Origin: Loktanella atrilutea
GTDB taxonomy: Bacteria; Pseudomonadota; Alphaproteobacteria; Rhodobacterales; Rhodobacteraceae
Direction: 5' to 3'
Assembly: GCF_900128995.1 (NCBI RefSeq)
Contig: NZ_FQUE01000003.1
Coordinates: 62,001-126,000 of the forward strand
DNA length: 64,000 nucleotides
The notes under the pieces are model-generated. The model did no database searches and was not told the origin of the DNA. It saw nothing but the letters and a program-made list of their open reading frames with translations. This document shows, piece by piece, positions 1 through 64,000 of this stretch; position 1 is the first letter of the stretch; each line of letters opens with the position of its first letter. The position numbers were made by a program, and so were the translations under genes.

Positions 1-10
1 CAGGCGGTGA

Positions 11-259
11 TCAGGTCTTGCGACGCACCAGGCGTGCGATCCAGATCAGCAGGCAGGCACCGATGAAACCGGCGATCAGGTAACTGATCCAGCTTTCGGC
101 GGCATAGAGACCCAGCAGCGTGCCGAAGATCAGGTTGAAGACGAAGGCACCGACGATGCCCAGGATGATGTTCATGAGGATGCCCATGTCGGACTTCATG
201 AATTGTTCGGCAAGCCATCCTGCGATGCCACCGATGATGATTGCTGCGAGCCAGCCCAT
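11..259 (-). CDS. GlsB/YeaQ/YmgE-family small membrane protein
   Basis: An 82-residue, glycine-rich hydrophobic protein with about three membrane segments, beginning MGWLAAIIIGGIAGWLAEQ and ending in a basic tail (ARLVRRKT). This is the typical size and pattern of the transglycosylase-associated / GlsB family, small inner-membrane proteins linked to general stress, molecular role unknown. A longer in-frame extension upstream is rejected, because the chosen ATG has an AAGGA Shine-Dalgarno about seven bases before it and the extension is not hydrophobic. It lies downstream of dapD and a second small membrane protein on the same strand, so the three may be co-transcribed. Confidence 0.85.
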   Translation of the reverse strand: MGWLAAIIIGGIAGWLAEQFMKSDMGILMNIILGIVGAFVFNLIFGTLLGLYAAESWISYLIAGFIGACLLIWIARLVRRKT

Positions 260-314
260 ACGACGTTCCTTTGTAAGTCTTGCCCTCCAACAGGGCCTTC
301 CGCGACAGAACGCC

Positions 315-644
315 TCAGGAATGAGGAAGGTTCCCGTCTTCGTGAACGGAAAGTGAAGCACCGCCTTCGAGACCGTCGTCATGCCCGATCCATCGCGATT
401 TGGCGGCCCAGAGCGCCGCGGTGATCAGTACGATCTGCAACGGAATGAAGAAGACGAGGAAGAGGGCTAGGATCGCCGCCCAGACGGGCCAGCTGTGCAA
501 AAGGCCTTGCGCCGCGCCGAACGCCAGCCCCATTACCACGAAGAGCAGGAGGGCGTCGACAGCCACGAGCGACCACGCTCCGAACCAGCCGGGGCGGGTA
601 CCCGTGGCGATCCGGTGGCGGGCGACCGTGCGGCTGACGATCAT
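315..644 (-). CDS. Small hypothetical membrane protein coupled to dapD
   Basis: A 109-residue protein with two strong hydrophobic segments (about residues 24-48 and 53-75) and a polar, acidic-histidine tail. Its ATG overlaps the dapD stop as ATGA, which argues for translational coupling and for this start. I recall short unannotated membrane proteins next to dapD in other Rhodobacteraceae, but I do not recognise a named family. Nothing in the sequence suggests an enzyme. A structural or regulatory membrane role is only a guess. Confidence 0.7.
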   Translation of the reverse strand: MIVSRTVARHRIATGTRPGWFGAWSLVAVDALLLFVVMGLAFGAAQGLLHSWPVWAAILALFLVFFIPLQIVLITAALWAAKSRWIGHDDGLEGGASLSVHEDGNLPHS

Positions 645-1471
645 CAGGTGCGCAGGAGCTCGTTGATGCCGGTCTTGCTGCGGGTCCGTTCGTCGACCCG
701 CTTCACGATCACCGCGCAATACAGGCTGATGTCGTTCTTCGACGGCATGGTGCCGGCCACGACGACGGAATAGGGCGGCACCTCGCCGTAGGTGACCTCG
801 CCCGTCTCGCGGTCGACGATCTTGGTGGACTGGCCGATGAAGACGCCCATGCCCAGCACGGAACCCTCGCGGATGATGCAGCCCTCTACGACCTCGGACC
901 GGGCACCGATGAAGCAATTGTCCTCGATGATCGTGGGGCCGGCCTGCATCGGTTCCAGCACGCCGCCGATGCCGACACCGCCGGACAGGTGGACGTTCTT
1001 GCCGATCTGCGCGCAGGAGCCGACCGTCGCCCAGCCGTCGACCATCGTGCCTTCATCCACGTAGGCGCCGAGGTTCACGAAGGACGGCATCAGCACGACG
1101 CCCTTGGCGATAAAGGCCGAACGGCGGACGATGCTGCCCGGGACGGCGCGGAATCCCGCGTCGCGCCACTGGTTTTCGCCCCAGCCGTCGAACTTGGACG
1201 GCACCTTGTCCCACCAGGTGCTGCCGCCGTTACCGCCGCTGATCGGTTCCATGTCGTTCAGGCGGAAGGATAGAAGCACTGCCTTCTTGGCCCACTGGTT
1301 CACGTGCCACGATCCGTCCGCCTGCTTTTCCGCGACGCGCAGGGTGCCGGAGTCCAATGCGTTCAGCGTGTCCTCGATCGCCTCGCGGGTTTCGCCGGTC
1401 GTCGCCGGGGTGATCTGGTCGCGGGCGTCCCAGGCGGATTCGATTGCGGTTTCCAGAGCGGCGTTCGACAT
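644..1471 (-). CDS. dapD: Tetrahydrodipicolinate N-succinyltransferase
   Basis: DapD transfers succinyl from succinyl-CoA to tetrahydrodipicolinate, the committed step of the succinylase branch of lysine/meso-diaminopimelate synthesis in the cytoplasm. The 275-residue length matches the family (274 in E. coli). The C-terminal half is a left-handed beta-helix of hexapeptide repeats (for example [19 protein letters not shown], then [18 protein letters not shown]), and the N-terminal part has the usual helical domain. The start MSNAALE is taken because an in-frame extension lacks a ribosome site. The LOG-family gene diverges from it with an 83-bp shared promoter region. A DapC-like aminotransferase for the next step lies at 27.4 kb. 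Confidence 0.96.
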
Positions 1472-1554
1472 GGGGGCGGACCTCTTGGCTGGTTCTGCGG
1501 GTTCGCAAGGGCTATAGACGCGCAACCCCAGTCGCGCAATCTCAAGGACGTTTC

Positions 1555-2400
1555 ATGCCCGAAGACCACGAAAACAAGTTCCGCCGGTCCGGCGAGGACC
1601 GCGTCACCGCGCGACAGGTGCCGGACACGCCGCAGACCCGTGCGCCGTCCTACGCACTGGCCTTCGCGGACGACGATTTTCTGGCGCGGCCCGAGTTACG
1701 GCCGATTCGGCTGCAACTGGAGCTGATGAAGCCGGAGATGCTGATGAACGAGGCCGGCGTGAAATCCACCGTCGTGCTGTTCGGTGGCGCGCGGATTCCC
1801 GACCCGGCCAACAAGGCGCAGGCGCGAACCGAGACGCTGGCCGACCTGACGAAGTATTACGCCGAGGCCCGGACCTTTGCCCGGATGATCACCGAGCGAT
1901 CGCTGGCCGACGATCCCTGCGAGAACATCATCGCCACGGGCGGCGGTCCCGGCGTGATGGAAGCAGGCAACCGCGGTGCAGCGGACGCGGGTGGGCTGTC
2001 GATCGGCCTGAATATCGTGCTGCCGCACGAGCAGGCGCCGAACGCCTATGTCACGCCGGACCTGTGTTTCAATTTCCACTACTTCGCGATCCGCAAGATG
2101 CATTTCCTGATGCGCGCCTCGGCGGTCTGCGTGTTCCCCGGGGGGTTCGGCACGCTGGACGAGATGTTCGAGGCGCTGACCCTGATCCAGACCGGCCGGA
2201 TGGCCCGCGTGCCGTTCCTGCTGTTCGGCAAGGCGTTCTGGGAGGGGATCATCAACTGGCAGGCGCTGGCCGACGCTGGCACCATCGCGCAGGCTGACCT
2301 CGACCTTTTCCGCTATGTCGAGACGGCGGAGGACGCAATGGCGGCGCTGGACGACTGGGACGGCAAGGGGACGAAGCGACGGGATATTCCCGGGCGGTGA
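1555..2400 (+). CDS. LOG-family / TIGR00730-like Rossmann-fold protein
   Basis: A 281-residue protein with the family signature PGGFGTLDEMFE and an upstream GGGPGVMEAGNRGA nucleotide-binding loop. These are characteristic of the LONELY GUY / 'lysine decarboxylase-like' group, whose studied members remove ribose-5-phosphate from nucleoside monophosphates. Members were formerly misannotated as lysine decarboxylases. It is longer than plant-type LOG proteins (about 200), carrying about 75 extra N-terminal residues as in the long bacterial subgroup. Start chosen for AAGGA seven bases upstream of the ATG. It diverges from dapD. The substrate here is unknown. Confidence 0.88.
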   Translation: MPEDHENKFRRSGEDRVTARQVPDTPQTRAPSYALAFADDDFLARPELRPIRLQLELMKPEMLMNEAGVKSTVVLFGGARIPDPANKAQARTETLADLTKYYAEARTFARMITERSLADDPCENIIATGGGPGVMEAGNRGAADAGGLSIGLNIVLPHEQAPNAYVTPDLCFNFHYFAIRKMHFLMRASAVCVFPGGFGTLDEMFEALTLIQTGRMARVPFLLFGKAFWEGIINWQALADAGTIAQADLDLFRYVETAEDAMAALDDWDGKGTKRRDIPGR

Positions 2401-2434
2401 CGGAACGGATCGCGGGGGCGGTCCGTTGGAGTTC

Positions 2435-3079
2435 ATGGATAGCATCAGGACATTCCTCGACAGCCCCGCCTTCCTGATCGGCTGGGCCTGCCTCATGATC
2501 CCCTCCGTCGCGATCCTCTGGTGGGACCTGCGACGGCAGCCGATCATGTCGCTGATGAAGGCGGTCTGGACACTGACCGTCATCTATTCCGGCCCGTTGG
2601 GGTTGCTGATCTACTGGCTGACCGGCCGCAGGCAGATCGCCGACGACCGCCTCTGGCGGCGCGGCTTCCGGTCCGTGGCGCACTGCTATTCCGGTTGCGG
2701 CGCGGGAGAGATCGTGGGCGTGCTGATCGCCGTGGGACTCTTTGCGGCAGGCAACGGCTGGACGGCGGCGGTGACATTCACCTTTGCCTACCTCTTCGGT
2801 CTGGCACTGACGATCGGACCGTTGATGCAGGACGGCGTGGACTTTTCGCAGGCCCTGAAGGACGCTCTGATCTCGGAGACACCCTCCATCGCGGTGATGG
2901 AGGTGGTGGCCATCGGCGTCGACCTGTGGCTGGCGGGGCAGGCCACGATGGGCGATGTGCGGTTCTGGACGTCGATGATCGTATCCCTGACCTGCGGGCT
3001 GCTGGCCGCCTATCCCGTCAATCTGGTGCTGCTGCGGTTCGGCGTGAAAGAGGGCATGATGGACCCGCGCAAGGCTTAA
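2435..3079 (+). CDS. DUF4396-type membrane protein
   Basis: A 214-residue integral membrane protein with about five or six predicted segments. It has the family-like C-terminal stretch AAYPVNLVLLRFGVKEGM, which closely resembles DUF4396 proteins as I remember them, and an internal helix ending in an HCYSGCGAGE motif with two cysteines and a histidine. DUF4396 proteins are of unknown function, sometimes near metal or copper genes. The ATG has GGAG just upstream, and the gene follows the LOG gene after 34 bp, so it may be co-transcribed. Its TAA stop shares a TTAA palindrome with the stop of the convergent downstream gene. Confidence 0.72.
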   Translation: MDSIRTFLDSPAFLIGWACLMIPSVAILWWDLRRQPIMSLMKAVWTLTVIYSGPLGLLIYWLTGRRQIADDRLWRRGFRSVAHCYSGCGAGEIVGVLIAVGLFAAGNGWTAAVTFTFAYLFGLALTIGPLMQDGVDFSQALKDALISETPSIAVMEVVAIGVDLWLAGQATMGDVRFWTSMIVSLTCGLLAAYPVNLVLLRFGVKEGMMDPRKA

Positions 3080-3525
3080 GAGTCTTCGATCAGGACGACA
3101 GCGGCCGGCGGCTTTGTCGGCCGGTATAGATGAGCCTGGGGGTGTCCCGGAAAAGCACGGCCGAACGTGCGTGCAAGGTGACTGTGCGCGTAGCCAAGGT
3201 CGGAGGCCTTGCAGCATTTCTGACCATCCGACAGGCTGCAGAGAATGAGTCCGCCGCCTGCGGGGCGCAGGGCGAAGCCATGCCGGGCAAGTCTGCCCTG
3301 AAGATCGGGCCAATCTTGAGCGTCAGCCAGATCCTGCGCGAGGAGCGAGCGGAGTGAGGCGACGAGCGCCTCATCAGTCCTTGCGTCCTTCTTCGGTTTG
3401 GCGCGCAGTCGCAGATCACGGGCGATCGCATCCCGCATCAGCTGTCCGACCGTCACATCTTCCGTACGCGCCAAAGCCGAAAGCGCGCGCAGCATCGGTT
3501 CGGGAATATCGACGGAGACCTTCAT
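3076..3525 (-). CDS. Ribbon-helix-helix domain protein with conserved C-terminal module
   Basis: A 149-residue protein. Residues 1-45 (MKVSVDIPEPMLRALSAL...TVGQLMRDAIARDL) read as a CopG/MetJ-like ribbon-helix-helix DNA-binding segment. Residues 75-130 form a separate module (LQGRLARHGFALRPAGGGL, then CSLSDGQKCCKASDLGYAHSHLARTFG) that I associate with small proteins and mobilisation-type proteins of Rhodobacteraceae but cannot name. It sits alone between convergent DUF4396 and co-oriented rlmN, with no toxin-like partner beside it, so a classic toxin-antitoxin antitoxin role is unlikely. Probably a small DNA-binding regulator. Confidence 0.65.
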   Translation of the reverse strand: MKVSVDIPEPMLRALSALARTEDVTVGQLMRDAIARDLRLRAKPKKDARTDEALVASLRSLLAQDLADAQDWPDLQGRLARHGFALRPAGGGLILCSLSDGQKCCKASDLGYAHSHLARTFGRAFPGHPQAHLYRPTKPPAAVVLIEDS

Positions 3526-3560
3526 CCCGCCAGTCTGGGGCAGTTCCGGTTAGCGAAGCG

Positions 3561-4742
3561 TTAAAGCCCCGCATCCGCCTCGATCTGCCTGCGGGATTTG
3601 CGGGCGCGTTCGGTCTCGGACTTCAACTGACCGCAAGCGGCCATGATGTCCTCTCCGCGCGGCTTGCGGACGGGGGAGGCGTAGCCGGCCTTGTAGATGA
3701 TGTCGGCGAAGGCGTGGATGCGGTTGTTCGACGACCGCTTGTAGGGTGCGCCCGGCCATTCGTTGAAGGGGATCAGGTTGATCTTGGCGGGGATGCCATC
3801 GATCAGCTTGACCAGCCGGTGCGCGTCGGCGTCGGAATCGTTCACGCCGTCAAGCATGACGTATTCGAATGTGATCCGCTCGGAGTTGGAAACCTTGGGA
3901 TAGACGCGCAGGGCGTCCAGCAGCTCCGCGATCGGCCATTTCTTGTTGATCGGGACCAGACGGTCGCGCACCTCGTCCGTGGTCGCGTGAAAGCTGACGG
4001 CCAGCTGGCAGCCGATCTCCTGCGCGGTGCGGGCGATTTCGGGGACCACGCCGGAGGTGGAGAGCGTGATCCGGCGGCGTGACAGGGCGATGCCCTCGCC
4101 GTCCATCGCGATCTTCATGGCGTCGCGCACGTTCTCGAAGTTGTAGAGCGGTTCGCCCATGCCCATCAGCACGATGTTCGACAGCAGGCGCGGGCCGTTG
4201 TCGCCGGTCCCCTGCCCCGGCTGCGGCCATTCGCCGAGATCATCGCGGGCGATCAGGATCTGGCCGACGATCTCGGCAGGAGTCAGGTTGCGGACCAGCT
4301 TCTGCGTGCCGGTGTGACAGAAGGAACAGGTCAACGTGCAGCCCACCTGGGAGGAGATGCAGAGCGTGCCGCGATCCTCCTCGGGGATGTAGACGACCTC
4401 CACCTCGTGACCGCCGGCGATGCGGACAAGGTACTTGCGGGTGCCGTCGGTGCTGACCTGACGGGTCACGACCTCGGGCAACTGGATGACGAAGGTCTCG
4501 GCCAGCATGGCGCGGTAGTCCTTGGCGAGATTGGTCATCAGCGCGAAATCACGCACGCCCCAGTGATAGAGCCACTGCCACAGCTGGTTCACCCGCATCT
4601 TCGCCTGCTTCTCCGGCGTCCCGGCGGCGATCAGGGCCTCGCGCATCTGGTCACGGGTCAGGCCGATCAGGTTGACGGGCCCCTCCGGCACCTTGCGGGG
4701 GATGGTGTGGACGTCTTGCGTGATCGGGGCGGTGGCGGTCAT
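3561..4742 (-). CDS. rlmN: Dual-specificity 23S rRNA A2503 / tRNA A37 C2-methyltransferase
   Basis: A radical-SAM methyltransferase that methylates C2 of A2503 in 23S rRNA and, in characterised homologues, A37 of some tRNAs. The 393-residue protein shows the cluster motif C135-x3-C139-x2-C142. It has C128 in place of the E. coli resolving/methyl-carrying C118, and C370 in IMAACGQL as the likely second catalytic cysteine (C355 in E. coli). The constant 10-residue offset across the N-terminal cysteines supports the alignment. The GGMGEP-type SAM loop is also present. Start MTATAP follows an AAAGG site. The gene is monocistronic-looking, 136 bp from the IalB-like gene. Confidence 0.97.
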
Positions 4743-4878
4743 GGGTCTGGACCTTTCGGAACGGTGAAGCGCGCCTCATATATGGAAGAAGCCCCGGTTT
4801 CCAAGCGAAAACCGGGGCCGGCGGATCGTTCGACGTCGGACCTGCGCCGGCGGAGGTGATTTTTCGCCAGAAAAATCG

Positions 4879-5412
4879 TTACCCCGCGCAACGGTTGGCG
4901 GCTTCCTCTACCGCGGCGGTGAAGCCGAGCAGGGAAAAGGTGTCCGTCGTGACGTTGCCCCGGCCGGACCGGGCCTTCAGCACGGCATCGGATCCCCGCT
5001 TCATCGCGGCGACCACGCGGGCGTCATCCTCCGGCGTGGCGGGCCAGGCGTATTCACCTTCGGTGAACAGCTGGAACTGCGAGCCGCCGACGTCCAGATC
5101 GACGGTCGATCCCGGCGCGAAGGGATAGCCGCCGGTGAACATGATCTGACCCTTCACGTTCTCTGACGGGCGGTAGAAGACCATCAGGTAGATGTCGCCG
5201 CGGTTGCCGGTGGTCGGGTTGCCGTTGCCATCGGTCAGCGTGCTGTTCTTGGGCGCCGAGGTGCTAATGCATTCGCGCGGGTTCTCGGCCTCGAAGGTGC
5301 TCCAGTCCGTGTTCGCCGCCACGAGGTTGTCGGTCGTCGCCTGCGCCCCCGCCTGTGATGCCACGCAGGTCGCCGCCGCCAGCGCCAGGGTGCGGATTGT
5401 CGTCTTGATCAT
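4879..5412 (-). CDS. Invasion-associated locus B (IalB)-like secreted protein
   Basis: A 177-residue exported protein with a cleavable signal peptide (basic MIKTTIR, hydrophobic ALAAATCVA, cleavage after AGAQA). Two cysteines in the mature part (in PRECIST and near the end, NRCAG) could form a disulfide. The mature domain, with its DWSTFEAENPRECIS opening and its later IMFTGGYPF stretch, resembles the alphaproteobacterial IalB family. The name comes from Bartonella, but the family is common in free-living species and its molecular function is not established. Start chosen for GGAGG ten bases upstream. Gene-local context gives no extra clue. Confidence 0.78.
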   Translation of the reverse strand: MIKTTIRTLALAAATCVASQAGAQATTDNLVAANTDWSTFEAENPRECISTSAPKNSTLTDGNGNPTTGNRGDIYLMVFYRPSENVKGQIMFTGGYPFAPGSTVDLDVGGSQFQLFTEGEYAWPATPEDDARVVAAMKRGSDAVLKARSGRGNVTTDTFSLLGFTAAVEEAANRCAG

Positions 5413-5594
5413 GATGTATAGGCCTCCAAGCTGCCCTTGCCTCTGTCCTGCCCGCGCAGGGGTTTTATCAACCTTTTCGTCTGGCGGGTCCGTGTTCAAC
5501 GCGATAGCCATGTCCCTAGCAAAAATTCGCCCAAACTGCAAAGCCCCGATCCGCGCACAAACCCGTGGGGGGATGTGACGAAAAGGAAATGCCG

Positions 5595-6590
5595 ATGAAT
5601 GCTCCCGTGGATCTGGTCGACGTCTGGCGCGGCGACATCCTCGAATCCCGTCATCAGGGCCATGCGGTCATCTGCGGTGCGGACGGAGAGATCCTGGAGG
5701 CCTGGGGCGATCCGCAGGCCACGATCTATCCCCGGTCGTCCTGCAAGATGATCCAGGCACTGCCTTTGGTCGAAAGCGGTGCGGCGGATGCGCACGGGCT
5801 AGGTGTCGAACAGCTGGCGCTGTCCTGCGCCAGCCATCAGGGGGCACATATCCATACCGACCGGGTGCAGGTCTGGCTGGACAGCCTTGGCCTTGCCGAC
5901 GGCGACTTTCGCTGCGGACCGCAATGGCCGAACGACATTCCCGCCCGTAACGAGATCATCCGGGCCCATGCCGCGCCATGCCAGATCCACAACAACTGTT
6001 CCGGCAAGCACGCGGGATTTCTGACGCTGAACCGGCATCTGGGCGGCGATGCGGACTACGAACTTGTCGACCACCCGGTGCAGCAGGCCTGCAAGGCCGC
6101 CTTCGAGGAGGTGACGGGCGAAACGTCTCCCGGCTACGGCATCGACGGCTGTTCGGCGCCGAATTTCGCGACCTCCGTCCACGGGCTGGCGCGGGCGATG
6201 AGCTTCTTCGCCACGGCGCACGACCGCGAGGATGCAAGGAGCAAGGCCGCCGTGCGGCTGCGCGACGCGATGGCGACCTTTCCAGCGCTTGTGGCGGGAG
6301 AGACCCGCGCCTGCACCGAGCTGATGCGCGCGATGGAAGGCCGGGTGTCGATCAAGACCGGGGCGGAGGGCGTCTTCGTCGCGATCATCCCCGAAAAACG
6401 ACTGGGCGTCGCGCTGAAGATCGCGGACGGTGCGACGCGCGCGTCGGAATCCGCCATCGCGGCGATCCTCGTGAAGCTGGGGGTGCTCGACCCCGCCCAT
6501 CCCGCGGCCCGGGCCCGGATGGAACCGCAGATCCGCAACTGGCGCGGCACGCTCTGCGGTCACATCGCCCCGACGCAAGCCCTGCTGTAA
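5595..6590 (+). CDS. Type-II-like (Rhizobium-type) L-asparaginase
   Basis: A 331-residue protein of the Asparaginase_II family (Rhizobium etli AnsA type), hydrolysing L-asparagine to aspartate and ammonia. It is unrelated in sequence to E. coli AnsA/B. Visible motifs are YPRSSCKMIQALPLVESGA near the N-terminus, LSCASHQG, a NNCSGKHAGFL loop with catalytic-type Ser/Lys and a metal-binding cysteine, and GYGIDGCSAPNFA. No signal peptide is present, so it is likely cytoplasmic. Two ATGs lie in frame; the second (5595) has AAGGA at a normal spacing while the first abuts the ribosome site. xthA follows after nine bases and is probably co-transcribed. Confidence 0.88.
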   Translation: MNAPVDLVDVWRGDILESRHQGHAVICGADGEILEAWGDPQATIYPRSSCKMIQALPLVESGAADAHGLGVEQLALSCASHQGAHIHTDRVQVWLDSLGLADGDFRCGPQWPNDIPARNEIIRAHAAPCQIHNNCSGKHAGFLTLNRHLGGDADYELVDHPVQQACKAAFEEVTGETSPGYGIDGCSAPNFATSVHGLARAMSFFATAHDREDARSKAAVRLRDAMATFPALVAGETRACTELMRAMEGRVSIKTGAEGVFVAIIPEKRLGVALKIADGATRASESAIAAILVKLGVLDPAHPAARARMEPQIRNWRGTLCGHIAPTQALL

Positions 6591-6599
6591 GGAGACGAC

Positions 6600-7388
6600 A
6601 TGACCTTTACCCTTGCCACATGGAACATCAACTCGGTCCGCCTGCGCGAAGCGCTCGTGGTCGCGCTGCTGCGGAACGAGGCGCCGGACGTGCTGTGCCT
6701 GCAGGAATGCAAGAGCCCACTGGACAAGATCCCGGTCGAGCAGTTCCGGGCGCTGGGCTACACCCACATGATCGGACGCGGGCAGAAGGGCTACAATGGG
6801 GTCGCGATCCTGTCGAAGCTGCCGATCGTCGAGACGGCGGCGGCGGATTACGCCTCGCTCGGTCACGCGCGGCACATTGCCGGGCGGCTGGAGAACGGCG
6901 TCACGATCCACAACTTCTATGTGCCCGCGGGCGGTGACAAGCCGGACCGGACGGTGAACGACAAGTTCGGGCAGAAGCTGGACTACCTGACCGAGATGCG
7001 CAACGCCTTCCATGCCGACAGGCCGGAGAAGTCGATCATGGTGGGCGACCTGAACATCGCCCCCCGCGAGGACGATGTCTGGGACCACAAGAAGCTGCTG
7101 AAGATCGTCAGCCACACGCCGGTGGAGGTGGAGCATCTGGCGCAGGCGCAGGATGCGGGCAACTGGGTGGACGTGACGCGGCAGGACATCCCGCAGGGCA
7201 AGCTCTACAGCTGGTGGTCCTACCGGTCGCCGGACTGGGATGCCGCCGACAAGGGCCGGCGGCTGGATCACATCTGGGCCACGCCCGACATCTCCGGTGC
7301 AGCGCACGGCAGCCGCATCCTGCGCCATGTCCGCGGCTGGGAACAGCCGAGCGACCACGCGCCGGTGTTTGCGACTTTCGACCTGTAG
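6600..7388 (+). CDS. xthA: Exodeoxyribonuclease III
   Basis: Class II AP endonuclease / 3'-5' exonuclease of base-excision repair. At 262 residues it matches the family (268 in E. coli). EEP-fold motifs appear in order: TWNINSVR (N for metal), LQECK (catalytic Glu), GYNGVAILSK, GDLNIAP (Asp/Asn active site) and SDHAPVFA (catalytic His). A strong TAAGGAGA site overlaps the stop codon of the asparaginase gene, so the two are an operon. A perfect 10-bp hairpin and an intergenic repeat follow the stop codon and probably end the transcript. Confidence 0.95.
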   Translation: MTFTLATWNINSVRLREALVVALLRNEAPDVLCLQECKSPLDKIPVEQFRALGYTHMIGRGQKGYNGVAILSKLPIVETAAADYASLGHARHIAGRLENGVTIHNFYVPAGGDKPDRTVNDKFGQKLDYLTEMRNAFHADRPEKSIMVGDLNIAPREDDVWDHKKLLKIVSHTPVEVEHLAQAQDAGNWVDVTRQDIPQGKLYSWWSYRSPDWDAADKGRRLDHIWATPDISGAAHGSRILRHVRGWEQPSDHAPVFATFDL

Positions 7389-7410
7389 GGTGTGACTGCG
7401 GTTCGGGCAG

Positions 7411-7466
7411 ATCCTGTCCCCGTGGGACAGGATGCCTCCGGCGGGAGTATTTGGGAAAAAGCGAGG
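7411..7466 (+). terminator. Hairpin terminator fused to GTATTT intergenic repeat
   Basis: A perfect 10-bp inverted repeat (ATCCTGTCCC / GGGACAGGAT, 3-nt loop, 7411-7433) lies 22 bp after the xthA stop. It is followed at once by GCCTCCGGCGGGAGTATTT and then GGAAAAAGCGAGG. The second half recurs almost exactly, in inverted orientation, at 33837-33871 just after rlmH. In both places it reads in the direction of the gene it follows, as expected of a terminator with a short stem and T-rich tail. Confidence 0.7.
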
Positions 7467-7528
7467 ACGCGGTCGTTTTACATGATCGGCCGTTGCGCTA
7501 GGGTGCGCGAAATTTCAGGAGAGTTGCC

Positions 7529-9055
7529 ATGCCGCTGACCCAGCCCGTGCCGAAACCCGTGGTGCTGTGCATCCTCGACGGATGGGGATTGCGTGACGGG
7601 CGCGAGGCCAATGCGCCCGTGCTGGCGGAGACGCCCAACTTCGACCGGCTGATGGCGGAGTGTCCTCATGCGACCCTCGTGACCTTCGGACCGGATGTCG
7701 GCCTGCCGAAGGGGCAGATGGGCAATTCAGAGGTCGGGCATACCAATATCGGCGCGGGCCGCGTGGTGGCGATGGACCTCGGTCAGATCGACCTTGCGAT
7801 CGAGGATGGCAGCTATCCCGAGCAGCAGGCGATCCGGCGCTTCGCCGCGCGGCTGAAGGACACCGGCGGGCGGGCGCATCTGATGGGGGTGGTGTCCGAT
7901 GGCGGCGTGCATGGGCACGTCGCGCATCTGGTGGAGACCGCACGGATGCTGGCGGCGCAGGGCATTGCCGTAGTCATCCATGCGATCACCGACGGGCGCG
8001 ACGTGGCGCCAAGTTCTGCCCCCGCTTTCATGGACGACATGTTGGCGCAGTTGCCCGAGAACGTGACGGTCGCGACGGTCATCGGACGTTATTACGCGAT
8101 GGACCGCGATAACCGGTGGGACCGGGTGCAGACCGCCTTCGACGCGATGGTGAAGGGCGAGGGGGACCGGGCAGAGACGCCGCAGGCCGCGATTGCCGCC
8201 GCCCATGACGCCGGCAAGACCGACGAGTTCATCCCCGCCACGGTGATCGGGGATTACGACGGCATGCGCCCCGCCGACGGTTTCTTTTGCCTGAACTTCC
8301 GCTCGGACCGGGCGCGGGAGATTCTCGAGGCGATCGGCAATCCGGATTTCAACGGCTTCCCGCGCGAGATGCCGGAACTGGCGGTGCGTCTGGGGATGGT
8401 TGAATACTCCGACCGTCACGGCGCGTGGTTTGACGCCGTCTTTCCCAAGCGCGACATCCGCAATACGCTGGGGGAATGGGTGGCGCATCACGGCAGGACC
8501 CAGTTCCGGCTGGCGGAGACCGAGAAGTATCCGCACGTCACCTTCTTTCTGAATGGTGGCAAGGAGCAGCCGGAGGAGGGCGAGGATCGCGAGATGCCGA
8601 AGTCGCCCAAGGTCGCGACCTACGACCTGCAACCGGAGATGTCGTCGGTCGAGGTCACGGACGATTTCGTGGCGGCGATCGGGAAGGGTTACGACCTGAT
8701 CGTGACGAACTATGCCAATCCGGACATGGTGGGCCATACCGGCGATCTGGGTGCCGCGATCAAGGCCTGCGAGGCGGTTGACCGCGGCCTTGGCCGCGTG
8801 CTTGAGGCGCTGGAGGCGGCCGGTGGTGCGATGGTGGTCTGCGCCGACCACGGCAACTGCGAGACGATGGTCGACCCCGAGACCGGGGGGCCGCACACGT
8901 CGCATACCACGAACCTCGTGCCCGTGATCCTGTTCGGCGGGCCGGCTGGCGCGCGTCTGCGCGACGGGCGGCTGGCGGATCTTGCACCGACGCTGCTGCA
9001 ACTGATGGGCCTGCCGCAGCCCGAAGAGATGACGGGCCGGAGCCTGATCGCCTGA
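7529..9055 (+). CDS. gpmI: 2,3-bisphosphoglycerate-independent phosphoglycerate mutase
   Basis: Interconverts 3- and 2-phosphoglycerate through a phosphoserine enzyme, with two Mn ions, in glycolysis/gluconeogenesis. The 508-residue length fits the family. LCILDGWG carries the first metal Asp (about D17), MGNSEVGHTNIGAG carries the catalytic Ser (S67), and NYANPDMVGHTG and CADHGNCE supply further metal ligands near the C-terminus. The ATG follows CAGGAGAG. The stop TGA overlaps the ATG of the EnvC-like gene (TGATG), so gpmI leads a three-gene operon with an envelope factor and ctpA. Confidence 0.97.
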   Translation: MPLTQPVPKPVVLCILDGWGLRDGREANAPVLAETPNFDRLMAECPHATLVTFGPDVGLPKGQMGNSEVGHTNIGAGRVVAMDLGQIDLAIEDGSYPEQQAIRRFAARLKDTGGRAHLMGVVSDGGVHGHVAHLVETARMLAAQGIAVVIHAITDGRDVAPSSAPAFMDDMLAQLPENVTVATVIGRYYAMDRDNRWDRVQTAFDAMVKGEGDRAETPQAAIAAAHDAGKTDEFIPATVIGDYDGMRPADGFFCLNFRSDRAREILEAIGNPDFNGFPREMPELAVRLGMVEYSDRHGAWFDAVFPKRDIRNTLGEWVAHHGRTQFRLAETEKYPHVTFFLNGGKEQPEEGEDREMPKSPKVATYDLQPEMSSVEVTDDFVAAIGKGYDLIVTNYANPDMVGHTGDLGAAIKACEAVDRGLGRVLEALEAAGGAMVVCADHGNCETMVDPETGGPHTSHTTNLVPVILFGGPAGARLRDGRLADLAPTLLQLMGLPQPEEMTGRSLIA

Positions 9056-10158
9056 TGCGCCGTGCGGCGATCCTGCTGGCGCTGTGCCTTGCCGGGCCGC
9101 TGGCAGCGCAGACGCCCGGCGACGCGGCGACACAGGCGGCGGACCGGCTGCGGGCGGCACGGGCGCAGCTGGATGCCGCAGCGGGGGCGCGCGACCGGGT
9201 TGCCGCCCTGACCGAAACCGTACGCGCCTACGAGGACGGACTGGTCGCCCTGCGCGACGGGCTGCGGCGGGTGGCGATCCGGCGGGACACGCTGCAGGTA
9301 CAGCTGGACGCGCGGCAGGAGGAAATCTCGCAACTGCTGGGCGTCCTCGCCTCGATCGGCAAGGCCCCGGCGCCGCTGCTGCTGCTGAATCCGGCGGGGC
9401 CGCTGGGGACCGTGCGGTCCGGCCTGCTGGTGGCGGATGTGGCGCCGGCGTTGCAGACGAAAGCGGACAGCCTCCGCGGGCAATTACAGGAACTGGCGCT
9501 GCTGCAGTCCCTGCAGGAAACCGCCGCGGATACGCTGCGCGACGGACTGCAGGGGGCGCAGACGGCGCGCGCCGCCTTGTCGGCGGCGGTGGCAGACCGG
9601 ACCGATCTGCCACAGCGCTATACGGAGGATGCGGTGCAGACGGCCCTGCTGCTGGCCAGCACCGACACGCTGGCGGCCTTTGCCGATGCGCTGGCGGGCA
9701 GTGTCGACGTGGCGGCGCCGGAGCTGGTGGCGGAGGGCGATCTGCCGCTGCCGGTGCGCGGCACGGTGCTGCGCGCCTTCGACGCGCCGGATGCGGCGGG
9801 GATCGCGCGGCCCGGCGTCGTGATCGCAGCGCGGCCGCGGGCGCTGGTGACGACGCCGGTGGCGGCGACGCTGCTGTTCCGCGGGCCGCTGCTGGATTAT
9901 GGCAACGTCGTGATCCTGGAACCGGCGCAGGACGTCCTGTTCGTCATCGGCGGGCTGGCGGAGGTCTATGGCGAGGCCGGTCAGGTCCTGCCGGCGGGGG
10001 CGCCGCTGGGGTTGCTGGGCGGGGATTCGCCAGACGTTGACGCGATTTTGACCGATCCGGCGCCCGGATCGGCGGTTGCGGCGACGCAGACCCTTTATCT
10101 TGAAGTCAGAGACGGGCAAAGTCCCGTCAACCCAGGCACCTGGTTCGCGCTGGACTAG
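9055..10158 (+). CDS. EnvC-like murein hydrolase activator (degenerate LytM/M23)
   Basis: A 367-residue exported protein. It has a signal peptide (MRRAAILLALCLAGPLAAQ), a long Ala/Arg/Leu-rich coiled-coil region (about 25-230), and a C-terminal M23-like beta domain (about 235-365) ending in LYLEVRDGQSPVNPGTW. That last motif matches LytM domains (usually LYFEIR...NP). The zinc ligands are missing: the usual HGDGY loop reads EPAQDVLF here. It should therefore be catalytically inactive and, like E. coli EnvC, act by activating a peptidoglycan amidase at division. Position between gpmI and ctpA is a common gammaproteobacterial and alphaproteobacterial arrangement. Confidence 0.85.
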   Translation: MRRAAILLALCLAGPLAAQTPGDAATQAADRLRAARAQLDAAAGARDRVAALTETVRAYEDGLVALRDGLRRVAIRRDTLQVQLDARQEEISQLLGVLASIGKAPAPLLLLNPAGPLGTVRSGLLVADVAPALQTKADSLRGQLQELALLQSLQETAADTLRDGLQGAQTARAALSAAVADRTDLPQRYTEDAVQTALLLASTDTLAAFADALAGSVDVAAPELVAEGDLPLPVRGTVLRAFDAPDAAGIARPGVVIAARPRALVTTPVAATLLFRGPLLDYGNVVILEPAQDVLFVIGGLAEVYGEAGQVLPAGAPLGLLGGDSPDVDAILTDPAPGSAVAATQTLYLEVRDGQSPVNPGTWFALD

Positions 10159-10170
10159 ATAGGAACACGC

Positions 10171-11580
10171 ATGAAGAAAATTCTGATGGCAGCCGCCGGC
10201 GGCACCGTGCTGGGCCTTGTGGCCACGACGCAATTCGCAGGCCCGCTGCTGGCGCAGACTGCCAGCAAGGAAAGCAGCGTCTACGAGCAGCTGGACCTGT
10301 TCGGCGACATCTTCGAGCGGATCCGTCAGGGCTACGTCGAGGATGTGGACGACAAGAAGCTGATCGAGGCTGCGATCAACGGGATGCTGACGTCGCTTGA
10401 CCCCCATTCGTCCTATCTGTCCGAGGACGACGCCAAGGACATGCAGGTGCAGACCCGCGGCGAGTTCGGCGGTCTGGGGCTGGAAGTCACGCAGGAAGAA
10501 GGCTGGGTGAAGGTCGTGTCCCCCATCGACGGGACGCCCGCCGCCGCCGCCGGCATGATGGCCGGCGACTACATCACCGCGGTCGACGGCGAGAACGTGC
10601 TGGGCCTGACGCTGGACGAGGCGCTGAAGCTGCTGCGCGGGCCGGTGGGGTCGGAAGTCATCATTTCCGTCGTGCGCGGCGACAAGCCGGAGCCCTTTGA
10701 CGTGTCCATCGTGCGCGACACGATCAAGCTGACCGCCGTGCGGGCCCGCACCGAGGGCAAGGCCGTGGTGCTGCGGGTGACGACGTTCAACGCGCAGACC
10801 TTCCCCAACCTCGAGGAAGGCCTGAAGAAGCAGATCGAGGAGGCCGGCGGGGTCGAGAACGTCGACGGCATCGTGCTGGACCTGCGCAACAACCCGGGCG
10901 GGTTGCTGAACCAGGCGGTCTTCGTGTCGGATGCCTTCCTTGAAGGCGGAGAGATCGTGTCGACCCGTGGCCGCAATTCCGCCGACAGCGACCGTTACAA
11001 CGCGACGGCGGGCGATCTGGCGCAGGGGCTGCCGATGGTCGTGCTGATCAACGGCGGATCGGCCAGCGCATCGGAGATCGTGGCAGGCGCGTTGCAGGAT
11101 CATCGCCGGGCGATCGTGGTGGGCACCAAGTCCTTCGGCAAGGGATCGGTGCAGACCGTCGTGCCGCTGCAGGGCAACGGCGCGATGCGGCTGACGACGG
11201 CGCGCTACTACACGCCGTCGGGGCGGTCGATCCAGAACCTCGGTATCTCTCCCGACATCATCGTGGAACAGCCCGCCGTGCATCCCGCGGACGAGACCGA
11301 GACCGAGGATACGACGGCGCAGCAGATGCGGTCAGAGGCCGATCTGCGCGGCACGTTGTCGAACGACAGCCTGAGCGAGGACGAGATCAAGCAGATCGAG
11401 GAAGACCGCGCCCGGGCCGAGGATGCGGCGAAGCTGCGGGACGAGGACTATCAGCTGGCCTATGCCATCGACATCCTGAAGGGCCTGCATGCGCTGGGTC
11501 CGCAGGTCGAGGTGGACGTGACCGTGAAGGACGACAGCGCCCCCGCCGATGCGGAGAGTGCGGCGCCTGCCAACAACTGA
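10171..11580 (+). CDS. ctpA: Carboxy-terminal processing protease, S41 family
   Basis: A periplasmic serine protease of 469 residues. It has an N-terminal signal (MKKILMAAAGGTVLGL...LLAQ), a PDZ domain (about 85-170) and the S41 core. The Ser-Lys dyad is visible as S299 in GGSASASEI and K324 in TKSFGKGSVQ, with NNPGGLLNQA ahead of them. The C-terminal 100 residues are acidic, with a DSLSEDEIKQIEEDRARAED stretch. In related bacteria CtpA processes envelope proteins and controls peptidoglycan hydrolases, which fits its place directly behind an EnvC-like factor (12-bp gap). A hairpin terminator follows. Confidence 0.95.
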   Translation: MKKILMAAAGGTVLGLVATTQFAGPLLAQTASKESSVYEQLDLFGDIFERIRQGYVEDVDDKKLIEAAINGMLTSLDPHSSYLSEDDAKDMQVQTRGEFGGLGLEVTQEEGWVKVVSPIDGTPAAAAGMMAGDYITAVDGENVLGLTLDEALKLLRGPVGSEVIISVVRGDKPEPFDVSIVRDTIKLTAVRARTEGKAVVLRVTTFNAQTFPNLEEGLKKQIEEAGGVENVDGIVLDLRNNPGGLLNQAVFVSDAFLEGGEIVSTRGRNSADSDRYNATAGDLAQGLPMVVLINGGSASASEIVAGALQDHRRAIVVGTKSFGKGSVQTVVPLQGNGAMRLTTARYYTPSGRSIQNLGISPDIIVEQPAVHPADETETEDTTAQQMRSEADLRGTLSNDSLSEDEIKQIEEDRARAEDAAKLRDEDYQLAYAIDILKGLHALGPQVEVDVTVKDDSAPADAESAAPANN

Positions 11581-11602
11581 CTTTCGCGCAATCTGCGATG
11601 AG

Positions 11603-11629
11603 GCGCCCCGTCAATCGGCGGGGCGTTTC
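11603..11629 (+). terminator. Rho-independent-type terminator after ctpA
   Basis: A 7-bp GC stem CGCCCCG / CGGGGCG with an 8-nt loop, followed by TTTCACGTTT, lies 23 bp after the ctpA stop. The U tract is short, so termination may be partial. The facing VOC gene ends about 40 bp further on. Confidence 0.65.
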
Positions 11630-11671
11630 ACGTTTGGCCCGGACCTTGGCGATCCGGGCGAGCGCGGAATG

Positions 11672-12055
11672 TCAGGCGTCTGGTTGCGGGAGGTGACAGA
11701 CCGCCTCGATCCGGTTGCCGTCGGGATCGCGCACGAAGGCGGCATAGTAAGTCACCGCGTATTCCGGGCGCAGGCCGGGGGCACCGGCATCGGTACCGCC
11801 CGCCGCCAGCGCGCTGGCGTGAAAGCGGTCAACGGTGGCCCGGTCCGGCGCGCGAAAGGCGACGTGGGTGCCGTGGCGCGGGGCGCCGGCATCAAGCTGC
11901 AGGCCGAAGTCCTCTCCTCCGGCGCCATAGGTAAGCATCCGGTCATTGCTCCAGAGCATCGGCAGGCCAAGTGCACCCATGACCGCATCGTAGAACCGGC
12001 GTGCACTCATCAGATCCGAGATACCCAGCGTAACGTGGTCGAAGATGGACGGCAT
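11672..12055 (-). CDS. VOC-superfamily (glyoxalase/bleomycin-resistance) protein
   Basis: A 127-residue single-domain vicinal-oxygen-chelate protein. The first module starts FDHVTLGISDLMSARRFYD with the metal-type His. The second holds GTHVAFRAPDR and ends with VRDPDGNRIEAVCH, which supplies a typical C-terminal Glu. The substrate cannot be told from sequence; such proteins include glyoxalase-like lyases, dioxygenases and drug-binding proteins. It lies last in a minus-strand row after homocysteine methyltransferase and the methionine-sulfoxide reductase, with a 20-bp gap, suggesting co-transcription. Confidence 0.85.
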   Translation of the reverse strand: MPSIFDHVTLGISDLMSARRFYDAVMGALGLPMLWSNDRMLTYGAGGEDFGLQLDAGAPRHGTHVAFRAPDRATVDRFHASALAAGGTDAGAPGLRPEYAVTYYAAFVRDPDGNRIEAVCHLPQPDA

Positions 12056-12075
12056 GGATTGGTCTTCCTTTGCGG

Positions 12076-12963
12076 TCAGACGATGCGGTGGCCAGCGGCG
12101 GTGATGGCGGCGGCAAGGGCCGCGATATGGGCTGGACCGACCTCGCAGCAGCCGCCGACGATGGTGGCGCCAGCATCGATCCAGCGCATCGCGTGGGTCG
12201 CATAGGCGGCGGGCGACAGGTCACGGGATGACAGCGTCGCGACGGTGGGCCTGTCCTGCAGGAAATCGGAGGTGATCCGCTCGAACCCGTTGGCATAGGC
12301 ACCGCAGGGCAGGTTGCCGCGGGACAGAATGGCGAGCGTGGCGTGGATCGCCTCTGGCGCGGAGCAGTTGACGAGGACGGCGGCGGCGCCTTCGTACGCG
12401 ATGGGCAGGATGCCACCGACCGGTTCGCCGGACCGCAGGCGGCGGCCGTCGCGGTCGTCGACGGTGATCGACAGCCAGACCGGCAGGCCCTTGTCCTTTG
12501 CGCTGTCAAGAACCGCGCGGGCGTGGGCGAGCGAGGCGACGGTTTCGCAGATCAGCAGATCGCAGGCGGGGGCAAGAAGCTGTGCCACCTCGGCATAGAG
12601 CGGCACCGCCTTGGCGGCCGGCGGGTGGATGTCGGGGCGGTAGCTGGCGATCAACGGGCCGATGCTGCCGGCGATCCGGCCAGATCCGTGGGCGTCGCGG
12701 GCGGCGGTCGCCTCTGCCAGCGCCTGGGCATGGAGGGCGGCGAAGCTGTCCTGCCCCTCCTCGCCCAGCCGGTCGCGGTGGATGGCGTAGGTGTTGGTCG
12801 TGGCCACGGTGGCGCCGGCGGCGAAATAGTCGGCATGGACCTGCTGCACGAGGCCGGGGTGGTCGATCATGACCTGGGTGGACCACAGGTTGGTGGGCGT
12901 GTCGCCGGCGCGGTGCACCAGTTCCTGCCCGAGGCCGCCGTCCAGAAGCGTGATGTCGGTCAT
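12076..12963 (-). CDS. Homocysteine S-methyltransferase family protein
   Basis: A 295-residue TIM-barrel protein of the zinc-dependent homocysteine methyltransferase family (MmuM/BHMT type), which would transfer a methyl group from S-methylmethionine, betaine or a similar donor to homocysteine. The zinc ligands are visible as VNC (in AAVLVNCSAPEAI) and the paired cysteines of IVGGCCEVG. The N-terminal LLDGGLGQEL is also diagnostic. The donor cannot be told. Two ATGs are in frame; the second is preferred because AGGGA lies six bases ahead. The neighbouring free-methionine-sulfoxide reductase points to methionine salvage. Confidence 0.87.
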   Translation of the reverse strand: MTDITLLDGGLGQELVHRAGDTPTNLWSTQVMIDHPGLVQQVHADYFAAGATVATTNTYAIHRDRLGEEGQDSFAALHAQALAEATAARDAHGSGRIAGSIGPLIASYRPDIHPPAAKAVPLYAEVAQLLAPACDLLICETVASLAHARAVLDSAKDKGLPVWLSITVDDRDGRRLRSGEPVGGILPIAYEGAAAVLVNCSAPEAIHATLAILSRGNLPCGAYANGFERITSDFLQDRPTVATLSSRDLSPAAYATHAMRWIDAGATIVGGCCEVGPAHIAALAAAITAAGHRIV

Positions 12964-13001
12964 GGGCATTCCCTGAAAGGTGTCGGATGCAGGCGGTGCG
13001 A

Positions 13002-13463
13002 TCAGGACGCCGCGGCGAAGGTCGCGGCGAGGATCCTTGTCAAAGCCTCTGCGTCATCCTTGGTAAAGGCGTCGGGCTGGTCGCTGTCGATGTCGAAGAC
13101 GCCCAGCAGGGTGCCCGCCCCGTTCCAGACCGGCAGGACGAGTTCTGACCGGGTGGAGGAGGCGCAGGCGATGTGGCCCGGAAAGGCGTCCACGTCGGGG
13201 ACGAGCTGGACTTGACCGGTGCGCGCCGCCGCGCCGCAGACGCCGCGGGAAAATGGGATCACGAGGCAGCCGTGGCCGCCCTGGTAGGGCCCGATCTTGA
13301 GCAGGTCCGGCCCCGTGACACGGTAGAAGCCGGTCCAGTCGAAGCGGTCGTCGGCATGATGCACCTCGCACGCCACGGTCGCCATGAGGGCCACGGCATC
13401 GGTCTCACCCTCTGTCAGGGCGGCGACGGTCTGCGTGAGCAGGGGATAATCGACATGTTTCAT
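13002..13463 (-). CDS. msrC: Free methionine-(R)-sulfoxide reductase (GAF domain)
   Basis: A 153-residue single GAF domain. The three cysteines of fRMsr are present at C66, C76 and C100 (HGCLV, GVCG, GHIAC). They are spaced exactly as C84, C94 and C118 of the E. coli enzyme, a constant offset of 18. The substrate-pocket motif KIGPYQG and the FPGHIAC stretch also match. The enzyme reduces free methionine-R-sulfoxide using thioredoxin. It is followed 38 bp later by homocysteine methyltransferase and then a VOC protein, together a plausible methionine-maintenance unit. Confidence 0.92.
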   Translation of the reverse strand: MKHVDYPLLTQTVAALTEGETDAVALMATVACEVHHADDRFDWTGFYRVTGPDLLKIGPYQGGHGCLVIPFSRGVCGAAARTGQVQLVPDVDAFPGHIACASSTRSELVLPVWNGAGTLLGVFDIDSDQPDAFTKDDAEALTRILAATFAAAS

Positions 13464-13699
13464 GGGTCCTGACCTAGCGCCTTATTCGCGCCTGAAAAAG
13501 CCCTGAAAGCAGCGGGCGCATGCCCATTTGCCGCCACGATTCTCGGGCAAGGAGGTTGCGTAGCTGCAAAAGCTTCAACGGCACCGCGCTTTCGAAGCCC
13601 CCACCCAGTAGCGCGGTGCCGGACCGGCCTTTCCAATTGTGCGATTGTCTTTCCCGCGGGAATGACCGACGTTTCGCCCGACGAACAGGGAGAGGCACG

Positions 13700-15277
13700 A
13701 TGCGCGATTTTCAGATACCCGGCCGGTCGGCCACCTTTGCCGAGAACGGGATGTGCGCCACATCGCATCCCCTGGCCGCGAAGGTCGCGATCCAGATGCT
13801 GGAGGCGGGGGGCAATGCGGTGGATGCCGCCATCGCGGGTGCCGTGCTGCTGGGGATCTGCGAACCGCAGATGACGGGGATCGGGGGCGACTGCTTTGTC
13901 CTGATGACGCCGCCGGGGTCCGACAGGATTCACGCGCTGAACGGGTCGGGCCGTGCGCCCGCCGCCTATTCCGCAGCAGACCTGCGGGCGAAGGGGCATA
14001 CCGTCGTGCCGGTCAGCGATGCGGCGGCGGTGACGGTGCCGGGGGCGGTCGATGCCTTCTGCACCCTGTCGAAGGACTGGGGCAAGCTGGGGCTGAAGGC
14101 GTCATTGGCGCCCGCGATCCATTACGCAAAGGCCGGCGTGCCCGTCAGCCCGCGCGTCGCCTTCGACTGGGCGATGGACGAGGGCGTGCTGCAGGGCGTG
14201 GCGCGCGACCGGTTCCTGTTGAACGGCAAGGTGCCGCAGCCGGGGCAGATGTTCCGCGCGCCCGATCAGGCCGAGGTGCTGACGCGTATCGCCACGGAAG
14301 GCCGCGCCGGGTTCTACGAGGGCGAGGTGGCGGAGGACATGGTCGCGTCGCTGAACGCGATGGGCGGCGTGCATACGCTGGACGATTTCGCACAGACGCA
14401 AAGTAGCTGGGGCGATCCGGTGCAGGGCGGCTATGGCGGGCTGGATCTGTACGAGCATCCGCCAAACGGTCAGGGGGCGACGGCGATCCTGATCCTGAAC
14501 ATCCTGTCGCAATTCGACATCGCGTCGATGGACCCCTGGGGGGCGCAGCGCGTGCATATCGAGGCGGAGGCGACGAAGCTGGCCTATGACGCGCGCAACC
14601 GGTTCCTGTCGGATCCGGACCACATGACGCGGCTGGATCACATGCTGTCGATGGACACGGCCAAGCGGCTGGCTGCGCTGATCGACCCAAAGAAGGCAAT
14701 GACCGTCGATCTGCCGGGGGCGGAGGCGGTGCACAAGGAGACAATCTACATCACCGTGGTCGACCGGGACCGGATGGCGGTGTCGCTGATCTATTCGATC
14801 TTCCACGGTTTCGGGTCGGGCATCGCGTCGGACAAGTTCGGCATCCTGTTCCAGAACCGCGGCGCGGGGTTCAGCCTGACCGAGGGCCATGCGAACGAGG
14901 GCGGCCCCGGCAAGAGGCCGATGCACACGATCATCCCGGGGATGCTGCAGAAGGGCGGCAAGACCCATATGCCGTTCGGCGTGATGGGCGGGGCCTATCA
15001 GTGCACCGGCCACGCGCGGTTCGTGACCAACATCACCGACTTCGGACTGGACCCGCAGGAAGCGATCGACGGGCCGCGCGCCTTTGCCGAAACGGGACAG
15101 CTGAAATTGGAACGCGGCTATGCCGATGCGGTGCGGACGGAACTGTCCGACATGGGGCACGAGGTCGTCACACCCGACACGGCGATCGGCGGTGCGCAGG
15201 CGATCCTGTTGCGCGAGGATGGCGTGTTGCAGGGCGGGTCGGACCCGCGCAAGGACGGCTGTGCACTCGGCTACTGA
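13700..15277 (+). CDS. Gamma-glutamyltransferase-family N-terminal nucleophile hydrolase
   Basis: A 525-residue Ntn-hydrolase of the GGT family. The precursor would self-cleave before the nucleophile T348, in KETIYITVVDRD, giving about 37- and 19-kDa subunits. GNAVDAAIAG near residue 40 and the C-terminal GGPGKRPMHTIIPGML / MGGAYQ stretches support the family. There is no signal peptide, unlike periplasmic E. coli Ggt, so this belongs to the cytoplasmic YwrD-like group. The same group contains HpxW, an oxamate amidohydrolase of purine breakdown. Given the ureide genes 4 kb away that alternative deserves weight. Start chosen for GGGAGAGG ahead of the ATG. Confidence 0.87.
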   Translation: MRDFQIPGRSATFAENGMCATSHPLAAKVAIQMLEAGGNAVDAAIAGAVLLGICEPQMTGIGGDCFVLMTPPGSDRIHALNGSGRAPAAYSAADLRAKGHTVVPVSDAAAVTVPGAVDAFCTLSKDWGKLGLKASLAPAIHYAKAGVPVSPRVAFDWAMDEGVLQGVARDRFLLNGKVPQPGQMFRAPDQAEVLTRIATEGRAGFYEGEVAEDMVASLNAMGGVHTLDDFAQTQSSWGDPVQGGYGGLDLYEHPPNGQGATAILILNILSQFDIASMDPWGAQRVHIEAEATKLAYDARNRFLSDPDHMTRLDHMLSMDTAKRLAALIDPKKAMTVDLPGAEAVHKETIYITVVDRDRMAVSLIYSIFHGFGSGIASDKFGILFQNRGAGFSLTEGHANEGGPGKRPMHTIIPGMLQKGGKTHMPFGVMGGAYQCTGHARFVTNITDFGLDPQEAIDGPRAFAETGQLKLERGYADAVRTELSDMGHEVVTPDTAIGGAQAILLREDGVLQGGSDPRKDGCALGY

Positions 15278-15289
15278 TACGCGGGCGGG

Positions 15290-15319
15290 GTCGCGCGCAC
15301 TTTTTCGTGATCGCGCGAC
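15290..15319 (+). terminator. Extended hairpin after the GGT-family gene
   Basis: Arms GTCGCGCG (15290-15297) and CGCGCGAC (15312-15319) enclose an inner CAC/GTG pair with a TTTTTC loop, 12 bp after the stop codon. It is a stable stem without a clear trailing U tract. It probably ends the upstream transcript or protects its 3' end. Confidence 0.5.
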
Positions 15320-15320
15320 C

Positions 15321-15342
15321 TTGGTCTGATGGATTTGACCAA
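15321..15342. promoter_or_regulatory. TTGGTC-N10-GACCAA inverted repeat before cytochrome genes
   Basis: A 6-bp inverted repeat with a 10-nt spacer lies 48 bp upstream of the cytochrome c' start. The half-sites resemble the TGGTC/GACCA cores bound by some GntR/FadR-type regulators, although the spacer is longer than usual for those. It may be an operator for the two cytochrome genes. No regulator gene is adjacent. Confidence 0.3.
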
Positions 15343-15389
15343 AGCTCCTGTAGCCTGTTCCCGGGAATGGTTCTGAACAGGAGACGGAC

Positions 15390-15869
15390 ATGGCACTTTT
15401 CAAGCGTTTCGGCACGGTTCTGGCGGGCACGGCCCTGATGGCGACGGCGGCCTTTGCGGCCAGCCACATGGATCCGGCCGCCGAGAAGGCGGTGAAGGCG
15501 CGCCAGTCGCACATGACGCTCTATGCCTTCAACATCGGAACGCTCGGCGGGATGGCGCAGGACAAGATGCCATACGATGCCGAAGCTGCCGGACGCGCGG
15601 CCGAGAACCTCGCCGCGCTCGCGAGCCTCGATCAGGCCGGCTATTGGGTCGAGGGCACGGATGCAGGCAGCATCGAGGGGACCAAGGCCAAGGCCGAGAT
15701 CTGGTCGGACATGCCGGAGTTCGAGGAACACATCGAGCAGCTTGCCACGGCGACCACGGCGCTGGCCGAAAATGCCGGCACCGATCTGGATAGCCTGAAG
15801 GCGTCCTTCGGGGATGTGGGCAAGGCCTGCGGCAGCTGCCACGAGGAATTCCGCGTGTCCGACAAGTAG
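15390..15869 (+). CDS. Class II cytochrome c (c'/c556 type)
   Basis: A 159-residue periplasmic haem protein. It has a signal peptide (MALFKRFGTVLAGTALMATAAFA), a four-helix-bundle-like body, and the class II haem motif CGSCH close to the C-terminus. Haem attachment near the C-terminal end is the hallmark of cytochromes c'. The early RQSHM segment offers a methionine that would make it a low-spin c556-type protein; if not used, a five-coordinate c' that binds NO is possible. The next gene, another cytochrome, starts one base after its stop. Confidence 0.9.
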   Translation: MALFKRFGTVLAGTALMATAAFAASHMDPAAEKAVKARQSHMTLYAFNIGTLGGMAQDKMPYDAEAAGRAAENLAALASLDQAGYWVEGTDAGSIEGTKAKAEIWSDMPEFEEHIEQLATATTALAENAGTDLDSLKASFGDVGKACGSCHEEFRVSDK

Positions 15870-15870
15870 G

Positions 15871-16764
15871 ATGCGTCGGGTCCTGACCGGGCTGGCGCTG
15901 GTGGCGCTTGTCGTGCTGGCGGGCGGGGCCGTGGCGACACGGCCCCAGCCGCTGGCATCCGACGCGCTGGACGGTCTGACGCCGGATGCAGGCCACGGGG
16001 CACTGGTCTATGCGGCGGCGGGCTGCGCGTCGTGCCACGCCGCAGCGGACGGCCCGGCGGATGTGTTGTCGGGCGGCAAGGCCTTCGTCAGCGCCTTCGG
16101 CACCTTCCATGCCCCGAACATCAGCCAGGATCCCGACCATGGCATCGGTGGCTGGTCTGATTTGCAAATCGCCGACGCGATCACGCAGGGTGTCGGCGCC
16201 GACGGCGCGCACCTGTATCCGGCGTTTCCCTACACGGCCTACCACAAGGCGGACCTGCAGGACGTGGCGGACCTGATTGCCCACCTGCGCACCCTGCCAG
16301 CCGATCCGACGCCCAGCCAGCCGCATGACCTGTCGTTTCCGTTCAACATCCGCGCCACGCTGGGGGTCTGGAAGGCGCTGTATCTGAAGGACGACTGGGT
16401 GATGGCAGAGGCGCCCTCGCCCGAAGTCGCGCGCGGTCGCTATCTGGTCGAGGCGCTGGGCCATTGCGGCGAATGCCATACGCCACGCGACGCGCTGGGC
16501 GGACTGGATCGCAGCGCGTGGCTGTCGGGGGCACCGAACCCTTCGGGCAAGGGACGGATTCCCAACATCACGCCGGGTGGGTTGTCATGGTCGGAGGGAG
16601 AGATCGCGGAATATCTGTCGAGCGGCTTCACCCCCGATTTCGACACGGCGGGGGGCGAGATGGCCGAGGTCGTCAAGAACACCGCGCAACTGACCGATGC
16701 GGACAGGGCGGCCATCGCCGCCTATGTCAAGGCGGTGCCGGCGGTGGAGGATCCGCCTAGTTGA
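15871..16764 (+). CDS. Dihaem cytochrome c
   Basis: A 297-residue exported protein with an N-terminal hydrophobic segment (LTGLALVALVVLAGGAV) that may serve as signal or anchor. Two class I haem motifs are visible: CASCH around residue 52 and CGECH around residue 205. APNISQD and IPNITPGGLSWSEGEIAEYL are typical of dihaem subunits that pass electrons from membrane or periplasmic dehydrogenases (alcohol, aldehyde or gluconate type). No dehydrogenase gene is next to it. It is almost certainly co-transcribed with the cytochrome c' gene (1-bp gap). Its 3' end overlaps hspQ by 8 bp. Confidence 0.88.
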   Translation: MRRVLTGLALVALVVLAGGAVATRPQPLASDALDGLTPDAGHGALVYAAAGCASCHAAADGPADVLSGGKAFVSAFGTFHAPNISQDPDHGIGGWSDLQIADAITQGVGADGAHLYPAFPYTAYHKADLQDVADLIAHLRTLPADPTPSQPHDLSFPFNIRATLGVWKALYLKDDWVMAEAPSPEVARGRYLVEALGHCGECHTPRDALGGLDRSAWLSGAPNPSGKGRIPNITPGGLSWSEGEIAEYLSSGFTPDFDTAGGEMAEVVKNTAQLTDADRAAIAAYVKAVPAVEDPPS

Positions 16765-17083
16765 GCTGGACGTGCAGGGGGTAGTGACCGTCCTCGAACG
16801 GACCGAAGAGGTCCGGCAGATCGGGATGGTCGACGGGTTCGCCGGAATAATCGGCGACGAGATTCTGTTCCGAAACATAGGCCACGTAGAAGCTTTGCTC
16901 GTTCTCTGCCAGCAGGTGATAGTAGGGCTGGTCCTTGGCCGGGCGCGATTCCTCGGGAATCGCCTCGTACCACGCGTCGGTATTCGAAAACATCGCGTCC
17001 ACGTCAAAGACCACGCCCCGGAACGGGTGCTTGCGGTGTCTGACGACCTGACCGAGATGATATTTCGCGCGCGTCTTGAACAT
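16757..17083 (-). CDS. hspQ: Heat-shock / hemimethylated-DNA-binding protein HspQ
   Basis: A 108-residue YccV-family protein (105 in E. coli). The typical core is KYHLGQVVRHRKHPFRGVVFDVD, then PYYHLLAE, FYVAYVSEQNLV and the HPDLPDLF tail. HspQ is a heat-shock protein reported to affect DnaA stability and to act as a Lon specificity factor. The start is at MFKTRAKYHLG; an in-frame upstream extension is not conserved in character. The ribosome site is weak (GGGGGT about 12 bases before). It converges on, and overlaps, the cytochrome gene. Confidence 0.93.
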   Translation of the reverse strand: MFKTRAKYHLGQVVRHRKHPFRGVVFDVDAMFSNTDAWYEAIPEESRPAKDQPYYHLLAENEQSFYVAYVSEQNLVADYSGEPVDHPDLPDLFGPFEDGHYPLHVQLN

Positions 17084-17301
17084 GGATGCAGATACCCCCG
17101 CAGTGTCATTAGACGTTTCCGGTCGGAAAAGTCCATATTCCAGCAGCCTGTACACCAGAAACAGTCTGTATGCACCCACCCCACGCCGATGTCATGTCGC
17201 AATCCGACTATTTCGTGATGACCGGGCGCACCTTAAGCGTTCACAAACGGGTCATTTCCGGCTAGGGTGGATAAAAATAAAAGACGAAAAGCGAGAGGCA
17301 T

Positions 17302-17886
17302 ATGAGCAGTTTCTTTCGCGCACTGGTGTTGCTTGCGTTGCTGGGGTCCTGCGGCAGCCGCGAGTATTCCGCACCGCGCGACCTGGACAATGCGTGCAAT
17401 ATCCTGAGCGAGCGGCCGGAATACCGGCGCGCTTTCAAGAAGGTCGAGAAGAAGTACGGCGTGCCCATGCCGGCGATGATGGCGATCATCTATCAGGAAT
17501 CGAAATTCATCGGTAACAACCGCCCGCCGCACCAGTATGCGCTGGGGGTGATTCCCGTCGGACGGCAATCGTCGGCGATGGGATATTCGCAGGCGCTGGA
17601 CGGCACCTGGGAAGAATACCAGCGCGCATCGGGCAACCGGCGGGCCAAGCGAGAGGACATCAACGCAGCGTCCGATTTCATGGGCTGGTACATGGTGGCG
17701 ACGGTGCGCGAGACCGGCGTGCCGCTATCGGACGTGCGCAACCAGTACCTTGCCTATCACGACGGGCGCGGCGGCTACATGCGCGGCACCTGGCGCGACA
17801 AATCGTGGCTGATCCGCATAGCAGGCGAGGTCGAGGCGCGGGCGTTACTGTATGACGCCCAGCTGCGGTCCTGCCGCAAGCGGTAG
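17302..17886 (+). CDS. SLT-domain lipoprotein, putative lytic transglycosylase
   Basis: A 194-residue protein with a lipobox (LLALLGSC, lipidated Cys17) and a lysozyme-like fold. The catalytic Glu is in IIYQESKF, followed by MGYSQALDGTWEEYQ (the Gly-Tyr/Gln motif), NAASDFMGWYM and YLAYHDGRGGY. Lytic transglycosylases cleave peptidoglycan glycan strands to 1,6-anhydro-muropeptides. As a lipoprotein it probably sits on the inner leaflet of the outer membrane. The 218-bp region before it has an AT-rich stretch that likely holds its promoter. Confidence 0.87.
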   Translation: MSSFFRALVLLALLGSCGSREYSAPRDLDNACNILSERPEYRRAFKKVEKKYGVPMPAMMAIIYQESKFIGNNRPPHQYALGVIPVGRQSSAMGYSQALDGTWEEYQRASGNRRAKREDINAASDFMGWYMVATVRETGVPLSDVRNQYLAYHDGRGGYMRGTWRDKSWLIRIAGEVEARALLYDAQLRSCRKR

Positions 17887-17893
17887 AACCGAG

Positions 17894-17920
17894 AAACGCG
17901 CCGCCGAGAGGCGACGCGTT
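17894..17920. terminator. Bidirectional hairpin terminator between SLT gene and dps
   Basis: An 11-bp stem with one G-T wobble and a 4-nt loop lies between convergent genes. Read on the minus strand it is AACGCGTCGCC / GGCGGCGCGTT followed by TCTCG. It is placed 8 bp after the transglycosylase stop and 20 bp beyond the dps stop, so it could serve both. Confidence 0.65.
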
Positions 17921-17939
17921 CCGGTGTCGGTAGCGGCAA

Positions 17940-18419
17940 TCAGGCCGGCGCGTTTGCGCCGATAAACCAGGCGTCCTTGTCGATCGCGCGGCTGACTTCC
18001 GTCAGGATGTCGGCGGTGTCCTCGTCGCCGGCCTCGCTCGCGGCGTCGATCCCCTTGCGGACCGCCTCTCCGACGTAAAGGAAGCGTTCCTTCAGCGCCT
18101 CGATGTGTTCCTTGATGTCGCTGATCTCGACCGGGTAGGGTTCCATCTTGGCGGTATCGGCCACAACTTCCTGCGTGCCGCGAGCGAATCCGCCGAGGAT
18201 CACCGCACGTTCGGCCAGCAGGTCGGTGCCGTCACGCAGGCGGGCGGCGACATCGTCCAGAAGCTCGTGCACACCGATGAAGCCACGCCCCTTGAGGTTC
18301 CAGTGCGCCTGCTTCACCGCAAGCGTCAATGCGATGCCCTCGGCCAGATTGGCGTTGAGGATGTCAATGGATTTCTTGCGGGTCTGGCCGTCGAGGCCGG
18401 CGACGAAAACGTCTGGCAT
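17940..18419 (-). CDS. dps: Dps ferritin-like DNA-protection protein
   Basis: A 159-residue Dps-family mini-ferritin, which forms a dodecamer that oxidises Fe(II) with peroxide and stores it, and may bind DNA. The inter-subunit ferroxidase ligands appear in KQAHWNLKGRGFIGVHELLDD (His, His, Asp) and in the following TDLLAERAV (Glu). The length is usual. The N-terminus is short and only mildly basic. It stands alone, with convergent SLT gene and divergent lolA. Confidence 0.95.
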   Translation of the reverse strand: MPDVFVAGLDGQTRKKSIDILNANLAEGIALTLAVKQAHWNLKGRGFIGVHELLDDVAARLRDGTDLLAERAVILGGFARGTQEVVADTAKMEPYPVEISDIKEHIEALKERFLYVGEAVRKGIDAASEAGDEDTADILTEVSRAIDKDAWFIGANAPA

Positions 18420-18566
18420 ATGAATTCTCCTGATCTTCCGCGGCGGGGAATCCCGCCGTCTCGGTTCCTCAATGCAAAGGCCCCTGCGGTTGTTCCCGGC
18501 GGCGGCTAAGCGCTGACCCCGTGGCGCTATCGCATGTCAGCGGCCATATCGTCATGGAAGACAGGA

Positions 18567-18589
18567 CACCCCCGCCCTATCTGGGGGTG
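18567..18589 (+). other. Hairpin in the lolA leader
   Basis: A perfect 7-bp inverted repeat CACCCCC / GGGGGTG with a 9-nt loop ends 22 bp before the lolA start, just ahead of its AAGGTG ribosome site. It could modulate translation or be the remains of a terminator. The rest of the 192-bp dps-lolA gap shows nothing I can call. Confidence 0.4.
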
Positions 18590-18611
18590 AACGCAATGCA
18601 AGGTGAATGCC

Positions 18612-19211
18612 ATGAAAAGACGCACCCTCTTCCTTTCGGCCGCCGCACTGGTGCTGGCCGGCAGCGCCGCCAGCGCGCAGCAGTTGTCTTTGAACGAGGT
18701 ATCGAATTACCTCAACCAGATGCAGTCGGCACAGGGCGGGTTCACGCAGATCAACGGTGACGGCACGCTGTCCACGGGTCAGCTGTACATCAAGCGCCCC
18801 GGACGGATCCGGTTCGAATACAATGCTCCCGACAACAGCCTCGTGCTGGCGGGTGCTGGCGAGGTCGGCGTCTTCGATCCCAAGTCGAACCAGCCGGTCG
18901 AACGCTATCCCCTGTCGAAGACGCCGCTGAGCATCATCCTCGACCGCAACGTCAACCTCGGTCAGGCGCGGATGGTGACGGGGCATACGTCCGACGGCAC
19001 GTCCACCACGATTACGGCACAGGACCCGGCCCACCCGGAATACGGCAACATCCAGATGGTCTTTACCGCCAACCCGGTCGAGCTGCGGCAGTGGATCGTG
19101 ACCGATGACGTGGGCGAGAAGACGACGGTGATCCTGAACGATCTGACGAAGGGTGCGAGCATCCCCGACAGCCGCTTTAACATCGATGCAGAGGTCGCGC
19201 GCCAGCGCTGA
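18612..19211 (+). CDS. lolA: Outer-membrane lipoprotein carrier protein LolA
   Basis: A 199-residue periplasmic chaperone that ferries lipoproteins from LolCDE to the outer membrane. It has a signal peptide (MKRRTLFLSAAALVLAGSAASA) and the LolA fold hallmarks. These are GGFTQINGDGTLSTGQLYIKRPGRIRFEYN near the start, YPLSKTPLSIIL in the middle and NDLTKGASIPDSRFNI near the end. A GTG three codons upstream is in frame, but the ATG has AAGGTG at proper spacing. lolA usually adjoins ftsK in this family, as I recall; here ftsK is 5 kb away beyond the ureide genes and on the other strand. Confidence 0.93.
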   Translation: MKRRTLFLSAAALVLAGSAASAQQLSLNEVSNYLNQMQSAQGGFTQINGDGTLSTGQLYIKRPGRIRFEYNAPDNSLVLAGAGEVGVFDPKSNQPVERYPLSKTPLSIILDRNVNLGQARMVTGHTSDGTSTTITAQDPAHPEYGNIQMVFTANPVELRQWIVTDDVGEKTTVILNDLTKGASIPDSRFNIDAEVARQR

Positions 19212-19214
19212 TTG

Positions 19215-20435
19215 TCACGAGGCGGCGCGGAACCAGCGGGAAAGCACCTGCCGGTCCGCGTCGCTGATCTCTGTCACGTTGGCGGGGGGCATGGCGTGGC
19301 TGATGCCGGCCTGCACATATATCTGGTGCGCGTGGCGGGCGATGTCGGCCTCGGTTTCCAGAAAAACGCCCTTCGGTGCCCAGCGGATGCCGTCCCAGAC
19401 CGGTTCGCGCGCGTGGCACATGGAACAGCGGCCCTGCACGATCTGGGCCGCGTCCTGAAAGCCGTCGGCCTGCGCGAATCTTTCTTCGGTGGGCGTCAGG
19501 GTGCGGGCCTCGGAGTCGTCAAGGCTCTCGTATCCCGGAAAACTCGACAGCCAGGCCATCACGATGAAGATCACGACCGTCGCGGCCCAGGTCCAGGTCG
19601 GCTTGCCCTTTCGCGCGTGCATGCTGTTGAAATAATGCCGGATCGTCACCCCCAGCAGGAACACGAGCGCCGCGATGATCCAGGCGTATTGGGTGCCGAA
19701 GGCCAGCGGGTAATGGTTCGACAGCATCAGGAAGATGACCGGCAGCGTCAGGTAGTTGTTGTGCGTGCTGCGCAGCTTGGCGATCTTGCCGTATTTCGGA
19801 TCCGGCTTGCGCCCCGCCTTCAGGTCGGCGACCACGATGCGCTGGTTCGGCATGATGATGAGGAACACATTCGCCGTCATGATCGTCGCAGTGAACGCGC
19901 CGAGGTGCAACAGCGCCGCGCGCCCCGTGAAGACCTGATTGTAGCCCCAGGACATAACGACAAGCATTGCGAACAGCAGCAGCATCAGCACCGTCGGCCG
20001 CTCGCCAAGGGGCGATTTGCACAGCGCATCGTAGATCACCCAGCCCAGCGCCAGCGACCCGCCCGAGATCAGGATCGCCTGCCAGATCGCGAGGTCGGCC
20101 TTGGCCGGGTCGATCAGGAAAAGGTTCGCGCCCGCCCAGTAGACCACCATCAGCATCGCGAAGCCGGACAGCCATGTGGAATAGCTCTCCCACTTGAACC
20201 ACGTCAGGTGGGCGGGCATCGCGTCGGGCGCCACGAGGTATTTCTGGATGTGGTAGAAGCCGCCGCCGTGGACCTGCCATTCCTCGCCGTCGGCGGGGCC
20301 GGGGATGTTGCGGTTCAGGCCGAGGTCGAGGGCGATGAAGTAGAAACTGGACCCGATCCAGGCGATCGCAGTGATGACATGGGTCCAGCGCACGGCGAAG
20401 GTCAGCCATTCCCACAGGATCGCCATGTCGTACAT
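19215..20435 (-). CDS. puuD: Membrane urate hydroxylase with C-terminal cytochrome c domain
   Basis: A 406-residue protein. Residues 1-300 carry about eight membrane helices (opening WLTFAVRWTHVITAIAWIGSSF). A C-terminal periplasmic class I cytochrome c domain holds CSMCH near residue 352 and a possible Met ligand in AGISHAMPPANVTE. PuuD oxidises urate to 5-hydroxyisourate and, unlike soluble uricase, passes electrons to the respiratory chain through the fused haem. Start chosen for AGAGGG eight bases upstream of MYDMAI. It diverges from puuE-uraD over a 66-bp region that must hold both promoters. Confidence 0.94.
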   Translation of the reverse strand: MYDMAILWEWLTFAVRWTHVITAIAWIGSSFYFIALDLGLNRNIPGPADGEEWQVHGGGFYHIQKYLVAPDAMPAHLTWFKWESYSTWLSGFAMLMVVYWAGANLFLIDPAKADLAIWQAILISGGSLALGWVIYDALCKSPLGERPTVLMLLLFAMLVVMSWGYNQVFTGRAALLHLGAFTATIMTANVFLIIMPNQRIVVADLKAGRKPDPKYGKIAKLRSTHNNYLTLPVIFLMLSNHYPLAFGTQYAWIIAALVFLLGVTIRHYFNSMHARKGKPTWTWAATVVIFIVMAWLSSFPGYESLDDSEARTLTPTEERFAQADGFQDAAQIVQGRCSMCHAREPVWDGIRWAPKGVFLETEADIARHAHQIYVQAGISHAMPPANVTEISDADRQVLSRWFRAAS

Positions 20436-20501
20436 CTCAATGCCCTCTCGCCAGTCGCGCCAATCACGGTATAAACGGCCCGATCCCAAAGGAAGACCGG
20501 A

Positions 20502-21905
20502 ATGACCCGCTACCCCCGCGACATGATCGGCTATGGCGCCCGGACGCCAGACCCGAAATGGCCGAACGACGCAAAAATCGCCATCCAGATCGTCGTGAAC
20601 TACGAGGAAGGCGGCGAGAACAACATCCTGCACGGGGATGCGGCATCGGAAGCCTTCCTGTCAGAGATCGTCGGCGCCAGCGCCTGGCCGGGACAGCGCC
20701 ACTGGAACATGGAAACGATCTATGAATACGGCGCACGGGCCGGGTTCTGGCGGCTGCACCGGCTGCTGAAGGATCTGCCGATCACCGTGTTCGGCGTGGC
20801 GACGGCACTGGCGCGGGGGCCCGAACAGGTCGCCGCCATGCAGGAGACGGGGTGGGAGATCGCCTCGCACGGGCTGAAGTGGATCGAATACAAGGACGCC
20901 CACGAGGACACCGAGCGGGCCCATATCCAGCGCGCAATCCGCCTGCATACCGAGGTCACGGGCCAGCGGCCGCGCGGCTTCTACCAGGGCCGCGCCTCGA
21001 TCAATACTGTCCGGCTGGCGGCGGAGGAAGGCTTCGACTACCTCGCCGACAGCTACGCCGACGACCTGCCTTACTGGATGGAGATGGGCGAGCGCGACCA
21101 GTTGATCGTGCCCTATACGCTCGACGCCAACGACATGCGCTTCGCCACGCCGCAGGGGTTCAACGCGGGCGGGCAGTTCCTCGACTATCTCAAGGCCAGC
21201 TTCGACGCGCTCTATCGTGAGGGGCAGGAGGGGCAGGCCAAGATGATGTCCGTCGGTCTGCACTGTCGCCTTGTCGGCCGGCCGGGCCGCGTCGAGGCGC
21301 TGCGGCAGTTCATCGACTATGCCCAAGGTCATGACGGCGTCTGGTTCGCCACCCGGGCGCAGATCGCCGATCACTGGCGCGCGCGTTTCCCCCATGTACG
21401 CCGCGACCGGCCGAGCCAGATGTCCAAGGCCGCCTTCGTCGAAACATTCGGCGGCATCTACGAACATTCGCCGTGGATCGCCGAACGTGCCCACGGTCTG
21501 GAACTGGGACCGGCGCAGGACACGCCGGCGGGCCTCGCCAACCTGCTGGCCCGCGTATTCCGGTCCAGCACGACAGAGGACCGGCTGAAGGTCCTGCGCG
21601 CCCACCCCGACCTTGCGGGCAAGCTGGCGGCGGCACGGCGGCTGACTGCCGACAGCACGGCGGAACAGGCAACCGCCGGCCTTGACGCGCTGACGGATCA
21701 GGAACGCGAGACCTTTCAGAAGGCCAATGCCGCCTATGTCGCGAAGTTCGGCTTCCCCTTCATTATCGCCGTGCGCGACCACACCAAGGAGAGCATCCTG
21801 CGCGCCTTCGGCGACCGGCTGCAGAACAGCGTTGCAGAAGAATTCGCCACCGCCTGCGACCAGGTGGAGCGGATCGCCGAACTGCGCCTGCAGGCGCTGA
21901 TGTGA
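20502..21905 (+). CDS. puuE: Fused allantoinase (PuuE) and OHCU decarboxylase (UraD)
   Basis: A 467-residue two-domain enzyme. Residues 1-305 are a polysaccharide-deacetylase-fold allantoinase (AIQIVVNYEEGGENN, WEIASHGLKWIEY, GFYQGRASINTVRL). Residues 315-467 are OHCU decarboxylase (LRAHPDLAGKLAAARRLT with the catalytic His, KFGFPFIIAVRDHTKESIL). It would thus perform two non-adjacent chemistries on either side of allantoin: decarboxylation of OHCU to S-allantoin and ring opening to allantoate. Such fusions are known in Proteobacteria. AAAGGAAG precedes the start. It overlaps allA by 4 bp. Confidence 0.95.
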   Translation: MTRYPRDMIGYGARTPDPKWPNDAKIAIQIVVNYEEGGENNILHGDAASEAFLSEIVGASAWPGQRHWNMETIYEYGARAGFWRLHRLLKDLPITVFGVATALARGPEQVAAMQETGWEIASHGLKWIEYKDAHEDTERAHIQRAIRLHTEVTGQRPRGFYQGRASINTVRLAAEEGFDYLADSYADDLPYWMEMGERDQLIVPYTLDANDMRFATPQGFNAGGQFLDYLKASFDALYREGQEGQAKMMSVGLHCRLVGRPGRVEALRQFIDYAQGHDGVWFATRAQIADHWRARFPHVRRDRPSQMSKAAFVETFGGIYEHSPWIAERAHGLELGPAQDTPAGLANLLARVFRSSTTEDRLKVLRAHPDLAGKLAAARRLTADSTAEQATAGLDALTDQERETFQKANAAYVAKFGFPFIIAVRDHTKESILRAFGDRLQNSVAEEFATACDQVERIAELRLQALM

Positions 21906-22384
21906 TCATCGCCCAGCCCCTGACCGCCGGCGCCTTCGCCCCCTTCGGCGACGTGATGGACACGGCGGGCGACCCCGACCGGCTGATCAATGCGGGTCTC
22001 TGCGGGCGCTGGCACGACCGCGCCCGCCTCGACTTCGGCGACGGGCGCGCCGGGATCAGCCTTTTCGACGCGGAGCCCCGCGCCCTGCCCTACAGCTGCG
22101 ACCTTCTGGAACGGCACCCGGACGGAAGCCAGGCCTTCATCCCGATGTCCCTAAATCCCTTCCTCGTCATCGTCGCCCCGGACGATGGCGGGGAACCGGG
22201 CCAACCTCAGGCCTTCGTCACCGCCCCCGGGCAGGCGATCAACCTGCATCGCGGCACATGGCACGGCGTGCTTACGCCGCTGCATGCCCCCGGCCTCTTC
22301 GCCGTGATCGACCGCATCGGCGACGGCGCGAACCTTCAGGAAGTCCGCGTGACGCCCTTCACGGTCCATCCTTTTTCAGGTTGA
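21902..22384 (+). CDS. allA: Ureidoglycolate lyase
   Basis: A 160-residue AllA-family protein splitting ureidoglycolate to glyoxylate and urea. Motifs include ITAGAFAPFGDV-like LTAGAFAPFGDV near the start, SQAFIPMS, FVTAPGQAINLHRGTWHGVLTPL with the conserved His and Trp, and FAVIDRIGDGANLQE at the end. It starts at GTG overlapping the previous stop (GTGA), so translation is coupled to puuE-uraD. The expected partner AllE lies just beyond but on the opposite strand. Confidence 0.93.
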   Translation: MIIAQPLTAGAFAPFGDVMDTAGDPDRLINAGLCGRWHDRARLDFGDGRAGISLFDAEPRALPYSCDLLERHPDGSQAFIPMSLNPFLVIVAPDDGGEPGQPQAFVTAPGQAINLHRGTWHGVLTPLHAPGLFAVIDRIGDGANLQEVRVTPFTVHPFSG

Positions 22385-22429
22385 AAATACCTTCGGGGGG
22401 CGGCGAAGCCGGGGGGCAGACAGCCCCCC
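22383..22429 (-). repeat. GTATTT-type intergenic repeat, copy A
   Basis: The complement reads GGGGGGCTGTCTGCCCCCC, a variable 9-nt centre, then CCCCCCGAAGGTATTT. It fills the whole gap between the convergent allA and gap stops. The first part can fold as a 6-bp G/C stem with a CTGTCTG loop. It matches copy B (24295-24340) in inverted orientation. I recall similar units ending in ATATTT or GTATTT scattered through other Rhodobacteraceae genomes. Possible terminator function for gap. Confidence 0.8.
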
Positions 22430-23410
22430 TCAGCGCCCGCCCATGCGGACCGCCATGTCGATCATGCGCGCCGAGAATCCCCATTCGTTGTCATACCATC
22501 CGAACACCCTGATCTGATGGTCGGTGGTGGCAAAGCATTCCGGCAGCGCCAGCACCAGCGATTCGGGCCTTGCGCGCAGGTCCGAGGAGACGAGCGGCAG
22601 GTCGGTCGCACCGATCAGGGCGGGGTCGGCGCGGCGCAGCACCGCTCGCAGGTCATCGGTCGTGACCGCGGTTTCGGTCGTGGCGGTCAGGTCGATGCAG
22701 GACACGCTGGCGACCGGCACGCGCACGGCGGCGCCTGTGATGCGGCCCGCGAGTTCGGGGACGACCTCGGTCACCAGCTCTGTGGCGGAGGTCGTCGTGG
22801 GCACCATCGACAAGGCCCCGGCGCGGCTGCGGGCGAAATCGCCGCGCGGCGCATCGGTCATCGGCTGGCTGGAAGTGTAGCAATGGATCGTGGTCATGTG
22901 AGCCGCGGTAATGCCGAGGCTGCTATGCAGATGCTTCACGATCGGCGCCAGCGCATTCGTGGTGCAGCTGGCATTGGACACGATGCGCGCGTCCCCCAGA
23001 GCCTCGTCGTTGGCGCCCAGCACCACCGTCACCTCTGCCGCGGGCGAGGGACCGGAGATCAGCACCGCCCCTGCCCCCGCAGTCAGGCCGCGGGTTGCGA
23101 TGTCCGATGTGCGGGCGATGCCGGTGCATTCCAGCACGAGGTCGATGCCGCGAAGGTCCAGCGTCGACAAGTCGCGCGCATGGGTGAAGGCGATATGCCT
23201 GTCGCCCACCCGCAGCGCGTTCTCGTCCGCCGACACTTCGCCGGGGAAGGGTCCGAATACACTGTCGTGGGCGAAAAGGTAGGCGCAGAGGTCCAGCGGG
23301 GCGATGTCGTTGATGCCGGCGACCTCGATCCCCGCATCGGTGCGGGTCGTCAGCAATTGCCGCAGGATCGTGCGGCCGATGCGGCCGAAGCCGTTGATCA
23401 AAATCCGCAT
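22430..23410 (-). CDS. Divergent type I glyceraldehyde-3-phosphate dehydrogenase paralogue
   Basis: A 326-residue GAPDH-family enzyme. It has INGFGRIGRTILRQL for NAD binding, the catalytic Cys in SNASCTTNALAP, and the catalytic His in TTIHCYTSSQ. The usual HAYT reads HCYT, the usual RVPTPNVSVVDL reads RVPVASVSCIDL, and the family's YDSVHGRF reads HDSVFGPF, so it is well off the housekeeping consensus. Erythrose-4-phosphate or another aldehyde is a possible substrate. It starts one base after allE, so the two are one transcript, which is unexpected for a glycolytic gene. Confidence 0.85.
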   Translation of the reverse strand: MRILINGFGRIGRTILRQLLTTRTDAGIEVAGINDIAPLDLCAYLFAHDSVFGPFPGEVSADENALRVGDRHIAFTHARDLSTLDLRGIDLVLECTGIARTSDIATRGLTAGAGAVLISGPSPAAEVTVVLGANDEALGDARIVSNASCTTNALAPIVKHLHSSLGITAAHMTTIHCYTSSQPMTDAPRGDFARSRAGALSMVPTTTSATELVTEVVPELAGRITGAAVRVPVASVSCIDLTATTETAVTTDDLRAVLRRADPALIGATDLPLVSSDLRARPESLVLALPECFATTDHQIRVFGWYDNEWGFSARMIDMAVRMGGR

Positions 23411-23411
23411 G

Positions 23412-24233
23412 TCAGCGCAGGGTCAGCGGCATCTGCCGGTTCACATCCTTGTAGAGCAGGTAGCGGAACGGCCCCGGCCCGCCGGCATAGCAGGCCTGCG
23501 GGCAGAAGGCGCGCAGCCACATGTAGTCGCCGGCCTCGACCTCGACCCAGTCGCGGTTCAGGCGGTAGACCGCCTTGCCCTGCAGGACGTAGAGTCCGTG
23601 TTCCATCACGTGTGTTTCCATGAAGGGGATCGTGCCGCCGGGCTGGAAGTTCACGATGTTGACGTGCATGTCGTGGGCCATGTCCGTGGGGCTGACGAAG
23701 CGGGTGGTGGACCAAGCCCCGTTCGTGCCCGCCATCTCGATCACCGGGGCGTCGGCGTCCTGCGTCACGAAGGGATCGGGCGGGGCGATGCCGTCCACGG
23801 CGACATAGGCCTTGCGGATCCAGTGGAAGGTGCAGGGCGCGTCATGGTCGTTGGCGAAGGACCAGGCGCAGCCGGCAGGCAGGTAGGCATAGGACCCGGG
23901 GAACAGCAGGTGGGTCTGATCGCCGATGGTCAGTTCCGCATGACCCGCGACGACGAACAGCACGGCCTGTGCAGTCGGATCGCTCTCCGGATTTTCGCTG
24001 CCGCCGCCGGGGGCGACCTCCGTGATCGTGTGGCTGAAGGTTTCCGCGAAGCCAGTCATCGGGCGGGCGATGACCCACATGCGCATCTTGCGCCAGTGCG
24101 GCAGGAAGCTGGTGGTGATGTCGCGCAGGGTGCCCTTCGGGATCACCGCATAGCTTTCGGTGAAGACCGCACGGTCAGTCAGAAGGTCGGTCTGCGGCGG
24201 CAGGCCGCCGGTGGGGCTGTAGTAGTCGGTCAT
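23412..24233 (-). CDS. allE: (S)-ureidoglycine aminohydrolase
   Basis: A 273-residue bicupin that releases ammonia from ureidoglycine to give S-ureidoglycolate, the substrate of AllA. Motifs include AVIPKGTLRDITTSFLPHW at the N-terminus, the first cupin with GSYAYLPAGCAW, and the second cupin with GGTIPFMETHVMEHGLYVLQGKAVY, whose Glu/His cluster is the Mn site. The start is MTDYYS, with GGGA upstream. It is transcribed away from allA and directly ahead of the GAPDH gene. Repeat copy B lies between it and ftsK. Confidence 0.93.
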   Translation of the reverse strand: MTDYYSPTGGLPPQTDLLTDRAVFTESYAVIPKGTLRDITTSFLPHWRKMRMWVIARPMTGFAETFSHTITEVAPGGGSENPESDPTAQAVLFVVAGHAELTIGDQTHLLFPGSYAYLPAGCAWSFANDHDAPCTFHWIRKAYVAVDGIAPPDPFVTQDADAPVIEMAGTNGAWSTTRFVSPTDMAHDMHVNIVNFQPGGTIPFMETHVMEHGLYVLQGKAVYRLNRDWVEVEAGDYMWLRAFCPQACYAGGPGPFRYLLYKDVNRQMPLTLR

Positions 24234-24294
24234 GTCATGCGTCCCAGTTGCGGGAACCTTAGACACCCTTTCGCGCGGCTTGGCAAAGGGCGGA

Positions 24295-24340
24295 GGGGGG
24301 CTGTCTGCCCCCCGCCTGCGGCCCCCCCGAAGGTATTTCC
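24295..24340 (+). repeat. GTATTT-type intergenic repeat, copy B
   Basis: Same element as copy A but in the opposite orientation: GGGGGGCTGTCTGCCCCCC, an 8-nt centre differing from copy A, then CCCCCCGAAGGTATTT. It occupies most of the gap between allE and the ftsK 3' end. Together the two copies bracket the gap-allE pair as inverted repeats about 1.9 kb apart. Confidence 0.8.
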
Positions 24341-24356
24341 GACGAGAAGAAGAGGA

Positions 24357-27300
24357 TCAGTGCTGCTCGGGGACCAGCACCTCGCGCTTGCCCACGTGGT
24401 TGGCAGGGCTGACGACGCCCTGATCCTCCATCTGCTCCACCAGCCGGGCGGCCTTGTTGTAGCCGATCGCCAGCTTGCGCTGGATGTAGGAGGTGGAGCA
24501 CTTGCGGTCCTTGATGACGATAGCCACGGCCGTGTCGTAGAGTGCGTTTTCCAGATCCGACCCGTCGGCGAGGCCCAGCACCGCGTCGATGCTGCTTTCG
24601 GTATCCTCGTCGGGGCCTTCGACCACGCCGGACATGTATTCGGGCGGGCCGAAGGATTTCAGGAAGTTGACAATCTCCTCGACCTCCTCGTCCGAGCAGA
24701 AGGGGCCGTGGACGCGGGTGACCTTGGACCCGCCGGCCATGTAGAGCATGTCGCCCATGCCCAGCAGCTGCTCGGCCCCCATCTCTCCCAAAATGGTGCG
24801 GGAGTCGATCTTCGAGGTGACCTGGAAGGAGATCCGGGTCGGGAAGTTCGCCTTGATCGTGCCGGTGATGACGTCGACCGAAGGCCGCTGCGTCGCCATG
24901 ATGAGGTGGATGCCCGACGCGCGGGCCATCTGGGCGAGGCGCTGGATACAGGCCTCGATTTCCTTGCCGGCAACCATCATCAGGTCGGCCATCTCGTCCA
25001 CGATGACCACGATGTAGGGCAGGACCTCTGGCTTGAACTCGTCGGTCTCGAACACGGGCTCGCCCGTCTCGTCGTCGAAACCGGTCTGGACGGTGCGGCT
25101 AAAGGTCTCGTCGTTGGCCAGCGCCTCTTTCACGCGACCGTTGTAGCCGTCGATGTTGCGCACGCCCATCTTGGACATCTTGCGGTAGCGTTCCTCCATC
25201 TCGCCCACCACCCATTTCAGGGCGACGACCGCCTTTTTCGGGTCGGTGACGACGGGGGACAGCAGGTGCGGGATGCCGTCATAGACGGAGAGTTCCAGCA
25301 TCTTGGGGTCGATCATGATCATCCGGCATTCTTCCGGCGTCAGCTTGTAGAGAAGCGACAGGATCATCGTGTTGATCGCGACGGACTTGCCCGAACCGGT
25401 GGTGCCGGCGATCAGCAGGTGGGGCATCTTGGCCAGGTTGGCGACGATGGGCTGGCCGCCGATGTCCTTGCCCAGCGCCAGCGGCAGCTTCATGTTGCTG
25501 TCGCCGAAGTCGCGGGCGGAGAGGATTTCGCGCAGAACGACCTTCTCGCGGTTCTCGTTCGGCAGTTCGATGCCAATTACGGTGCGGCCCGGCACGGTGG
25601 AGACGCGGGCGGAGAGCGCGGACATGGACCGCGCGATGTCGTCGGCCAGGCCGATCACGCGGGAGGCCTTGAGGCCCGGCGCGGGTTCGAGTTCATACAT
25701 GGTGACGACGGGACCGGGGCGGACGCTGACGATCTCGCCCTTCACGCCGTAGTCGTCGAGGACCGATTCGAGCATCCGGGCGTTCTGTTCCAGCGCCTCG
25801 TCGGAGAGGACGTGGCGCTTCACTTCCGACGGGTTGGTCAGCAGGTTCAGCGGCGGGTGTTCGTAGTCGGCGTATTTCTCCTCGAATGTCAGGGAGGGCT
25901 GCGCCTCGGCCCGGGCCTGCTTGCTGGGCATCGTGGCGCGGTTCATGCCGTGCTGGACGACGGCCTTTTTCGGGGCCTGCGTCGGAATCGCCGGGCGTGG
26001 GGCGTCCGGGTCAAACAGGGGTTCGGCGGTCAGCGACGGTGCCTCGGTCCGGGGCACGGGGCTGCGCTGATAGACGGACGGGGCGGCGGCGGGCGGCGGC
26101 GTGTCCTGCGCCTCGGCCGTGGCGTAATCCTGCGCGTCGTATGCGGGCGCATCGTCGATGAGCATCTCGGCCTCGTCCTGCCAGTCGTCATGCGCAGCAG
26201 CGGCGGGGGCGGCGGCAGTCAGGGGCGGGACGGAGGGCAGGATCAGCGGACGGGGGCGCTTGCCGGCAGTCAGCGACGGCTCGATCCGGATGCCGGTGAC
26301 GGGATGCGGTTCGGCCTGCGGCTTGGGCATGACGCGGGATTTAATGGCATCGGTGATGCGGCTGTGCACCCGGTCGTCGGTCGGCGCGTCGAGGTCATGG
26401 TCGAAGACATCCGCCTCGACCAGCTCCGGTTCCGGCTCGGCCACCTGGCGGCGGAGCATGCCGCCAAGACCCGGCATCTTGCGCGAGGCCGGCGCCTCTG
26501 GCGCCGGAGCGGGAGTGGGTGCCGCGGTTTGCGGGTCGCCGTAGCTGCCGTCGGCGCGGATGATCGGCGGCATCTTGCGGCTGCCGTCCTGCGCCATCGC
26601 CGGGCGGGACTGCGCAGCAGGGTATTGACGCGGTGCGACGGACGGTTCCAGCGGACGGCTGGCACGGGCGTCGGCCCGGTTCTGCATCCGGGCGGCCATG
26701 CTGCCGCGTGCCGCGACGGCGGCCTGCGTGGCGCGGACCGTGCCACGCCCGATCAGGCTCAGCAGCATGTCATAGATCATCACGGTGCCCATCAGGACGA
26801 AGCGCAGGCCGCTGCGCAGTTCCGGGCGGGTGAAGCCGAGGCCGAAGGCCATCAGGCCGACGGTAGCGGCACCCAGCAGCAGCGACAGCAGCTTGACCCC
26901 GATCACCGGCCCCAGCGGCAGGATCGTCAGCGCCATGCCCAGTACCGTGTCGCCGAACAGGCCGCCCATGCCGAAATTGGCTGGCCAGTCGATCCCGCGC
27001 GGCAGGGAGGCCGCATAGAGGGATGCGGCGGCGATGACGACGGGGACGTAGACCACGCGGCCCATCGCCCGATCCGATCCCCGGTGCAGCACGAAACGCA
27101 GGCCCCAGGCAATCAGCACCAATGGCAGGGTCCAGATGCCCTTGCCCACGATCATCATCAGCGGCGCGGCAGTGGCGGCGCCGAACAGGCCGAGCCAGTT
27201 CTGCACCGGCGCATCGCTGGCAGAGATCCACGACGGATCGGTGGGCGAATAGCTGAAGCAGATCATCGCGACCACGATCCCCAGCACGACCAGAGCGATC

Positions 27301-27389
27301 CCCAGCAATTCCCGGCTGCGGCGTTCGAGCGCGGCCTGGGTCTCGCTATCCAGTAGCGGATCGCGGTGCCGTGTCTGATAGGATGCCAT
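24357..27389 (-). CDS. ftsK: DNA translocase FtsK
   Basis: A 1,010-residue divisome protein that pumps chromosome termini and activates dif recombination. Residues 30-220 carry about four membrane helices ([16 protein letters not shown] onward). Residues 220-560 are a proline/alanine/acidic linker. The RecA-type motor follows with Walker [15 protein letters not shown] near residue 665 and Walker [15 protein letters not shown]. The C-terminal winged-helix gamma domain is [25 protein letters not shown]. Start [10 protein letters not shown] follows GAGGAA. The aminotransferase gene lies 11 bp upstream, in the same operon. Confidence 0.97.
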
Positions 27390-27400
27390 CTTGCCGTTCC

Positions 27401-28579
27401 TCACTGGTAAAGCGTGTCGCGCAGGCGGGTCAGTCCGCGTTCGACGTCGTCCTTGGGGCCGCAGAGGGCCACCCGAATATAATGTGCGCCGGGATTGAAG
27501 CCGCTGATCTCTCGGCTGAGGTAAGCGCCCGGCAGTGTGCGCACGCCGGTTTTCGCCCACAGGTCCAGCGCCGCCGTCTCTCCGTCATCAACCGGCAGCC
27601 AGAGGAAGAACCCGGCCTCCGGGCTGGCGTAGCCCGGCACGTTGCCAAGGATGCGGTCGGCGATCTCGAACTTCTCGACATAGAGCGCGCGGGAGGCGGC
27701 GACGTGATCCTCGTCGTCCCAGACGAGGGCCGAGACCGCCTGCACCGGGCCGGGCAGCGGCGCACCGGCGTAGGCGCGCAAGCTGCGGATTGCGGCCATG
27801 TTGCGCGGACCCGAGGCGCAGAAGCCAGACCGCAGGCCCGCGAGGTTCGACCGCTTGGACAGCGAGTGGAAGATCACGACGCGGTCGGGGTCGGCGCCCA
27901 TCGCCTGCGCCACCTGCAGCGCGCCGACGGGGGGCGTGTCGCGCCAGATTTCGGAATAGCATTCGTCGGCGAAGATCTTGAAGTCGTGCTTTTCGGCAAG
28001 ACCGATCAGGGTGCGCCAGTAATCCTCGCTCGCCACGGCGCCCTGCGGGTTCGCAGGCGAGCAGATATAGGCGATGGCGGTGCGGTCCAGCACGTCGGCG
28101 GGCACGGCCTCGAAATCGGGCAGATGGCCCGTGTCGGCGGTGGCGGGCAGGTAGACGGGTTCGGCCCCGACGGAGAGGGCGGCGACGGCGTAGACCTGAT
28201 AGAAGGGGTTCGGCGTCAGGATGACGGGCACTTGGCCGTTCTTGGTTTCAGGGCACAGTGCCATCGCGGCGTTGTAGAGGCCCTCGCGCGTGCCGTTGAG
28301 GGCCATGATCTCGCTGGTCGCGACGGTCACGCCGTAGCGGCGGTTCAGCCAGCGCGCGATGGCGTCAAGCAGTGCGGGGCTGCCGTCGTTGTTGGGATAG
28401 CCGCCGAAGCCTGCGATCTGGCTTGCCATCGCCTCGGCCAGAAAGGGCGGCATCGGGTGCTGCGGGTCGCCGATGGTCATGTTGATGGGATCGCCACCCG
28501 GCTGGACAGCATCCAGCAGGCCACGCAATCGGGGCCACGTCGCAACCGGAAGGTTCGCAAACCGCTTGGGGAAATCCAT
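27401..28579 (-). CDS. Class I/II aminotransferase, DapC-like
   Basis: A 392-residue PLP enzyme of fold type I. PLP lysine is in [17 protein letters not shown], with [11 protein letters not shown] and [10 protein letters not shown] around the cofactor. The overall pattern resembles the DapC-type N-succinyl-LL-diaminopimelate aminotransferases (opening [14 protein letters not shown]). That would complement DapD of this window, but other ligands are possible and the role is inferred. The ATG is preferred over an adjacent in-frame GTG because GAGG is better spaced. It is the first gene of an operon with ftsK. Confidence 0.82.
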
Positions 28580-28658
28580 CACTGCCTCGTTACGGGATCA
28601 TAGAGCGCCCCGCTTGGGGTGAGGGTAGCCGCTACGTGATGTGGCTGTCCAGCGCGTT

Positions 28659-28679
28659 ACCCCCCAAACCAAGGGGGAT
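28659..28679 (-). terminator. Hairpin after the amidase gene
   Basis: CCCCC / GGGGG arms with a 7-nt loop lie about 40 bp downstream of the amidase stop on the minus strand, within the 136-bp gap to the aminotransferase. The stem is short and lacks a U tract, so this is a weak terminator call. Confidence 0.4.
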
Positions 28680-28684
28680 CGGTG

Positions 28685-28701
28685 CGAAATGTGTCATTTC
28701 G
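28685..28701. promoter_or_regulatory. CGAAATG-TGT-CATTTCG inverted repeat
   Basis: A perfect 7-bp inverted repeat with a 3-nt spacer lies 15 bp beyond the amidase stop and about 106 bp upstream of the aminotransferase-ftsK operon. It could be an operator for that operon or an extra stem in the amidase 3' end. Confidence 0.35.
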
Positions 28702-28715
28702 GTTGCGTCGCGTGA

Positions 28716-30041
28716 TCAGGTCAGCGCGGCCTCTGCCACCGCCGCCACGCGCAGCAGGCGGTCGTCCTGCCCGGTGTGACCGCACAGCATGATGCCGCAG
28801 GACGGCGTGCCCGTCGGGAGGGTCACGGCGGGCAGGTCCATCAGGTTGGCGACGCGGGTGTTGCGCAGGGCGAGCAGGTTTTCCGACTTGTAGTAGTCGG
28901 AGTCGTCCAGAAGGCGCTGCGCGTGGGGCGGCAGGATCGGGGCGGTGGGCATGATCACGGCGTCGAAGGCGGCGGTGGCGGCGGCCCAGGTCGCGCGGAT
29001 ACGGCGCAGAGTGTTCCATGCGGCGATGTAGTCGGCGGCCTTGACGTCGCGACCCGCGCTGATCCGTTCGTAGATCTGCGCGAACATCGCCTCGGGATCG
29101 GCCTCGATCCGTTCGCGCCACCACGCCCAACTGTCGGCGGTGTAGAGCGGTCCGGCGAAGGCGAAGGCCTTGGTCAGGTCGGGGACGCTGAGATGGGTGA
29201 TCTGCGCGCCTGCATCTCTTAAGCGGTCGGTAGCGGCGGTGAAGCCGGCGAGAGGTGCGTCGCGCAGATCTTCCATCGCCACGGTATCAAGGATCGCGAG
29301 GTGCAGCGGTCCGGTTGCACGGCACAGGTCGGGGGCCCGCGATCCTTCCAGCGCGGCCGTGAGCAGGGCGGCGTCCTGCACCGACCGGCAGAGCGGCCCG
29401 ACGCTGTCGAAGGTCAGGCACAGCGGCACCGTGCCCGCCAGAGACAGGCGCCCGTGGGTGGTTTTGAAGCCGGTGATATCGTTCCAGGCCGCCGGTATGC
29501 GGACGGACCCGCCAGTGTCGGACCCGATGCCCGCCGCGGCAAGGCCGAAGGCGACCGAGGCCGCGGCGCCGGAAGACGACCCGCCCGGCACTGCATCCGC
29601 ATCGTTCACATTGGGCGGCGTCGCTGTCATCGGGTTCAGACCGAGGCCCGAAAAGGCGATTTCCGACAGATGGGTCTTGCCGAGGCAGACGAGGCCTGCG
29701 GCGGTGGCGTTGCGCAGCACCTCTGCGTCGGCATCGGGGGTGCGGCCCGCCATCAGGCGGGTGCCTGCCTCCGTCGCGACGCCGGCGGTGTCGAAAAGGT
29801 CCTTCCAGCTGATCGGCACGCCGTCGAGGGGGCCGCGCCGCAGGCCGGCCCGCGCACGGGCGGCGGCTGCGGCTGCTTCGGCCCGGGCGCGGTCGGCGGT
29901 GACGCGGGCGTAGATGCGGTCGCGCATCGGATGGGCGGCGATGGCGTCAAGGTAGGTCTCGGCCAGCGCCACCGGGTCGATGGCGCCAGAGGCGATGCCT
30001 TCGCCAAGGGCGGTCGCGGTCATCCAGCGCCAGTCGTCCAT
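28716..30041 (-). CDS. Amidase-signature family hydrolase
   Basis: A 441-residue amidase with the complete Ser-cisSer-Lys triad: K80 in GVPISWKDLFDTAG, S155 in PGGSSSGAA, and nucleophile S179 in GIGSDTGGSVR. The 24-residue spacing of the two serines is as in malonamidase E2. It hydrolyses a carboxamide, but the substrate cannot be predicted. It is not GatA, since the gatB/gatC partners and GatA-specific length are missing. Two adjacent ATGs are in frame; the second is 7 bases after AAGGGG. It diverges from the UbiH-like gene over about 84 bp. Confidence 0.88.
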   Translation of the reverse strand: MDDWRWMTATALGEGIASGAIDPVALAETYLDAIAAHPMRDRIYARVTADRARAEAAAAAARARAGLRRGPLDGVPISWKDLFDTAGVATEAGTRLMAGRTPDADAEVLRNATAAGLVCLGKTHLSEIAFSGLGLNPMTATPPNVNDADAVPGGSSSGAAASVAFGLAAAGIGSDTGGSVRIPAAWNDITGFKTTHGRLSLAGTVPLCLTFDSVGPLCRSVQDAALLTAALEGSRAPDLCRATGPLHLAILDTVAMEDLRDAPLAGFTAATDRLRDAGAQITHLSVPDLTKAFAFAGPLYTADSWAWWRERIEADPEAMFAQIYERISAGRDVKAADYIAAWNTLRRIRATWAAATAAFDAVIMPTAPILPPHAQRLLDDSDYYKSENLLALRNTRVANLMDLPAVTLPTGTPSCGIMLCGHTGQDDRLLRVAAVAEAALT

Positions 30042-30125
30042 CATCAGTCCCCTTCGCGGTTCGCGGCCACGCTAGCGACCCCGCACCGCATGGACAATCC
30101 CGCCCGGACGTCCATATGTCAGGCC

Positions 30126-31337
30126 ATGGAACAGACAGACATCATCATCGTCGGTGGCGGGCTGAACGGCCCGGTGCTGGCACTGGCCGCGGCACAGGCT
30201 GGCCTGCGCGTCATCGTCATCGACACCGTCACGCCGGACACACATCGCAAGCGCGATTTCGACGGCCGCGCCTATGCCATCGCGCTGGGGTCGATGCGCC
30301 TGCTGCGCGGCATCGGCCTGTGGGATGCAGTCAAGGCCGATGCCCAGCCGATGCTGGACATCAAGGTCACTGACGGCCGCGCCGGAGAGGGGGCGAGCCC
30401 CTGGATGATGCATTTTGACCATGCGGAGGTCGAGGAGGTCCCGATGGGCTGGCTGATCGAGGATCGCCACCTGCGGGCCGCCTTGCTGGACGCGATCGCG
30501 GGCAGCGACCGGATCACGCATCTGACCGGGCGCAGTGTCACCGCGCAGGCGGTGACCGGCGGCGGCGTCACGGTGACGCTGGACGACTGCGAGACGCGGA
30601 CCGCGCGGCTGCTGGTCGGCTGTGACGGGCGCGGTAGCGGCGTGGCGCGCCGCGCCGGGATCAGCCGGACTGGCTGGGACTACGACCAGATCGCGCTCGT
30701 CTGCGCGGTGGAACACGACATGCCGCACGACGGTGTGGCGCATCAATTCTTCATGCCCGGCGGGCCGCTGGCGATCCTGCCGCTGACCGGCAACCGCAGT
30801 TCCGTCGTGTGGAGCGAACAGGCAGACCGGGCCCGCGCGATGATCGCGATGGACGATACGGCGTTTCTGGACGCCCTGCGCCCGGCTTTCGGGTCGTTTC
30901 TGGGAGAGATCCGGCTGGTCGGGGAGCGGTTTTCCTATCCGCTTGGCCTGACGCTTGCGAACAGCCTGACGGCGCCCCGCACGGCGCTGGTCGGCGACGC
31001 GGCGCACGGCATTCATCCGATCGCGGGTCAGGGCCTGAACGCGGGCCTGCGCGACGTGGCGGCGCTGGCGCATGTGCTGGAGGAGGCCCGGATGCGGGGC
31101 GAGGATATCGGTAGCAGCGTCGTGCTGGACCGCTATCAGATCTGGCGCCGGTCGGAAGCGACACGGCTCGCCATCGCCACGGATGCCTTCAACCGACTGT
31201 TTTCCAATGATAACCCGGTGCTGCGTGGATTGCGCGACCTGGGCATGGGTGCGATCAACGCAATGCCCGGCCTGCGGCGGCGGTTCATTCGGGAAGCCGC
31301 CGGACTGAACGGCGATCTGCCGCGCCTGATGCGCTAG
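30126..31337 (+). CDS. UbiH/UbiF/COQ6-family FAD hydroxylase
   Basis: A 403-residue flavin monooxygenase of ubiquinone biosynthesis. FAD-binding [17 protein letters not shown] opens the protein, an internal DG motif lies in [17 protein letters not shown], and [24 protein letters not shown] is the family signature. It probably hydroxylates the ubiquinone ring, but which position cannot be told. The reading frame stays open far upstream, antisense to the amidase. The ATG at 30126 is chosen because the flavin fold begins there. Its stop shares CTAG with the stop of the convergent Trm112-like gene. Confidence 0.92.
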
Positions 31338-31516
31338 GCGTCGAGCGCCCGGGCCTCGTCCACCAGCATGACGGGGATGCCGTCGCGCACCGGAAAGGCA
31401 AGGTTCGCGGCCTTGCTGATCAGTTCCTGCCGGTCGGCGTCATAGCGCAGCTGGCCTTGCGTCCGGGGGCAGACGAGGGATTCCAGCATCCGCGGGTCGA
31501 AGGGCGTTCCGGTCAT
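31334..31516 (-). CDS. Trm112-like / YcaR-type small protein
   Basis: A 60-residue protein of the Trm112 fold ([15 protein letters not shown] and [19 protein letters not shown]). Bacterial members are small, often with one CP motif and no intact zinc site, and may activate methyltransferases. Only one cysteine is present here, so it would not bind zinc in the eukaryotic way. Its ATG overlaps the stop of the Lon-N-domain gene (ATGA), as is common in this family, giving a CnoX-like / LonN / Trm112 operon. Confidence 0.87.
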
Positions 31517-32151
31517 TGCATCACCTCGTCATCGCCGCCGCGCAGGGCGTATTCGATCAGTGTCATCAGGGTCTCACGCCGAGTCGACAGGCTTGGCGCC
31601 TCGAGAAGAGCCTGCTTGTCCTCCGGCGGGAAGGGGCAGAGCATCGACAGCGAGTTGATCAGGAGCTCGTCCTCCGCCTCGCCCAGCGAATCCCAGTCGG
31701 TCTTCAGACCCTGATCCTCGAAGAACCGCCCCAGCGCCTCCATGAATGTCCTGCGGTCGAAGTCGGCATCATGCTCCGGTCGGCCAAGGTCGCGTTCGAA
31801 GCCGGACCATTTCACCTTGCAGCGGCGATAGGGGGCGAAGCCCTCGACCTCGTCGATCACCCGGAACCGGGACACGCCGGACAGGGTGATCATGTAGCGA
31901 CCGTCATCGGTTTCGGTGAAGGCGTTCAGGCGCCCGGCGCAGCCGATGGCGTGCAGCTTGCCGGCCTGCCCGGGGGCGTCGTAGGGCTGGATCATCCCGA
32001 TCAGACGGGTCTGCGTCTTCATCGCATCCTCGATCATCTGCAGGTAACGCGGCTCGAAGATGTGCAGCGGCAACCGTCCACGCGGCAGCAGCAATGCGCC
32101 CGGCAGCGGAAAGATCGGAATGGTCTCGGGAAGGTCTGCGGATGCTATCAT
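31513..32151 (-). CDS. Lon-protease N-terminal-domain protein (no protease)
   Basis: A 212-residue protein made only of the Lon substrate-binding (LAN/PUA-like) domain. [35 protein letters not shown] opens it, and the later [15 protein letters not shown] matches Lon N-domains. There is no AAA or Ser-Lys protease part. It may act as a stand-alone adaptor or chaperone; no biochemical role is established that I know of. It lies between the thioredoxin and Trm112-like genes. The ribosome site is weak. Confidence 0.88.
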
Positions 32152-32181
32152 GATGCAGGACGATCTAGCCCGCGTCCCCCA

Positions 32182-33096
32182 TCAGGCAAATATCATCGAC
32201 GACAGCCGACGCCGCCCGGTCAGCACGATCGGGTCCTTCGGCGGCAAGGCATCGAAGACCTTGAACAGCTGCGCCTTGGCCGCGCCGTCGTTCCATTCGC
32301 GGTCGCGACGGAACAGTTCCAGCAGGTGATCCACCGCCTCCTGGCTGCGGCCATTGGCGTGGAGCGCCGTCGCGAGGTCGAGGCGGGTCTGGTGGTCGCC
32401 GTCATCAGCGGCAAGCTTCGCCTCCAGCTCAGCCACTGGACCGGCACTTTCTGCTTCGCGCAGCAGGGCGATGCGTGCGGCGACGGCCTCCAACGCCGGG
32501 TCGGTGCTGATCGCGGCAGGGGCGCCGTTCAGGATCGCCTCTGCCTGTCCGATGTCGTTCAGGGCAAGGTAGGCGCTGACGAGGCCGGCGTAGGCGGCGG
32601 CATTGTCCGGGTCTTCCTGCAGGATCGCGGCGAAGGTTTCGGCGGCATCGGCGGCGGCGCCTTCGTCCAGCATCTCCTGCGCGGCGGCGATGGCGTCGGC
32701 CAGACCGTTGTCAGGCTCACCGGCGAGGTTGGCGACCTTCTCGACGAAGGCGTTGACTTCGGACGGCGGCAGCGCGCCCTGAAAGCCGTCGACGGGCTGG
32801 CCCTGCCAGAAGGCATAGACCGTCGGGATCGACTGCACGCGCAGCTGGCCGGAATAGCCGGGGTTGGCATCCACGTCGATCTTCACCAGCTTCACACGGC
32901 CGTCAGCCTTTGTGACGGCGGCCTCGATCGCCGGGCCGAGCGTCTTGCAGGGGCCGCACCAGGTCGCCCAGAAGTCGACGATCACCGGGACCTTCATGGA
33001 CATCTCGACCACGTCGGCGATGAAGCTGTTGTCGGTCCCGTCCTTGATATGTTCGCCCGTGGCGGGTTTTGCCGGCGTCTGGCCCAGAATTTGCAT
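32182..33096 (-). CDS. Thioredoxin with TPR tail (CnoX/YbbN-like)
   Basis: A 304-residue protein. Residues 20-130 are a thioredoxin domain with an intact redox motif WCGPC (C47, C50), and residues 140-300 are alpha-helical TPR-like repeats rich in alanine. This is the CnoX architecture, a chaperedoxin that holds unfolding proteins under oxidative stress and hands them to GroEL/DnaK. E. coli CnoX has lost the CxxC; the intact site here suggests a true reductase activity. AAGGAG precedes the chosen ATG. It leads the LonN/Trm112 operon. Confidence 0.9.
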   Translation of the reverse strand: MQILGQTPAKPATGEHIKDGTDNSFIADVVEMSMKVPVIVDFWATWCGPCKTLGPAIEAAVTKADGRVKLVKIDVDANPGYSGQLRVQSIPTVYAFWQGQPVDGFQGALPPSEVNAFVEKVANLAGEPDNGLADAIAAAQEMLDEGAAADAAETFAAILQEDPDNAAAYAGLVSAYLALNDIGQAEAILNGAPAAISTDPALEAVAARIALLREAESAGPVAELEAKLAADDGDHQTRLDLATALHANGRSQEAVDHLLELFRRDREWNDGAAKAQLFKVFDALPPKDPIVLTGRRRLSSMIFA

Positions 33097-33196
33097 CGCA
33101 GTCTCCTTGATCCGTCGTTGCCCCCTATATGTGGGCGCGCGGGGCAAAGGCCAAGGGGGATTGCCCGTTCCGCGTGCAGGGCCTAGCGTCGGCGGC

Positions 33197-33832
33197 ATGA
33201 CATGCACCATCCTGACCTTCGGCGACAGCAACACTCACGGCACGCCCCCCATCGTGACGCGCGGCGTCTACGCCCGCCACGACGCGGCGACGCGGTGGCC
33301 TCGGGTCATGGCGGCGGAACTGGGCTGCGAGGTGATCGAGGAAGGGTTGCCCGGCCGCACCGCCAGCCCCCTGACCGACCCCGAGATGGGCGTCCACATG
33401 AACGGCCACCTCGGCCTGCGGATCGCGCTGGAAAGCCACGGTCCGATCGACCTGCTGACGATCATGCTGGGCACCAACGACTGCAAGGCGCATGTCGGCC
33501 TGACGCCAGAGGGGATCGCCGCCGGCGTCGCCGGCCTGCTGGCCATCGCCTGCGGTGAGGAGATGCAGACCCGGCACGGCGGCTTCAAGGTGCTGCTCGT
33601 CTGCCCGCCGCCGGTGCTGGAACAGGGGCCCATCGCACAGGTCTTCTTTGGCGGCGCCACGAAATCGCTGGCGCTGCCGCCGCTTTACGAGGCCCTTGCG
33701 AGGGTTTGGAACGTCGGCTTTCTGGATGCGGGCGAGCATATCTCTGTCAGCCCGCAGGACGGCGTGCACTTCAATGCGGCTTCGCATCAGACCTTGGGCC
33801 AGGCCGTCGCGAAAGCCGTGATGCGCCTTTGA
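33197..33832 (+). CDS. SGNH/GDSL-family hydrolase
   Basis: A 211-residue cytoplasmic esterase-like protein. Block I FGDSNTHG (nucleophile Ser), block III IMLGTNDCK and block V DGVHFNAASH (Asp-x-x-His) are all visible. There is no signal peptide. Related proteins include acetylxylan/arylesterases and carbohydrate deacetylases; the substrate is unknown. The start is at ATG 33197, 100 bp from the divergent thioredoxin gene. The weak ribosome site (GGCGG) makes the start slightly uncertain. Confidence 0.87.
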   Translation: MTCTILTFGDSNTHGTPPIVTRGVYARHDAATRWPRVMAAELGCEVIEEGLPGRTASPLTDPEMGVHMNGHLGLRIALESHGPIDLLTIMLGTNDCKAHVGLTPEGIAAGVAGLLAIACGEEMQTRHGGFKVLLVCPPPVLEQGPIAQVFFGGATKSLALPPLYEALARVWNVGFLDAGEHISVSPQDGVHFNAASHQTLGQAVAKAVMRL

Positions 33833-33836
33833 GGCC

Positions 33837-33871
33837 GCCTCGCTTTTTCCAGAAATACTCCCGCCGGAGGC
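33837..33871 (-). repeat. GCCTCCGGCGGGAGTATTT intergenic repeat, second copy
   Basis: The complement reads GCCTCCGGCGGGAGTATTT, two differing bases, then GGAAAAAGCGAGG. This is nearly identical to 7434-7466. It lies 3 bp after the rlmH stop and 5 bp from the SGNH stop, filling the gap between convergent genes. A CTCC/GGAG stem followed by TATTT could end rlmH transcription. Confidence 0.75.
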
Positions 33872-33873
33872 GC

Positions 33874-34344
33874 CTACACCCGATGATAGGGCGATCCCGC
33901 CAGGATCGACGCGGCGCGGTAAAGCTGTTCCGCCAGCATGACCCGCACCAGCATGTGCGGCCAGACCATCCTACCGAAGGACAGCGCCGCATCGGCGCGG
34001 TTGCGGAGCGCGGGGTCGATGCCGTCGGCACCGCCGATGACGAAGGCCACGTCCTGACGGCCCTGATCGCGCCAGCTACCGAGTTGCGTTGCGAAATCGG
34101 GGGAGGTCATGACCTTTCCGCGCTCGTCCAGCACGCAAAGGAGCGCGCCGTCGGGCACGACCTTTGCCAGCAGCGCGGCCTCGCCGGCCATGCCGCCGTT
34201 CTTCTTGTCCTCGACCTCCACGACCTCTGCGGGGCCGAGCGCCAGCGCACGGCCCGTCCGGTCGAAACGGGTCAGGTAGTCGGTGATCAGCGCGGATTCA
34301 GGGCCGCCGCGCAGACGGCCCACCGCGCAGATGCGCAGGCGCAT
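33874..34344 (-). CDS. rlmH: 23S rRNA pseudouridine1915 N3-methyltransferase
   Basis: A 156-residue SPOUT methyltransferase that methylates pseudouridine 1915 in 70S ribosomes. The trefoil-knot motifs are LCVLDERGKVMTSPDFA, AFVIGGADGID and the C-terminal LSFGRMVWPHMLVRVMLAEQLYRA...SPYHR. The length is standard (155 in E. coli). Its ATG overlaps the rsfS stop (ATGA), the classical rsfS-rlmH pair. Confidence 0.97.
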   Translation of the reverse strand: MRLRICAVGRLRGGPESALITDYLTRFDRTGRALALGPAEVVEVEDKKNGGMAGEAALLAKVVPDGALLCVLDERGKVMTSPDFATQLGSWRDQGRQDVAFVIGGADGIDPALRNRADAALSFGRMVWPHMLVRVMLAEQLYRAASILAGSPYHRV

Positions 34345-34724
34345 CAGGGGGCTTTGGACGGATCCACGGCCAGGACATCCTGGCTGCCGGGTGTCCACAT
34401 CTTTTCCAGCTGGTAGAATTCGCGCACTTCGGGCCGGAACAGGTGGACGATCACGTCGCCGGTGTCGATCAGGACCCAGTCGCCGGTATCCTTGCCTTCG
34501 GTCTTGGTGATCAGGCCGTAGTCCTGCTTCAGCTTGTCTGTCAGGTGTTCGGCCATGGCAGAGACCTGACGCGTGGACCGGCCGGAGGCGATAACCATCC
34601 AGTCGCCCATTTCCGACTTGCCGCGCAGGTTGATCTTCACGACCTCCTCGGCCTTGTCGTCGTCCAGAGATATCAGGATTGCGTCAAGCAGCTGGTCGCT
34701 GTCGTAGGAAGCCGCCGCCTTCAC
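34344..34724 (-). CDS. rsfS: Ribosome silencing factor RsfS
   Basis: RsfS binds uL14 and blocks subunit joining when nutrients are short. The core LLDAILISLDDDKAEEVV, INLRGKSEMGDWMVIASGRSTRQV, DWVLIDTGDVIVHLF and REFYQLEKMW is diagnostic. No ATG lies in frame near the expected start. I choose GTG at 34724 (126 residues) because AAGGGG lies eight bases ahead and the conserved core begins soon after. A TTG at 34865 would add 47 unlikely residues. The GTG overlaps the stop of a 19-codon open frame that has its own strong ribosome site (see next entry). Confidence 0.92.
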   Translation of the reverse strand: MKAAASYDSDQLLDAILISLDDDKAEEVVKINLRGKSEMGDWMVIASGRSTRQVSAMAEHLTDKLKQDYGLITKTEGKDTGDWVLIDTGDVIVHLFRPEVREFYQLEKMWTPGSQDVLAVDPSKAP

Positions 34725-34780
34725 AGCGTGGGCCCCTTGGGTGGCAGCGGATGCTGCCGAGGTGGAAAGAGACAGTGCAT
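34721..34780 (-). CDS. Possible 19-codon leader ORF overlapping rsfS
   Basis: A GGAGG sequence precedes an ATG at 34780 by three bases (GGAGGACGATG). This opens a frame of 19 codons (MHCLFPPRQHPLPPKGPTL), proline-rich at P-P and P-L-P-P. Its TGA overlaps the proposed rsfS GTG as GTGA. That is the arrangement of translational coupling. The spacing from GGAGG to ATG is short. It could instead mark a frameshift in the true rsfS N-terminus, so this is tentative. Confidence 0.35.
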   Translation of the reverse strand: MHCLFPPRQHPLPPKGPTL

Positions 34781-34879
34781 CGTCCTCCGATGAAAAGCAC
34801 CGGACGGGTGGCCCCGGTGCAAGGCCTGATTGAAACCTAGGGGGTCTCCCGAAAAATTTCAACAACCGAAGGCGGGGCC

Positions 34880-35389
34880 CTAGTCCGCTGCGGGGGGTGT
34901 GTCAACCGGGACTTGCGGCGTCACCGTATCGAACGCGCCGACCGACAGGCCGTAGATGCGCCAGCGTCCGGCCTCGTTCATGAACTCCAGATCGAAGGTG
35001 ATCGACCGGGGCTGCAGCGGGAAATGGCCCGACAGGCGGATGATGCGCTGATCGAGGGAAACGGCACTCGTCTCGATCACCGGATCGACGGAGAGGACGG
35101 GCAGCAGGTCCAGTTTCTCGGCCCGGAAGCGCTGCAGCAGGATCGCCAGATCGGTCGCCGTGTTGGCATCGTGGAACGCAGTGGCGGCATAGTCGCGCAG
35201 GGTCGTATAATTGCCGGTCCAGTTCGCGTGATTGACCGCCAGCAAGGTGTCGCGGATCAGGGCGACGGCAAAGCTTTCCTCGATCTGCGTCGTCTGCTGC
35301 GCCGTCACCGGCAATGCAATCGCAGAGGCAAACGCCGTGGCAAGAAGCCACGGCGTTGCACGTTTTCGCAGGAGGGCAGCGATCACCAC
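34880..35389 (-). CDS. Secreted NTF2-like hypothetical protein coupled to adhesin
   Basis: A 169-residue exported protein with signal peptide (LLATAFASAIALPVTAQ). The body NHANWTGNYTTLRDYAATAFHDANTATDLAILLQ and FDLEFMNEAGRWRIYGLSVG looks NTF2-like and resembles a widespread unnamed alphaproteobacterial family. Function unknown. It starts GTG GTG, overlapping the last codons and stop of the adhesin gene, so it is translated from the adhesin transcript. A role in adhesin assembly, anchoring or quality control is an inference from that coupling. Confidence 0.72.
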   Translation of the reverse strand: MVIAALLRKRATPWLLATAFASAIALPVTAQQTTQIEESFAVALIRDTLLAVNHANWTGNYTTLRDYAATAFHDANTATDLAILLQRFRAEKLDLLPVLSVDPVIETSAVSLDQRIIRLSGHFPLQPRSITFDLEFMNEAGRWRIYGLSVGAFDTVTPQVPVDTPPAAD

Positions 35390-37191
35390 GAGTAGCTGAC
35401 GCCCACCCGGCCGCCGACCTTCTGCCGGTCGAAGCCATAGGTCACGCCGGCGTCGACCTGCGTGTTGGCGTTGATCCGGAACGCGCCGGACATGGCGAAG
35501 GCCGTCGCGCCGTCGAAGGCGCCGAGGCCGCCCGAAACCGCGTACTGGCGGTCGACCGGGACGTAGGGCACCTCCAGCGCCATGGCCATCGCGATACCAT
35601 CGCGGTTGTCCAGGATATCGTTGCGGTTACGCTGGATCTGCGCGCCCTGTGCGGCGATGGAATTGCCCTGCGCCGACAGCGTCTGGCCGATGCTCGCAAA
35701 GGCGCCGATATCGGTATCGCTGACGGCGAGGTTGCCGTTCGCGTCCGACGTCACCAGACGCACGCTGCCGGACTGCGCATCACGGCTTTCGTCAGAGGCG
35801 ATGCCGGGCAGCGTGTAGGTGTTCGTCGCGGTGCCGACGACCACCTGATTGTCGCGGGTGGCCGTCGCACCGTTGCCGATGGCAACCGAGTTCGCGCCCG
35901 ATGCCGTGGCAAGATTGCCGAAGGCCAGCGCCGTCGCGCCGGAGGCGGTCGCATTTTCGCCCACGGCGGTCGCGCGTTCGCCACTGGCGATGGCGAGGTG
36001 ACCGAAGGCCTGCGCCCGGACACCCGTGGCCTGCGCCCGCCAGCCGATCGCCGTGGCGCCTGCCATGGTGGCCTGCGACTGCCCGCCGACAGCGGTGGAG
36101 GACGTGCCGGAGGCGATCGTCTGCATGCCGGTCGCGCCATCGCGGTTGCCGCCGATGGCCACCGCATCCTCTCCACTCGCCAGTGCGGTGTTGCCGATGG
36201 CGATGCCGTTCATGCCGGAGGCAACGGAATCCTCACCCCCCGCAAACGACTGGCCGCCCGAGGCGGTGGACTGATGGCCGACGGCCGTGCCCATCGCACC
36301 CGTGGCGCGCGCCTGCCAGCCCAGCGCCGTGGCACCGGGGGTCGTGGCGTTGCTTTCGCCGCCGACGGCGGTCGTCGAGGGGCCGGCGGCATTGGCCTGA
36401 TCGCCCAGCGCCAAGGCGTCGATACCGTCCGCAGTCGACAGGTTGCCGATGGCGGTCGAGTTGTTGCTGAGTGCGCGGCTATCCTCGCCGATGGCGAGGG
36501 CCAGATCGCCAGTTGCGGTGGATTGGTGGCCGAATGCCTGCGCCTGTGCGCCGACAGCGTTCGATTGCCAACCGATGGCGGTAGCACCGGCGCCGCTGGC
36601 AATGCTTTCGCCCCCCAGCGCGGTGGTCGAGTTGCCCTGCGCGCTGGCGGCGGCGCCGATGGCGACCGCGTCATTGCCGTTGGCATTTGATCCCGTACCG
36701 TCGTCCACGACCCCGTCACCGTCGGCGTCATTGTTGCCGCCGATGGCAATCGCGCTGATGCCGGTGGCCGAGGCATCCTCTCCCACTGCGACCGATTGCG
36801 CGCCAGCGGCAGTGGTCTGGTGACCCAGCGCGGTAGAACGGTTGCCGATCGCCATGGCTTCCCAGCCGAAGGCGCTGTCGCCGGGCTGCTGGGCCAGGCT
36901 TTCACCGCCGACGGCGGTGGTCGAGGCGGCGAGCGCCTGCGCGCCTGTGCCGTCATCGTCGCCCCCCACGGCGACCGCATCCGTGCCTGTGGCTTGCGAA
37001 TCAGTGCCGACGGCGACCGAGAACGGGCCGGTGGCCGTGGCCCTCTCGCCATAGGCGGAACCGCTTGCGCCTGCGTTGGCGTCGGTGCCCGTGGCGGTCT
37101 GGGCCGCGACGGACTGAGCTGCGCTGACAAGGATGAAAGTGGCGACGGTGGATTTCAGAACCGCGGACGCGGTGATGCCTTGGAAAAACAT
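35383..37191 (-). CDS. Trimeric autotransporter adhesin (YadA-like)
   Basis: A 602-residue type Vc secreted adhesin. It has a signal peptide (to SVAAQ), a YadA-like head of left-handed beta-roll repeats of the AVGxxSxAxG type (about 50-470), a short neck/stalk ending in a coiled coil (FASIGQTLSAQGNSIA, then QIQRNRNDILDN), and a C-terminal four-strand membrane anchor ending GVSYSW (terminal Trp). The head has a higher-order repeat: TTAVGGES and GATAxGW recur four times at 84-98-residue intervals. One copy carries an Asp-rich insert DADGDGVVDDG that may bind calcium. AAAGGG precedes the ATG, behind an AT-rich promoter region. Confidence 0.92.
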   Translation of the reverse strand: MFFQGITASAVLKSTVATFILVSAAQSVAAQTATGTDANAGASGSAYGERATATGPFSVAVGTDSQATGTDAVAVGGDDDGTGAQALAASTTAVGGESLAQQPGDSAFGWEAMAIGNRSTALGHQTTAAGAQSVAVGEDASATGISAIAIGGNNDADGDGVVDDGTGSNANGNDAVAIGAAASAQGNSTTALGGESIASGAGATAIGWQSNAVGAQAQAFGHQSTATGDLALAIGEDSRALSNNSTAIGNLSTADGIDALALGDQANAAGPSTTAVGGESNATTPGATALGWQARATGAMGTAVGHQSTASGGQSFAGGEDSVASGMNGIAIGNTALASGEDAVAIGGNRDGATGMQTIASGTSSTAVGGQSQATMAGATAIGWRAQATGVRAQAFGHLAIASGERATAVGENATASGATALAFGNLATASGANSVAIGNGATATRDNQVVVGTATNTYTLPGIASDESRDAQSGSVRLVTSDANGNLAVSDTDIGAFASIGQTLSAQGNSIAAQGAQIQRNRNDILDNRDGIAMAMALEVPYVPVDRQYAVSGGLGAFDGATAFAMSGAFRINANTQVDAGVTYGFDRQKVGGRVGVSYSW

Positions 37192-37283
37192 TTCAGGTAC
37201 CCTTTAAACATTACATAAATGTATAGTTAACTGGTTGGCGTCACCGGGCAATACGGAATTGACCTAGGGGCATCACGTTCCTG
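37192..37283 (-). promoter_or_regulatory. AT-rich promoter region of the adhesin gene
   Basis: The 92 bp between mscS and the adhesin are much richer in A/T than surrounding DNA and contain ACAT-AA-ATGT dyad symmetry (around 37212-37221) and TATACAT on the minus strand. I read this as promoter/operator DNA, but cannot place -35 and -10 with confidence. Confidence 0.35.
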
Positions 37284-38654
37284 TCAGGACACAGGGGGGT
37301 CCTTCCTCGTCGTCGTCTGCAGGGTCGAATCCGGCAGAACCTTGACCTCTCGTTGCGGGAACGGAATCGAGATTCCGTGTTCCGCAAAGGCATCCCAAAG
37401 CGCCAGATACACGTTGCCGCGGATGTTCGTCAGGCCACCGGTGGGATCAGAGATCCAGAACCGCAGGATGTAGTCGACCGAACTGTCGCCGAAGCCCACG
37501 ATGTGACAGACGGCAGGCTTGCTTTGCAGCACGCGGGGGACTGCCATCGCCGCCTCGACTGCGATCTTGCGAACCTCGTGCGGGTTGTCGCCGTAGGCCG
37601 TGCCGAAATAGATGTCGAGTCGGACGAAATCGTTCTGGTGCGACCAGTTCACCACCTGTCCGGTGATCAGATCCTCGTTCGGGATCAGATATTCCTTGCC
37701 ATCGCGCGTGGTGATCGAAACATAGCGCGCGCCGAGCGACGTGATCCAGCCGAAGGTATCGCCGAGGCTGATGACGTCGCCGGGCTTGATCGACTTGTCC
37801 AGCAGAAGGATCACGCCGGAGACGAGGTTCGACACCACTTTCTGCAGGCCGAAGCCGAGGCCGACGCCAATCGCCCCCGACAGCACGGCAAGTCCGGTCA
37901 GGTCGATGCCGATCGCCTTGAGCCCGATAAAGACCGCAAGGCCGTAGAACAGCAGCTGCATCATCTTGATTGCCAGCACCTGCATCGAGGGGCTGATATC
38001 CTCGTTGCCAGTGATCCGGTTGCGCACGGTCCGCGACAGAAAGCGCGCGCCGACCCAAAGCAAACCGATGACGAAGATCGCCTGCACGAGCAGAAGCGCC
38101 GAAATCCGCATGGTGCCGACGGATACGGCGAGGTTGTCGAGCAGGCGCTCGAAGGCCTCCGTCAGGCCGAGGATGCGCAGCGTCACCCAGGTCCAGGCGC
38201 CGTAGCGGACGATCTTGCGCAGAAAAGGGTTGGCGATCAGGCGTGTGGTCAGCGCCACGATCAGCCAAGCGGTCGCAAGGTTCGCGATGATCGACAGCTG
38301 GTAGCTGCGGCTGTTCCACGTCACCTCCCTCATCACCGAGATGACGAGCCAGATCAGCAGGACGAAGATGATGCTGCGCAACCGCTTGTGCAGCACGACC
38401 AGCCAGCGGATGCGCCACATCGGCCAGCCTTCACGGGCGCGCATCCAGGCATGCAGGCGTGGGGCCAGCACCATGCGCAGTACATGCGCAACCCCGAAGA
38501 TCGCAAGCGCGATCAGGATCTGGTAGCCGACCCATGGCCGCCACAACGTGCCGATGAAGTAATCCGCTTGCGCGACGAGGCTTTGCCAAAGGGTGACGAC
38601 CGTGCCGATCGGAGTCGACTCGTCCGTGTCGAGGAGTTGGTCATGAAGAGCCAT
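37284..38654 (-). CDS. MscS-family mechanosensitive ion channel
   Basis: A 456-residue inner-membrane channel with about six helices. The pore helix and beta domain are conserved: LSGAIGVGLGFGLQKVVSNLVSGVILLLDKSIKPGDVI is the TM3/beta junction, then LGARYVSITTRDGKEYLIPNEDL and SDPTGGLTNIRGNVYLALWDAF in the C-terminal alpha-beta vestibule. It is longer than E. coli MscS (286), with three extra N-terminal helices as in mid-size homologues. It protects against hypo-osmotic shock. It is upstream of the adhesin on the same strand with a 92-bp gap that likely holds a separate adhesin promoter. Confidence 0.93.
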   Translation of the reverse strand: MALHDQLLDTDESTPIGTVVTLWQSLVAQADYFIGTLWRPWVGYQILIALAIFGVAHVLRMVLAPRLHAWMRAREGWPMWRIRWLVVLHKRLRSIIFVLLIWLVISVMREVTWNSRSYQLSIIANLATAWLIVALTTRLIANPFLRKIVRYGAWTWVTLRILGLTEAFERLLDNLAVSVGTMRISALLLVQAIFVIGLLWVGARFLSRTVRNRITGNEDISPSMQVLAIKMMQLLFYGLAVFIGLKAIGIDLTGLAVLSGAIGVGLGFGLQKVVSNLVSGVILLLDKSIKPGDVISLGDTFGWITSLGARYVSITTRDGKEYLIPNEDLITGQVVNWSHQNDFVRLDIYFGTAYGDNPHEVRKIAVEAAMAVPRVLQSKPAVCHIVGFGDSSVDYILRFWISDPTGGLTNIRGNVYLALWDAFAEHGISIPFPQREVKVLPDSTLQTTTRKDPPVS

Positions 38655-38836
38655 TGCGCACCCCTTCGGTCAGGCCTGCCTGCCGTGTCGTTTCCAATGT
38701 GACATGCCAGCCCGACACGTCCAGCCTGTGCGCACGCGGTGATCCTGGCAAGACGATACACCGTGCACTGATACAGCCCCGTCCAAAATCTAAAAAGCCT
38801 TTATATTTTAATGTATTATAGGATATCTTGGGAACA
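38655..38836. other. Non-coding gap with an AT-rich segment
   Basis: No gene is seen between mscS and the broken frame. Bases 38786-38826 are strikingly A/T-rich (TTTATATTTTAATGTATTAT within) in a GC-rich genome. It may hold a promoter for the plus-strand frame that follows, or mark foreign DNA. Confidence 0.5.
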
Positions 38837-39244
38837 ATGAGCGTCGTGATAGTTGATGAAACTGATTATACGTCCCGTGATTCTGTGCAGCCTTCTGACT
38901 TTTGCCCTCTTCGATAGAACCGGCGAAGACACGCCGGACGCGAACTCGTCGCCCTTTGACGGCAACGCCGGGCCAATTCGGCCCGTGAACTCTGGGCTTC
39001 GATCGAGCGGACCACCCTGACCGGGGGCGGGGATGCCGACACTGTCCGACACGGCGAACCCTACACAATCGTGCTCCTGTCCCTCGCTGCCGATGCGCCC
39101 GCCTGGATGACGGTGTCGAACATCGATCAGGTCATCGCGCTGCGCGGCGTCACGGCGGATGAAATTTCGGAAGAGGGTTTCGGCCTGTCGGTCTTCAGGT
39201 ACAAGGATCTGACCGCCGCAATCGACGCGGCCCCGTTGTGCTGA
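38837..39244 (+). pseudogene. Broken (frameshifted) reading frame
   Basis: An N-terminal piece starting MSVVIVDETDYTSRD (ATG 38837, GGAA just ahead) ends early at TAG. A second frame from ATG 38856 reads MKLIIRPVILCSLLTFALFDRTGED and ends at 39020. A third stretch, back in the first frame, runs to TGA at 39242 and reads like a genuine protein end (ARELWASIERTTLTGG, PYTIVLLSLAADAPAW, VIALRGVTADEISEEG, FGLSVFRYKDLTAAID). No start codon opens that stretch. The simplest reading is one small gene with two frameshifts. I do not recognise the family. Sequencing error is the alternative. Confidence 0.42.
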
Positions 39245-39448
39245 CGGATTGAGATTCCCTTGCGGCACAGCCCGCGGGGGTGTATCTCCTCTGCCATGAA
39301 ACCGGTTTTCGACATGGATGATCGCGCGCGGCTGCCCTGGCGGTTCTTTGGCGCGACCCGGACGATCCTCGCCCATCTATGATGCGCGCGGCGCGCTTGC
39401 GCCCACATCATGCCTGCACATTCACATGATTAATACGGGAGAGGACCC
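39245..39448 (+). other. leuC leader region
   Basis: About 200 bp before leuC. It contains a 28-codon frame (39296-39382, MKPVFDMDDRARLPWRFFGA...) without a ribosome site and with only three leucines, so it is not a convincing leucine attenuator peptide. A GCGCGC-G-GCGCGC symmetry at about 39384-39396 could form a stem. GGGAGAGG just before leuC is its ribosome site. Confidence 0.4.
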
Positions 39449-40852
39449 ATGTCCCCCAAGACGCTCTATGACAAGATCTGGGATGCCCACGTGGCCCACG
39501 AAGCCGAAGACGGCACCTGCCTTCTCTATATCGACCGCCACCTCGTCCACGAAGTGACCAGTCCGCAGGCCTTTGAGGGTCTGCGCATGACCGGTCGCAC
39601 GGTGCACGCGCCGGACAAGACCATCGCGGTGCCGGACCATAACGTGCCGACCACGCTGGACCGCGCCAATGCGGCCACGATGACCGAGGACAGCCGGATC
39701 CAGGTCGAGGCGCTGGACACCAACGCCAAGGATTTCGGCATCCATTATTACCCCGTGTCCGACGTCCGTCAGGGCATCGTCCACATCGTCGGCCCCGAAC
39801 AGGGCTGGACCCTGCCCGGCATGACCGTCGTCTGCGGCGACAGCCACACGGCGACCCACGGCGCCTTTGGTGCACTGGCCCACGGCATCGGCACAAGTGA
39901 AGTGGAGCATGTCCTTGCCACCCAGACGCTGATCCAGCGCAAGGGCAAGAACATGAAGGTCGAGATCACCGGCAAGCTGCGCCCGGGTGTCACCGCCAAG
40001 GACATCACCATGTCCGTCATCGGCAAGACCGGCACCGCCGGCGGCACCGGCTATGTCATCGAATATTGCGGCGAGGCGATCCGTGATCTGTCGATGGAAG
40101 GCCGTATGACCGTCTGCAACATGGCGATCGAAGGCGGCGCCCGCGCCGGGTTGATCGCACCCGACGAGAAGACCTTCGACTATTGCAAGGGCCGTCCCCA
40201 CGCGCCGAAGGGGGCGCAGTGGGAAGCAGCGATGGACTGGTGGAAGACCCTGTATTCCGACGACGACGCCCATTGGGACAAGGTCGTGACCCTGAAGGGC
40301 GAGGATATCGCGCCGTCCGTCACATGGGGCACCTCGCCGGAGGACGTGCTGCCGATCACCGCAGCCGTACCCGCTGCATCCGACTTTGCCGGTGGCAAGG
40401 TCGATGCGGCGCAGCGCAGCCTCGACTACATGGGGCTGACGGCCGGTACCCCGCTGTCCGAGATCAAGATCGACACCGTCTTTATCGGGTCCTGCACCAA
40501 CGGCCGGATCGAGGACCTGCGCGCTGCCGCCGCGATCCTGAAGGGCAAGAAGATCGCCGTCAGCCGCGCAATGGTCGTGCCGGGATCGGGCCTCGTGCGC
40601 GCGCAGGCCGAAGAGGAGGGTCTGGCGCAGATCTTCATCGATGCGGGCTTCGAATGGCGCATGGCGGGCTGTTCCATGTGCCTTGCGATGAACCCCGACC
40701 AGCTCGCCCCCGGCGAACGCTGTGCCGCGACCAGCAACCGCAACTTCGAGGGCCGTCAGGGCCGCGGCGGCCGCACCCACCTGATGAGCCCCGCGATGGC
40801 CGCCGCAGCGGCGATCACAGGGCACCTGACCGACGTACGGGAGATGATGTGA
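39449..40852 (+). CDS. leuC: 3-isopropylmalate dehydratase large subunit
   Basis: Isomerises 2- to 3-isopropylmalate in leucine synthesis as a LeuCD heterodimer with a 4Fe-4S cluster. 467 residues, as usual. The opening [49 protein letters not shown] and [10 protein letters not shown] give the aconitase-family cluster cysteines and active-site residues. A strong GGGAGAGG precedes the ATG. Its TGA overlaps the leuD start (TGATG). leuB follows 2.8 kb downstream after two other genes on the same strand. Confidence 0.98.
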
Positions 40853-41457
40853 TGGACAAGTTCGACAAGCTGAGCGGCGTCGCTGCCCCCATGCCCCTGA
40901 TCAACATCGACACCGACATGATCATCCCGAAACAGTTCCTGAAGACCATCAAGCGGTCGGGCCTGGGGGTGAACCTGTTCGACGAGATGCGCTATGACGA
41001 CGACCGCAACGAGATCCCGTCCTTCGTCCTGAACAAGCCGCAGTACCGCAACGCGGAAATCCTCGTGGCCGGGGACAATTTCGGCTGCGGGTCGAGCCGA
41101 GAACATGCGCCCTGGGCGATCAAGGATTTCGGCATTCGCTGCATCATCGCACCGAGCTATGCCGACATCTTCTACAACAACTGCTTCAAGAACGGCATCC
41201 TGCCCGTCGTGCTGCCGCAGGAACAGGTCGACGTGCTGATGAAGGACGCCGAGAAGGGGTCGAACGCCCGTATCGAGATCGATCTGGATGCGCAGACGAT
41301 CACGTCCTCCGATGGCGAGGTGTTCCACTTCGAGGTCGACGCCTTCAAGAAGCATTGCCTCATGCACGGGCTGGATGACATCGGCCTGACGATGGAAAAG
41401 GTCGGGTCGATCAGGTCGTTCGAGGAACAGGCCGCGACGGCGCGGCCTTGGGTCTGA
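40852..41457 (+). CDS. leuD: 3-isopropylmalate dehydratase small subunit
   Basis: The 201-residue swivelling subunit of isopropylmalate isomerase. [34 protein letters not shown] and [19 protein letters not shown] are diagnostic. Its ATG overlaps the leuC stop by one base, ensuring stoichiometric translation. A hairpin lies 32 bp after the stop. Confidence 0.98.
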
Positions 41458-41488
41458 CAGCGCTCCGATCTAGACTGAAGGTTCCTCT

Positions 41489-41514
41489 ATGGGGTCGGAG
41501 CAATCTGGCCCCAT
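41489..41514 (+). terminator. Hairpin after leuD
   Basis: An 8-bp stem (ATGGGGTC / GGCCCCAT with one G-T pair) and 10-nt loop lie 32 bp after leuD. There is no U tract beyond CATCTTG, so termination may need Rho or be incomplete, allowing read-through to the genes ahead of leuB. Confidence 0.45.
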
Positions 41515-41655
41515 CATCTTGTGACCGGATCAAGACTGCCTTGCTGATGCCATGAAACGGTTGCATTGACGCACCACTTTTGCCGCAAATCCGCCAGTTA
41601 TCCTTCGCTATCGTTAACCCGGCGTTGCAACACTTCATGCAATCGGGGCAAAATC

Positions 41656-42594
41656 GTGGCAACAAAGAGGCGGTCCGCGAAACGATTGCGGCATGATGGC
41701 GGGAAAAGGCGACGGCGACGTACCGTGGCCGACCGGGCAAAGGCAGTTATGGCGATCAGTTCGACCCTCCCCGGAGCGGTGTTGCGTGCAATTTGCGTGG
41801 TGGCCCTTGTCACCCTGCCATCGATGCTGCTGCCGATCCAAAGCAAGGACGGCGCACAGATCGTTGCACTGGTCGCGATCTTCGGCGCCATCTTCACACT
41901 GGTCGAGTATACCGTCGCCAGCCCCAGCTTCATCGAGTTTCGCAGCGCGCCACCGTTCAACCGGCTGCGGTTCATTGCGCTTTTCGCGACCGTACTGGTC
42001 CTGTCGCTGATCATGCGCGGGAACGAGGCACCGTCGACCCTGACGCTGGTGCTGCAGCTTCTGGGCGAACGGATCGGCGGCTCTCTTGATTTCCCGTTCT
42101 CTCCGGTCCGGCTGATCATATTGATGATGCCGCAGGACACGCCCGACTACACGCTTTACCTGATCCGGATCTCGGCCGGGCTGGCCTATCTGGTGTCGCT
42201 GCTGTCGATCGCCATCTTCGGGCTGCTGCTGCGATTCCATCACTGGCCCCGGCGCAGCGGTGCCTTCAACGTCTGGGTCAACATGCCCATGTTCGACCCG
42301 ACCGGCGGCGGTGACGTCGTCAAGCGCCTGAACCGCGACAGCCAGTCGAACCTGATCCTTGGCTTTCTGCTGCCCTTCGTGTTTCCTGCAATCGGCAAGC
42401 TGGTGTCGATCTTCGTGATGCCGATCACGGTGAACGATCCGCAGACCCTGATCTGGATGGTGGCCGCATGGGCGTTCCTTCCCGCAAGCCTGCTGATGCG
42501 TGGCATCGCGCTCAGCCGTGTTGCGCAGCTGATCCACAAGCAGCGCAAGCGCGAGTATGCCCGCGCGGCGGCAGAGGGCTTGTTGCCGGTCTGA
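41656..42594 (+). CDS. Hypothetical integral membrane protein
   Basis: A 312-residue protein with a very basic N-terminus (ATKRRSAKRLRHDGGKRRRRR) and about six hydrophobic segments from residue 35 on (GAVLRAICVVALVTLP, IVALVAIFGAIFTLVE and others), ending with a basic tail. No enzyme motif is seen, and I do not recognise the family. The GTG at 41656 with GGGG ten bases ahead keeps the basic leader; an ATG at 41749 is the alternative and would drop it. It lies between leuD and leuB with an EEP-fold gene overlapping its 3' end. Confidence 0.65.
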   Translation: MATKRRSAKRLRHDGGKRRRRRTVADRAKAVMAISSTLPGAVLRAICVVALVTLPSMLLPIQSKDGAQIVALVAIFGAIFTLVEYTVASPSFIEFRSAPPFNRLRFIALFATVLVLSLIMRGNEAPSTLTLVLQLLGERIGGSLDFPFSPVRLIILMMPQDTPDYTLYLIRISAGLAYLVSLLSIAIFGLLLRFHHWPRRSGAFNVWVNMPMFDPTGGGDVVKRLNRDSQSNLILGFLLPFVFPAIGKLVSIFVMPITVNDPQTLIWMVAAWAFLPASLLMRGIALSRVAQLIHKQRKREYARAAAEGLLPV

Positions 42595-43613
42595 TCCTTG
42601 CCGCAACGGCTGCCCCGGCCGAGGACCTGCGCGTCGCGACCTTCGGCGCTGCGCTGGGCCGCGAGGGGCCGGGGCTGCTGCTGCGCGATCTGGGGCGTGA
42701 GGATGCGCAGATAGAGGCCACCGTGGCGATCGTGGAGCAGGTGGCGCCTGACGTCCTGTTGCTAACGGATGTGGACTACGACCTCGACGGTGAGGCTTTG
42801 CGCAATTTAGCGGGGCGCATGGGGTTTGAGCACAGTTTTGCACTGGCGCCCAACAGCGGTATGGCGACGGGCCTCGATCTGGATGGCAACGGCCGCATCG
42901 GGGAGGCGCGCGATGCGCAGGGCTGGGGCAAGTTCAGCGGCGACAGCGGCATGGGCCTTCTGTCACGTTGGCCGTTCGACCCGGACGCAGTGCGGGATCT
43001 GTCGGACCTGCTGTGGCGCGATCTTTCGGGCGCGGTGCTGCCCAAGGGCCCGCTCTGGACCGATGACATCGCCGCCGTGCAGCGCCTGTCCACCACGGGC
43101 CACTGGATCGTGCCGGTGCTGGCGCCGGGCGGGCCGGTGGACATCTTGGCATTTTCCGCGACGCCTCCGGTCTTCGACGGACCGGAAGATCGCAACGGGC
43201 TGCGCAATCGCGACGAGCTGCGGCTTTGGACGCAGGTGCTGGACGGCGCCTTTGGCCCCGCGCCGCAGGATTTCGTCCTGCTCGGGAATACCAACCTCGA
43301 CCCTTTCGACGGCGATGGATTGCGGCAGGCGATGCGCGACGTCCTGGCTGATCCGCGCCTGACCGATCCCCTGCCTGTCAGCGCCGGCGGCATGGCCGCC
43401 GCGGACCCCGGCCAGACCGGCGATCCGGCATTGGATACCGCAGACTGGCCGGACGGTGCGCCCGGCAACCTGCGCGTCGATTATGTCCTGCCCGCCGCGA
43501 CATGGACCGTCACCGGCGCGGGCGTGTTCTGGCCTGCCCCCGACGATCCGGATGCCGCACTGGCGCAGGCAGCGGGACCGCACCGGCTGGTCTGGGTCGA
43601 TCTGCACCGCTAA
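42468..43613 (+). CDS. Exported endonuclease/exonuclease/phosphatase-fold protein, start uncertain
   Basis: A 310-340-residue EEP-fold protein with LRVATFGAALGREGPGLLLRDL, PDVLLLTDVDYDLDGEAL, GMGLLSRWPF, VFDGPEDRNGLRNRDEL, and FVLLGNTNLDPFDGDG. The catalytic Asn and Glu positions of true nucleases look altered (TFGAAL for the usual SWNI, LTDVDYD for LQE). A hydrophobic LVAGLILAATAAPA just before the domain looks like a signal peptide. No ATG, GTG or TTG occurs in frame after 42468. Either the ATG inside the previous gene is used, or a CTG at 42591 overlapping its TGA. Substrate unknown. Confidence 0.7.
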   Translation: MGVPSRKPADAWHRAQPCCAADPQAAQARVCPRGGRGLVAGLILAATAAPAEDLRVATFGAALGREGPGLLLRDLGREDAQIEATVAIVEQVAPDVLLLTDVDYDLDGEALRNLAGRMGFEHSFALAPNSGMATGLDLDGNGRIGEARDAQGWGKFSGDSGMGLLSRWPFDPDAVRDLSDLLWRDLSGAVLPKGPLWTDDIAAVQRLSTTGHWIVPVLAPGGPVDILAFSATPPVFDGPEDRNGLRNRDELRLWTQVLDGAFGPAPQDFVLLGNTNLDPFDGDGLRQAMRDVLADPRLTDPLPVSAGGMAAADPGQTGDPALDTADWPDGAPGNLRVDYVLPAATWTVTGAGVFWPAPDDPDAALAQAAGPHRLVWVDLHR

Positions 43614-43682
43614 GGGCATGGCTTGAAACGTCGCGGGCTTGGCGTTACGCGGTGTCAACCGCATCAGCCAAGGACAGTCCGC

Positions 43683-44789
43683 ATGTCGAACCCATCCCTC
43701 CTCATCCTCGCCGGTGACGGCATCGGCCCGGAAGTCATGAACGAGGTGAAGCGCATCATCACCTGGTATGGCGACAAGCGCGACATGCCCTTCGATGTGA
43801 CCGAGGATCTGGTCGGCGGCTGTGCCTACGACAAGCACGGCACGCCGTTGCACGACGACACGATGGCCAAGGCGCAGGAGGTCGATGCCGTCCTGCTGGG
43901 CGCCGTGGGCGGGCCGAAGTACGACGACCTCGACTTTTCCGTAAAGCCGGAACGCGGTCTGTTGCGCCTGCGCAAGGAGATGGACCTGTTTTCGAACCTG
44001 CGCCCGGCACAGTGCTTCGACGCGCTGGCGGATTTCTCCTCGCTCAAGCGGGACATCGTTGCGGGCCTCGACATCATGATCGTGCGCGAGCTGACCTCGG
44101 GCGTCTACTTTGGCGAACCCCGCGGCATCCATGTCGAAGGGAACGAGCGCGTCGGCGTGAATACCCAGCGCTATACCGAAAGCGAGATCGCCCGCGTGGC
44201 GCGGTCGGCGTTCGAACTGGCGCGGCGGCGGAACAACAAGGTCTGCTCGATGGAGAAGGCCAACGTCATGGAATCCGGCGTGCTGTGGCGGCAGGTCGTG
44301 ACCGAGATCCACGAGAAGGAATATTCCGACGTCCAGCTGTCCCACATGTATGCGGACAACGGCGCGATGCAGCTGGTGCGCAATCCCAAGCAGTTCGACG
44401 TCATCGTGACCGACAACCTGTTCGGTGACCTGCTGTCGGACGCCGCCGCGATGCTGACCGGATCGCTCGGCATGCTGCCCAGCGCGTCGCTTGGCCTGCC
44501 GATGGCCAACGGCCGGCCCAAGGCGCTGTACGAGCCGGTGCATGGTTCTGCCCCCGACATCACCGGGCAGGGCAAGGCGAACCCGATTGCCTGCATCCTG
44601 AGCTTCGCCATGGCGCTGCGCTATTCCTTCGACGCCGGGGCCGAGGCCGACCGGCTGGAGGCAGCGGTAGAGAAGGTGCTGGCGGACGGTGCCCGCACCG
44701 CCGATCTGCTGGGGCCGGAAGGCGGCTCGCCCATCAGCACGACCGAAATGGGCGATGCGATTCTCGCTGCGCTCGACGCCAGCCTGTAG
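43683..44789 (+). CDS. leuB: 3-isopropylmalate dehydrogenase
   Basis: A 368-residue NAD-dependent oxidative decarboxylase giving 2-ketoisocaproate, the next leucine step after Leu[16 protein letters not shown] opens it, [15 protein letters not shown] and [21 protein letters not shown] carry substrate and metal residues, and [19 protein letters not shown] is the coenzyme motif. AAGGACAG lies before the ATG. A GC hairpin follows the gene. It is separated from leuCD by two unrelated-looking genes. Confidence 0.98.
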
Positions 44790-44812
44790 GCGAAGCACTG
44801 CACAATCGGGTG

Positions 44813-44833
44813 GGGCGGCCGGAATCGCCGCCC
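44813..44833 (+). terminator. Hairpin after leuB
   Basis: A perfect 7-bp stem GGGCGGC / GCCGCCC with a 7-nt loop lies 24 bp after the leuB stop, without a clear U tract. Confidence 0.55.
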
Positions 44834-44916
44834 TGCCTTGACTGGTCCTTGACCTTATTGCCGTCAGGGTAGACCACGTAGCGGCCCCCGAACCGCGGTC
44901 GCGCAAGGAAAAACCG

Positions 44917-45975
44917 ATGTCATCGAATGCTCGCGGGGCCCTGCTCGCCCTGATCGCCTTCGGCATTTTCGCCACCCACGACGTCCTGATCAAGGTGCTG
45001 GGGGGCAGCTATTCACCGATCCAGATCGTATTCTTCTCGGTCACGCTGGCCTTTCCGCTGGCGACCGTGTCGCTGATGCGGGACAACAACCCGGGCACCC
45101 TGCAGCCGCGCCATCCGTGGTGGATGCTGCTGCGCACCGTCACCGCCATCGTGACCGGGTTCTGTGCCTTCTATGCCTTCACGGTGCTGCCGCTCGCACA
45201 GGTCTACGCGATCCTGTTCGCCGCGCCGCTGCTGATCACTATCCTGTCCGTCCCCATTCTGGGTGAAACCGTGCGCCTGCGCCGGTGGCTGGCGGTCATC
45301 GTCGGCCTGATCGGCGTGCTGGTCGTGCTGCGCCCCGGCAGCACCGTGCTGCAGCTTGGCCATGCGGCGGCGCTGCTGTCGGCGGTCGGCGGGTCGCTGG
45401 GGTCGATCATCGTGCGCAAGATCGGTGCGGACGAACGGCCCGTCGTGCTGATGCTGTTCCCGATGCTTGGCAACTTCCTTGTCATGGGATCGGCGCTCGC
45501 CTTCGTCTATCAGCCGCTGCCGATCGCCCATATCGGGATGCTGGCCGTGATTTCCATTCTTGCCTTCGTTGCGGGCCTGCTTGTCATCGCGGCCTACAAG
45601 GCGGGCGAGGCGGTGATCGTCGCACCGATGCAATACAGCCAGATCCTTTGGGCGACGGCCTATGGCATGCTGTTCTTTGACGAGACGCCGGACGGCGCGA
45701 CGGTGCTGGGCGCGGGGATCATCATCGCCTCGGGCCTTTACATCGTGCTGCGCGAAAGCCGGTCGGAGGACAGTGCCACACCCGTCCTGCGCACCCGTGC
45801 GCGGTTCGAGACGGGCACGTTTCTGCGTCCCCGCCCGCGCGAGCTGGACGCGCCCAAGGCGGAACCGCGCAAGGTGCCTGACACCGCACCCTCTGCCAAG
45901 GCCCGGCCGCACATGCGCGGTTTGCCCGGTCGCGTGCCACCGCTTGCGGAACCGCGCAGACGCGACAGCGATTAG
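44917..45975 (+). CDS. DMT-superfamily (EamA) transporter
   Basis: A 352-residue inner-membrane protein with ten predicted helices in two EamA halves (about 8-140 and 150-290). The first contains IAFGIFATHDVLIKVLGG and PLAQVYAILFAAPLLITILSVPILGE; the second has YSQILWATAYGMLFFDETPDGATVLG. Members export amino acids and other small metabolites; its place after leuB is suggestive but not proof of a branched-chain substrate. The last 65 residues are a Pro/Arg-rich cytoplasmic tail not found in short family members. Confidence 0.85.
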   Translation: MSSNARGALLALIAFGIFATHDVLIKVLGGSYSPIQIVFFSVTLAFPLATVSLMRDNNPGTLQPRHPWWMLLRTVTAIVTGFCAFYAFTVLPLAQVYAILFAAPLLITILSVPILGETVRLRRWLAVIVGLIGVLVVLRPGSTVLQLGHAAALLSAVGGSLGSIIVRKIGADERPVVLMLFPMLGNFLVMGSALAFVYQPLPIAHIGMLAVISILAFVAGLLVIAAYKAGEAVIVAPMQYSQILWATAYGMLFFDETPDGATVLGAGIIIASGLYIVLRESRSEDSATPVLRTRARFETGTFLRPRPRELDAPKAEPRKVPDTAPSAKARPHMRGLPGRVPPLAEPRRRDSD

Positions 45976-45977
45976 GC

Positions 45978-46005
45978 TTGTCAAATGCCGCTGGCGAGGT
46001 TACGA
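45978..46005 (+). promoter_or_regulatory. Candidate promoter of tRNA-Pro
   Basis: TTGTCA and TTACGA are separated by 16 bp and end 12 bp before the tRNA 5' end, where transcription should start. This is judged by consensus only. Confidence 0.35.
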
Positions 46006-46017
46006 CGCCGCCACGGT

Positions 46018-46094
46018 CGGGCTGTAGCGCAGCCTGGTAGCGCACCTGCTTCGGGAGCAGGGGGTCGGAGGTTCGAATCCTCTCAGCCCGACCA
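46018..46094 (+). tRNA. tRNA-Pro (anticodon CGG)
   Basis: A 77-nt cloverleaf. Acceptor arms CGGGCTG (46018-46024) and CAGCCCG (46084-46090) pair fully. The D arm has GCGC / GCGC, the anticodon arm CCTGC-TTCGGGA-GCAGG gives anticodon CGG, and the T loop is GTTCGAATC. Discriminator A and CCA are encoded (46091-46094). It decodes CCG proline codons, which are frequent in this genome. No integrated element is seen beside it. Confidence 0.96.
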
Positions 46095-46183
46095 GAACAC
46101 GCCGGGATCGGTCCCGGTCGATTTCATGACAGATCGGCATGCAGGCCACGCCATCCCATCAGGGTTTGCGTGGTTGACGTATC

Positions 46184-46203
46184 GTCGGACGGATCCGTCT
46201 GAC
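46184..46203. promoter_or_regulatory. 20-bp palindrome upstream of cardiolipin synthase
   Basis: GTCGGACGGATCCGTCTGAC is symmetric at all but one position pair and lies 81 bp before the cls start, just after a TTGACG hexamer (46174-46179) that may be a -35 box. This is the size and position of a repressor operator. No regulator is adjacent. The rest of the 189-bp tRNA-cls gap shows nothing else clear. Confidence 0.35.
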
Positions 46204-46283
46204 GGCGGGCCGTGTTCGGTCTGCATGGACAAGGTGTCGCATCCCGTGACAGGTTGTGCCGACACACGGAGACTGCGCCCCGC

Positions 46284-47633
46284 ATGAGCTGGCTGACGAC
46301 CCACGGCGAAATCGTTCTGATCAGTTTTCTGGTGTTGGCGGCAGCGGCCTACCTGCTGCAGCAGCGCCGGTCGCCGCAATCCACGGCCGCTTGGCTGCTG
46401 TTTCTGATCGTGGCGCCCTATTTCGCAATCCCGATCTTCATCGGTCTTGGCGTGCGCAAGCGCGCTTCCGGTCCCGGCGCGCTGACTCTGCGCGAGACGA
46501 CGGACGGCCAGCCGATCAACGATATCGACGAGATCCTGCGGTCCTATCGCCTGCCCGGCGCGCTGCCCGGTCATGACTTCACCCTGCTCGACCGGCCCGA
46601 CACGGCAAAGGCCGCGCTGTTCGATCTGGTGCAGGGCGCGCAGACACGGATCGACGCGCTGTTCTACATCGTGGCCAATGACGCGATCGGCCGCGCCTTC
46701 GTCGCCGCCATGACGGAGCGCGCGCAGAACGGCGTCAAGGTTCGGCTTGTGATCGACAGGCTCGGCACGCTGTTTCCGCCGCGGCGCGCGTTGCGAGCCC
46801 TGCAGGAGGCGGGGGGCGAGGTGCATTTCTTCTCTCCCCTCGTACAGCCGCCGATGCGGGGGCATCTGAACCTGCGAAACCACCGCAAGATCCTTGTCGT
46901 GGACAACGTCAAGGTCTTCGGCGGCGGAATGAACGTGGGCGAGGAATATCTTGGAACCGGTGAGGATGTCTGGGCCGATCTGGCCTTTACCCTGACCGGC
47001 CCGGCGGTCGGCAGCTTCGACGACGTCTTTGCCTCTGACTGGGACGGCACGGGAGGCGAGGCGATCCCGGTGGCACCCTTTCCGTCGCGGGGCGCGGGGA
47101 CGACGGTGGCTCAGGTGGCCCCCTCCGGTCCCGATCTGAAGCATGACGGACTGCACGACGTTCTGGTCAACGCCATCCACCGGGCGAACCGCCGGATCTG
47201 GATCGCGACGCCCTATTTCCTGCCAACCGATACGCTGGCCGAGGCGCTGTCGATCGCAGGGCGACGCGGCGTGGACGTCAAGCTGATGATGCCGCGCAGG
47301 TCGAATCAACGTATCGCGGATTTCGCCCGCGGGGCTTACATGCGTGAACTGCAGCGGGCAAAGTGCAGCGTGCTGCTCTATCAGCCGGGGATGCTGCACG
47401 CGAAAGCGGGTATCATCGACGATGCCGCCTACGTCGGTTCGGTGAACTTCGATGTGCGCAGCATGCTGCTGAACTTCGAGGATGCGCTGATCCTGCATGA
47501 CGCCGACAGCGTCGGCCGTCTGGCCGACTGGTTCACGGGCAAGACCGCCGAGTGCGAAACCGGGATCGGGGATGCGCATGCCCTGCGGCGGATCAGCGAG
47601 GGGCTGTTCCGCATCGGAGCACCGATGCTGTGA
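46284..47633 (+). CDS. cls: Cardiolipin synthase / phospholipase D family
   Basis: A 449-residue membrane enzyme condensing phosphatidylglycerol (or a related donor) into cardiolipin. Two N-terminal helices (EIVLISFLVLAAAAYLL, AAWLLFLIVAPYFAIPIFIGL) form the PLDc_N anchor. The first HKD is NHRKILVVDNVKVFGGGMN and the second HAKAGIIDDAAYVGSVNFD. The ATG has only a distant GGAG. Its stop overlaps the GTG of an EEP-fold gene, the same neighbourhood as E. coli clsB-ybhP. Confidence 0.92.
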   Translation: MSWLTTHGEIVLISFLVLAAAAYLLQQRRSPQSTAAWLLFLIVAPYFAIPIFIGLGVRKRASGPGALTLRETTDGQPINDIDEILRSYRLPGALPGHDFTLLDRPDTAKAALFDLVQGAQTRIDALFYIVANDAIGRAFVAAMTERAQNGVKVRLVIDRLGTLFPPRRALRALQEAGGEVHFFSPLVQPPMRGHLNLRNHRKILVVDNVKVFGGGMNVGEEYLGTGEDVWADLAFTLTGPAVGSFDDVFASDWDGTGGEAIPVAPFPSRGAGTTVAQVAPSGPDLKHDGLHDVLVNAIHRANRRIWIATPYFLPTDTLAEALSIAGRRGVDVKLMMPRRSNQRIADFARGAYMRELQRAKCSVLLYQPGMLHAKAGIIDDAAYVGSVNFDVRSMLLNFEDALILHDADSVGRLADWFTGKTAECETGIGDAHALRRISEGLFRIGAPML

Positions 47634-48337
47634 CCGGTCCCGCGCTGTCCATCGTCAGCTACAACATTCGCAAGGCTGTCGGCACCGACCGCCGTCGCGA
47701 CCCGCACCGTATCCTGAGCGTGCTGAAAGAGGCGCAGGCCGACATCGTCATATTGCAGGAGGCGGATCTGCGGCTGGGGCAGCGTCCCTCTGCCCTGCCC
47801 CGCGACCGGATCGGCGACACCGGCCTGTCGGCGGTGGCCGTGGCGACGAGTGCGGTCAGCCTTGGCTGGCATGGCAACGCAATCCTCGTCCGGCCCGATT
47901 GGGCGGTACGGTCCGTGGACCGGATCACCCTGCCGGGGCTGGAACCGCGGGGTGCGGTCGCGGCGGTCGTGGCCACGCCCGCAGGACCGTTGTGCGTCAT
48001 CGGGGCGCATCTGGGCCTGCTGCGACGATCGCGACAAAGCCAGCAACATACGCTGGTCGAGTGGGTTGCGGGGCGCGAGGAGATGCCGACGCTGATCGCG
48101 GGCGACCTGAACGAATGGTCGGCGCGGCGCGGGCTGGGGCCGCTGGCACAGGTCTTCGACCTGCATTCGCCCGGGCACTCGTTTCATGCCCGCTGGCGGC
48201 TGGCGCCGCTGGACCGGATCGGCCTGTCGCGGGGCCTGTCGCTGGACCGGATCGACATGCTGGACACGGCGATGACTCGCGCGGCCTCTGACCATCTGCC
48301 GATCCGCGCCGGCGTGCGGTTGGAGGCCAGGGGTTGA
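47630..48337 (+). CDS. EEP-fold protein, YbhP-like
   Basis: A 235-residue protein with endonuclease/exonuclease/phosphatase motifs: SIVSYNIRKAVGTDRRRDP, DIVILQEADLR (catalytic Glu), LIAGDLNEWSARRG (Asp/Asn) and ASDHLPIRAGV (catalytic His). It is complete, unlike the EEP protein at 43 kb. GTG start overlapping the cls stop (GTGA) implies translational coupling. The pairing with a cardiolipin synthase is shared with E. coli ybhP-clsB, which suggests a lipid-linked phosphodiester substrate rather than DNA. Confidence 0.85.
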   Translation: MTGPALSIVSYNIRKAVGTDRRRDPHRILSVLKEAQADIVILQEADLRLGQRPSALPRDRIGDTGLSAVAVATSAVSLGWHGNAILVRPDWAVRSVDRITLPGLEPRGAVAAVVATPAGPLCVIGAHLGLLRRSRQSQQHTLVEWVAGREEMPTLIAGDLNEWSARRGLGPLAQVFDLHSPGHSFHARWRLAPLDRIGLSRGLSLDRIDMLDTAMTRAASDHLPIRAGVRLEARG

Positions 48338-48392
48338 GGGCGCGACCCGCGCGGCCTATCTGACGGAGATGCAGACCAAGGCGCCACGCCCC

Positions 48393-49004
48393 ATGACGAA
48401 CCACCTGTACCACGACGACCTTCCCGACGGGCTGGACCTTGGGCCCGTGGTCGCCATCGATTGCGAGACGTTGGGTTTGATTCCGCGCCGCGACCGGCTG
48501 TGCCTGATCCAGATGTCGGGTGGCGACGGGCATTGCCATCTGGTGCAGGTCGCCCCGGACCGCGCGCCGGCCCCCAACCTGTGCCGGATGCTGGCGGACC
48601 CCGGCGTGACGAAGCTGTTCCACTTCGGCCGCTTCGACATCGCGGCGCTTTACAACGCCTACGACGTCCTCTGCACGCCGGTCTGGTGTACCAAGATCGC
48701 GTCAAAGCTGGTCCGCACCTATACCGACCGTCACGGGCTGAAGGAGTTGCTGCGCGAGCTTTTGGGCGTCGACATCAGCAAGCATCAGCAGCAAAGCGAC
48801 TGGGGCGCGCCGGAGCTGACGACGGCACAGCTAGACTATGCCGCATCCGACGTGCTGCACCTGCATCGGCTGAAGGCCGTGCTGGAAGAGCGTCTGGCCC
48901 GTGAGGGGCGCACCGACCTCGCGCAGGCCTGCTTCGACTTTCTGCCGACCCGCGCACGCCTCGACCTTGCGGGTTGGGCCGATCCCGACGTGTTCGCGCA
49001 CTGA
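48393..49004 (+). CDS. rnd: Ribonuclease D (short form)
   Basis: A 203-residue DEDD-family 3'-5' exoribonuclease containing only the catalytic domain; HRDC domains of E. coli RNase D are absent, as is common in alphaproteobacteria. VVAIDCETLGL holds the first Asp/Glu, KLFHFGRFDIAAL the next Asp, and LDYAASDVLHLHRL the DEDDy Tyr/Asp. It trims tRNA and other RNA 3' ends. The ATG at 48393 has AAGGCG; an ATG eight codons upstream abuts its GGAG. Stop overlaps the lptC start (TGATG). Confidence 0.93.
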   Translation: MTNHLYHDDLPDGLDLGPVVAIDCETLGLIPRRDRLCLIQMSGGDGHCHLVQVAPDRAPAPNLCRMLADPGVTKLFHFGRFDIAALYNAYDVLCTPVWCTKIASKLVRTYTDRHGLKELLRELLGVDISKHQQQSDWGAPELTTAQLDYAASDVLHLHRLKAVLEERLAREGRTDLAQACFDFLPTRARLDLAGWADPDVFAH

Positions 49005-49621
49005 TGGCGGTCGCGTCGAACTTTCATTCGCAGCTGGTCGGCTGGCTGAAGATCCTGCTGCCGCTTGCCGCGCTGATGCTGCTGTCAACGCTGTTTCTGT
49101 TCGCACGCGGCGATCGCGGCACGCAGACCATCCCCTTTGCCGACATCGACGCCGCCGCCGCCGAACAGCGCATCGCGGCGCCACGCTTTTCAGGCCTGAC
49201 GAACACCGGTGACACGATTCAGATCACGGCCGCCGCCGCGCGTCCCGATGCCGCAGGCGGTCCGCAAGTCAGCATCGATCGCCCCAGCCTGTCGCTCGAC
49301 GCCACCGACGGGACAACCCTGCGCGTCACCGCCGGCAGCGGCGCGATCGACACGCAAAGCCGTGTCGCGCACCTTTCGGGTCTGGCGCGGGTTGAAACCT
49401 CTTCCGGCTACACGATGGAAACCGCCGGGCTGGTGGCCGACATGACCAGCGGCACCGTCACCTCTGACGGCGCGCTGGAGGTGCATGCCCCCTATGGCCA
49501 GCTGGAGGCGGGGCAGGTGACGTTTTCTGCCGGGCAGGACGGCGCCGGGCAGCAGATGAATTTCACCAAGGGCGTGAAACTGGTATATACCCCCTCAGCC
49601 GCCCCAGCGAAGGACAATTGA
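49004..49621 (+). CDS. lptC: LPS export protein LptC
   Basis: A 205-residue bitopic protein with one N-terminal membrane helix (WLKILLPLAALMLLSTLFLFA) and a periplasmic beta-jellyroll (LptC/OstA fold; RVTAGSGAIDTQSRVAHLSG, YTMETAGLVADMTSG). It links LptBFG to LptA in lipopolysaccharide transport. Sequence identity with E. coli LptC is low, but topology and the lptC-lptA-lptB order settle the call. One-base gap to lptA. Confidence 0.9.
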   Translation: MAVASNFHSQLVGWLKILLPLAALMLLSTLFLFARGDRGTQTIPFADIDAAAAEQRIAAPRFSGLTNTGDTIQITAAAARPDAAGGPQVSIDRPSLSLDATDGTTLRVTAGSGAIDTQSRVAHLSGLARVETSSGYTMETAGLVADMTSGTVTSDGALEVHAPYGQLEAGQVTFSAGQDGAGQQMNFTKGVKLVYTPSAAPAKDN

Positions 49622-49622
49622 G

Positions 49623-50102
49623 ATGACCCGACTTCTAGCCATCGTCCTCGCCCTTGGCGCGACACCGTTGTTGGCGCAGACCAACATCGATCTTGGCGGC
49701 ATCCGGGCCGACCCGAATGCGCCGGTCGAGGTGACGGCGGACAACCTGAAGGTCGATCAGGACACCGGCTCTGCCGTTTTCAGCGGCAACGTGAAGATTG
49801 GGCAGGGCGACCTGCGGCTGGCCGCGCCAGAAGTGCGCGTGACCTATGCCGCGGATAGCGGCGACATCACCCGCCTGCAGGCCAGCGGCGGCGTAACCTT
49901 TGCCACCGCAACCGAGGCGGCGGAGGCCGAGACGGCCGACTACAACCTTGCGGACGGACTGCTGCAGCTTGATGGCTCGGTATTGCTGACGCAGGGCAAG
50001 AGCGCGCTGTCGTCGGATTCGATGACCGTCAACCTGAACGACGGCACGGCGCAGATGTCGGGCCGGGTCAAGACGGTGTTCCAGCAGGACGGCAACAACT
50101 GA
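49623..50102 (+). CDS. lptA: LPS transport bridge protein LptA
   Basis: A 159-residue periplasmic protein with signal peptide (LLAIVLALGATPLLAQ) and the OstA-like beta-jellyroll (PVEVTADNLKVDQDTGSAVFSGNVKIGQGDLRL). It oligomerises to bridge LptC and LptD. Stop overlaps the lptB start (TGATG). Confidence 0.93.
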   Translation: MTRLLAIVLALGATPLLAQTNIDLGGIRADPNAPVEVTADNLKVDQDTGSAVFSGNVKIGQGDLRLAAPEVRVTYAADSGDITRLQASGGVTFATATEAAEAETADYNLADGLLQLDGSVLLTQGKSALSSDSMTVNLNDGTAQMSGRVKTVFQQDGNN

Positions 50103-50863
50103 TGCCCCGCGACGCCGGTGCAGAGACCGAGGTGGAGGCCGGCGGGCTGCGGGTCAGCAACCTGCGCAAGAGCTATCGCAAGCGCCCGGTCATCCGCGAC
50201 GTGAGCCTGCATCTGGGCCGGGGCGAGGTCGTGGCCTTGCTGGGGCCGAACGGGTCCGGCAAAACCACCTGCTTTTACCTGATCGCCGGCCTGATCACGC
50301 TGGAAGGCGGCCAGGTGACGGTGGATGGCGAGGACGTGACGACCCTGCCGATGTATCGCCGTGCCACCCGCGGGATCGGCTATCTGCCGCAGGAAATGTC
50401 GATCTTTCGCGGACTGACGGTCGAGGACAACATCAAGGCGGTACTGGAAATCGCTGAACCCAGCAAGAAGCGCCGGCGGGATCGGCTGGAACAGCTTTTG
50501 TCCGAGTTTTCGATCGAACACCTGCGCCGCGCCCCTGCCGTGGCGCTTTCAGGGGGTGAGCGGCGGCGGGCCGAGATCGCGCGCTGCCTTGCGGCAGGGC
50601 CGAAGTATGTGCTGCTGGACGAACCCTTCGCCGGTGTAGATCCGATCGCCGTGGCCGAAATCAGGCACCTCGTCGCCGATCTGAAGACCCGTGGCATCGG
50701 CGTGCTGATCACCGACCACAACGTGCAGGAGACACTGCAGATCGTCGACCGCGCCTACATCCTGAACGACGGCAAGGTCCTGATGAGCGGGACGACTGAA
50801 GAGGTCATCCGCGACGAGAACGTGCAGCGTGTCTATCTGGGCAAGGGCTTCCGCGTCATCTGA
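50102..50863 (+). CDS. lptB: LPS export ABC transporter ATPase LptB
   Basis: A 253-residue ABC ATPase driving LPS extraction with LptFG. Walker A is LLGPNGSGKTTCFYL, signature is LSGGERRRAEIAR, Walker B is YVLLDEPFAGVDP, and the switch His is in ITDHNVQETL. GYLPQEMSIFRGLTVEDN is typical of LptB. LptF and LptG are not in this window. Confidence 0.97.
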   Translation: MPRDAGAETEVEAGGLRVSNLRKSYRKRPVIRDVSLHLGRGEVVALLGPNGSGKTTCFYLIAGLITLEGGQVTVDGEDVTTLPMYRRATRGIGYLPQEMSIFRGLTVEDNIKAVLEIAEPSKKRRRDRLEQLLSEFSIEHLRRAPAVALSGGERRRAEIARCLAAGPKYVLLDEPFAGVDPIAVAEIRHLVADLKTRGIGVLITDHNVQETLQIVDRAYILNDGKVLMSGTTEEVIRDENVQRVYLGKGFRVI

Positions 50864-50870
50864 CCCGGCA

Positions 50871-50901
50871 TTGACAGACGCACGGTTGTGGCGCTGAATA
50901 T
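50871..50901 (+). promoter_or_regulatory. Candidate hpf-ptsN promoter
   Basis: A perfect TTGACA (50871-50876) with GAATAT 19 bp on (50896-50901) stands in the 216-bp gap between lptB and hpf. The spacing is longer than ideal. A GGGCG/CGCCC stem (about 50939-50953) further down could be an lptB terminator. The usual rpoN gene is absent from this gap. Confidence 0.3.
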
Positions 50902-51079
50902 GATAGATGAAACCAGCGCAATTCCATCGCATTGCTGACGGGGCGCCTGCGCCCGGCGGAAATGTTAAGCTTTTGGTAAAGAGCGCGGCTTCATCATTCC
51001 AGACGCATCACCGTGGAACCGGCAGCCAGATCGCTGCCTTGATCCGGTGTGCGTGAATACCAGCAGAACAGGAGAGATC

Positions 51080-51658
51080 ATGCGGTATCAGATCAGCGGA
51101 AAACAGATCGACATCGGCGCGGCGCTTCAGACCCACGTTGAAACCGAGATGGGCGAAACGCTGGCGAAATACGCCGGGCGCCCGACCGAGGCCTATATCG
51201 TCTTCTCCAAATCCGGGCACGAGCATGTGGCGGAATCCGTGGTGCACCTTTCCACCGGACTGACTGTGCAGGCCACGGGCAAAGACCCCGAGATCTATGC
51301 CGCCTTCGATGCTTGCTGCGAGAAAATGGACAAACAGTTGCGCAGATACAAGCGCCGGCTGAAGGATCACCAGCGTGATCGCCCCGACCCGGTTGAAGTT
51401 TCGGGCGGTGGGTCGTATATCCTTGCAGCAACAAAGGATGACAGCGACGAGGACGAGCAGGTCAGCGACGCACCGGTGATCGTGGCAGAGACGGAGGCAA
51501 AGATCCCCTCGATCTCGGTCAGCGAAGCCGTGATGCAGATGGAGCTGGCCAACAGTCACGTCATGGTCTTCCGGAACGAGAAACAGGGCCGCATCAACGT
51601 GGTCTACAAGCGCGACGATGGGAATATCGGCTGGATCGACCCGCACGACGCGGCCTGA
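51080..51658 (+). CDS. hpf: Long-form ribosome hibernation promoting factor
   Basis: A 192-residue protein. The N-terminal HPF/YfiA domain (MRYQISGKQIDIGAALQTHVE...MDKQLRRYKRRLKDH) binds the decoding centre. The C-terminal dimerisation domain (SVSEAVMQMELANSHVMVFRNEKQGRINVVYKRDDGNIGWIDP) drives 100S formation. An acidic linker with DDSDEDEQ joins them. GGAGAG precedes the ATG. ptsN follows after 30 bp. Confidence 0.95.
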   Translation: MRYQISGKQIDIGAALQTHVETEMGETLAKYAGRPTEAYIVFSKSGHEHVAESVVHLSTGLTVQATGKDPEIYAAFDACCEKMDKQLRRYKRRLKDHQRDRPDPVEVSGGGSYILAATKDDSDEDEQVSDAPVIVAETEAKIPSISVSEAVMQMELANSHVMVFRNEKQGRINVVYKRDDGNIGWIDPHDAA

Positions 51659-51688
51659 CCACCGAAGACGTGACACAGGGACGGATTG

Positions 51689-52153
51689 ATGCAACTGGCC
51701 GACATCCTCAAGCAAGGCGCCGTCAAGATCCTTGGCGGCTGCACGAGCAAGAAGCGTCTTTTCCACGATCTGGGTGCACTGGCCGAACAATCCTACCACA
51801 CGCCCGCCGGCGACGTGATCGATGCGCTGATCGAGCGTGAGGGTCTGGGTCCGACCGGCGTGGGGCATGGCATCGCCCTGCCCCACGCCCGCCTGTCAGA
51901 GGTCGACAAGGTGCACGGCATCTTTCTGCGGCTGGAGAAGCCGCTGAACTTCGACTCCGTCGACCGCCAACCGGTGGACCTGATCTTTGCCCTGCTCGCC
52001 CCGGAAGAAGCGGGGGTAGAACATCTGCGTGCGCTGGCACTGGTGTCGCGAACGATGCGCAACCCTGATATCTGCGCCAAGTTGCGGGCCAACAGCGACC
52101 CTTCGACCCTTTACGCGATCCTGACGGAAAACCAGTCGTCTCAGGCAGCCTGA
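51689..52153 (+). CDS. ptsN: Nitrogen-PTS EIIA protein
   Basis: A 154-residue EIIA-Ntr, the output phosphoprotein of the nitrogen phosphotransferase system, which regulates potassium transport and other processes. The phosphorylated His is H66 in GHGIALPHARL. Length and the DRQPVDLIFALLAPEEAG segment are typical. A TTG one codon earlier is in frame, but the ATG is preferred. It closes the lpt-hpf-ptsN row and converges on the sulfotransferase gene. Confidence 0.95.
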   Translation: MQLADILKQGAVKILGGCTSKKRLFHDLGALAEQSYHTPAGDVIDALIEREGLGPTGVGHGIALPHARLSEVDKVHGIFLRLEKPLNFDSVDRQPVDLIFALLAPEEAGVEHLRALALVSRTMRNPDICAKLRANSDPSTLYAILTENQSSQAA

Positions 52154-52181
52154 CAAGGCCCGGCCCCTTGCCGGCCAGACG

Positions 52182-53618
52182 TCAGGTCCGCAGGGGACCG
52201 AAGCCGAAGGCTTCGTAGTCGCGACCGTAGGCGTCCTGCGCTGCCTGTTCCACCTGATCGTCATAGATCGACTCCAGACGCGCAGCCCAGGGGTCCGTCT
52301 GATCTGCCAGCGGCGGCATGGTCGTGCGCCCGATCTGGCCGGCCAGCCGCGCCAGATCGCCGCGCAGGCTGCTTTCCCGCGCAATGACATCCGCCACACC
52401 GAAATCGGCCATGCCCTGCAGCAGTGACAATTGCGTGGCCCAGGCGGCATCCGTGCGCACCGACGTCTGCGCAGAGAGGTTGTTCCGCAGGAACTTGAGG
52501 AAGGCGAGGAAGGCGGTGCGATGCGCCGTCATGTCATAGACGACGTCAGTCTCGGGCACTGCGCCGCCGTCGGGCACATCGACCCCATGGACCTTGCGCA
52601 GTGTCGCCCTGATCTCTGCAAAGCTGCCCTTGCCGCCGGCGACGATACGTTCGCAAAAGGCCGTATGCGCCCAGACGACCGGGTGCCGGACCACGGTGAA
52701 CTTGCGATGGCCGGGATGCTGGCGCAGCCAGTCGCGCAGCGTCTTCTGGCTGAACCCGGTTTGCAAGTCGGCCGCCGTCACCTGATCGAGGGCCGCCAGC
52801 CAATCCTGCACCGCAGCGTTCGGGCCGGATTTCAGCGGCATATATAGCAGCGGGCTCCGCGCAGCGGCGACGTAGGTCGGAATCAGCGGTCCCCGGCGGG
52901 GTTCGAAATTCGGCGTGCGCGACAGGTTGAATCTGTCCATCCGGGCCAGCGCCTGTTCCATTTGCGCGAAGTTGGCGACCTTGTCGGCCATCGGATCCGG
53001 ATTCTGCTTCTTCAGCTTCTTGTTCAGGCCGGTAATCTGGCTGTCGACGCCCAGCCATCGCACGAGGCCATTCATCACCGCCACATCCTGCAGATCCTCG
53101 TAGGCGACGTAGAACGCTGTCTGGCCGCTGCGCTGCAGGGTGTTCAGGATCAGTGTCTGAAAGGCCTGAAGGGCAGCCATGTGGGCCTCGAACTCGGCGG
53201 CATCGAAAGGAACCTGCTGGCTCTTGGCGTGGGTGACATTGGTCAGCTTCCACTGGCCGGTGGACTGCGCAATCTTCCAGCTGACGAAACTGTCGACGGG
53301 GTTGCGGGTCAGCACGATCTTGGCACAGCGCGGATCCGTCAGGGCGATGTCCAACACGCGGCTGTCATGGTCGTTGAAGAAGCGGAAGCCGTTCAGTCCC
53401 GGCGCCGCCTTGACCCGGTCGATCAGTGCCTGCGGATCGGCCTCTCGCTGCGGCTGGGTCAGGCCCAGCACGTCGCTGCTGTTGGGATAACCGATGAAAT
53501 GCGGGTTGAACGCCTCGCCCAGACAGGTGACGCCGTCGAACATGTTCAGGTTCGCTTCGAGGAAATTGGATCCTGTCCGCATTTCGGCGAAGACAATGAA
53601 GTAGTCGAATTTTGACAA
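52182..53618 (-). CDS. Sulfotransferase-family protein with two sulfotransferase-like halves
   Basis: A 478-residue protein. The N-terminal half starts FIVFAEMRTGSNFLE, a 5'-phosphosulfate-binding loop like that of Stf0/NodH enzymes, followed by IVLTRNPVDSFVSW as the 3'-phosphate motif. From about residue 245 a second unit begins (LLYMPLKSGPNAAVQDWL, then KFTVVRHPVVWAHTAFCERI), which looks like another, diverged sulfotransferase fold. It would transfer sulfate from PAPS to a glycan. Start is TTG, one base after the stop of the upstream glycosyltransferase, as the fold requires these first residues. Last gene of the polysaccharide operon. Confidence 0.8.
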   Translation of the reverse strand: MSKFDYFIVFAEMRTGSNFLEANLNMFDGVTCLGEAFNPHFIGYPNSSDVLGLTQPQREADPQALIDRVKAAPGLNGFRFFNDHDSRVLDIALTDPRCAKIVLTRNPVDSFVSWKIAQSTGQWKLTNVTHAKSQQVPFDAAEFEAHMAALQAFQTLILNTLQRSGQTAFYVAYEDLQDVAVMNGLVRWLGVDSQITGLNKKLKKQNPDPMADKVANFAQMEQALARMDRFNLSRTPNFEPRRGPLIPTYVAAARSPLLYMPLKSGPNAAVQDWLAALDQVTAADLQTGFSQKTLRDWLRQHPGHRKFTVVRHPVVWAHTAFCERIVAGGKGSFAEIRATLRKVHGVDVPDGGAVPETDVVYDMTAHRTAFLAFLKFLRNNLSAQTSVRTDAAWATQLSLLQGMADFGVADVIARESSLRGDLARLAGQIGRTTMPPLADQTDPWAARLESIYDDQVEQAAQDAYGRDYEAFGFGPLRT

Positions 53619-53619
53619 T

Positions 53620-55317
53620 TTATTTGACCAGATAGGGTTTGCGTGGCTTGGGCGCCTGGTTCAGCGGCGGCGCCGCAACAGGGAAATCGCCCATGAGGTA
53701 GGGGTGCATCCCCTGATTCTTGAGGTTCTGCAGAAACTGTCCGAAGCCGCCGAGGTCGTGCATGCGCGGCACTTCGGTCAGGCCGCGACCGGTCTTGCCA
53801 GTCATGTCATCGACGATGGTCTGCAAGACCTCCATCGGTGATTCGACGAAATCGGCCATCGTCCAGATGCGGACGCGCGCCTTGGCCCAAGGCGACCGCA
53901 GGGCCGACAGATGCTCGTTCTCGACCCGCTGAAGGTGGGCCGCCGCGTTGCGCAGGTCGGCAAAGTTGCTGTTCGACCGATAAAGCGGCACCGCCCAGCA
54001 CCCCGAGATGACGAAGATCTGCGCATTGGGATCCTTGGCAATCATCCAGTTGATACCCTGGGTATCGCGCGGCCCGAATTGAAATGCCTGCCGCTTGCCG
54101 CGCGTGTTCCAGATCAGGTTCGTCAGGAACATCTGCGCGTTCAATTCGCGTTGAGCGGCATTGTCGGACAGGGCTCCGTTCACGATGGTCTGGCGGCCGT
54201 CGAACTCTACCCGATCGGGTGCGTAAAGGTGCCCGTGGACCCGTGCGCCGGTCATCTTGGCAAGCCAAGGCTCGAAATTCTCGAACAGCTCGGTAAAGCC
54301 TTCGAAGACGGAATAGGGCTCTGCCGTGATTCCGTTGCCCCAGTCGGCGTTGGGCCAGCGGCTTTGCATGTAAAGGCCGGGCCGCCCCTTGGTCCGGCGA
54401 TCGACGGCCTTGGAGAAGATGCGGTCGATCTTGCCGGGATTGGGCTCTGCCCCCTTCATCATCGCCGCATCCTCGACCAGGAAGGCCTGATACAGGCGAT
54501 CGGCGCGCGGCCAGATCTTTCGCGCGACAAAGCAGTCCGACCGCCGCAGCAATTGCAGGTGATCGTCGTAGAAGATATGCGGCTTGCCTTGGAAATCGAA
54601 CTTCGACAGCGTTAGCGACCTGCTTTCGATGTTGAAGGAATAGCTGCGGGCGAGGGTCTGAAAGTAGCTTTCATCCGGGATCCAGACCCTGGAGAAGTAA
54701 CGATCGTAAAGCGGCCGGTCCGGATCCTGCAGGATCGCCGACAGCGTCTGCCGCGTCAGGCACCACCACTGCGACCCCATGTGCGGCAGGATGCCGTCCG
54801 GAATCCGGCGCCGGAACCGCAGGCGGCGCTGCAAGGATACGTAGCGGTCGAAGAGAAAGCGGTTCTTTCGCCAAGAAAAGGGGAACCGGAGGGTGAATCG
54901 TTCGTGATCGAGGCCGCCGACCGTCCACGGCACATCCGCCGTCGTGGCGCTTTCGATGAAATCCGTGCGTGGCCGGCTGTCGAGGTAGCGGCGCAGCTCG
55001 CGCACCGGGCGCAGCGGCATGCAGGACCCCGAGGCAAGGAAGACATGGCGCACCTGCGGGAACGATGCCAGCATCAGCTCGCAGGCGGACTGCGTGCCGG
55101 CGACGATGCCCCATGTCCCCCATTCGCACCGGTGACGGTGGCTGAACTTTACCTCTGACAGATCACCCAACGCCTCGCGAAAGCGATCGAACGTTTGGGT
55201 CCGGACATTCTTGTCGACGTGGATCACGACCGGGCAGCCCCCGTCGACCCAGTGGCGCGCCAGCTGCTCTGCCCGGTCGAAGTCCGTGTGGACCAGCATG
55301 ACGACACCGAAGGTCAC
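53620..55317 (-). CDS. GT14-like (core-2/I-branching type) glycosyltransferase with extra C-terminal domain
   Basis: A 565-residue protein. Residues 1-260 match the Branch/GT14 fold: FGVVMLVHTDFDRAEQLA, PVVIHVDKNV, WGTWGIVAGTQSACELML, FLASGSCMPLRPV and MGSQWWCLTR. Such enzymes add GlcNAc or xylose in beta linkage. Residues 270-565 form a second domain (MQSRWPNADWGNGIT, QMFLTNLIWNTRGK, MHDLGGFGQFLQNL) that I know only as a Rhodobacteraceae-specific extension without known function. The start is GTG overlapping the upstream stop (GTGA). A longer in-frame extension is rejected. Confidence 0.8.
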   Translation of the reverse strand: MTFGVVMLVHTDFDRAEQLARHWVDGGCPVVIHVDKNVRTQTFDRFREALGDLSEVKFSHRHRCEWGTWGIVAGTQSACELMLASFPQVRHVFLASGSCMPLRPVRELRRYLDSRPRTDFIESATTADVPWTVGGLDHERFTLRFPFSWRKNRFLFDRYVSLQRRLRFRRRIPDGILPHMGSQWWCLTRQTLSAILQDPDRPLYDRYFSRVWIPDESYFQTLARSYSFNIESRSLTLSKFDFQGKPHIFYDDHLQLLRRSDCFVARKIWPRADRLYQAFLVEDAAMMKGAEPNPGKIDRIFSKAVDRRTKGRPGLYMQSRWPNADWGNGITAEPYSVFEGFTELFENFEPWLAKMTGARVHGHLYAPDRVEFDGRQTIVNGALSDNAAQRELNAQMFLTNLIWNTRGKRQAFQFGPRDTQGINWMIAKDPNAQIFVISGCWAVPLYRSNSNFADLRNAAAHLQRVENEHLSALRSPWAKARVRIWTMADFVESPMEVLQTIVDDMTGKTGRGLTEVPRMHDLGGFGQFLQNLKNQGMHPYLMGDFPVAAPPLNQAPKPRKPYLVK

Positions 55318-56345
55318 GCCCAGTTGCCCTTGGACATGATCCCCAGAATTTCCAGCTGGCGCCAGTTGATGTAGCGTTCGGACCACTTGCACCACAGGTC
55401 CGGATTGGCCTCGTCGCCGGCGGCATAGGCGCGGTACTCGACGCTGTTCGCGTAATGCTGGCCGCGGGAAAGCTCCTCCTTTGCCTTGTCGGTGAAGGTC
55501 GACAGGAACTTGGTATGCAGCAGCACGCCGCTGGCCTTCTCTCCACCCCATTCGTCGTAGACAAGGTTCAGGCCGCGCGGCAGCAGCATGTGAGTGCTGC
55601 TGACGTAGGCATACTTGCGGTCCCACTTGACCAACGGCACCTTGTTCAGGGCAGGGGCCCGGTCGGGTGCAGCGGCAAAGAAGGCCCGCATGCGGGGGCC
55701 ACCCCGGATCCACAGGTTGCCGAACTGAGGATTGCGGTGGATCACGTAGTTGCCGCTGTCGAACCATTCCGCGATCCGCAGCGGGTCGCTGCCCCGCCGG
55801 TAGGGCGTATCGTCGAGCCTGCCCTTGGGATACATATCCAGCAGCATGGCGCCGAAGGACTTGATCGAGGACGCGTCCAGCCAGTCGGTCAGGGCGCGCA
55901 GGGGCCGCGTGTCGCAGAACGGATAGACCAGCAACTCGTCCGGGTCGACGACCAGCGTCCAGTGACCGTGGGCATACTTGCGCTGCAGCCAGTTCAGCCA
56001 ATCGACGCCGAAACGCGCCCGTTTGTAGCTCGCTTCGGCGTGAAACAGGCTGACGTCGGGCTGATCCTTCAGGTAGGCGGCCGCGCCGTCGGTGCTCGCA
56101 TTATCCACCATGATGAAATGGTTCACGCCAAGCTTGCGGTAATATTCCAGAAAATACGGCAGCCGCACGTCTTCGTTGCGGAAAGTGGAAAAAACGAGGA
56201 TGTCGTCGGGTCTGATCGCGCCCGTCCGGTCGGCGATGACCGAAAGCTCCCGTCGTTTGCGGAACGCGCGGACCAGCCAGCGGCGTCGCTGCAACCTAAG
56301 CCTATAGGACCGCCAGATCCGCACCACTACCCCTACGACTGCCAC
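55314..56345 (-). CDS. Glycosyltransferase family 2/92-like
   Basis: A 343-residue protein. After a basic leader (YRLRLQRRRWLVRAFRKRRE), the GT-A domain shows FSTFRNEDVRLPYFLEYYRKLG, HFIMVDNASTDG, and the DxD-like LVVDPDELLVY. Later YVSSTHMLLPRGLN and LLHTKFLS follow the Glyco_tranf_2_4 pattern. Sugar and acceptor are unknown; it acts on the cytoplasmic face. The start is GTG, 20 bp after the GT4 gene. A short frame beginning with AGGAA-spaced ATGs in another frame overlaps this start and makes it less certain. Confidence 0.82.
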   Translation of the reverse strand: MAVVGVVVRIWRSYRLRLQRRRWLVRAFRKRRELSVIADRTGAIRPDDILVFSTFRNEDVRLPYFLEYYRKLGVNHFIMVDNASTDGAAAYLKDQPDVSLFHAEASYKRARFGVDWLNWLQRKYAHGHWTLVVDPDELLVYPFCDTRPLRALTDWLDASSIKSFGAMLLDMYPKGRLDDTPYRRGSDPLRIAEWFDSGNYVIHRNPQFGNLWIRGGPRMRAFFAAAPDRAPALNKVPLVKWDRKYAYVSSTHMLLPRGLNLVYDEWGGEKASGVLLHTKFLSTFTDKAKEELSRGQHYANSVEYRAYAAGDEANPDLWCKWSERYINWRQLEILGIMSKGNWA

Positions 56346-56365
56346 TCATCATCGGCCGGTTCCTG

Positions 56366-57556
56366 TCAAAGATTCGCTAAGACGGTCCTGAAATGCGCCG
56401 ACCAGACCGGCGGCGAAAACGCGGGCCGGGGATCTGCCTGTGATGACTGCAGCAACCTCTTGATTTCCTTTTCCCAAAGATAGCGATCTTGGGTGTCGGC
56501 GTAAACGGGCCAGTTGCCCAGCAATTCTCGGCTGGCCGGCAGATCGGCGCAGACGACCGGCGTGCCCAGCGCTGCGGCCTCCAGCGGTGGCAAACCGAAT
56601 CCTTCGGCCAGCGACGGAAACAACAGCGCCGTGGCGCTGCGCAGCAGGGCAGCGACGGCGCCGTCGTTCAGGCCGGCGACCTCCCTCACATGGGGCACGC
56701 CGGCATCGAGCCTGTCGAAGACCGCCGCGTTGTTCCAGCCGCGGCGGCCGCAGATCAGAAGGTCGGGTGCGCCCGGGCCCCAGTCGTCCCAGATATCCAG
56801 CAAAAGCGCATGATTCTTGCGTGGCTCGATGGTGCCGAGGATCACGAAATAGGGGCGCAGCGGCATCAATCCGGGCGGAATGTCCTCTGGCACGGGCCGC
56901 GGCTTATCGATTCCCAGATGCGCGGTGATGATAGGGGGCAAGCGCCCGACGCGCCCGAGGTGGCGCGTGACGTCTGCGGCGCAGGCGTCGGAGGTGCAGA
57001 TCAGCAGGTCCGCAAAGCTTTGCGCGACCCGAAGCTTCGCAGCGAAGCGCCCGGCAGTGCCTTCGCGCTGCAGGTCCGGCCAGTCGAGGGGAATCGTGTC
57101 GTGGATCATCACGGCGATCCGCGCGTCTTTTTGCGCCCTCACCGCCCGGCAGACGCGGGCGGTCAGGTTGCTGTGGCCCACGTTGATATAGGTGAAACCC
57201 GCTGGCACCCGTCGCCGCAGCAGTCGCCGCAGACCGCGCCGCCCCCCGCGGCCGATCGCGTGCCGCCGCACGAGGCTTTGTCCCAGTCGCGCCGCGGGGG
57301 TCAGGCGTCGGTTGAGACGCGACAGCAGGTCTGGCCTGGGAAATTCGCGGGTCGCGAAGCACTGGCCCAGTGCCAGAAGGCCCAGACGGTCCAGGATGAC
57401 GAACCCAAGCGCGGTCCGGCACAGCCCATAGACGGGTGTAGCGCCGTCAGCCGTCAACGCCTGAAGGTAGGCCAGTTCGACACGGTCTACGCCCGTGGCG
57501 ACCTGACCCGCCCGCGACGCCAGCCGGCTGACGTCGATGAGGCGCGCAGACCCCAC
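56366..57556 (-). CDS. Glycosyltransferase family 4 (GT-B)
   Basis: A 396-residue GT-B enzyme. The C-terminal half carries PYFVILGTIEPRKNHALLLD, RSATALLFPSLAEGFGLPPLEAAALGTPVV (the E-x7-E motif of retaining GT4 enzymes) and CADLPASRELLG. The N-terminal half opens LIDVSRLASRAGQVATGVDRVELAY, as in bacterial mannosyl/rhamnosyltransferases. The start is GTG six bases after the galU stop. The donor is unknown. Central member of the polysaccharide operon. Confidence 0.87.
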   Translation of the reverse strand: MGSARLIDVSRLASRAGQVATGVDRVELAYLQALTADGATPVYGLCRTALGFVILDRLGLLALGQCFATREFPRPDLLSRLNRRLTPAARLGQSLVRRHAIGRGGRRGLRRLLRRRVPAGFTYINVGHSNLTARVCRAVRAQKDARIAVMIHDTIPLDWPDLQREGTAGRFAAKLRVAQSFADLLICTSDACAADVTRHLGRVGRLPPIITAHLGIDKPRPVPEDIPPGLMPLRPYFVILGTIEPRKNHALLLDIWDDWGPGAPDLLICGRRGWNNAAVFDRLDAGVPHVREVAGLNDGAVAALLRSATALLFPSLAEGFGLPPLEAAALGTPVVCADLPASRELLGNWPVYADTQDRYLWEKEIKRLLQSSQADPRPAFSPPVWSAHFRTVLANL

Positions 57557-57562
57557 CGGGCG

Positions 57563-58456
57563 CTATTGCGCCGCGAGGCGCTGACCCATCACATCCTGAA
57601 GGTATTGCCGGAACTCGCCCTGCAACTCCGGCCGTTGAAGCGCAAAGGCGACGGTGGCCTGCAGATAACCGGCCTTGGACCCGCAATCGTAACGCTGCCC
57701 GTCGAACTTGTAGCCGAAGACATTGCGGCCCTGCGCAATCTCCATCGCGATGGCGTCGGTCAACTGCACCTCGCCCCCCGCGCCGCGTTCGACGTTGTTG
57801 AGGTTCTGAAGCACGTCCGGGGTCAGGATGTAACGTCCGATGACCGCGAGGTTGGACGGTGCCGTGCCGGCGGCGGGTTTCTCTACCATCCCCCGGACCT
57901 TGGCGATCGGACCATTCTCGCTCTCGACGTCGAGGATGCCATAGGCAGAGGTGCGGTCGGCCTCGACCTCCATCGCGGCGACCATGGCGCCCCCGGTTTC
58001 GGCATAGGCTTCGACCATCTGCGCAAGGCAGGGGCGGTCGGCTGCGATGACGTCGTCGGGCAGCATGACGGCAAAGGGTTCGTCGCCGATCAGCCGGCGG
58101 GCGCACCAGACGGCGTGGCCCAGACCCATTGCCTTGTGTTGACGGATGTAGGCCACGGCACCACTGTCCATGTATGTGCTTTGCAGCACTTCGAGCAGGC
58201 TGTCCTTGCCCGATTCGCGCAGCGTACGCTCCATCTCCGGCGAGTGGTCGAAATAGTCTTCCAACGCGGATTTACCGCGAGCGGTGACGAAGATGAATTC
58301 CTTGATCCCGGCTTCGCGTGCCTCGTCGATAGCGTATTGAACGAGGGGACGGTCGACGAGGGTCATGATTTCTTTCGGAACCGACTTGGTTGCCGGCAGG
58401 AATCGCGTTCCCATCCCGGCCACCGGAAAAACCGCCTTGGTGACTTTACTGCGCAT
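57563..58456 (-). CDS. galU: UTP-glucose-1-phosphate uridylyltransferase
   Basis: Makes UDP-glucose, the precursor for surface polysaccharides. 297 residues. TKAVFPVAGMGTRFLPATKSVPKEIM is the nucleotide-binding signature, FAVMLPDDVI the metal/UTP motif, and EKPAAG / YILTPDVL / FDGQRYDCGSKAGYL follow as in GalU. ATG with GAGG upstream. A 114-bp gap to the upstream GT2 gene could hold an internal promoter. Confidence 0.96.
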   Translation of the reverse strand: MRSKVTKAVFPVAGMGTRFLPATKSVPKEIMTLVDRPLVQYAIDEAREAGIKEFIFVTARGKSALEDYFDHSPEMERTLRESGKDSLLEVLQSTYMDSGAVAYIRQHKAMGLGHAVWCARRLIGDEPFAVMLPDDVIAADRPCLAQMVEAYAETGGAMVAAMEVEADRTSAYGILDVESENGPIAKVRGMVEKPAAGTAPSNLAVIGRYILTPDVLQNLNNVERGAGGEVQLTDAIAMEIAQGRNVFGYKFDGQRYDCGSKAGYLQATVAFALQRPELQGEFRQYLQDVMGQRLAAQ

Positions 58457-58570
58457 AATGAGCCTCGTCCGTTTCAAATAATACGAATTGCACTGCGCGC
58501 GGTTTACGCGACCATTGTGAATTAACCAAGGCGGAACCGGTTTGGATCCATCCTGCATGGAAAACTCTTG

Positions 58571-59785
58571 CTAAGCCGGCAGACGCTGCGCCTGTTGACG
58601 CGCCACTTCATGGCTGACCCGAGCGTTCGCGCGCCATGGCTGGAACAGGCGCCCTGACCGGTCCGACTTGCCGAACTGTCCGCCGGTCTGTTCCCAGACC
58701 CCGTCGGCAGTGAACCGGACACGGTGGAACAGGGCCGTGGGGGACAGGATGTAGAGCGAGGCGATGGCGCCGTCGCGGACCGCTTGCGCCGCCGCCGCAC
58801 GGCCCGCACCGGCCCGCCATGAACGGGCCAGAATGACGCGATGGGGCCGCGGACCCGTCGGAAATCGCAGGAATGGCGGCGGCGCAGGCAAGACAGGGTG
58901 CTGCGCCACCGGGCGCGCCATGCCATCCTCCCAACCGGCATCGAAGGTGGCCAGCAGCCGGTGAACGTCGCCCGGCATCACTTGTCCCGCCACCATCATT
59001 CGCAGCAGCCGACCGCGCTGCTCTGCCCGCCCTGCCCAGGGCGTCACGCGGCCCGAGGGGCCATGCTTGCGCAGAAAGACAGCAAGGCTGGCGCCGACCT
59101 GGAACAGCGTGCGCGGCACGCGGTCCGCCCGCCGGCGCGGACTGGCGGCAAAGCCGTGGTGGACCTGCGCCAGCGGCACGATCGCCGTGGCTGCACCGAT
59201 CTGCGCCAACCGCATGTTCAGGTCGGTCTCGTCGAGGTAGAAGGCTAAGGCTTCGTCGAAGCCGCCCTGATCCAGCAGCACGCTGCGCCGCACCGCCATG
59301 TTTGTACCCTCGGTCTTGACCGCGCGCCCCGGCCCACCCGCCAGCAGGGTCGGCCTGACGCGATCGACCTCGACCGGCGTCGTCTGTGCGTCGGCGAAGA
59401 CCAGCCGCGCGCGCCACTGGAAGTCGATCCCGTTGCGTCCGCGCACGAAACCGCCTGCCGCCGCGACCGCCGGATCGTCGAAGGGTGCGGTCAAGTGTGA
59501 CAACCAGCGCGGTTCCGGGACCGCATCGTCGTCGATGAAGGCCACGACATCGCCTGCCGCCAGCGACAGGCCTGCGTTCCGCGCGGCGCTGATGTTCGGT
59601 ATCTCGAAGGCGACCGCCTTGATTGCCTCTGTCAGACCGCTGGCCGCGATGGCAGGAAAGGACACGGCATCGGCCACAACGATCACCTCACAGTCCGGGT
59701 GGTCGATCTGGCTGAGGCCGAGGAGACAGCGTTGTAGGGCGTCAGGGCGGCCGTTGCTGACAACGATCACACTGACGCGCGCCAC
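58571..59785 (-). CDS. Glycosyltransferase family 2
   Basis: A 404-residue protein with a GT-A inverting domain at the N-terminus: VSVIVVSNGRPDALQRCLLGL, ISAARNAGLSLAAGDVVAFIDDDAVPEPRWL (DDD metal site), TNMAVRRSVLLDQGGFDEALAFYLDETDLNMRL. The last 130 residues form an unknown arginine/proline-rich domain. The start is GTG one base after the kdsB stop, so translation is probably coupled. The sugar is unknown. Confidence 0.87.
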   Translation of the reverse strand: MARVSVIVVSNGRPDALQRCLLGLSQIDHPDCEVIVVADAVSFPAIAASGLTEAIKAVAFEIPNISAARNAGLSLAAGDVVAFIDDDAVPEPRWLSHLTAPFDDPAVAAAGGFVRGRNGIDFQWRARLVFADAQTTPVEVDRVRPTLLAGGPGRAVKTEGTNMAVRRSVLLDQGGFDEALAFYLDETDLNMRLAQIGAATAIVPLAQVHHGFAASPRRRADRVPRTLFQVGASLAVFLRKHGPSGRVTPWAGRAEQRGRLLRMMVAGQVMPGDVHRLLATFDAGWEDGMARPVAQHPVLPAPPPFLRFPTGPRPHRVILARSWRAGAGRAAAAQAVRDGAIASLYILSPTALFHRVRFTADGVWEQTGGQFGKSDRSGRLFQPWRANARVSHEVARQQAQRLPA

Positions 59786-59786
59786 G

Positions 59787-60587
59787 TCAGTCAGCCCCCA
59801 TCTCTGCCAGCATCGCCTCGATCCGGGGCACGTCCTCCGGGTTGTTTAGTTCCCAGAATTGCCGGCCCTTCGCGTCAACCTCGACACACAGGACCGGTCG
59901 CGCCTGTTCAAGGAACCGCAGCTGCTCCAGCCCCTCCAGCGTTTCCAGAGGACCGATGGGCCATGTGCCGTATGCGCGCAGGGCATCGGGGCGGTAGGCA
60001 TAGACGCCGACGTGGTGAAATACGGGCGTGTCGGCATCGTCGGGATAGGTCTTGCCGGTGTAGGGGATGACCTCTTTCGAGAAGTAAAGGGCATTGCGCC
60101 GTTCCCCGAAGACCGCCGTGGTGCCGCCGACACGACCCGCGCGGCGATCTTCCAGAAATCCGCGCAGCGCGCGGCCCTCGGTCCGCAGGACCGGTGTCGC
60201 AACATCGACGTCGCGCCGTGCACGCAGCCCGGCGACGAGGTCGGAGATGAACCAGGCCGGTGTCAGCGGCGCATCGCCCTGCAGGTTCACCACGATCTCG
60301 AACTTCGCGCCCATGGCGTCGATGGCGGCGGCGCAGCGTTCGGTGCCGTTGCGGCAGGATTCGGGGGTCATCACGACCTCTGCCCCGAACCCTTGCGCCG
60401 CGTCCCGGATGCGGTCGTCGTCGGTGGCCACGACGACGCGGTCGACACCCGTCACCTGCATCGCCGCATCCCAGCTGCGGCGAATCAGGGTCTTGGCCTC
60501 GCCGCTTGCGCCCCGGAGGGCGACGAGCGGCTTGCCGGGATACCGGGTCGAGGCATAGCGGGCGGGTATGACGATCAGGACGGACAT
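59787..60587 (-). CDS. kdsB: CMP-Kdo synthetase (3-deoxy-manno-octulosonate cytidylyltransferase)
   Basis: A 266-residue cytidylyltransferase that activates Kdo for LPS core or for the Kdo linker of group 2-like capsules. IPARYASTRYPGKPLVAL is the CTP-binding signature; VVVNLQGDAPLTPAWFI and PYFHHVGVYAYRPDAL-like FHHVGVYAYRPDAL follow the KdsB pattern. VNLQGDAPL has APL where classic KdsB shows EPL/EPF, a small departure. ATG overlaps the cysQ stop (ATGA). Being inside a capsule-type operon, it may be a capsule-dedicated KpsU-like copy. Confidence 0.9.
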   Translation of the reverse strand: MSVLIVIPARYASTRYPGKPLVALRGASGEAKTLIRRSWDAAMQVTGVDRVVVATDDDRIRDAAQGFGAEVVMTPESCRNGTERCAAAIDAMGAKFEIVVNLQGDAPLTPAWFISDLVAGLRARRDVDVATPVLRTEGRALRGFLEDRRAGRVGGTTAVFGERRNALYFSKEVIPYTGKTYPDDADTPVFHHVGVYAYRPDALRAYGTWPIGPLETLEGLEQLRFLEQARPVLCVEVDAKGRQFWELNNPEDVPRIEAMLAEMGAD

Positions 60588-61387
60588 CAGGCGCGCTGCA
60601 ATTCGACGCCGGGGGCGTAGGCAATGAAGAACGGGTTGGCATAGCCGGCCTTGCCGTAGACGAGCGGTTCATGCGTGTCGAAGCGCACGACATGGCCACC
60701 GGCGCCGGTCAGCACCGCATGGCCGGCGGCGGTGTCCCATTCCATCGTGCGCCCGAGGCGGGGATAGAGGTCGGCCTCTCCCGTCGCGATCAGGCAGAAT
60801 TTCAGCGAGGATCCGGCGCTCTTCATGTCCTTGACGAGGTAGAGGTCGATATAGTCATCCGTAGCCTGATCGCGGTGGGATTTCGAGGCGACGACCATCA
60901 GCGCGTTGTTGTCGGGATTGGTCGTAACCGCCAACGGTTCCACCTCGCCCACGGTGTCCTTGGCAAAGGGACCGGTCTCCTCGACCGACTGGCCGTCGGC
61001 GGTGGTATAGAACAGACGTCCCTTGGCTGGGGCATAGACAATGCCGCGCACCGGTTCGCCGTCGACGACATAGGCGATATTGACCGTGAAATCGCCGCGC
61101 CGCTTGATGAATTCCTTGGTCCCGTCCAGCGGGTCCACGATCAGGAAGGTGCTGGCCTGCACGCTATGGGACGACGCCTGTTCTTCCGTCACCAGCGCCA
61201 CGTCGGGAAACGCTTCGCGCAGACCCGCGCTGATGATGGCATCGGCGGCTTCGTCGGCGGCAGTGACCGGGCTGTCGTCGCTTTTCGACCGCACGTCGAA
61301 GTCGGGGGAATCGTAGATCTCCATGATCCGGTCGCCGGCTTCCAGCGACAGTCGGCGCATGACCTGCGTCAGCTTTTCGAAATCCAT
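60587..61387 (-). CDS. cysQ: 3'(2'),5'-bisphosphate nucleotidase
   Basis: A 266-residue inositol-monophosphatase-fold enzyme that removes the 3'-phosphate from PAP, the inhibitory by-product of PAPS-dependent sulfation and sulfate assimilation. LIVDPLDGTKEFIKR and GRTMEWDTAAGHAVLTGAGG are the metal-site motifs, and SPVTAADEAAD the lithium-sensitive loop. First gene of an operon that ends in a sulfotransferase, so it probably clears PAP during glycan sulfation. It diverges from the permease gene over 156 bp. Confidence 0.94.
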   Translation of the reverse strand: MDFEKLTQVMRRLSLEAGDRIMEIYDSPDFDVRSKSDDSPVTAADEAADAIISAGLREAFPDVALVTEEQASSHSVQASTFLIVDPLDGTKEFIKRRGDFTVNIAYVVDGEPVRGIVYAPAKGRLFYTTADGQSVEETGPFAKDTVGEVEPLAVTTNPDNNALMVVASKSHRDQATDDYIDLYLVKDMKSAGSSLKFCLIATGEADLYPRLGRTMEWDTAAGHAVLTGAGGHVVRFDTHEPLVYGKAGYANPFFIAYAPGVELQRA

Positions 61388-61543
61388 GGTCTCACTTTCT
61401 CCGTAATTGCGGGGTACACACTGAATTGATTGAAAATCAGCCCTTTCCGCCGTTATGGTGCCGTGTCAGGCGAACGGCAAGATTTTCGTTTCAGGGTCGC
61501 GACAGGTTTGCGGTTTTCGGGTCAGACGACAGGACGACGACAG

Positions 61544-62365
61544 ATGTTTCAGGTTCAGACCCGCAAGTCGCACTCCCGCACCGCGCTGGGAATGCTGGAA
61601 TTGATCTACCACAGCGCTGTCCGCGACATCCGCAAGTCGCACCGCAATCCGCTGATGGGTCTTGTGCTGAACGTCTTCCAGTCCGTGCTGATGATCGCTT
61701 CGTTCTATGCCATGTTCGCGCTGCTGGGCATGCGCGGTGCCGCGGTGCGGGGCGATTACCTTCTGTACATCATGTCGGGTATCTTCCTCTACATGGCGCA
61801 TACAAAGGCGATGAGCGCCGTCGTCGGGTCCGAGGGGCCCGCCTCTGCCATGATGCAGCACGCCCCGATGAGCACAGCAATCTCGATCTGCGCCTCGGCG
61901 CTGTCCTCGCTTTACCTGCAGTTCCTGTCGATCACCGTCGTGCTGTTCATTTACCATGTCACCTACAAGCCCGTGGTGATCGAAAATCCCATCGGCGCCA
62001 TGGAGATGCTGATGATCGCGTGGTTTTCAGGGGTTGCGATCGGCACGGTATTCCTTGCGATCAAGCCCTGGGCGCCAGAGGTCGCGCGCATGGGCAGTTC
62101 GATCTATGGCCGGGTCAATATGATCGCATCGGGCAAGATGTTCCTTGCCAACACGCTGTCTGCGTCGATGCTGGCGATCTTCGACTGGAATCCGCTGTTT
62201 CACTGCATCGACCAGCTGCGCGGCGACGTGTTCCTGAACTACAATCCGCATTTCAGCTCTCCGACCTACCCGCTTTATGTTGCAATCGTGATTTTGATGC
62301 TGGGTCTGCTGGGCGAGTTCTATACCCGCCGTCGCGCATCGGTAAGCTGGGGCGCAGCCAACTGA
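61544..62365 (+). CDS. ABC-2 type polysaccharide export permease (KpsM-like)
   Basis: A 273-residue inner-membrane permease with six helices. HSAVRDIRKSHRNPLMGLVLNVFQSVLMI opens it and FYTRRRASVSWG closes it, resembling KpsM/Wzm-type subunits for capsule or O-antigen. The cognate ATPase (KpsT-like) is not in the window. The ATG at 61544 is chosen because AGGA lies upstream and the preceding 38 residues are unlike any permease. The 156-bp region shared with cysQ must hold the operon promoters. Confidence 0.8.
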   Translation: MFQVQTRKSHSRTALGMLELIYHSAVRDIRKSHRNPLMGLVLNVFQSVLMIASFYAMFALLGMRGAAVRGDYLLYIMSGIFLYMAHTKAMSAVVGSEGPASAMMQHAPMSTAISICASALSSLYLQFLSITVVLFIYHVTYKPVVIENPIGAMEMLMIAWFSGVAIGTVFLAIKPWAPEVARMGSSIYGRVNMIASGKMFLANTLSASMLAIFDWNPLFHCIDQLRGDVFLNYNPHFSSPTYPLYVAIVILMLGLLGEFYTRRRASVSWGAAN

Positions 62366-62433
62366 TATACAGGCACGCCTGCGCCTGCGCCGGTCGCTGC
62401 CCGGAATTTACGCAATCTGGCCGGCGTGGGCTG

Positions 62434-62462
62434 TTGCAGGCTTCAGACCCCCTCCCTATATA
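62434..62462 (+). promoter_or_regulatory. Candidate dnaK promoter (heat-shock type)
   Basis: TTGCAG (62434-62439) and TATATA (62457-62462) are separated by 17 bp, with CCTCCC just before the -10. This resembles both vegetative and RpoH promoters of alphaproteobacteria (CTTG...CCTATAT). It lies 109 bp before dnaK. The remainder of the 205-bp gap shows no other clear site. Confidence 0.5.
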
Positions 62463-62570
62463 CGCCAGACAGCCGGACAGGCGCAGGTCTGTCCGCTTTC
62501 ATTCAAACGGGCGCAGGTGCCGCAACGGGTCTGCGCCTCTCACATCGCCTGACGTACAAGGGATCTGAAT

Positions 62571-64000
62571 ATGGCCAAGATTATCGGTATCGACCTCGGA
62601 ACGACCAACTCCTGCGTTGCCATCATGGATGGCAGCAAACCGCGCGTGATCGAAAACAGCGAAGGTGCCCGCACCACGCCGTCGATCGTCGCCTTCACGG
62701 ATGACGAGCGCCTTGTGGGCCAGCCGGCGAAACGCCAGGCCGTCACCAACCCCGAAAACACCATCTTCGCCGTCAAGCGTCTGATCGGCCGTCGCTTCGA
62801 CGATCCGCAACTGGCGAAGGACAAGAAGAACATGCCCTTCTCCGTCGTGAACGGCGGCAACGGCGACGCCTGGGTCGAAGCCAAGGGCGACAAGTATTCT
62901 CCCAGCCAGATTTCCGCCTTCATCCTCGGCAAGATGAAGGAAACCGCTGAATCCTATCTGGGCGAGGAAGTGACGCAGGCCGTCATCACCGTGCCCGCCT
63001 ACTTCAACGACGCCCAGCGTCAGGCCACCAAGGACGCCGGCAAGATCGCCGGTCTCGAAGTGCTGCGCATCATCAACGAGCCGACGGCGGCCGCCTTGGC
63101 CTATGGCCTCGACAAGAAGGATACCAAGACGATCGCGGTCTATGACCTCGGCGGCGGTACCTTCGACGTCACGATCCTGGAAATCGACGACGGTCTGTTC
63201 GAGGTGAAGTCGACCAACGGCGACACCTTTCTGGGTGGCGAAGACTTCGACATGCGCATCGTCAACTATCTGGCTGACGAATTCAAAAAGGAAAACCAGG
63301 TCGACCTGACCAAGGACAAGATGGCGCTGCAGCGTCTGAAGGAAGCCGCCGAGAAGGCCAAGATCGAGCTTTCGTCGTCCTCCTCGACCGAGATCAACCA
63401 GCCGTTCATCTCGATGGGGTCCAACGGCCAGCCGCTGCACATGGTGATGAAGCTGACCCGCGCCAAGCTGGAAAGCCTCGTCGGCGACCTGATCAAGAAC
63501 TCGATCAAGCCGTGCCAAGCCGCGCTGAAGGATGCCGGCCTGTCGGTCGGTGATATCGACGAGGTCGTCCTTGTCGGCGGCATGACCCGCATGCCCAAGG
63601 TCAAGGAAGAGGTAGCGAAGTTTTTCGGCAAGGAACCGCATCAGGGAGTGAACCCGGACGAGGTCGTGGCGTTGGGCGCTGCGATCCAGGCCGGCGTGCT
63701 GCAGGGTGATGTCAAGGACGTGGTGCTGCTGGACGTGACGCCGCTGTCGCTGGGTATCGAAACCCTCGGCGGTGTTTTCACCCGCCTGATCGATCGCAAC
63801 ACGACGATCCCGACGAAGAAGTCGCAGACCTTCTCAACCGCCGAAGACAACCAGAACGCCGTGACCCTGCGCGTCTTCCAGGGCGAGCGCGAGATGGCGG
63901 CCGACAACAAGATGCTTGGCCAGTTCAACCTCGAAGGCATTCCGCCGGCACCGCGCGGCATGCCGCAGATCGAGGTGACCTTCGACATCGACGCCAACGG
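62571..64000 (+). CDS. dnaK: Hsp70 chaperone DnaK (3' end beyond window)
   Basis: The first 476 residues of an Hsp70. The ATPase domain begins [59 protein letters not shown] and [13 protein letters not shown] are phosphate and hinge motifs. [12 protein letters not shown] follows, and the substrate domain begins at [14 protein letters not shown]. It folds nascent and stressed proteins with DnaJ and GrpE. The gene is intact as far as seen and runs off the window; dnaJ is expected next. Confidence 0.98.

Follow-up and report, generated by a model that had tools for sequence, protein, structure and literature searches.

A candidate synthesis-and-permease locus of a dispersed, probably sulfated capsule system in the Rhodobacteraceae

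Gene content of the locus

The window analysed here, a stretch of 64,000 nucleotides from Loktanella atrilutea, belongs to contig C30, in a genome of 4.2 Mb, and carries eight minus-strand genes together with a divergent KpsM-like permease, all of them open reading frames present as placed, and in the order stated, by an earlier sequence-only reading of this DNA. The permease (61544..62365, plus strand, its start read as 61544) is a 273-aa orphan KpsM-like ABC-2 protein with weak family matches: its ABC2_membrane score is 26.3 bits against a cut-off of 26.9, and its nearest NCBIfam models, VexB and KpsM, both fall far below their cut-offs. An intergenic region of 156 bp (61388..61543; median 133 bp over 92 loci) lies between the permease and cysQ (60587..61387), which encodes a 3'(2'),5'-bisphosphate nucleotidase and scores over the TIGR01331 cut-off. 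There follow, all on the minus strand, kdsB for CMP-Kdo synthetase (59787..60587; NF003950 over cut-off), a GT2 glycosyltransferase (58571..59785), galU for UTP-glucose-1-phosphate uridylyltransferase (57563..58456; TIGR01099 over cut-off), a GT4 glycosyltransferase (56366..57556), a GT2/92-like glycosyltransferase of family PF13704 (55314..56345), a 565-aa protein that joins a GT14 (Core-2/I-branching, xylosyltransferase-like) domain to DUF5927 (53620..55317), and a 478-aa sulfotransferase (52182..53618), the transferases being assigned by family search and, for the sulfotransferase, by profile comparison as well. We read the galU start as ATG 58456, which leaves a gap of 114 bp to the GT2 gene, and the start of the GT14-DUF5927 gene as GTG 55317, which gives a 4 bp overlap with its upstream neighbour; galE is absent from the window locus. 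Beyond the sulfotransferase end, and converging on it from the plus strand, are LptA-like, LptB-like, S30AE/hpf and PTS EIIA (called ptsN here) genes (window 49623-52153), and the gene after the permease is one that we take, from its own sequence, to be dnaK, such that the locus is flanked by lptA/lptB-hpf-ptsN and dnaK.

The sulfotransferase stays under the Pfam cut-off of 22 bits with both PF03567 (21.7 bits) and PF00685 (19.8 bits), and its profile matches PDB 9vki ('LPS sulfotransferase NodH') over positions 7-154 with an E of 1.3e-12. The alignments used (A1 and A2) comprise the window protein and 49 of the 97 usable relatives, every second one being taken. The N-terminal RTGSN motif is present in all 50 aligned sulfotransferases, and R105 and S113 are invariant; we take these motifs to have a PAPS-binding role. 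A Sulfotransfer_2 match at E<=0.01 occurs in 30 of the 50 members and covers residues 292-473 in the window protein, the one protein for which the matched range is known, and this Pfam result weakly suggests that the C-terminal part is Sulfotransfer_2-like. We make no claim of an internal duplication, since the match between the N-terminal and C-terminal halves (E 0.00025) is out of register at the PAPS motifs. Genes for PAPS supply and for PAP removal are both present in the genome: there are two APS kinase genes, both over cut-off and away from the locus, and, of five matches to the family, only the window cysQ passes the CysQ cut-off. Read from the enzyme motifs, sulfation is likely.

The gene upstream of the sulfotransferase had been called GT14-like, and the GT14 assignment stands (the 'Branch' domain, PF02485, with human xylosyltransferase 1, XylT1, as the nearest match at E 9.5e-8), but the gene encodes a fusion with DUF5927 (PF19349, 530 bits) and not a GT14 domain alone. 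Its E216 is invariant in the alignment, and this Glu is presumably the catalytic base of GT14. In a profile comparison DUF5927 matched the N-terminal domain of the sulfotransferase at E 0.0011 (probability 20%), and smaller alignments gave E 0.0004 and 0.002, while ten other profiles gave 0.069 or worse and two reversed controls 0.061 or worse. It could be imagined that DUF5927 is a divergent sulfotransferase-like domain, that the fusion would thereby link sulfation with a xylosyltransferase-like step, and that, with the separate sulfotransferase, it would yield a glycosaminoglycan-like sulfated capsule common to most genera of the family and varied by the swap of one glycosyltransferase module; we consider this quite unlikely. 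The profile likeness, on which alone such a fold rests, is no more than a lead and is weakened because a Pfam scan at E<=5 found a sulfotransferase match in none of the 50 GT14-DUF5927 members and because the 84 aligned columns begin just past the RTGSN motif and so leave out the PAPS loop. The C-terminal half of the sulfotransferase had no match to DUF5927 (E 0.069). DUF5927 was absent from the open-licence literature as searched; SPO0035 of Ruegeria pomeroyi DSS-3, which may be a member, appears in one list under the name Core-2/I-branching protein, with no function given in the part of that source consulted (PMC8319176).

Conservation, transcription and an exchangeable module

Of the 198 genomes of the family, 162 have a DUF5927 match, as against none of 14 control genomes, and a class-level draw of 289 genomes returned it in four, all of the same family and the window's own genome among them. 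At least 595 stretches in a named collection encode a relative of GT14-DUF5927; the titles of the 80 records kept are Rhodobacteraceae, genera that we take to be its members, two 'Paracoccaceae bacterium' and one undetermined Pseudomonadota MAG. Among these 80 records, the nearest relatives come from Loktanella strains, at 82% identity. Of the 161 other genomes with a match, 98 supplied flanks, approximately one per genus, spread over the score range with long contigs favoured. In this neighbourhood comparison, which the sequence-only reading had called for as a check, most of the 98 show the gene order and strands of the window, more than chance would give. Over the resulting 99 loci, own included, tblastn at E<=1e-5 detected GT14-DUF5927 and the PF13704 glycosyltransferase in 99, the sulfotransferase in 98, cysQ and kpsM in 93 each, galU in 91, dnaK in 80, kdsB in 59, GT4 in 55 and GT2 in 54. 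The lptA-lptB-hpf-ptsN-like genes stand at the sulfotransferase end in 86 to 91 of the 99 (at E<=1e-10, lptB in 91 and ptsN in 87). Six loci are without cysQ and kpsM: two of them (L049, L053) are truncated where the contig stops, and the other four (L092, L112, L115, L117) are rearranged; these last, four of 97 uncut loci in which the sulfotransferase and glycosyltransferase part is not beside cysQ-kpsM, count against a capsule reading.

The gene set had been described as looking dedicated to one glycan, which the genome does not support. It has no PF02348 gene other than the locus kdsB and no second clear copy of either kdsB or cysQ, and both genes probably serve the whole cell. Their presence at the locus is therefore weak evidence, and their position is suggestive only. 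Whereas the linkage of cysQ with the sulfotransferase part holds in most relatives, kdsB is missing from 40 of the 99 locus stretches (two of the 99 being cut by contig ends), and all 22 searched genomes with no kdsB at the locus have a PF02348 gene elsewhere, a candidate kdsB. The lack of second copies and these PF02348 genes, together with the gap that sets galU apart from the genes upstream, could be taken to mean that there is no functional unit at all and that the single-copy housekeeping genes cysQ, kdsB and galU came by chance to lie beside a glycosyltransferase cluster, the more so as ptsN and dnaK, neighbours with no relation to it, likewise stay in place (87 and 80 of the 99). However, cysQ (93 of 99) and galU (91 of 99) are retained at the locus somewhat more often than either neighbour, and we regard a chance assemblage as distinctly improbable.

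Nor can a single transcript from cysQ to the sulfotransferase, as had been proposed, be taken as proven; it is doubtful because the gap before galU, 114 bp in the window, is conserved. Its median in relatives is 134.5 bp after GT2 (n=54), 191 bp after kdsB (n=23) and 182 bp after cysQ (n=11), where the other joints have medians of 3 bp (sulfotransferase-GT14), -4 bp (GT14-PF13704), 45 bp (PF13704-GT4), 6 bp (GT4-galU), -4 bp (GT2-kdsB), 3 bp (GT2-cysQ) and -1 bp (kdsB-cysQ), gaps outside -100 to 400 bp having been excluded. A second transcription start at galU is likely. No sigma-70-like promoter was found in the pre-galU gap, a scan that means little in this bacterial group, and no shared motif stood out upstream of galU, the commonest 7-mer occurring in 12 of 91 cases.

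The middle of the locus exists in two versions. Type A, found in 53 of the 99 loci, that of the window included, has the GT4 and GT2 genes as its module beside one gene of the core family PF13704, and type B, found in 40, has two PF13704 genes and neither GT4 nor GT2; a further locus is of mixed type, two are truncated and the remaining three show the core alone. Both types may include galE (32 of 53 type A and 21 of 40 type B loci). On a dnaK+cysQ+kpsM tree of 77 labelled genomes the distribution of the types takes 20 changes, where shuffled labels take 25.1 on average and 14 of 500 shuffles need 20 or fewer; 9 of the 19 printed branch supports are below 80, and the number of swaps is therefore rough. 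When trees were built gene by gene for 68 genomes, the PF13704 gene alone clearly tracked type, with 12 changes (shuffled mean 22.2, minimum 15), a result that may be affected by L051, L052 and L124, in which the copy used does not adjoin GT14; the other six genes need 18 to 22 changes against shuffled means of about 22. The pattern resembles that of a capsule locus whose ends are conserved and whose middle varies.

Scattered export genes and a candidate capsule system

A search for export genes elsewhere in the genome, which the sequence-only reading had proposed as a check, did recover KpsT, KpsE, KpsD/Wza, KpsC and KpsS genes, and with them went the idea of a self-contained pathway, since the genes for the ATPase, the adaptor, the outer-membrane export protein and the Kdo transferases all lie at other loci. 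There is no single contiguous kps cluster; the parts are on C30, C35 and C29. Contig C29 has a KpsS-like and a KpsC-like gene, both over the PF05159 cut-off, with a Poly_export/SLBB protein (KpsD/Wza-like) directly before KpsC. TIGR01010 matches two KpsE-like genes, on C35 (E 4.2e-56) and C36, both below the curated cut-off. The C35 gene (G000:C35) forms a kpsT-kpsE pair with no kpsM beside it, near genes that we read as mreB, pbp2 and rodA. The same arrangement recurs in relatives: among kpsE stretches (12-18 kb) from 20 of them, 17 DUF5927-positive and three negative, kpsT is adjacent in all 20, and no kpsM was detected in any at E<=1e-6 with either the window or the C36 query. Seven of the 20 stretches have rodA or pbp2. 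The exporter and Kdo-transferase components expected of a group 2-like system are found, namely KpsM with KpsT (the permease being below cut-off and the partnership inferred), KpsE with KpsD/Wza, and KpsC with KpsS.

A few features of these regions deserve mention in their own right. After kpsE comes a gene with BON and mechanosensitive-channel domains (L088 10262-11548), which is near kpsE in seven of the 20 relatives' stretches. In the window's own genome kpsS and wza-kpsC are ~7 kb apart (L042/L043, G000:C29:106913-118560), and LysR, TctC/B/A, shikimate-dehydrogenase-like and HPPD-like genes lie between them; in all 40 DUF5927-positive relatives compared, kpsS and kpsC share one contig at a distance of <=5 kb, and the wider spacing is apparently an insertion. 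A further PF05159 capsule gene on C30 (~327 kb; L044 7191-8405) is set apart from the rest of the capsule genes and adjoins one for a peroxiredoxin.

Contig C36 (L087, G000:C36:40000-58000; 7777-17299) carries a second KpsM-T-E set, its permease a distant relative of the one in the window, together with a sulfotransferase and large glycosyltransferases of its own; this is possibly a strain-specific capsule. It could be argued that the window KpsM works with this second exporter rather than with the C35 kpsT-kpsE pair. The C36 set, however, has its own KpsM, which is 23% identical to that of the window over 231 aligned residues, all 20 relatives have a C35-type pair lacking kpsM, and kpsE tracks the locus; this makes a C36 partnership highly improbable.

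With the C35 query, kpsE was found at E<=1e-50 in 160 of 162 DUF5927-positive genomes and in 8 of 36 negative ones (Fisher p 1.3e-24, in a test that ignores relatedness), the two positive exceptions (G098, G131) having weak matches only. For kpsC at E<=1e-100 the counts are 40 of 40 positives tried, out of 162, against 10 of 36 negatives, and for kpsS 40 of 40 against 9 of 36, these 40 positives having been chosen from the better assemblies. Searched for in the negatives only, kpsM was detected at E<=1e-39 in five of 36, each with kpsE. Some of the negatives are assembly gaps: in G119 the GT14 gene is cut by the contig end, and in G142 and G122 the contigs end before its expected place. G148 is a real exception, which keeps kpsM, kpsE, kpsC and kpsS with no DUF5927 match and in which the locus is present from kpsM to galE and is then followed by a foreign gene. 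G008 has kpsC and kpsS, and G063 kpsC, both in the absence of a strong kpsE. Three further negatives (G068, G069, G096) have strong kpsE, kpsC and kpsS and no kpsM at E<=1e-39. These three, like G148, G008 and G063, speak against the capsule reading, as do the below-cut-off family matches of the permease, KpsE and the sulfotransferase. The relatedness of the negatives is uncontrolled, and the co-occurrence may stem partly from shared ancestry.

Another reading, which we hold to be rather unlikely, is that the operon decorates lipopolysaccharide, in its core or O-chain, with sulfated sugars, KdsB serving LPS and KpsM being a mere neighbour. The sole kdsB copy and the 'LPS sulfotransferase NodH' name of the nearest solved sulfotransferase fit such a role, and the LptA-/LptB-like transport genes beside the locus both favour it and count against a capsule. 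Set against this are the phyletic coupling to kpsE, kpsC and kpsS and the presence of kpsM at the locus in 93 of 99 cases. The reading that we favour, and that we think probably correct, is that the locus is the synthesis-and-permease part of a dispersed, ABC-transporter-dependent (group 2-like) capsule system, widespread in the family and probably sulfated. This would agree with the sequence-only reading of a surface-glycan locus with sulfotransferase, glycosyltransferases and ABC permease, though the system is broader and less self-contained than that reading had it; the co-occurrence of kpsE, kpsC and kpsS with the locus backs it.

The system would then reside in three places: the window locus, the kpsT-kpsE pair, and kpsS with kpsD/wza-kpsC. 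KpsS and KpsC would place a Kdo-containing linker on lipid, using CMP-Kdo from KdsB, a Kdo linkage being plausible from the presence of these two proteins. GT14-DUF5927, the PF13704 transferase and the exchangeable module (GT4 and GT2, or a second PF13704 gene) would extend the chain from UDP-sugars, as their families suggest; the sulfotransferase, to judge by its motifs, would use PAPS to sulfate the chain in the cytosol, and the PAP formed would be cleared by CysQ. The chain would be exported by the window KpsM with KpsT, KpsE and the KpsD-like protein, a partnership that we infer because kpsM is missing beside kpsT-kpsE and because the genes co-occur.

Comparison with known systems

Should this interpretation hold, most of the genera sampled, in a family plentiful in marine waters, carry a core capsule system, probably sulfated, and its scattered parts could escape cluster-based capsule finders. 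It would also offer a testable candidate surface receptor for phages or for partners such as algae, as well as new sulfotransferase and GT14/DUF5927 enzymes. We found no open-licence paper joining roseobacter, sulfotransferase, capsule and glycosyltransferase, none joining Rhodobacteraceae, sulfated polysaccharide export and capsule, and none joining Rhodobacter, capsule, phage, sulfotransferase and receptor. Rhodobacter capsulatus presumably belongs to the same family as the window genome. The capsule of its RcGTA receptor cluster (rcc01081-01086) has been shown to bind a phage-like particle, and the idea that it is the same system was set aside by the names of its export genes, wza, wzb and wzc, as given in the part of the source available (PMC10218006).

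The kind of system itself has precedents, and the scattered layout with its swappable sugar-transferase module looks new. The group 2 capsule of Escherichia coli shares homologues of KpsM, KpsT, KpsE, KpsD/Wza, KpsC and KpsS as well as a variable glycosyltransferase region in a conserved frame; unlike it, the present system has no single kps cluster and no second dedicated CMP-Kdo synthetase, and it does have a sulfotransferase. The sequence-only reading knew of no described system with this exact gene set; as a kind of product, an ABC-exported sulfated capsule is described in Vibrio, to go by the portion of the paper accessible (PMC11641403). Vibrio sp. KMM 8419, the closest described case, makes a sulfated CPS of solved structure for which ABC transporter export is proposed. 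It shares with our case sulfotransferases, a PAPS supply, and kpsT, kpsDME and kpsS genes, all proposed to serve that polymer; its authors, in the same portion, state that a comparable locus occurs in no public genome (PMC11641403). Whereas in that strain everything lies in one 80-gene cluster with second copies of cysC, cysN and cysD (PMC11641403, same portion), here the parts are dispersed, there is no PAPS-making gene at the locus, and the system is widespread in one family.
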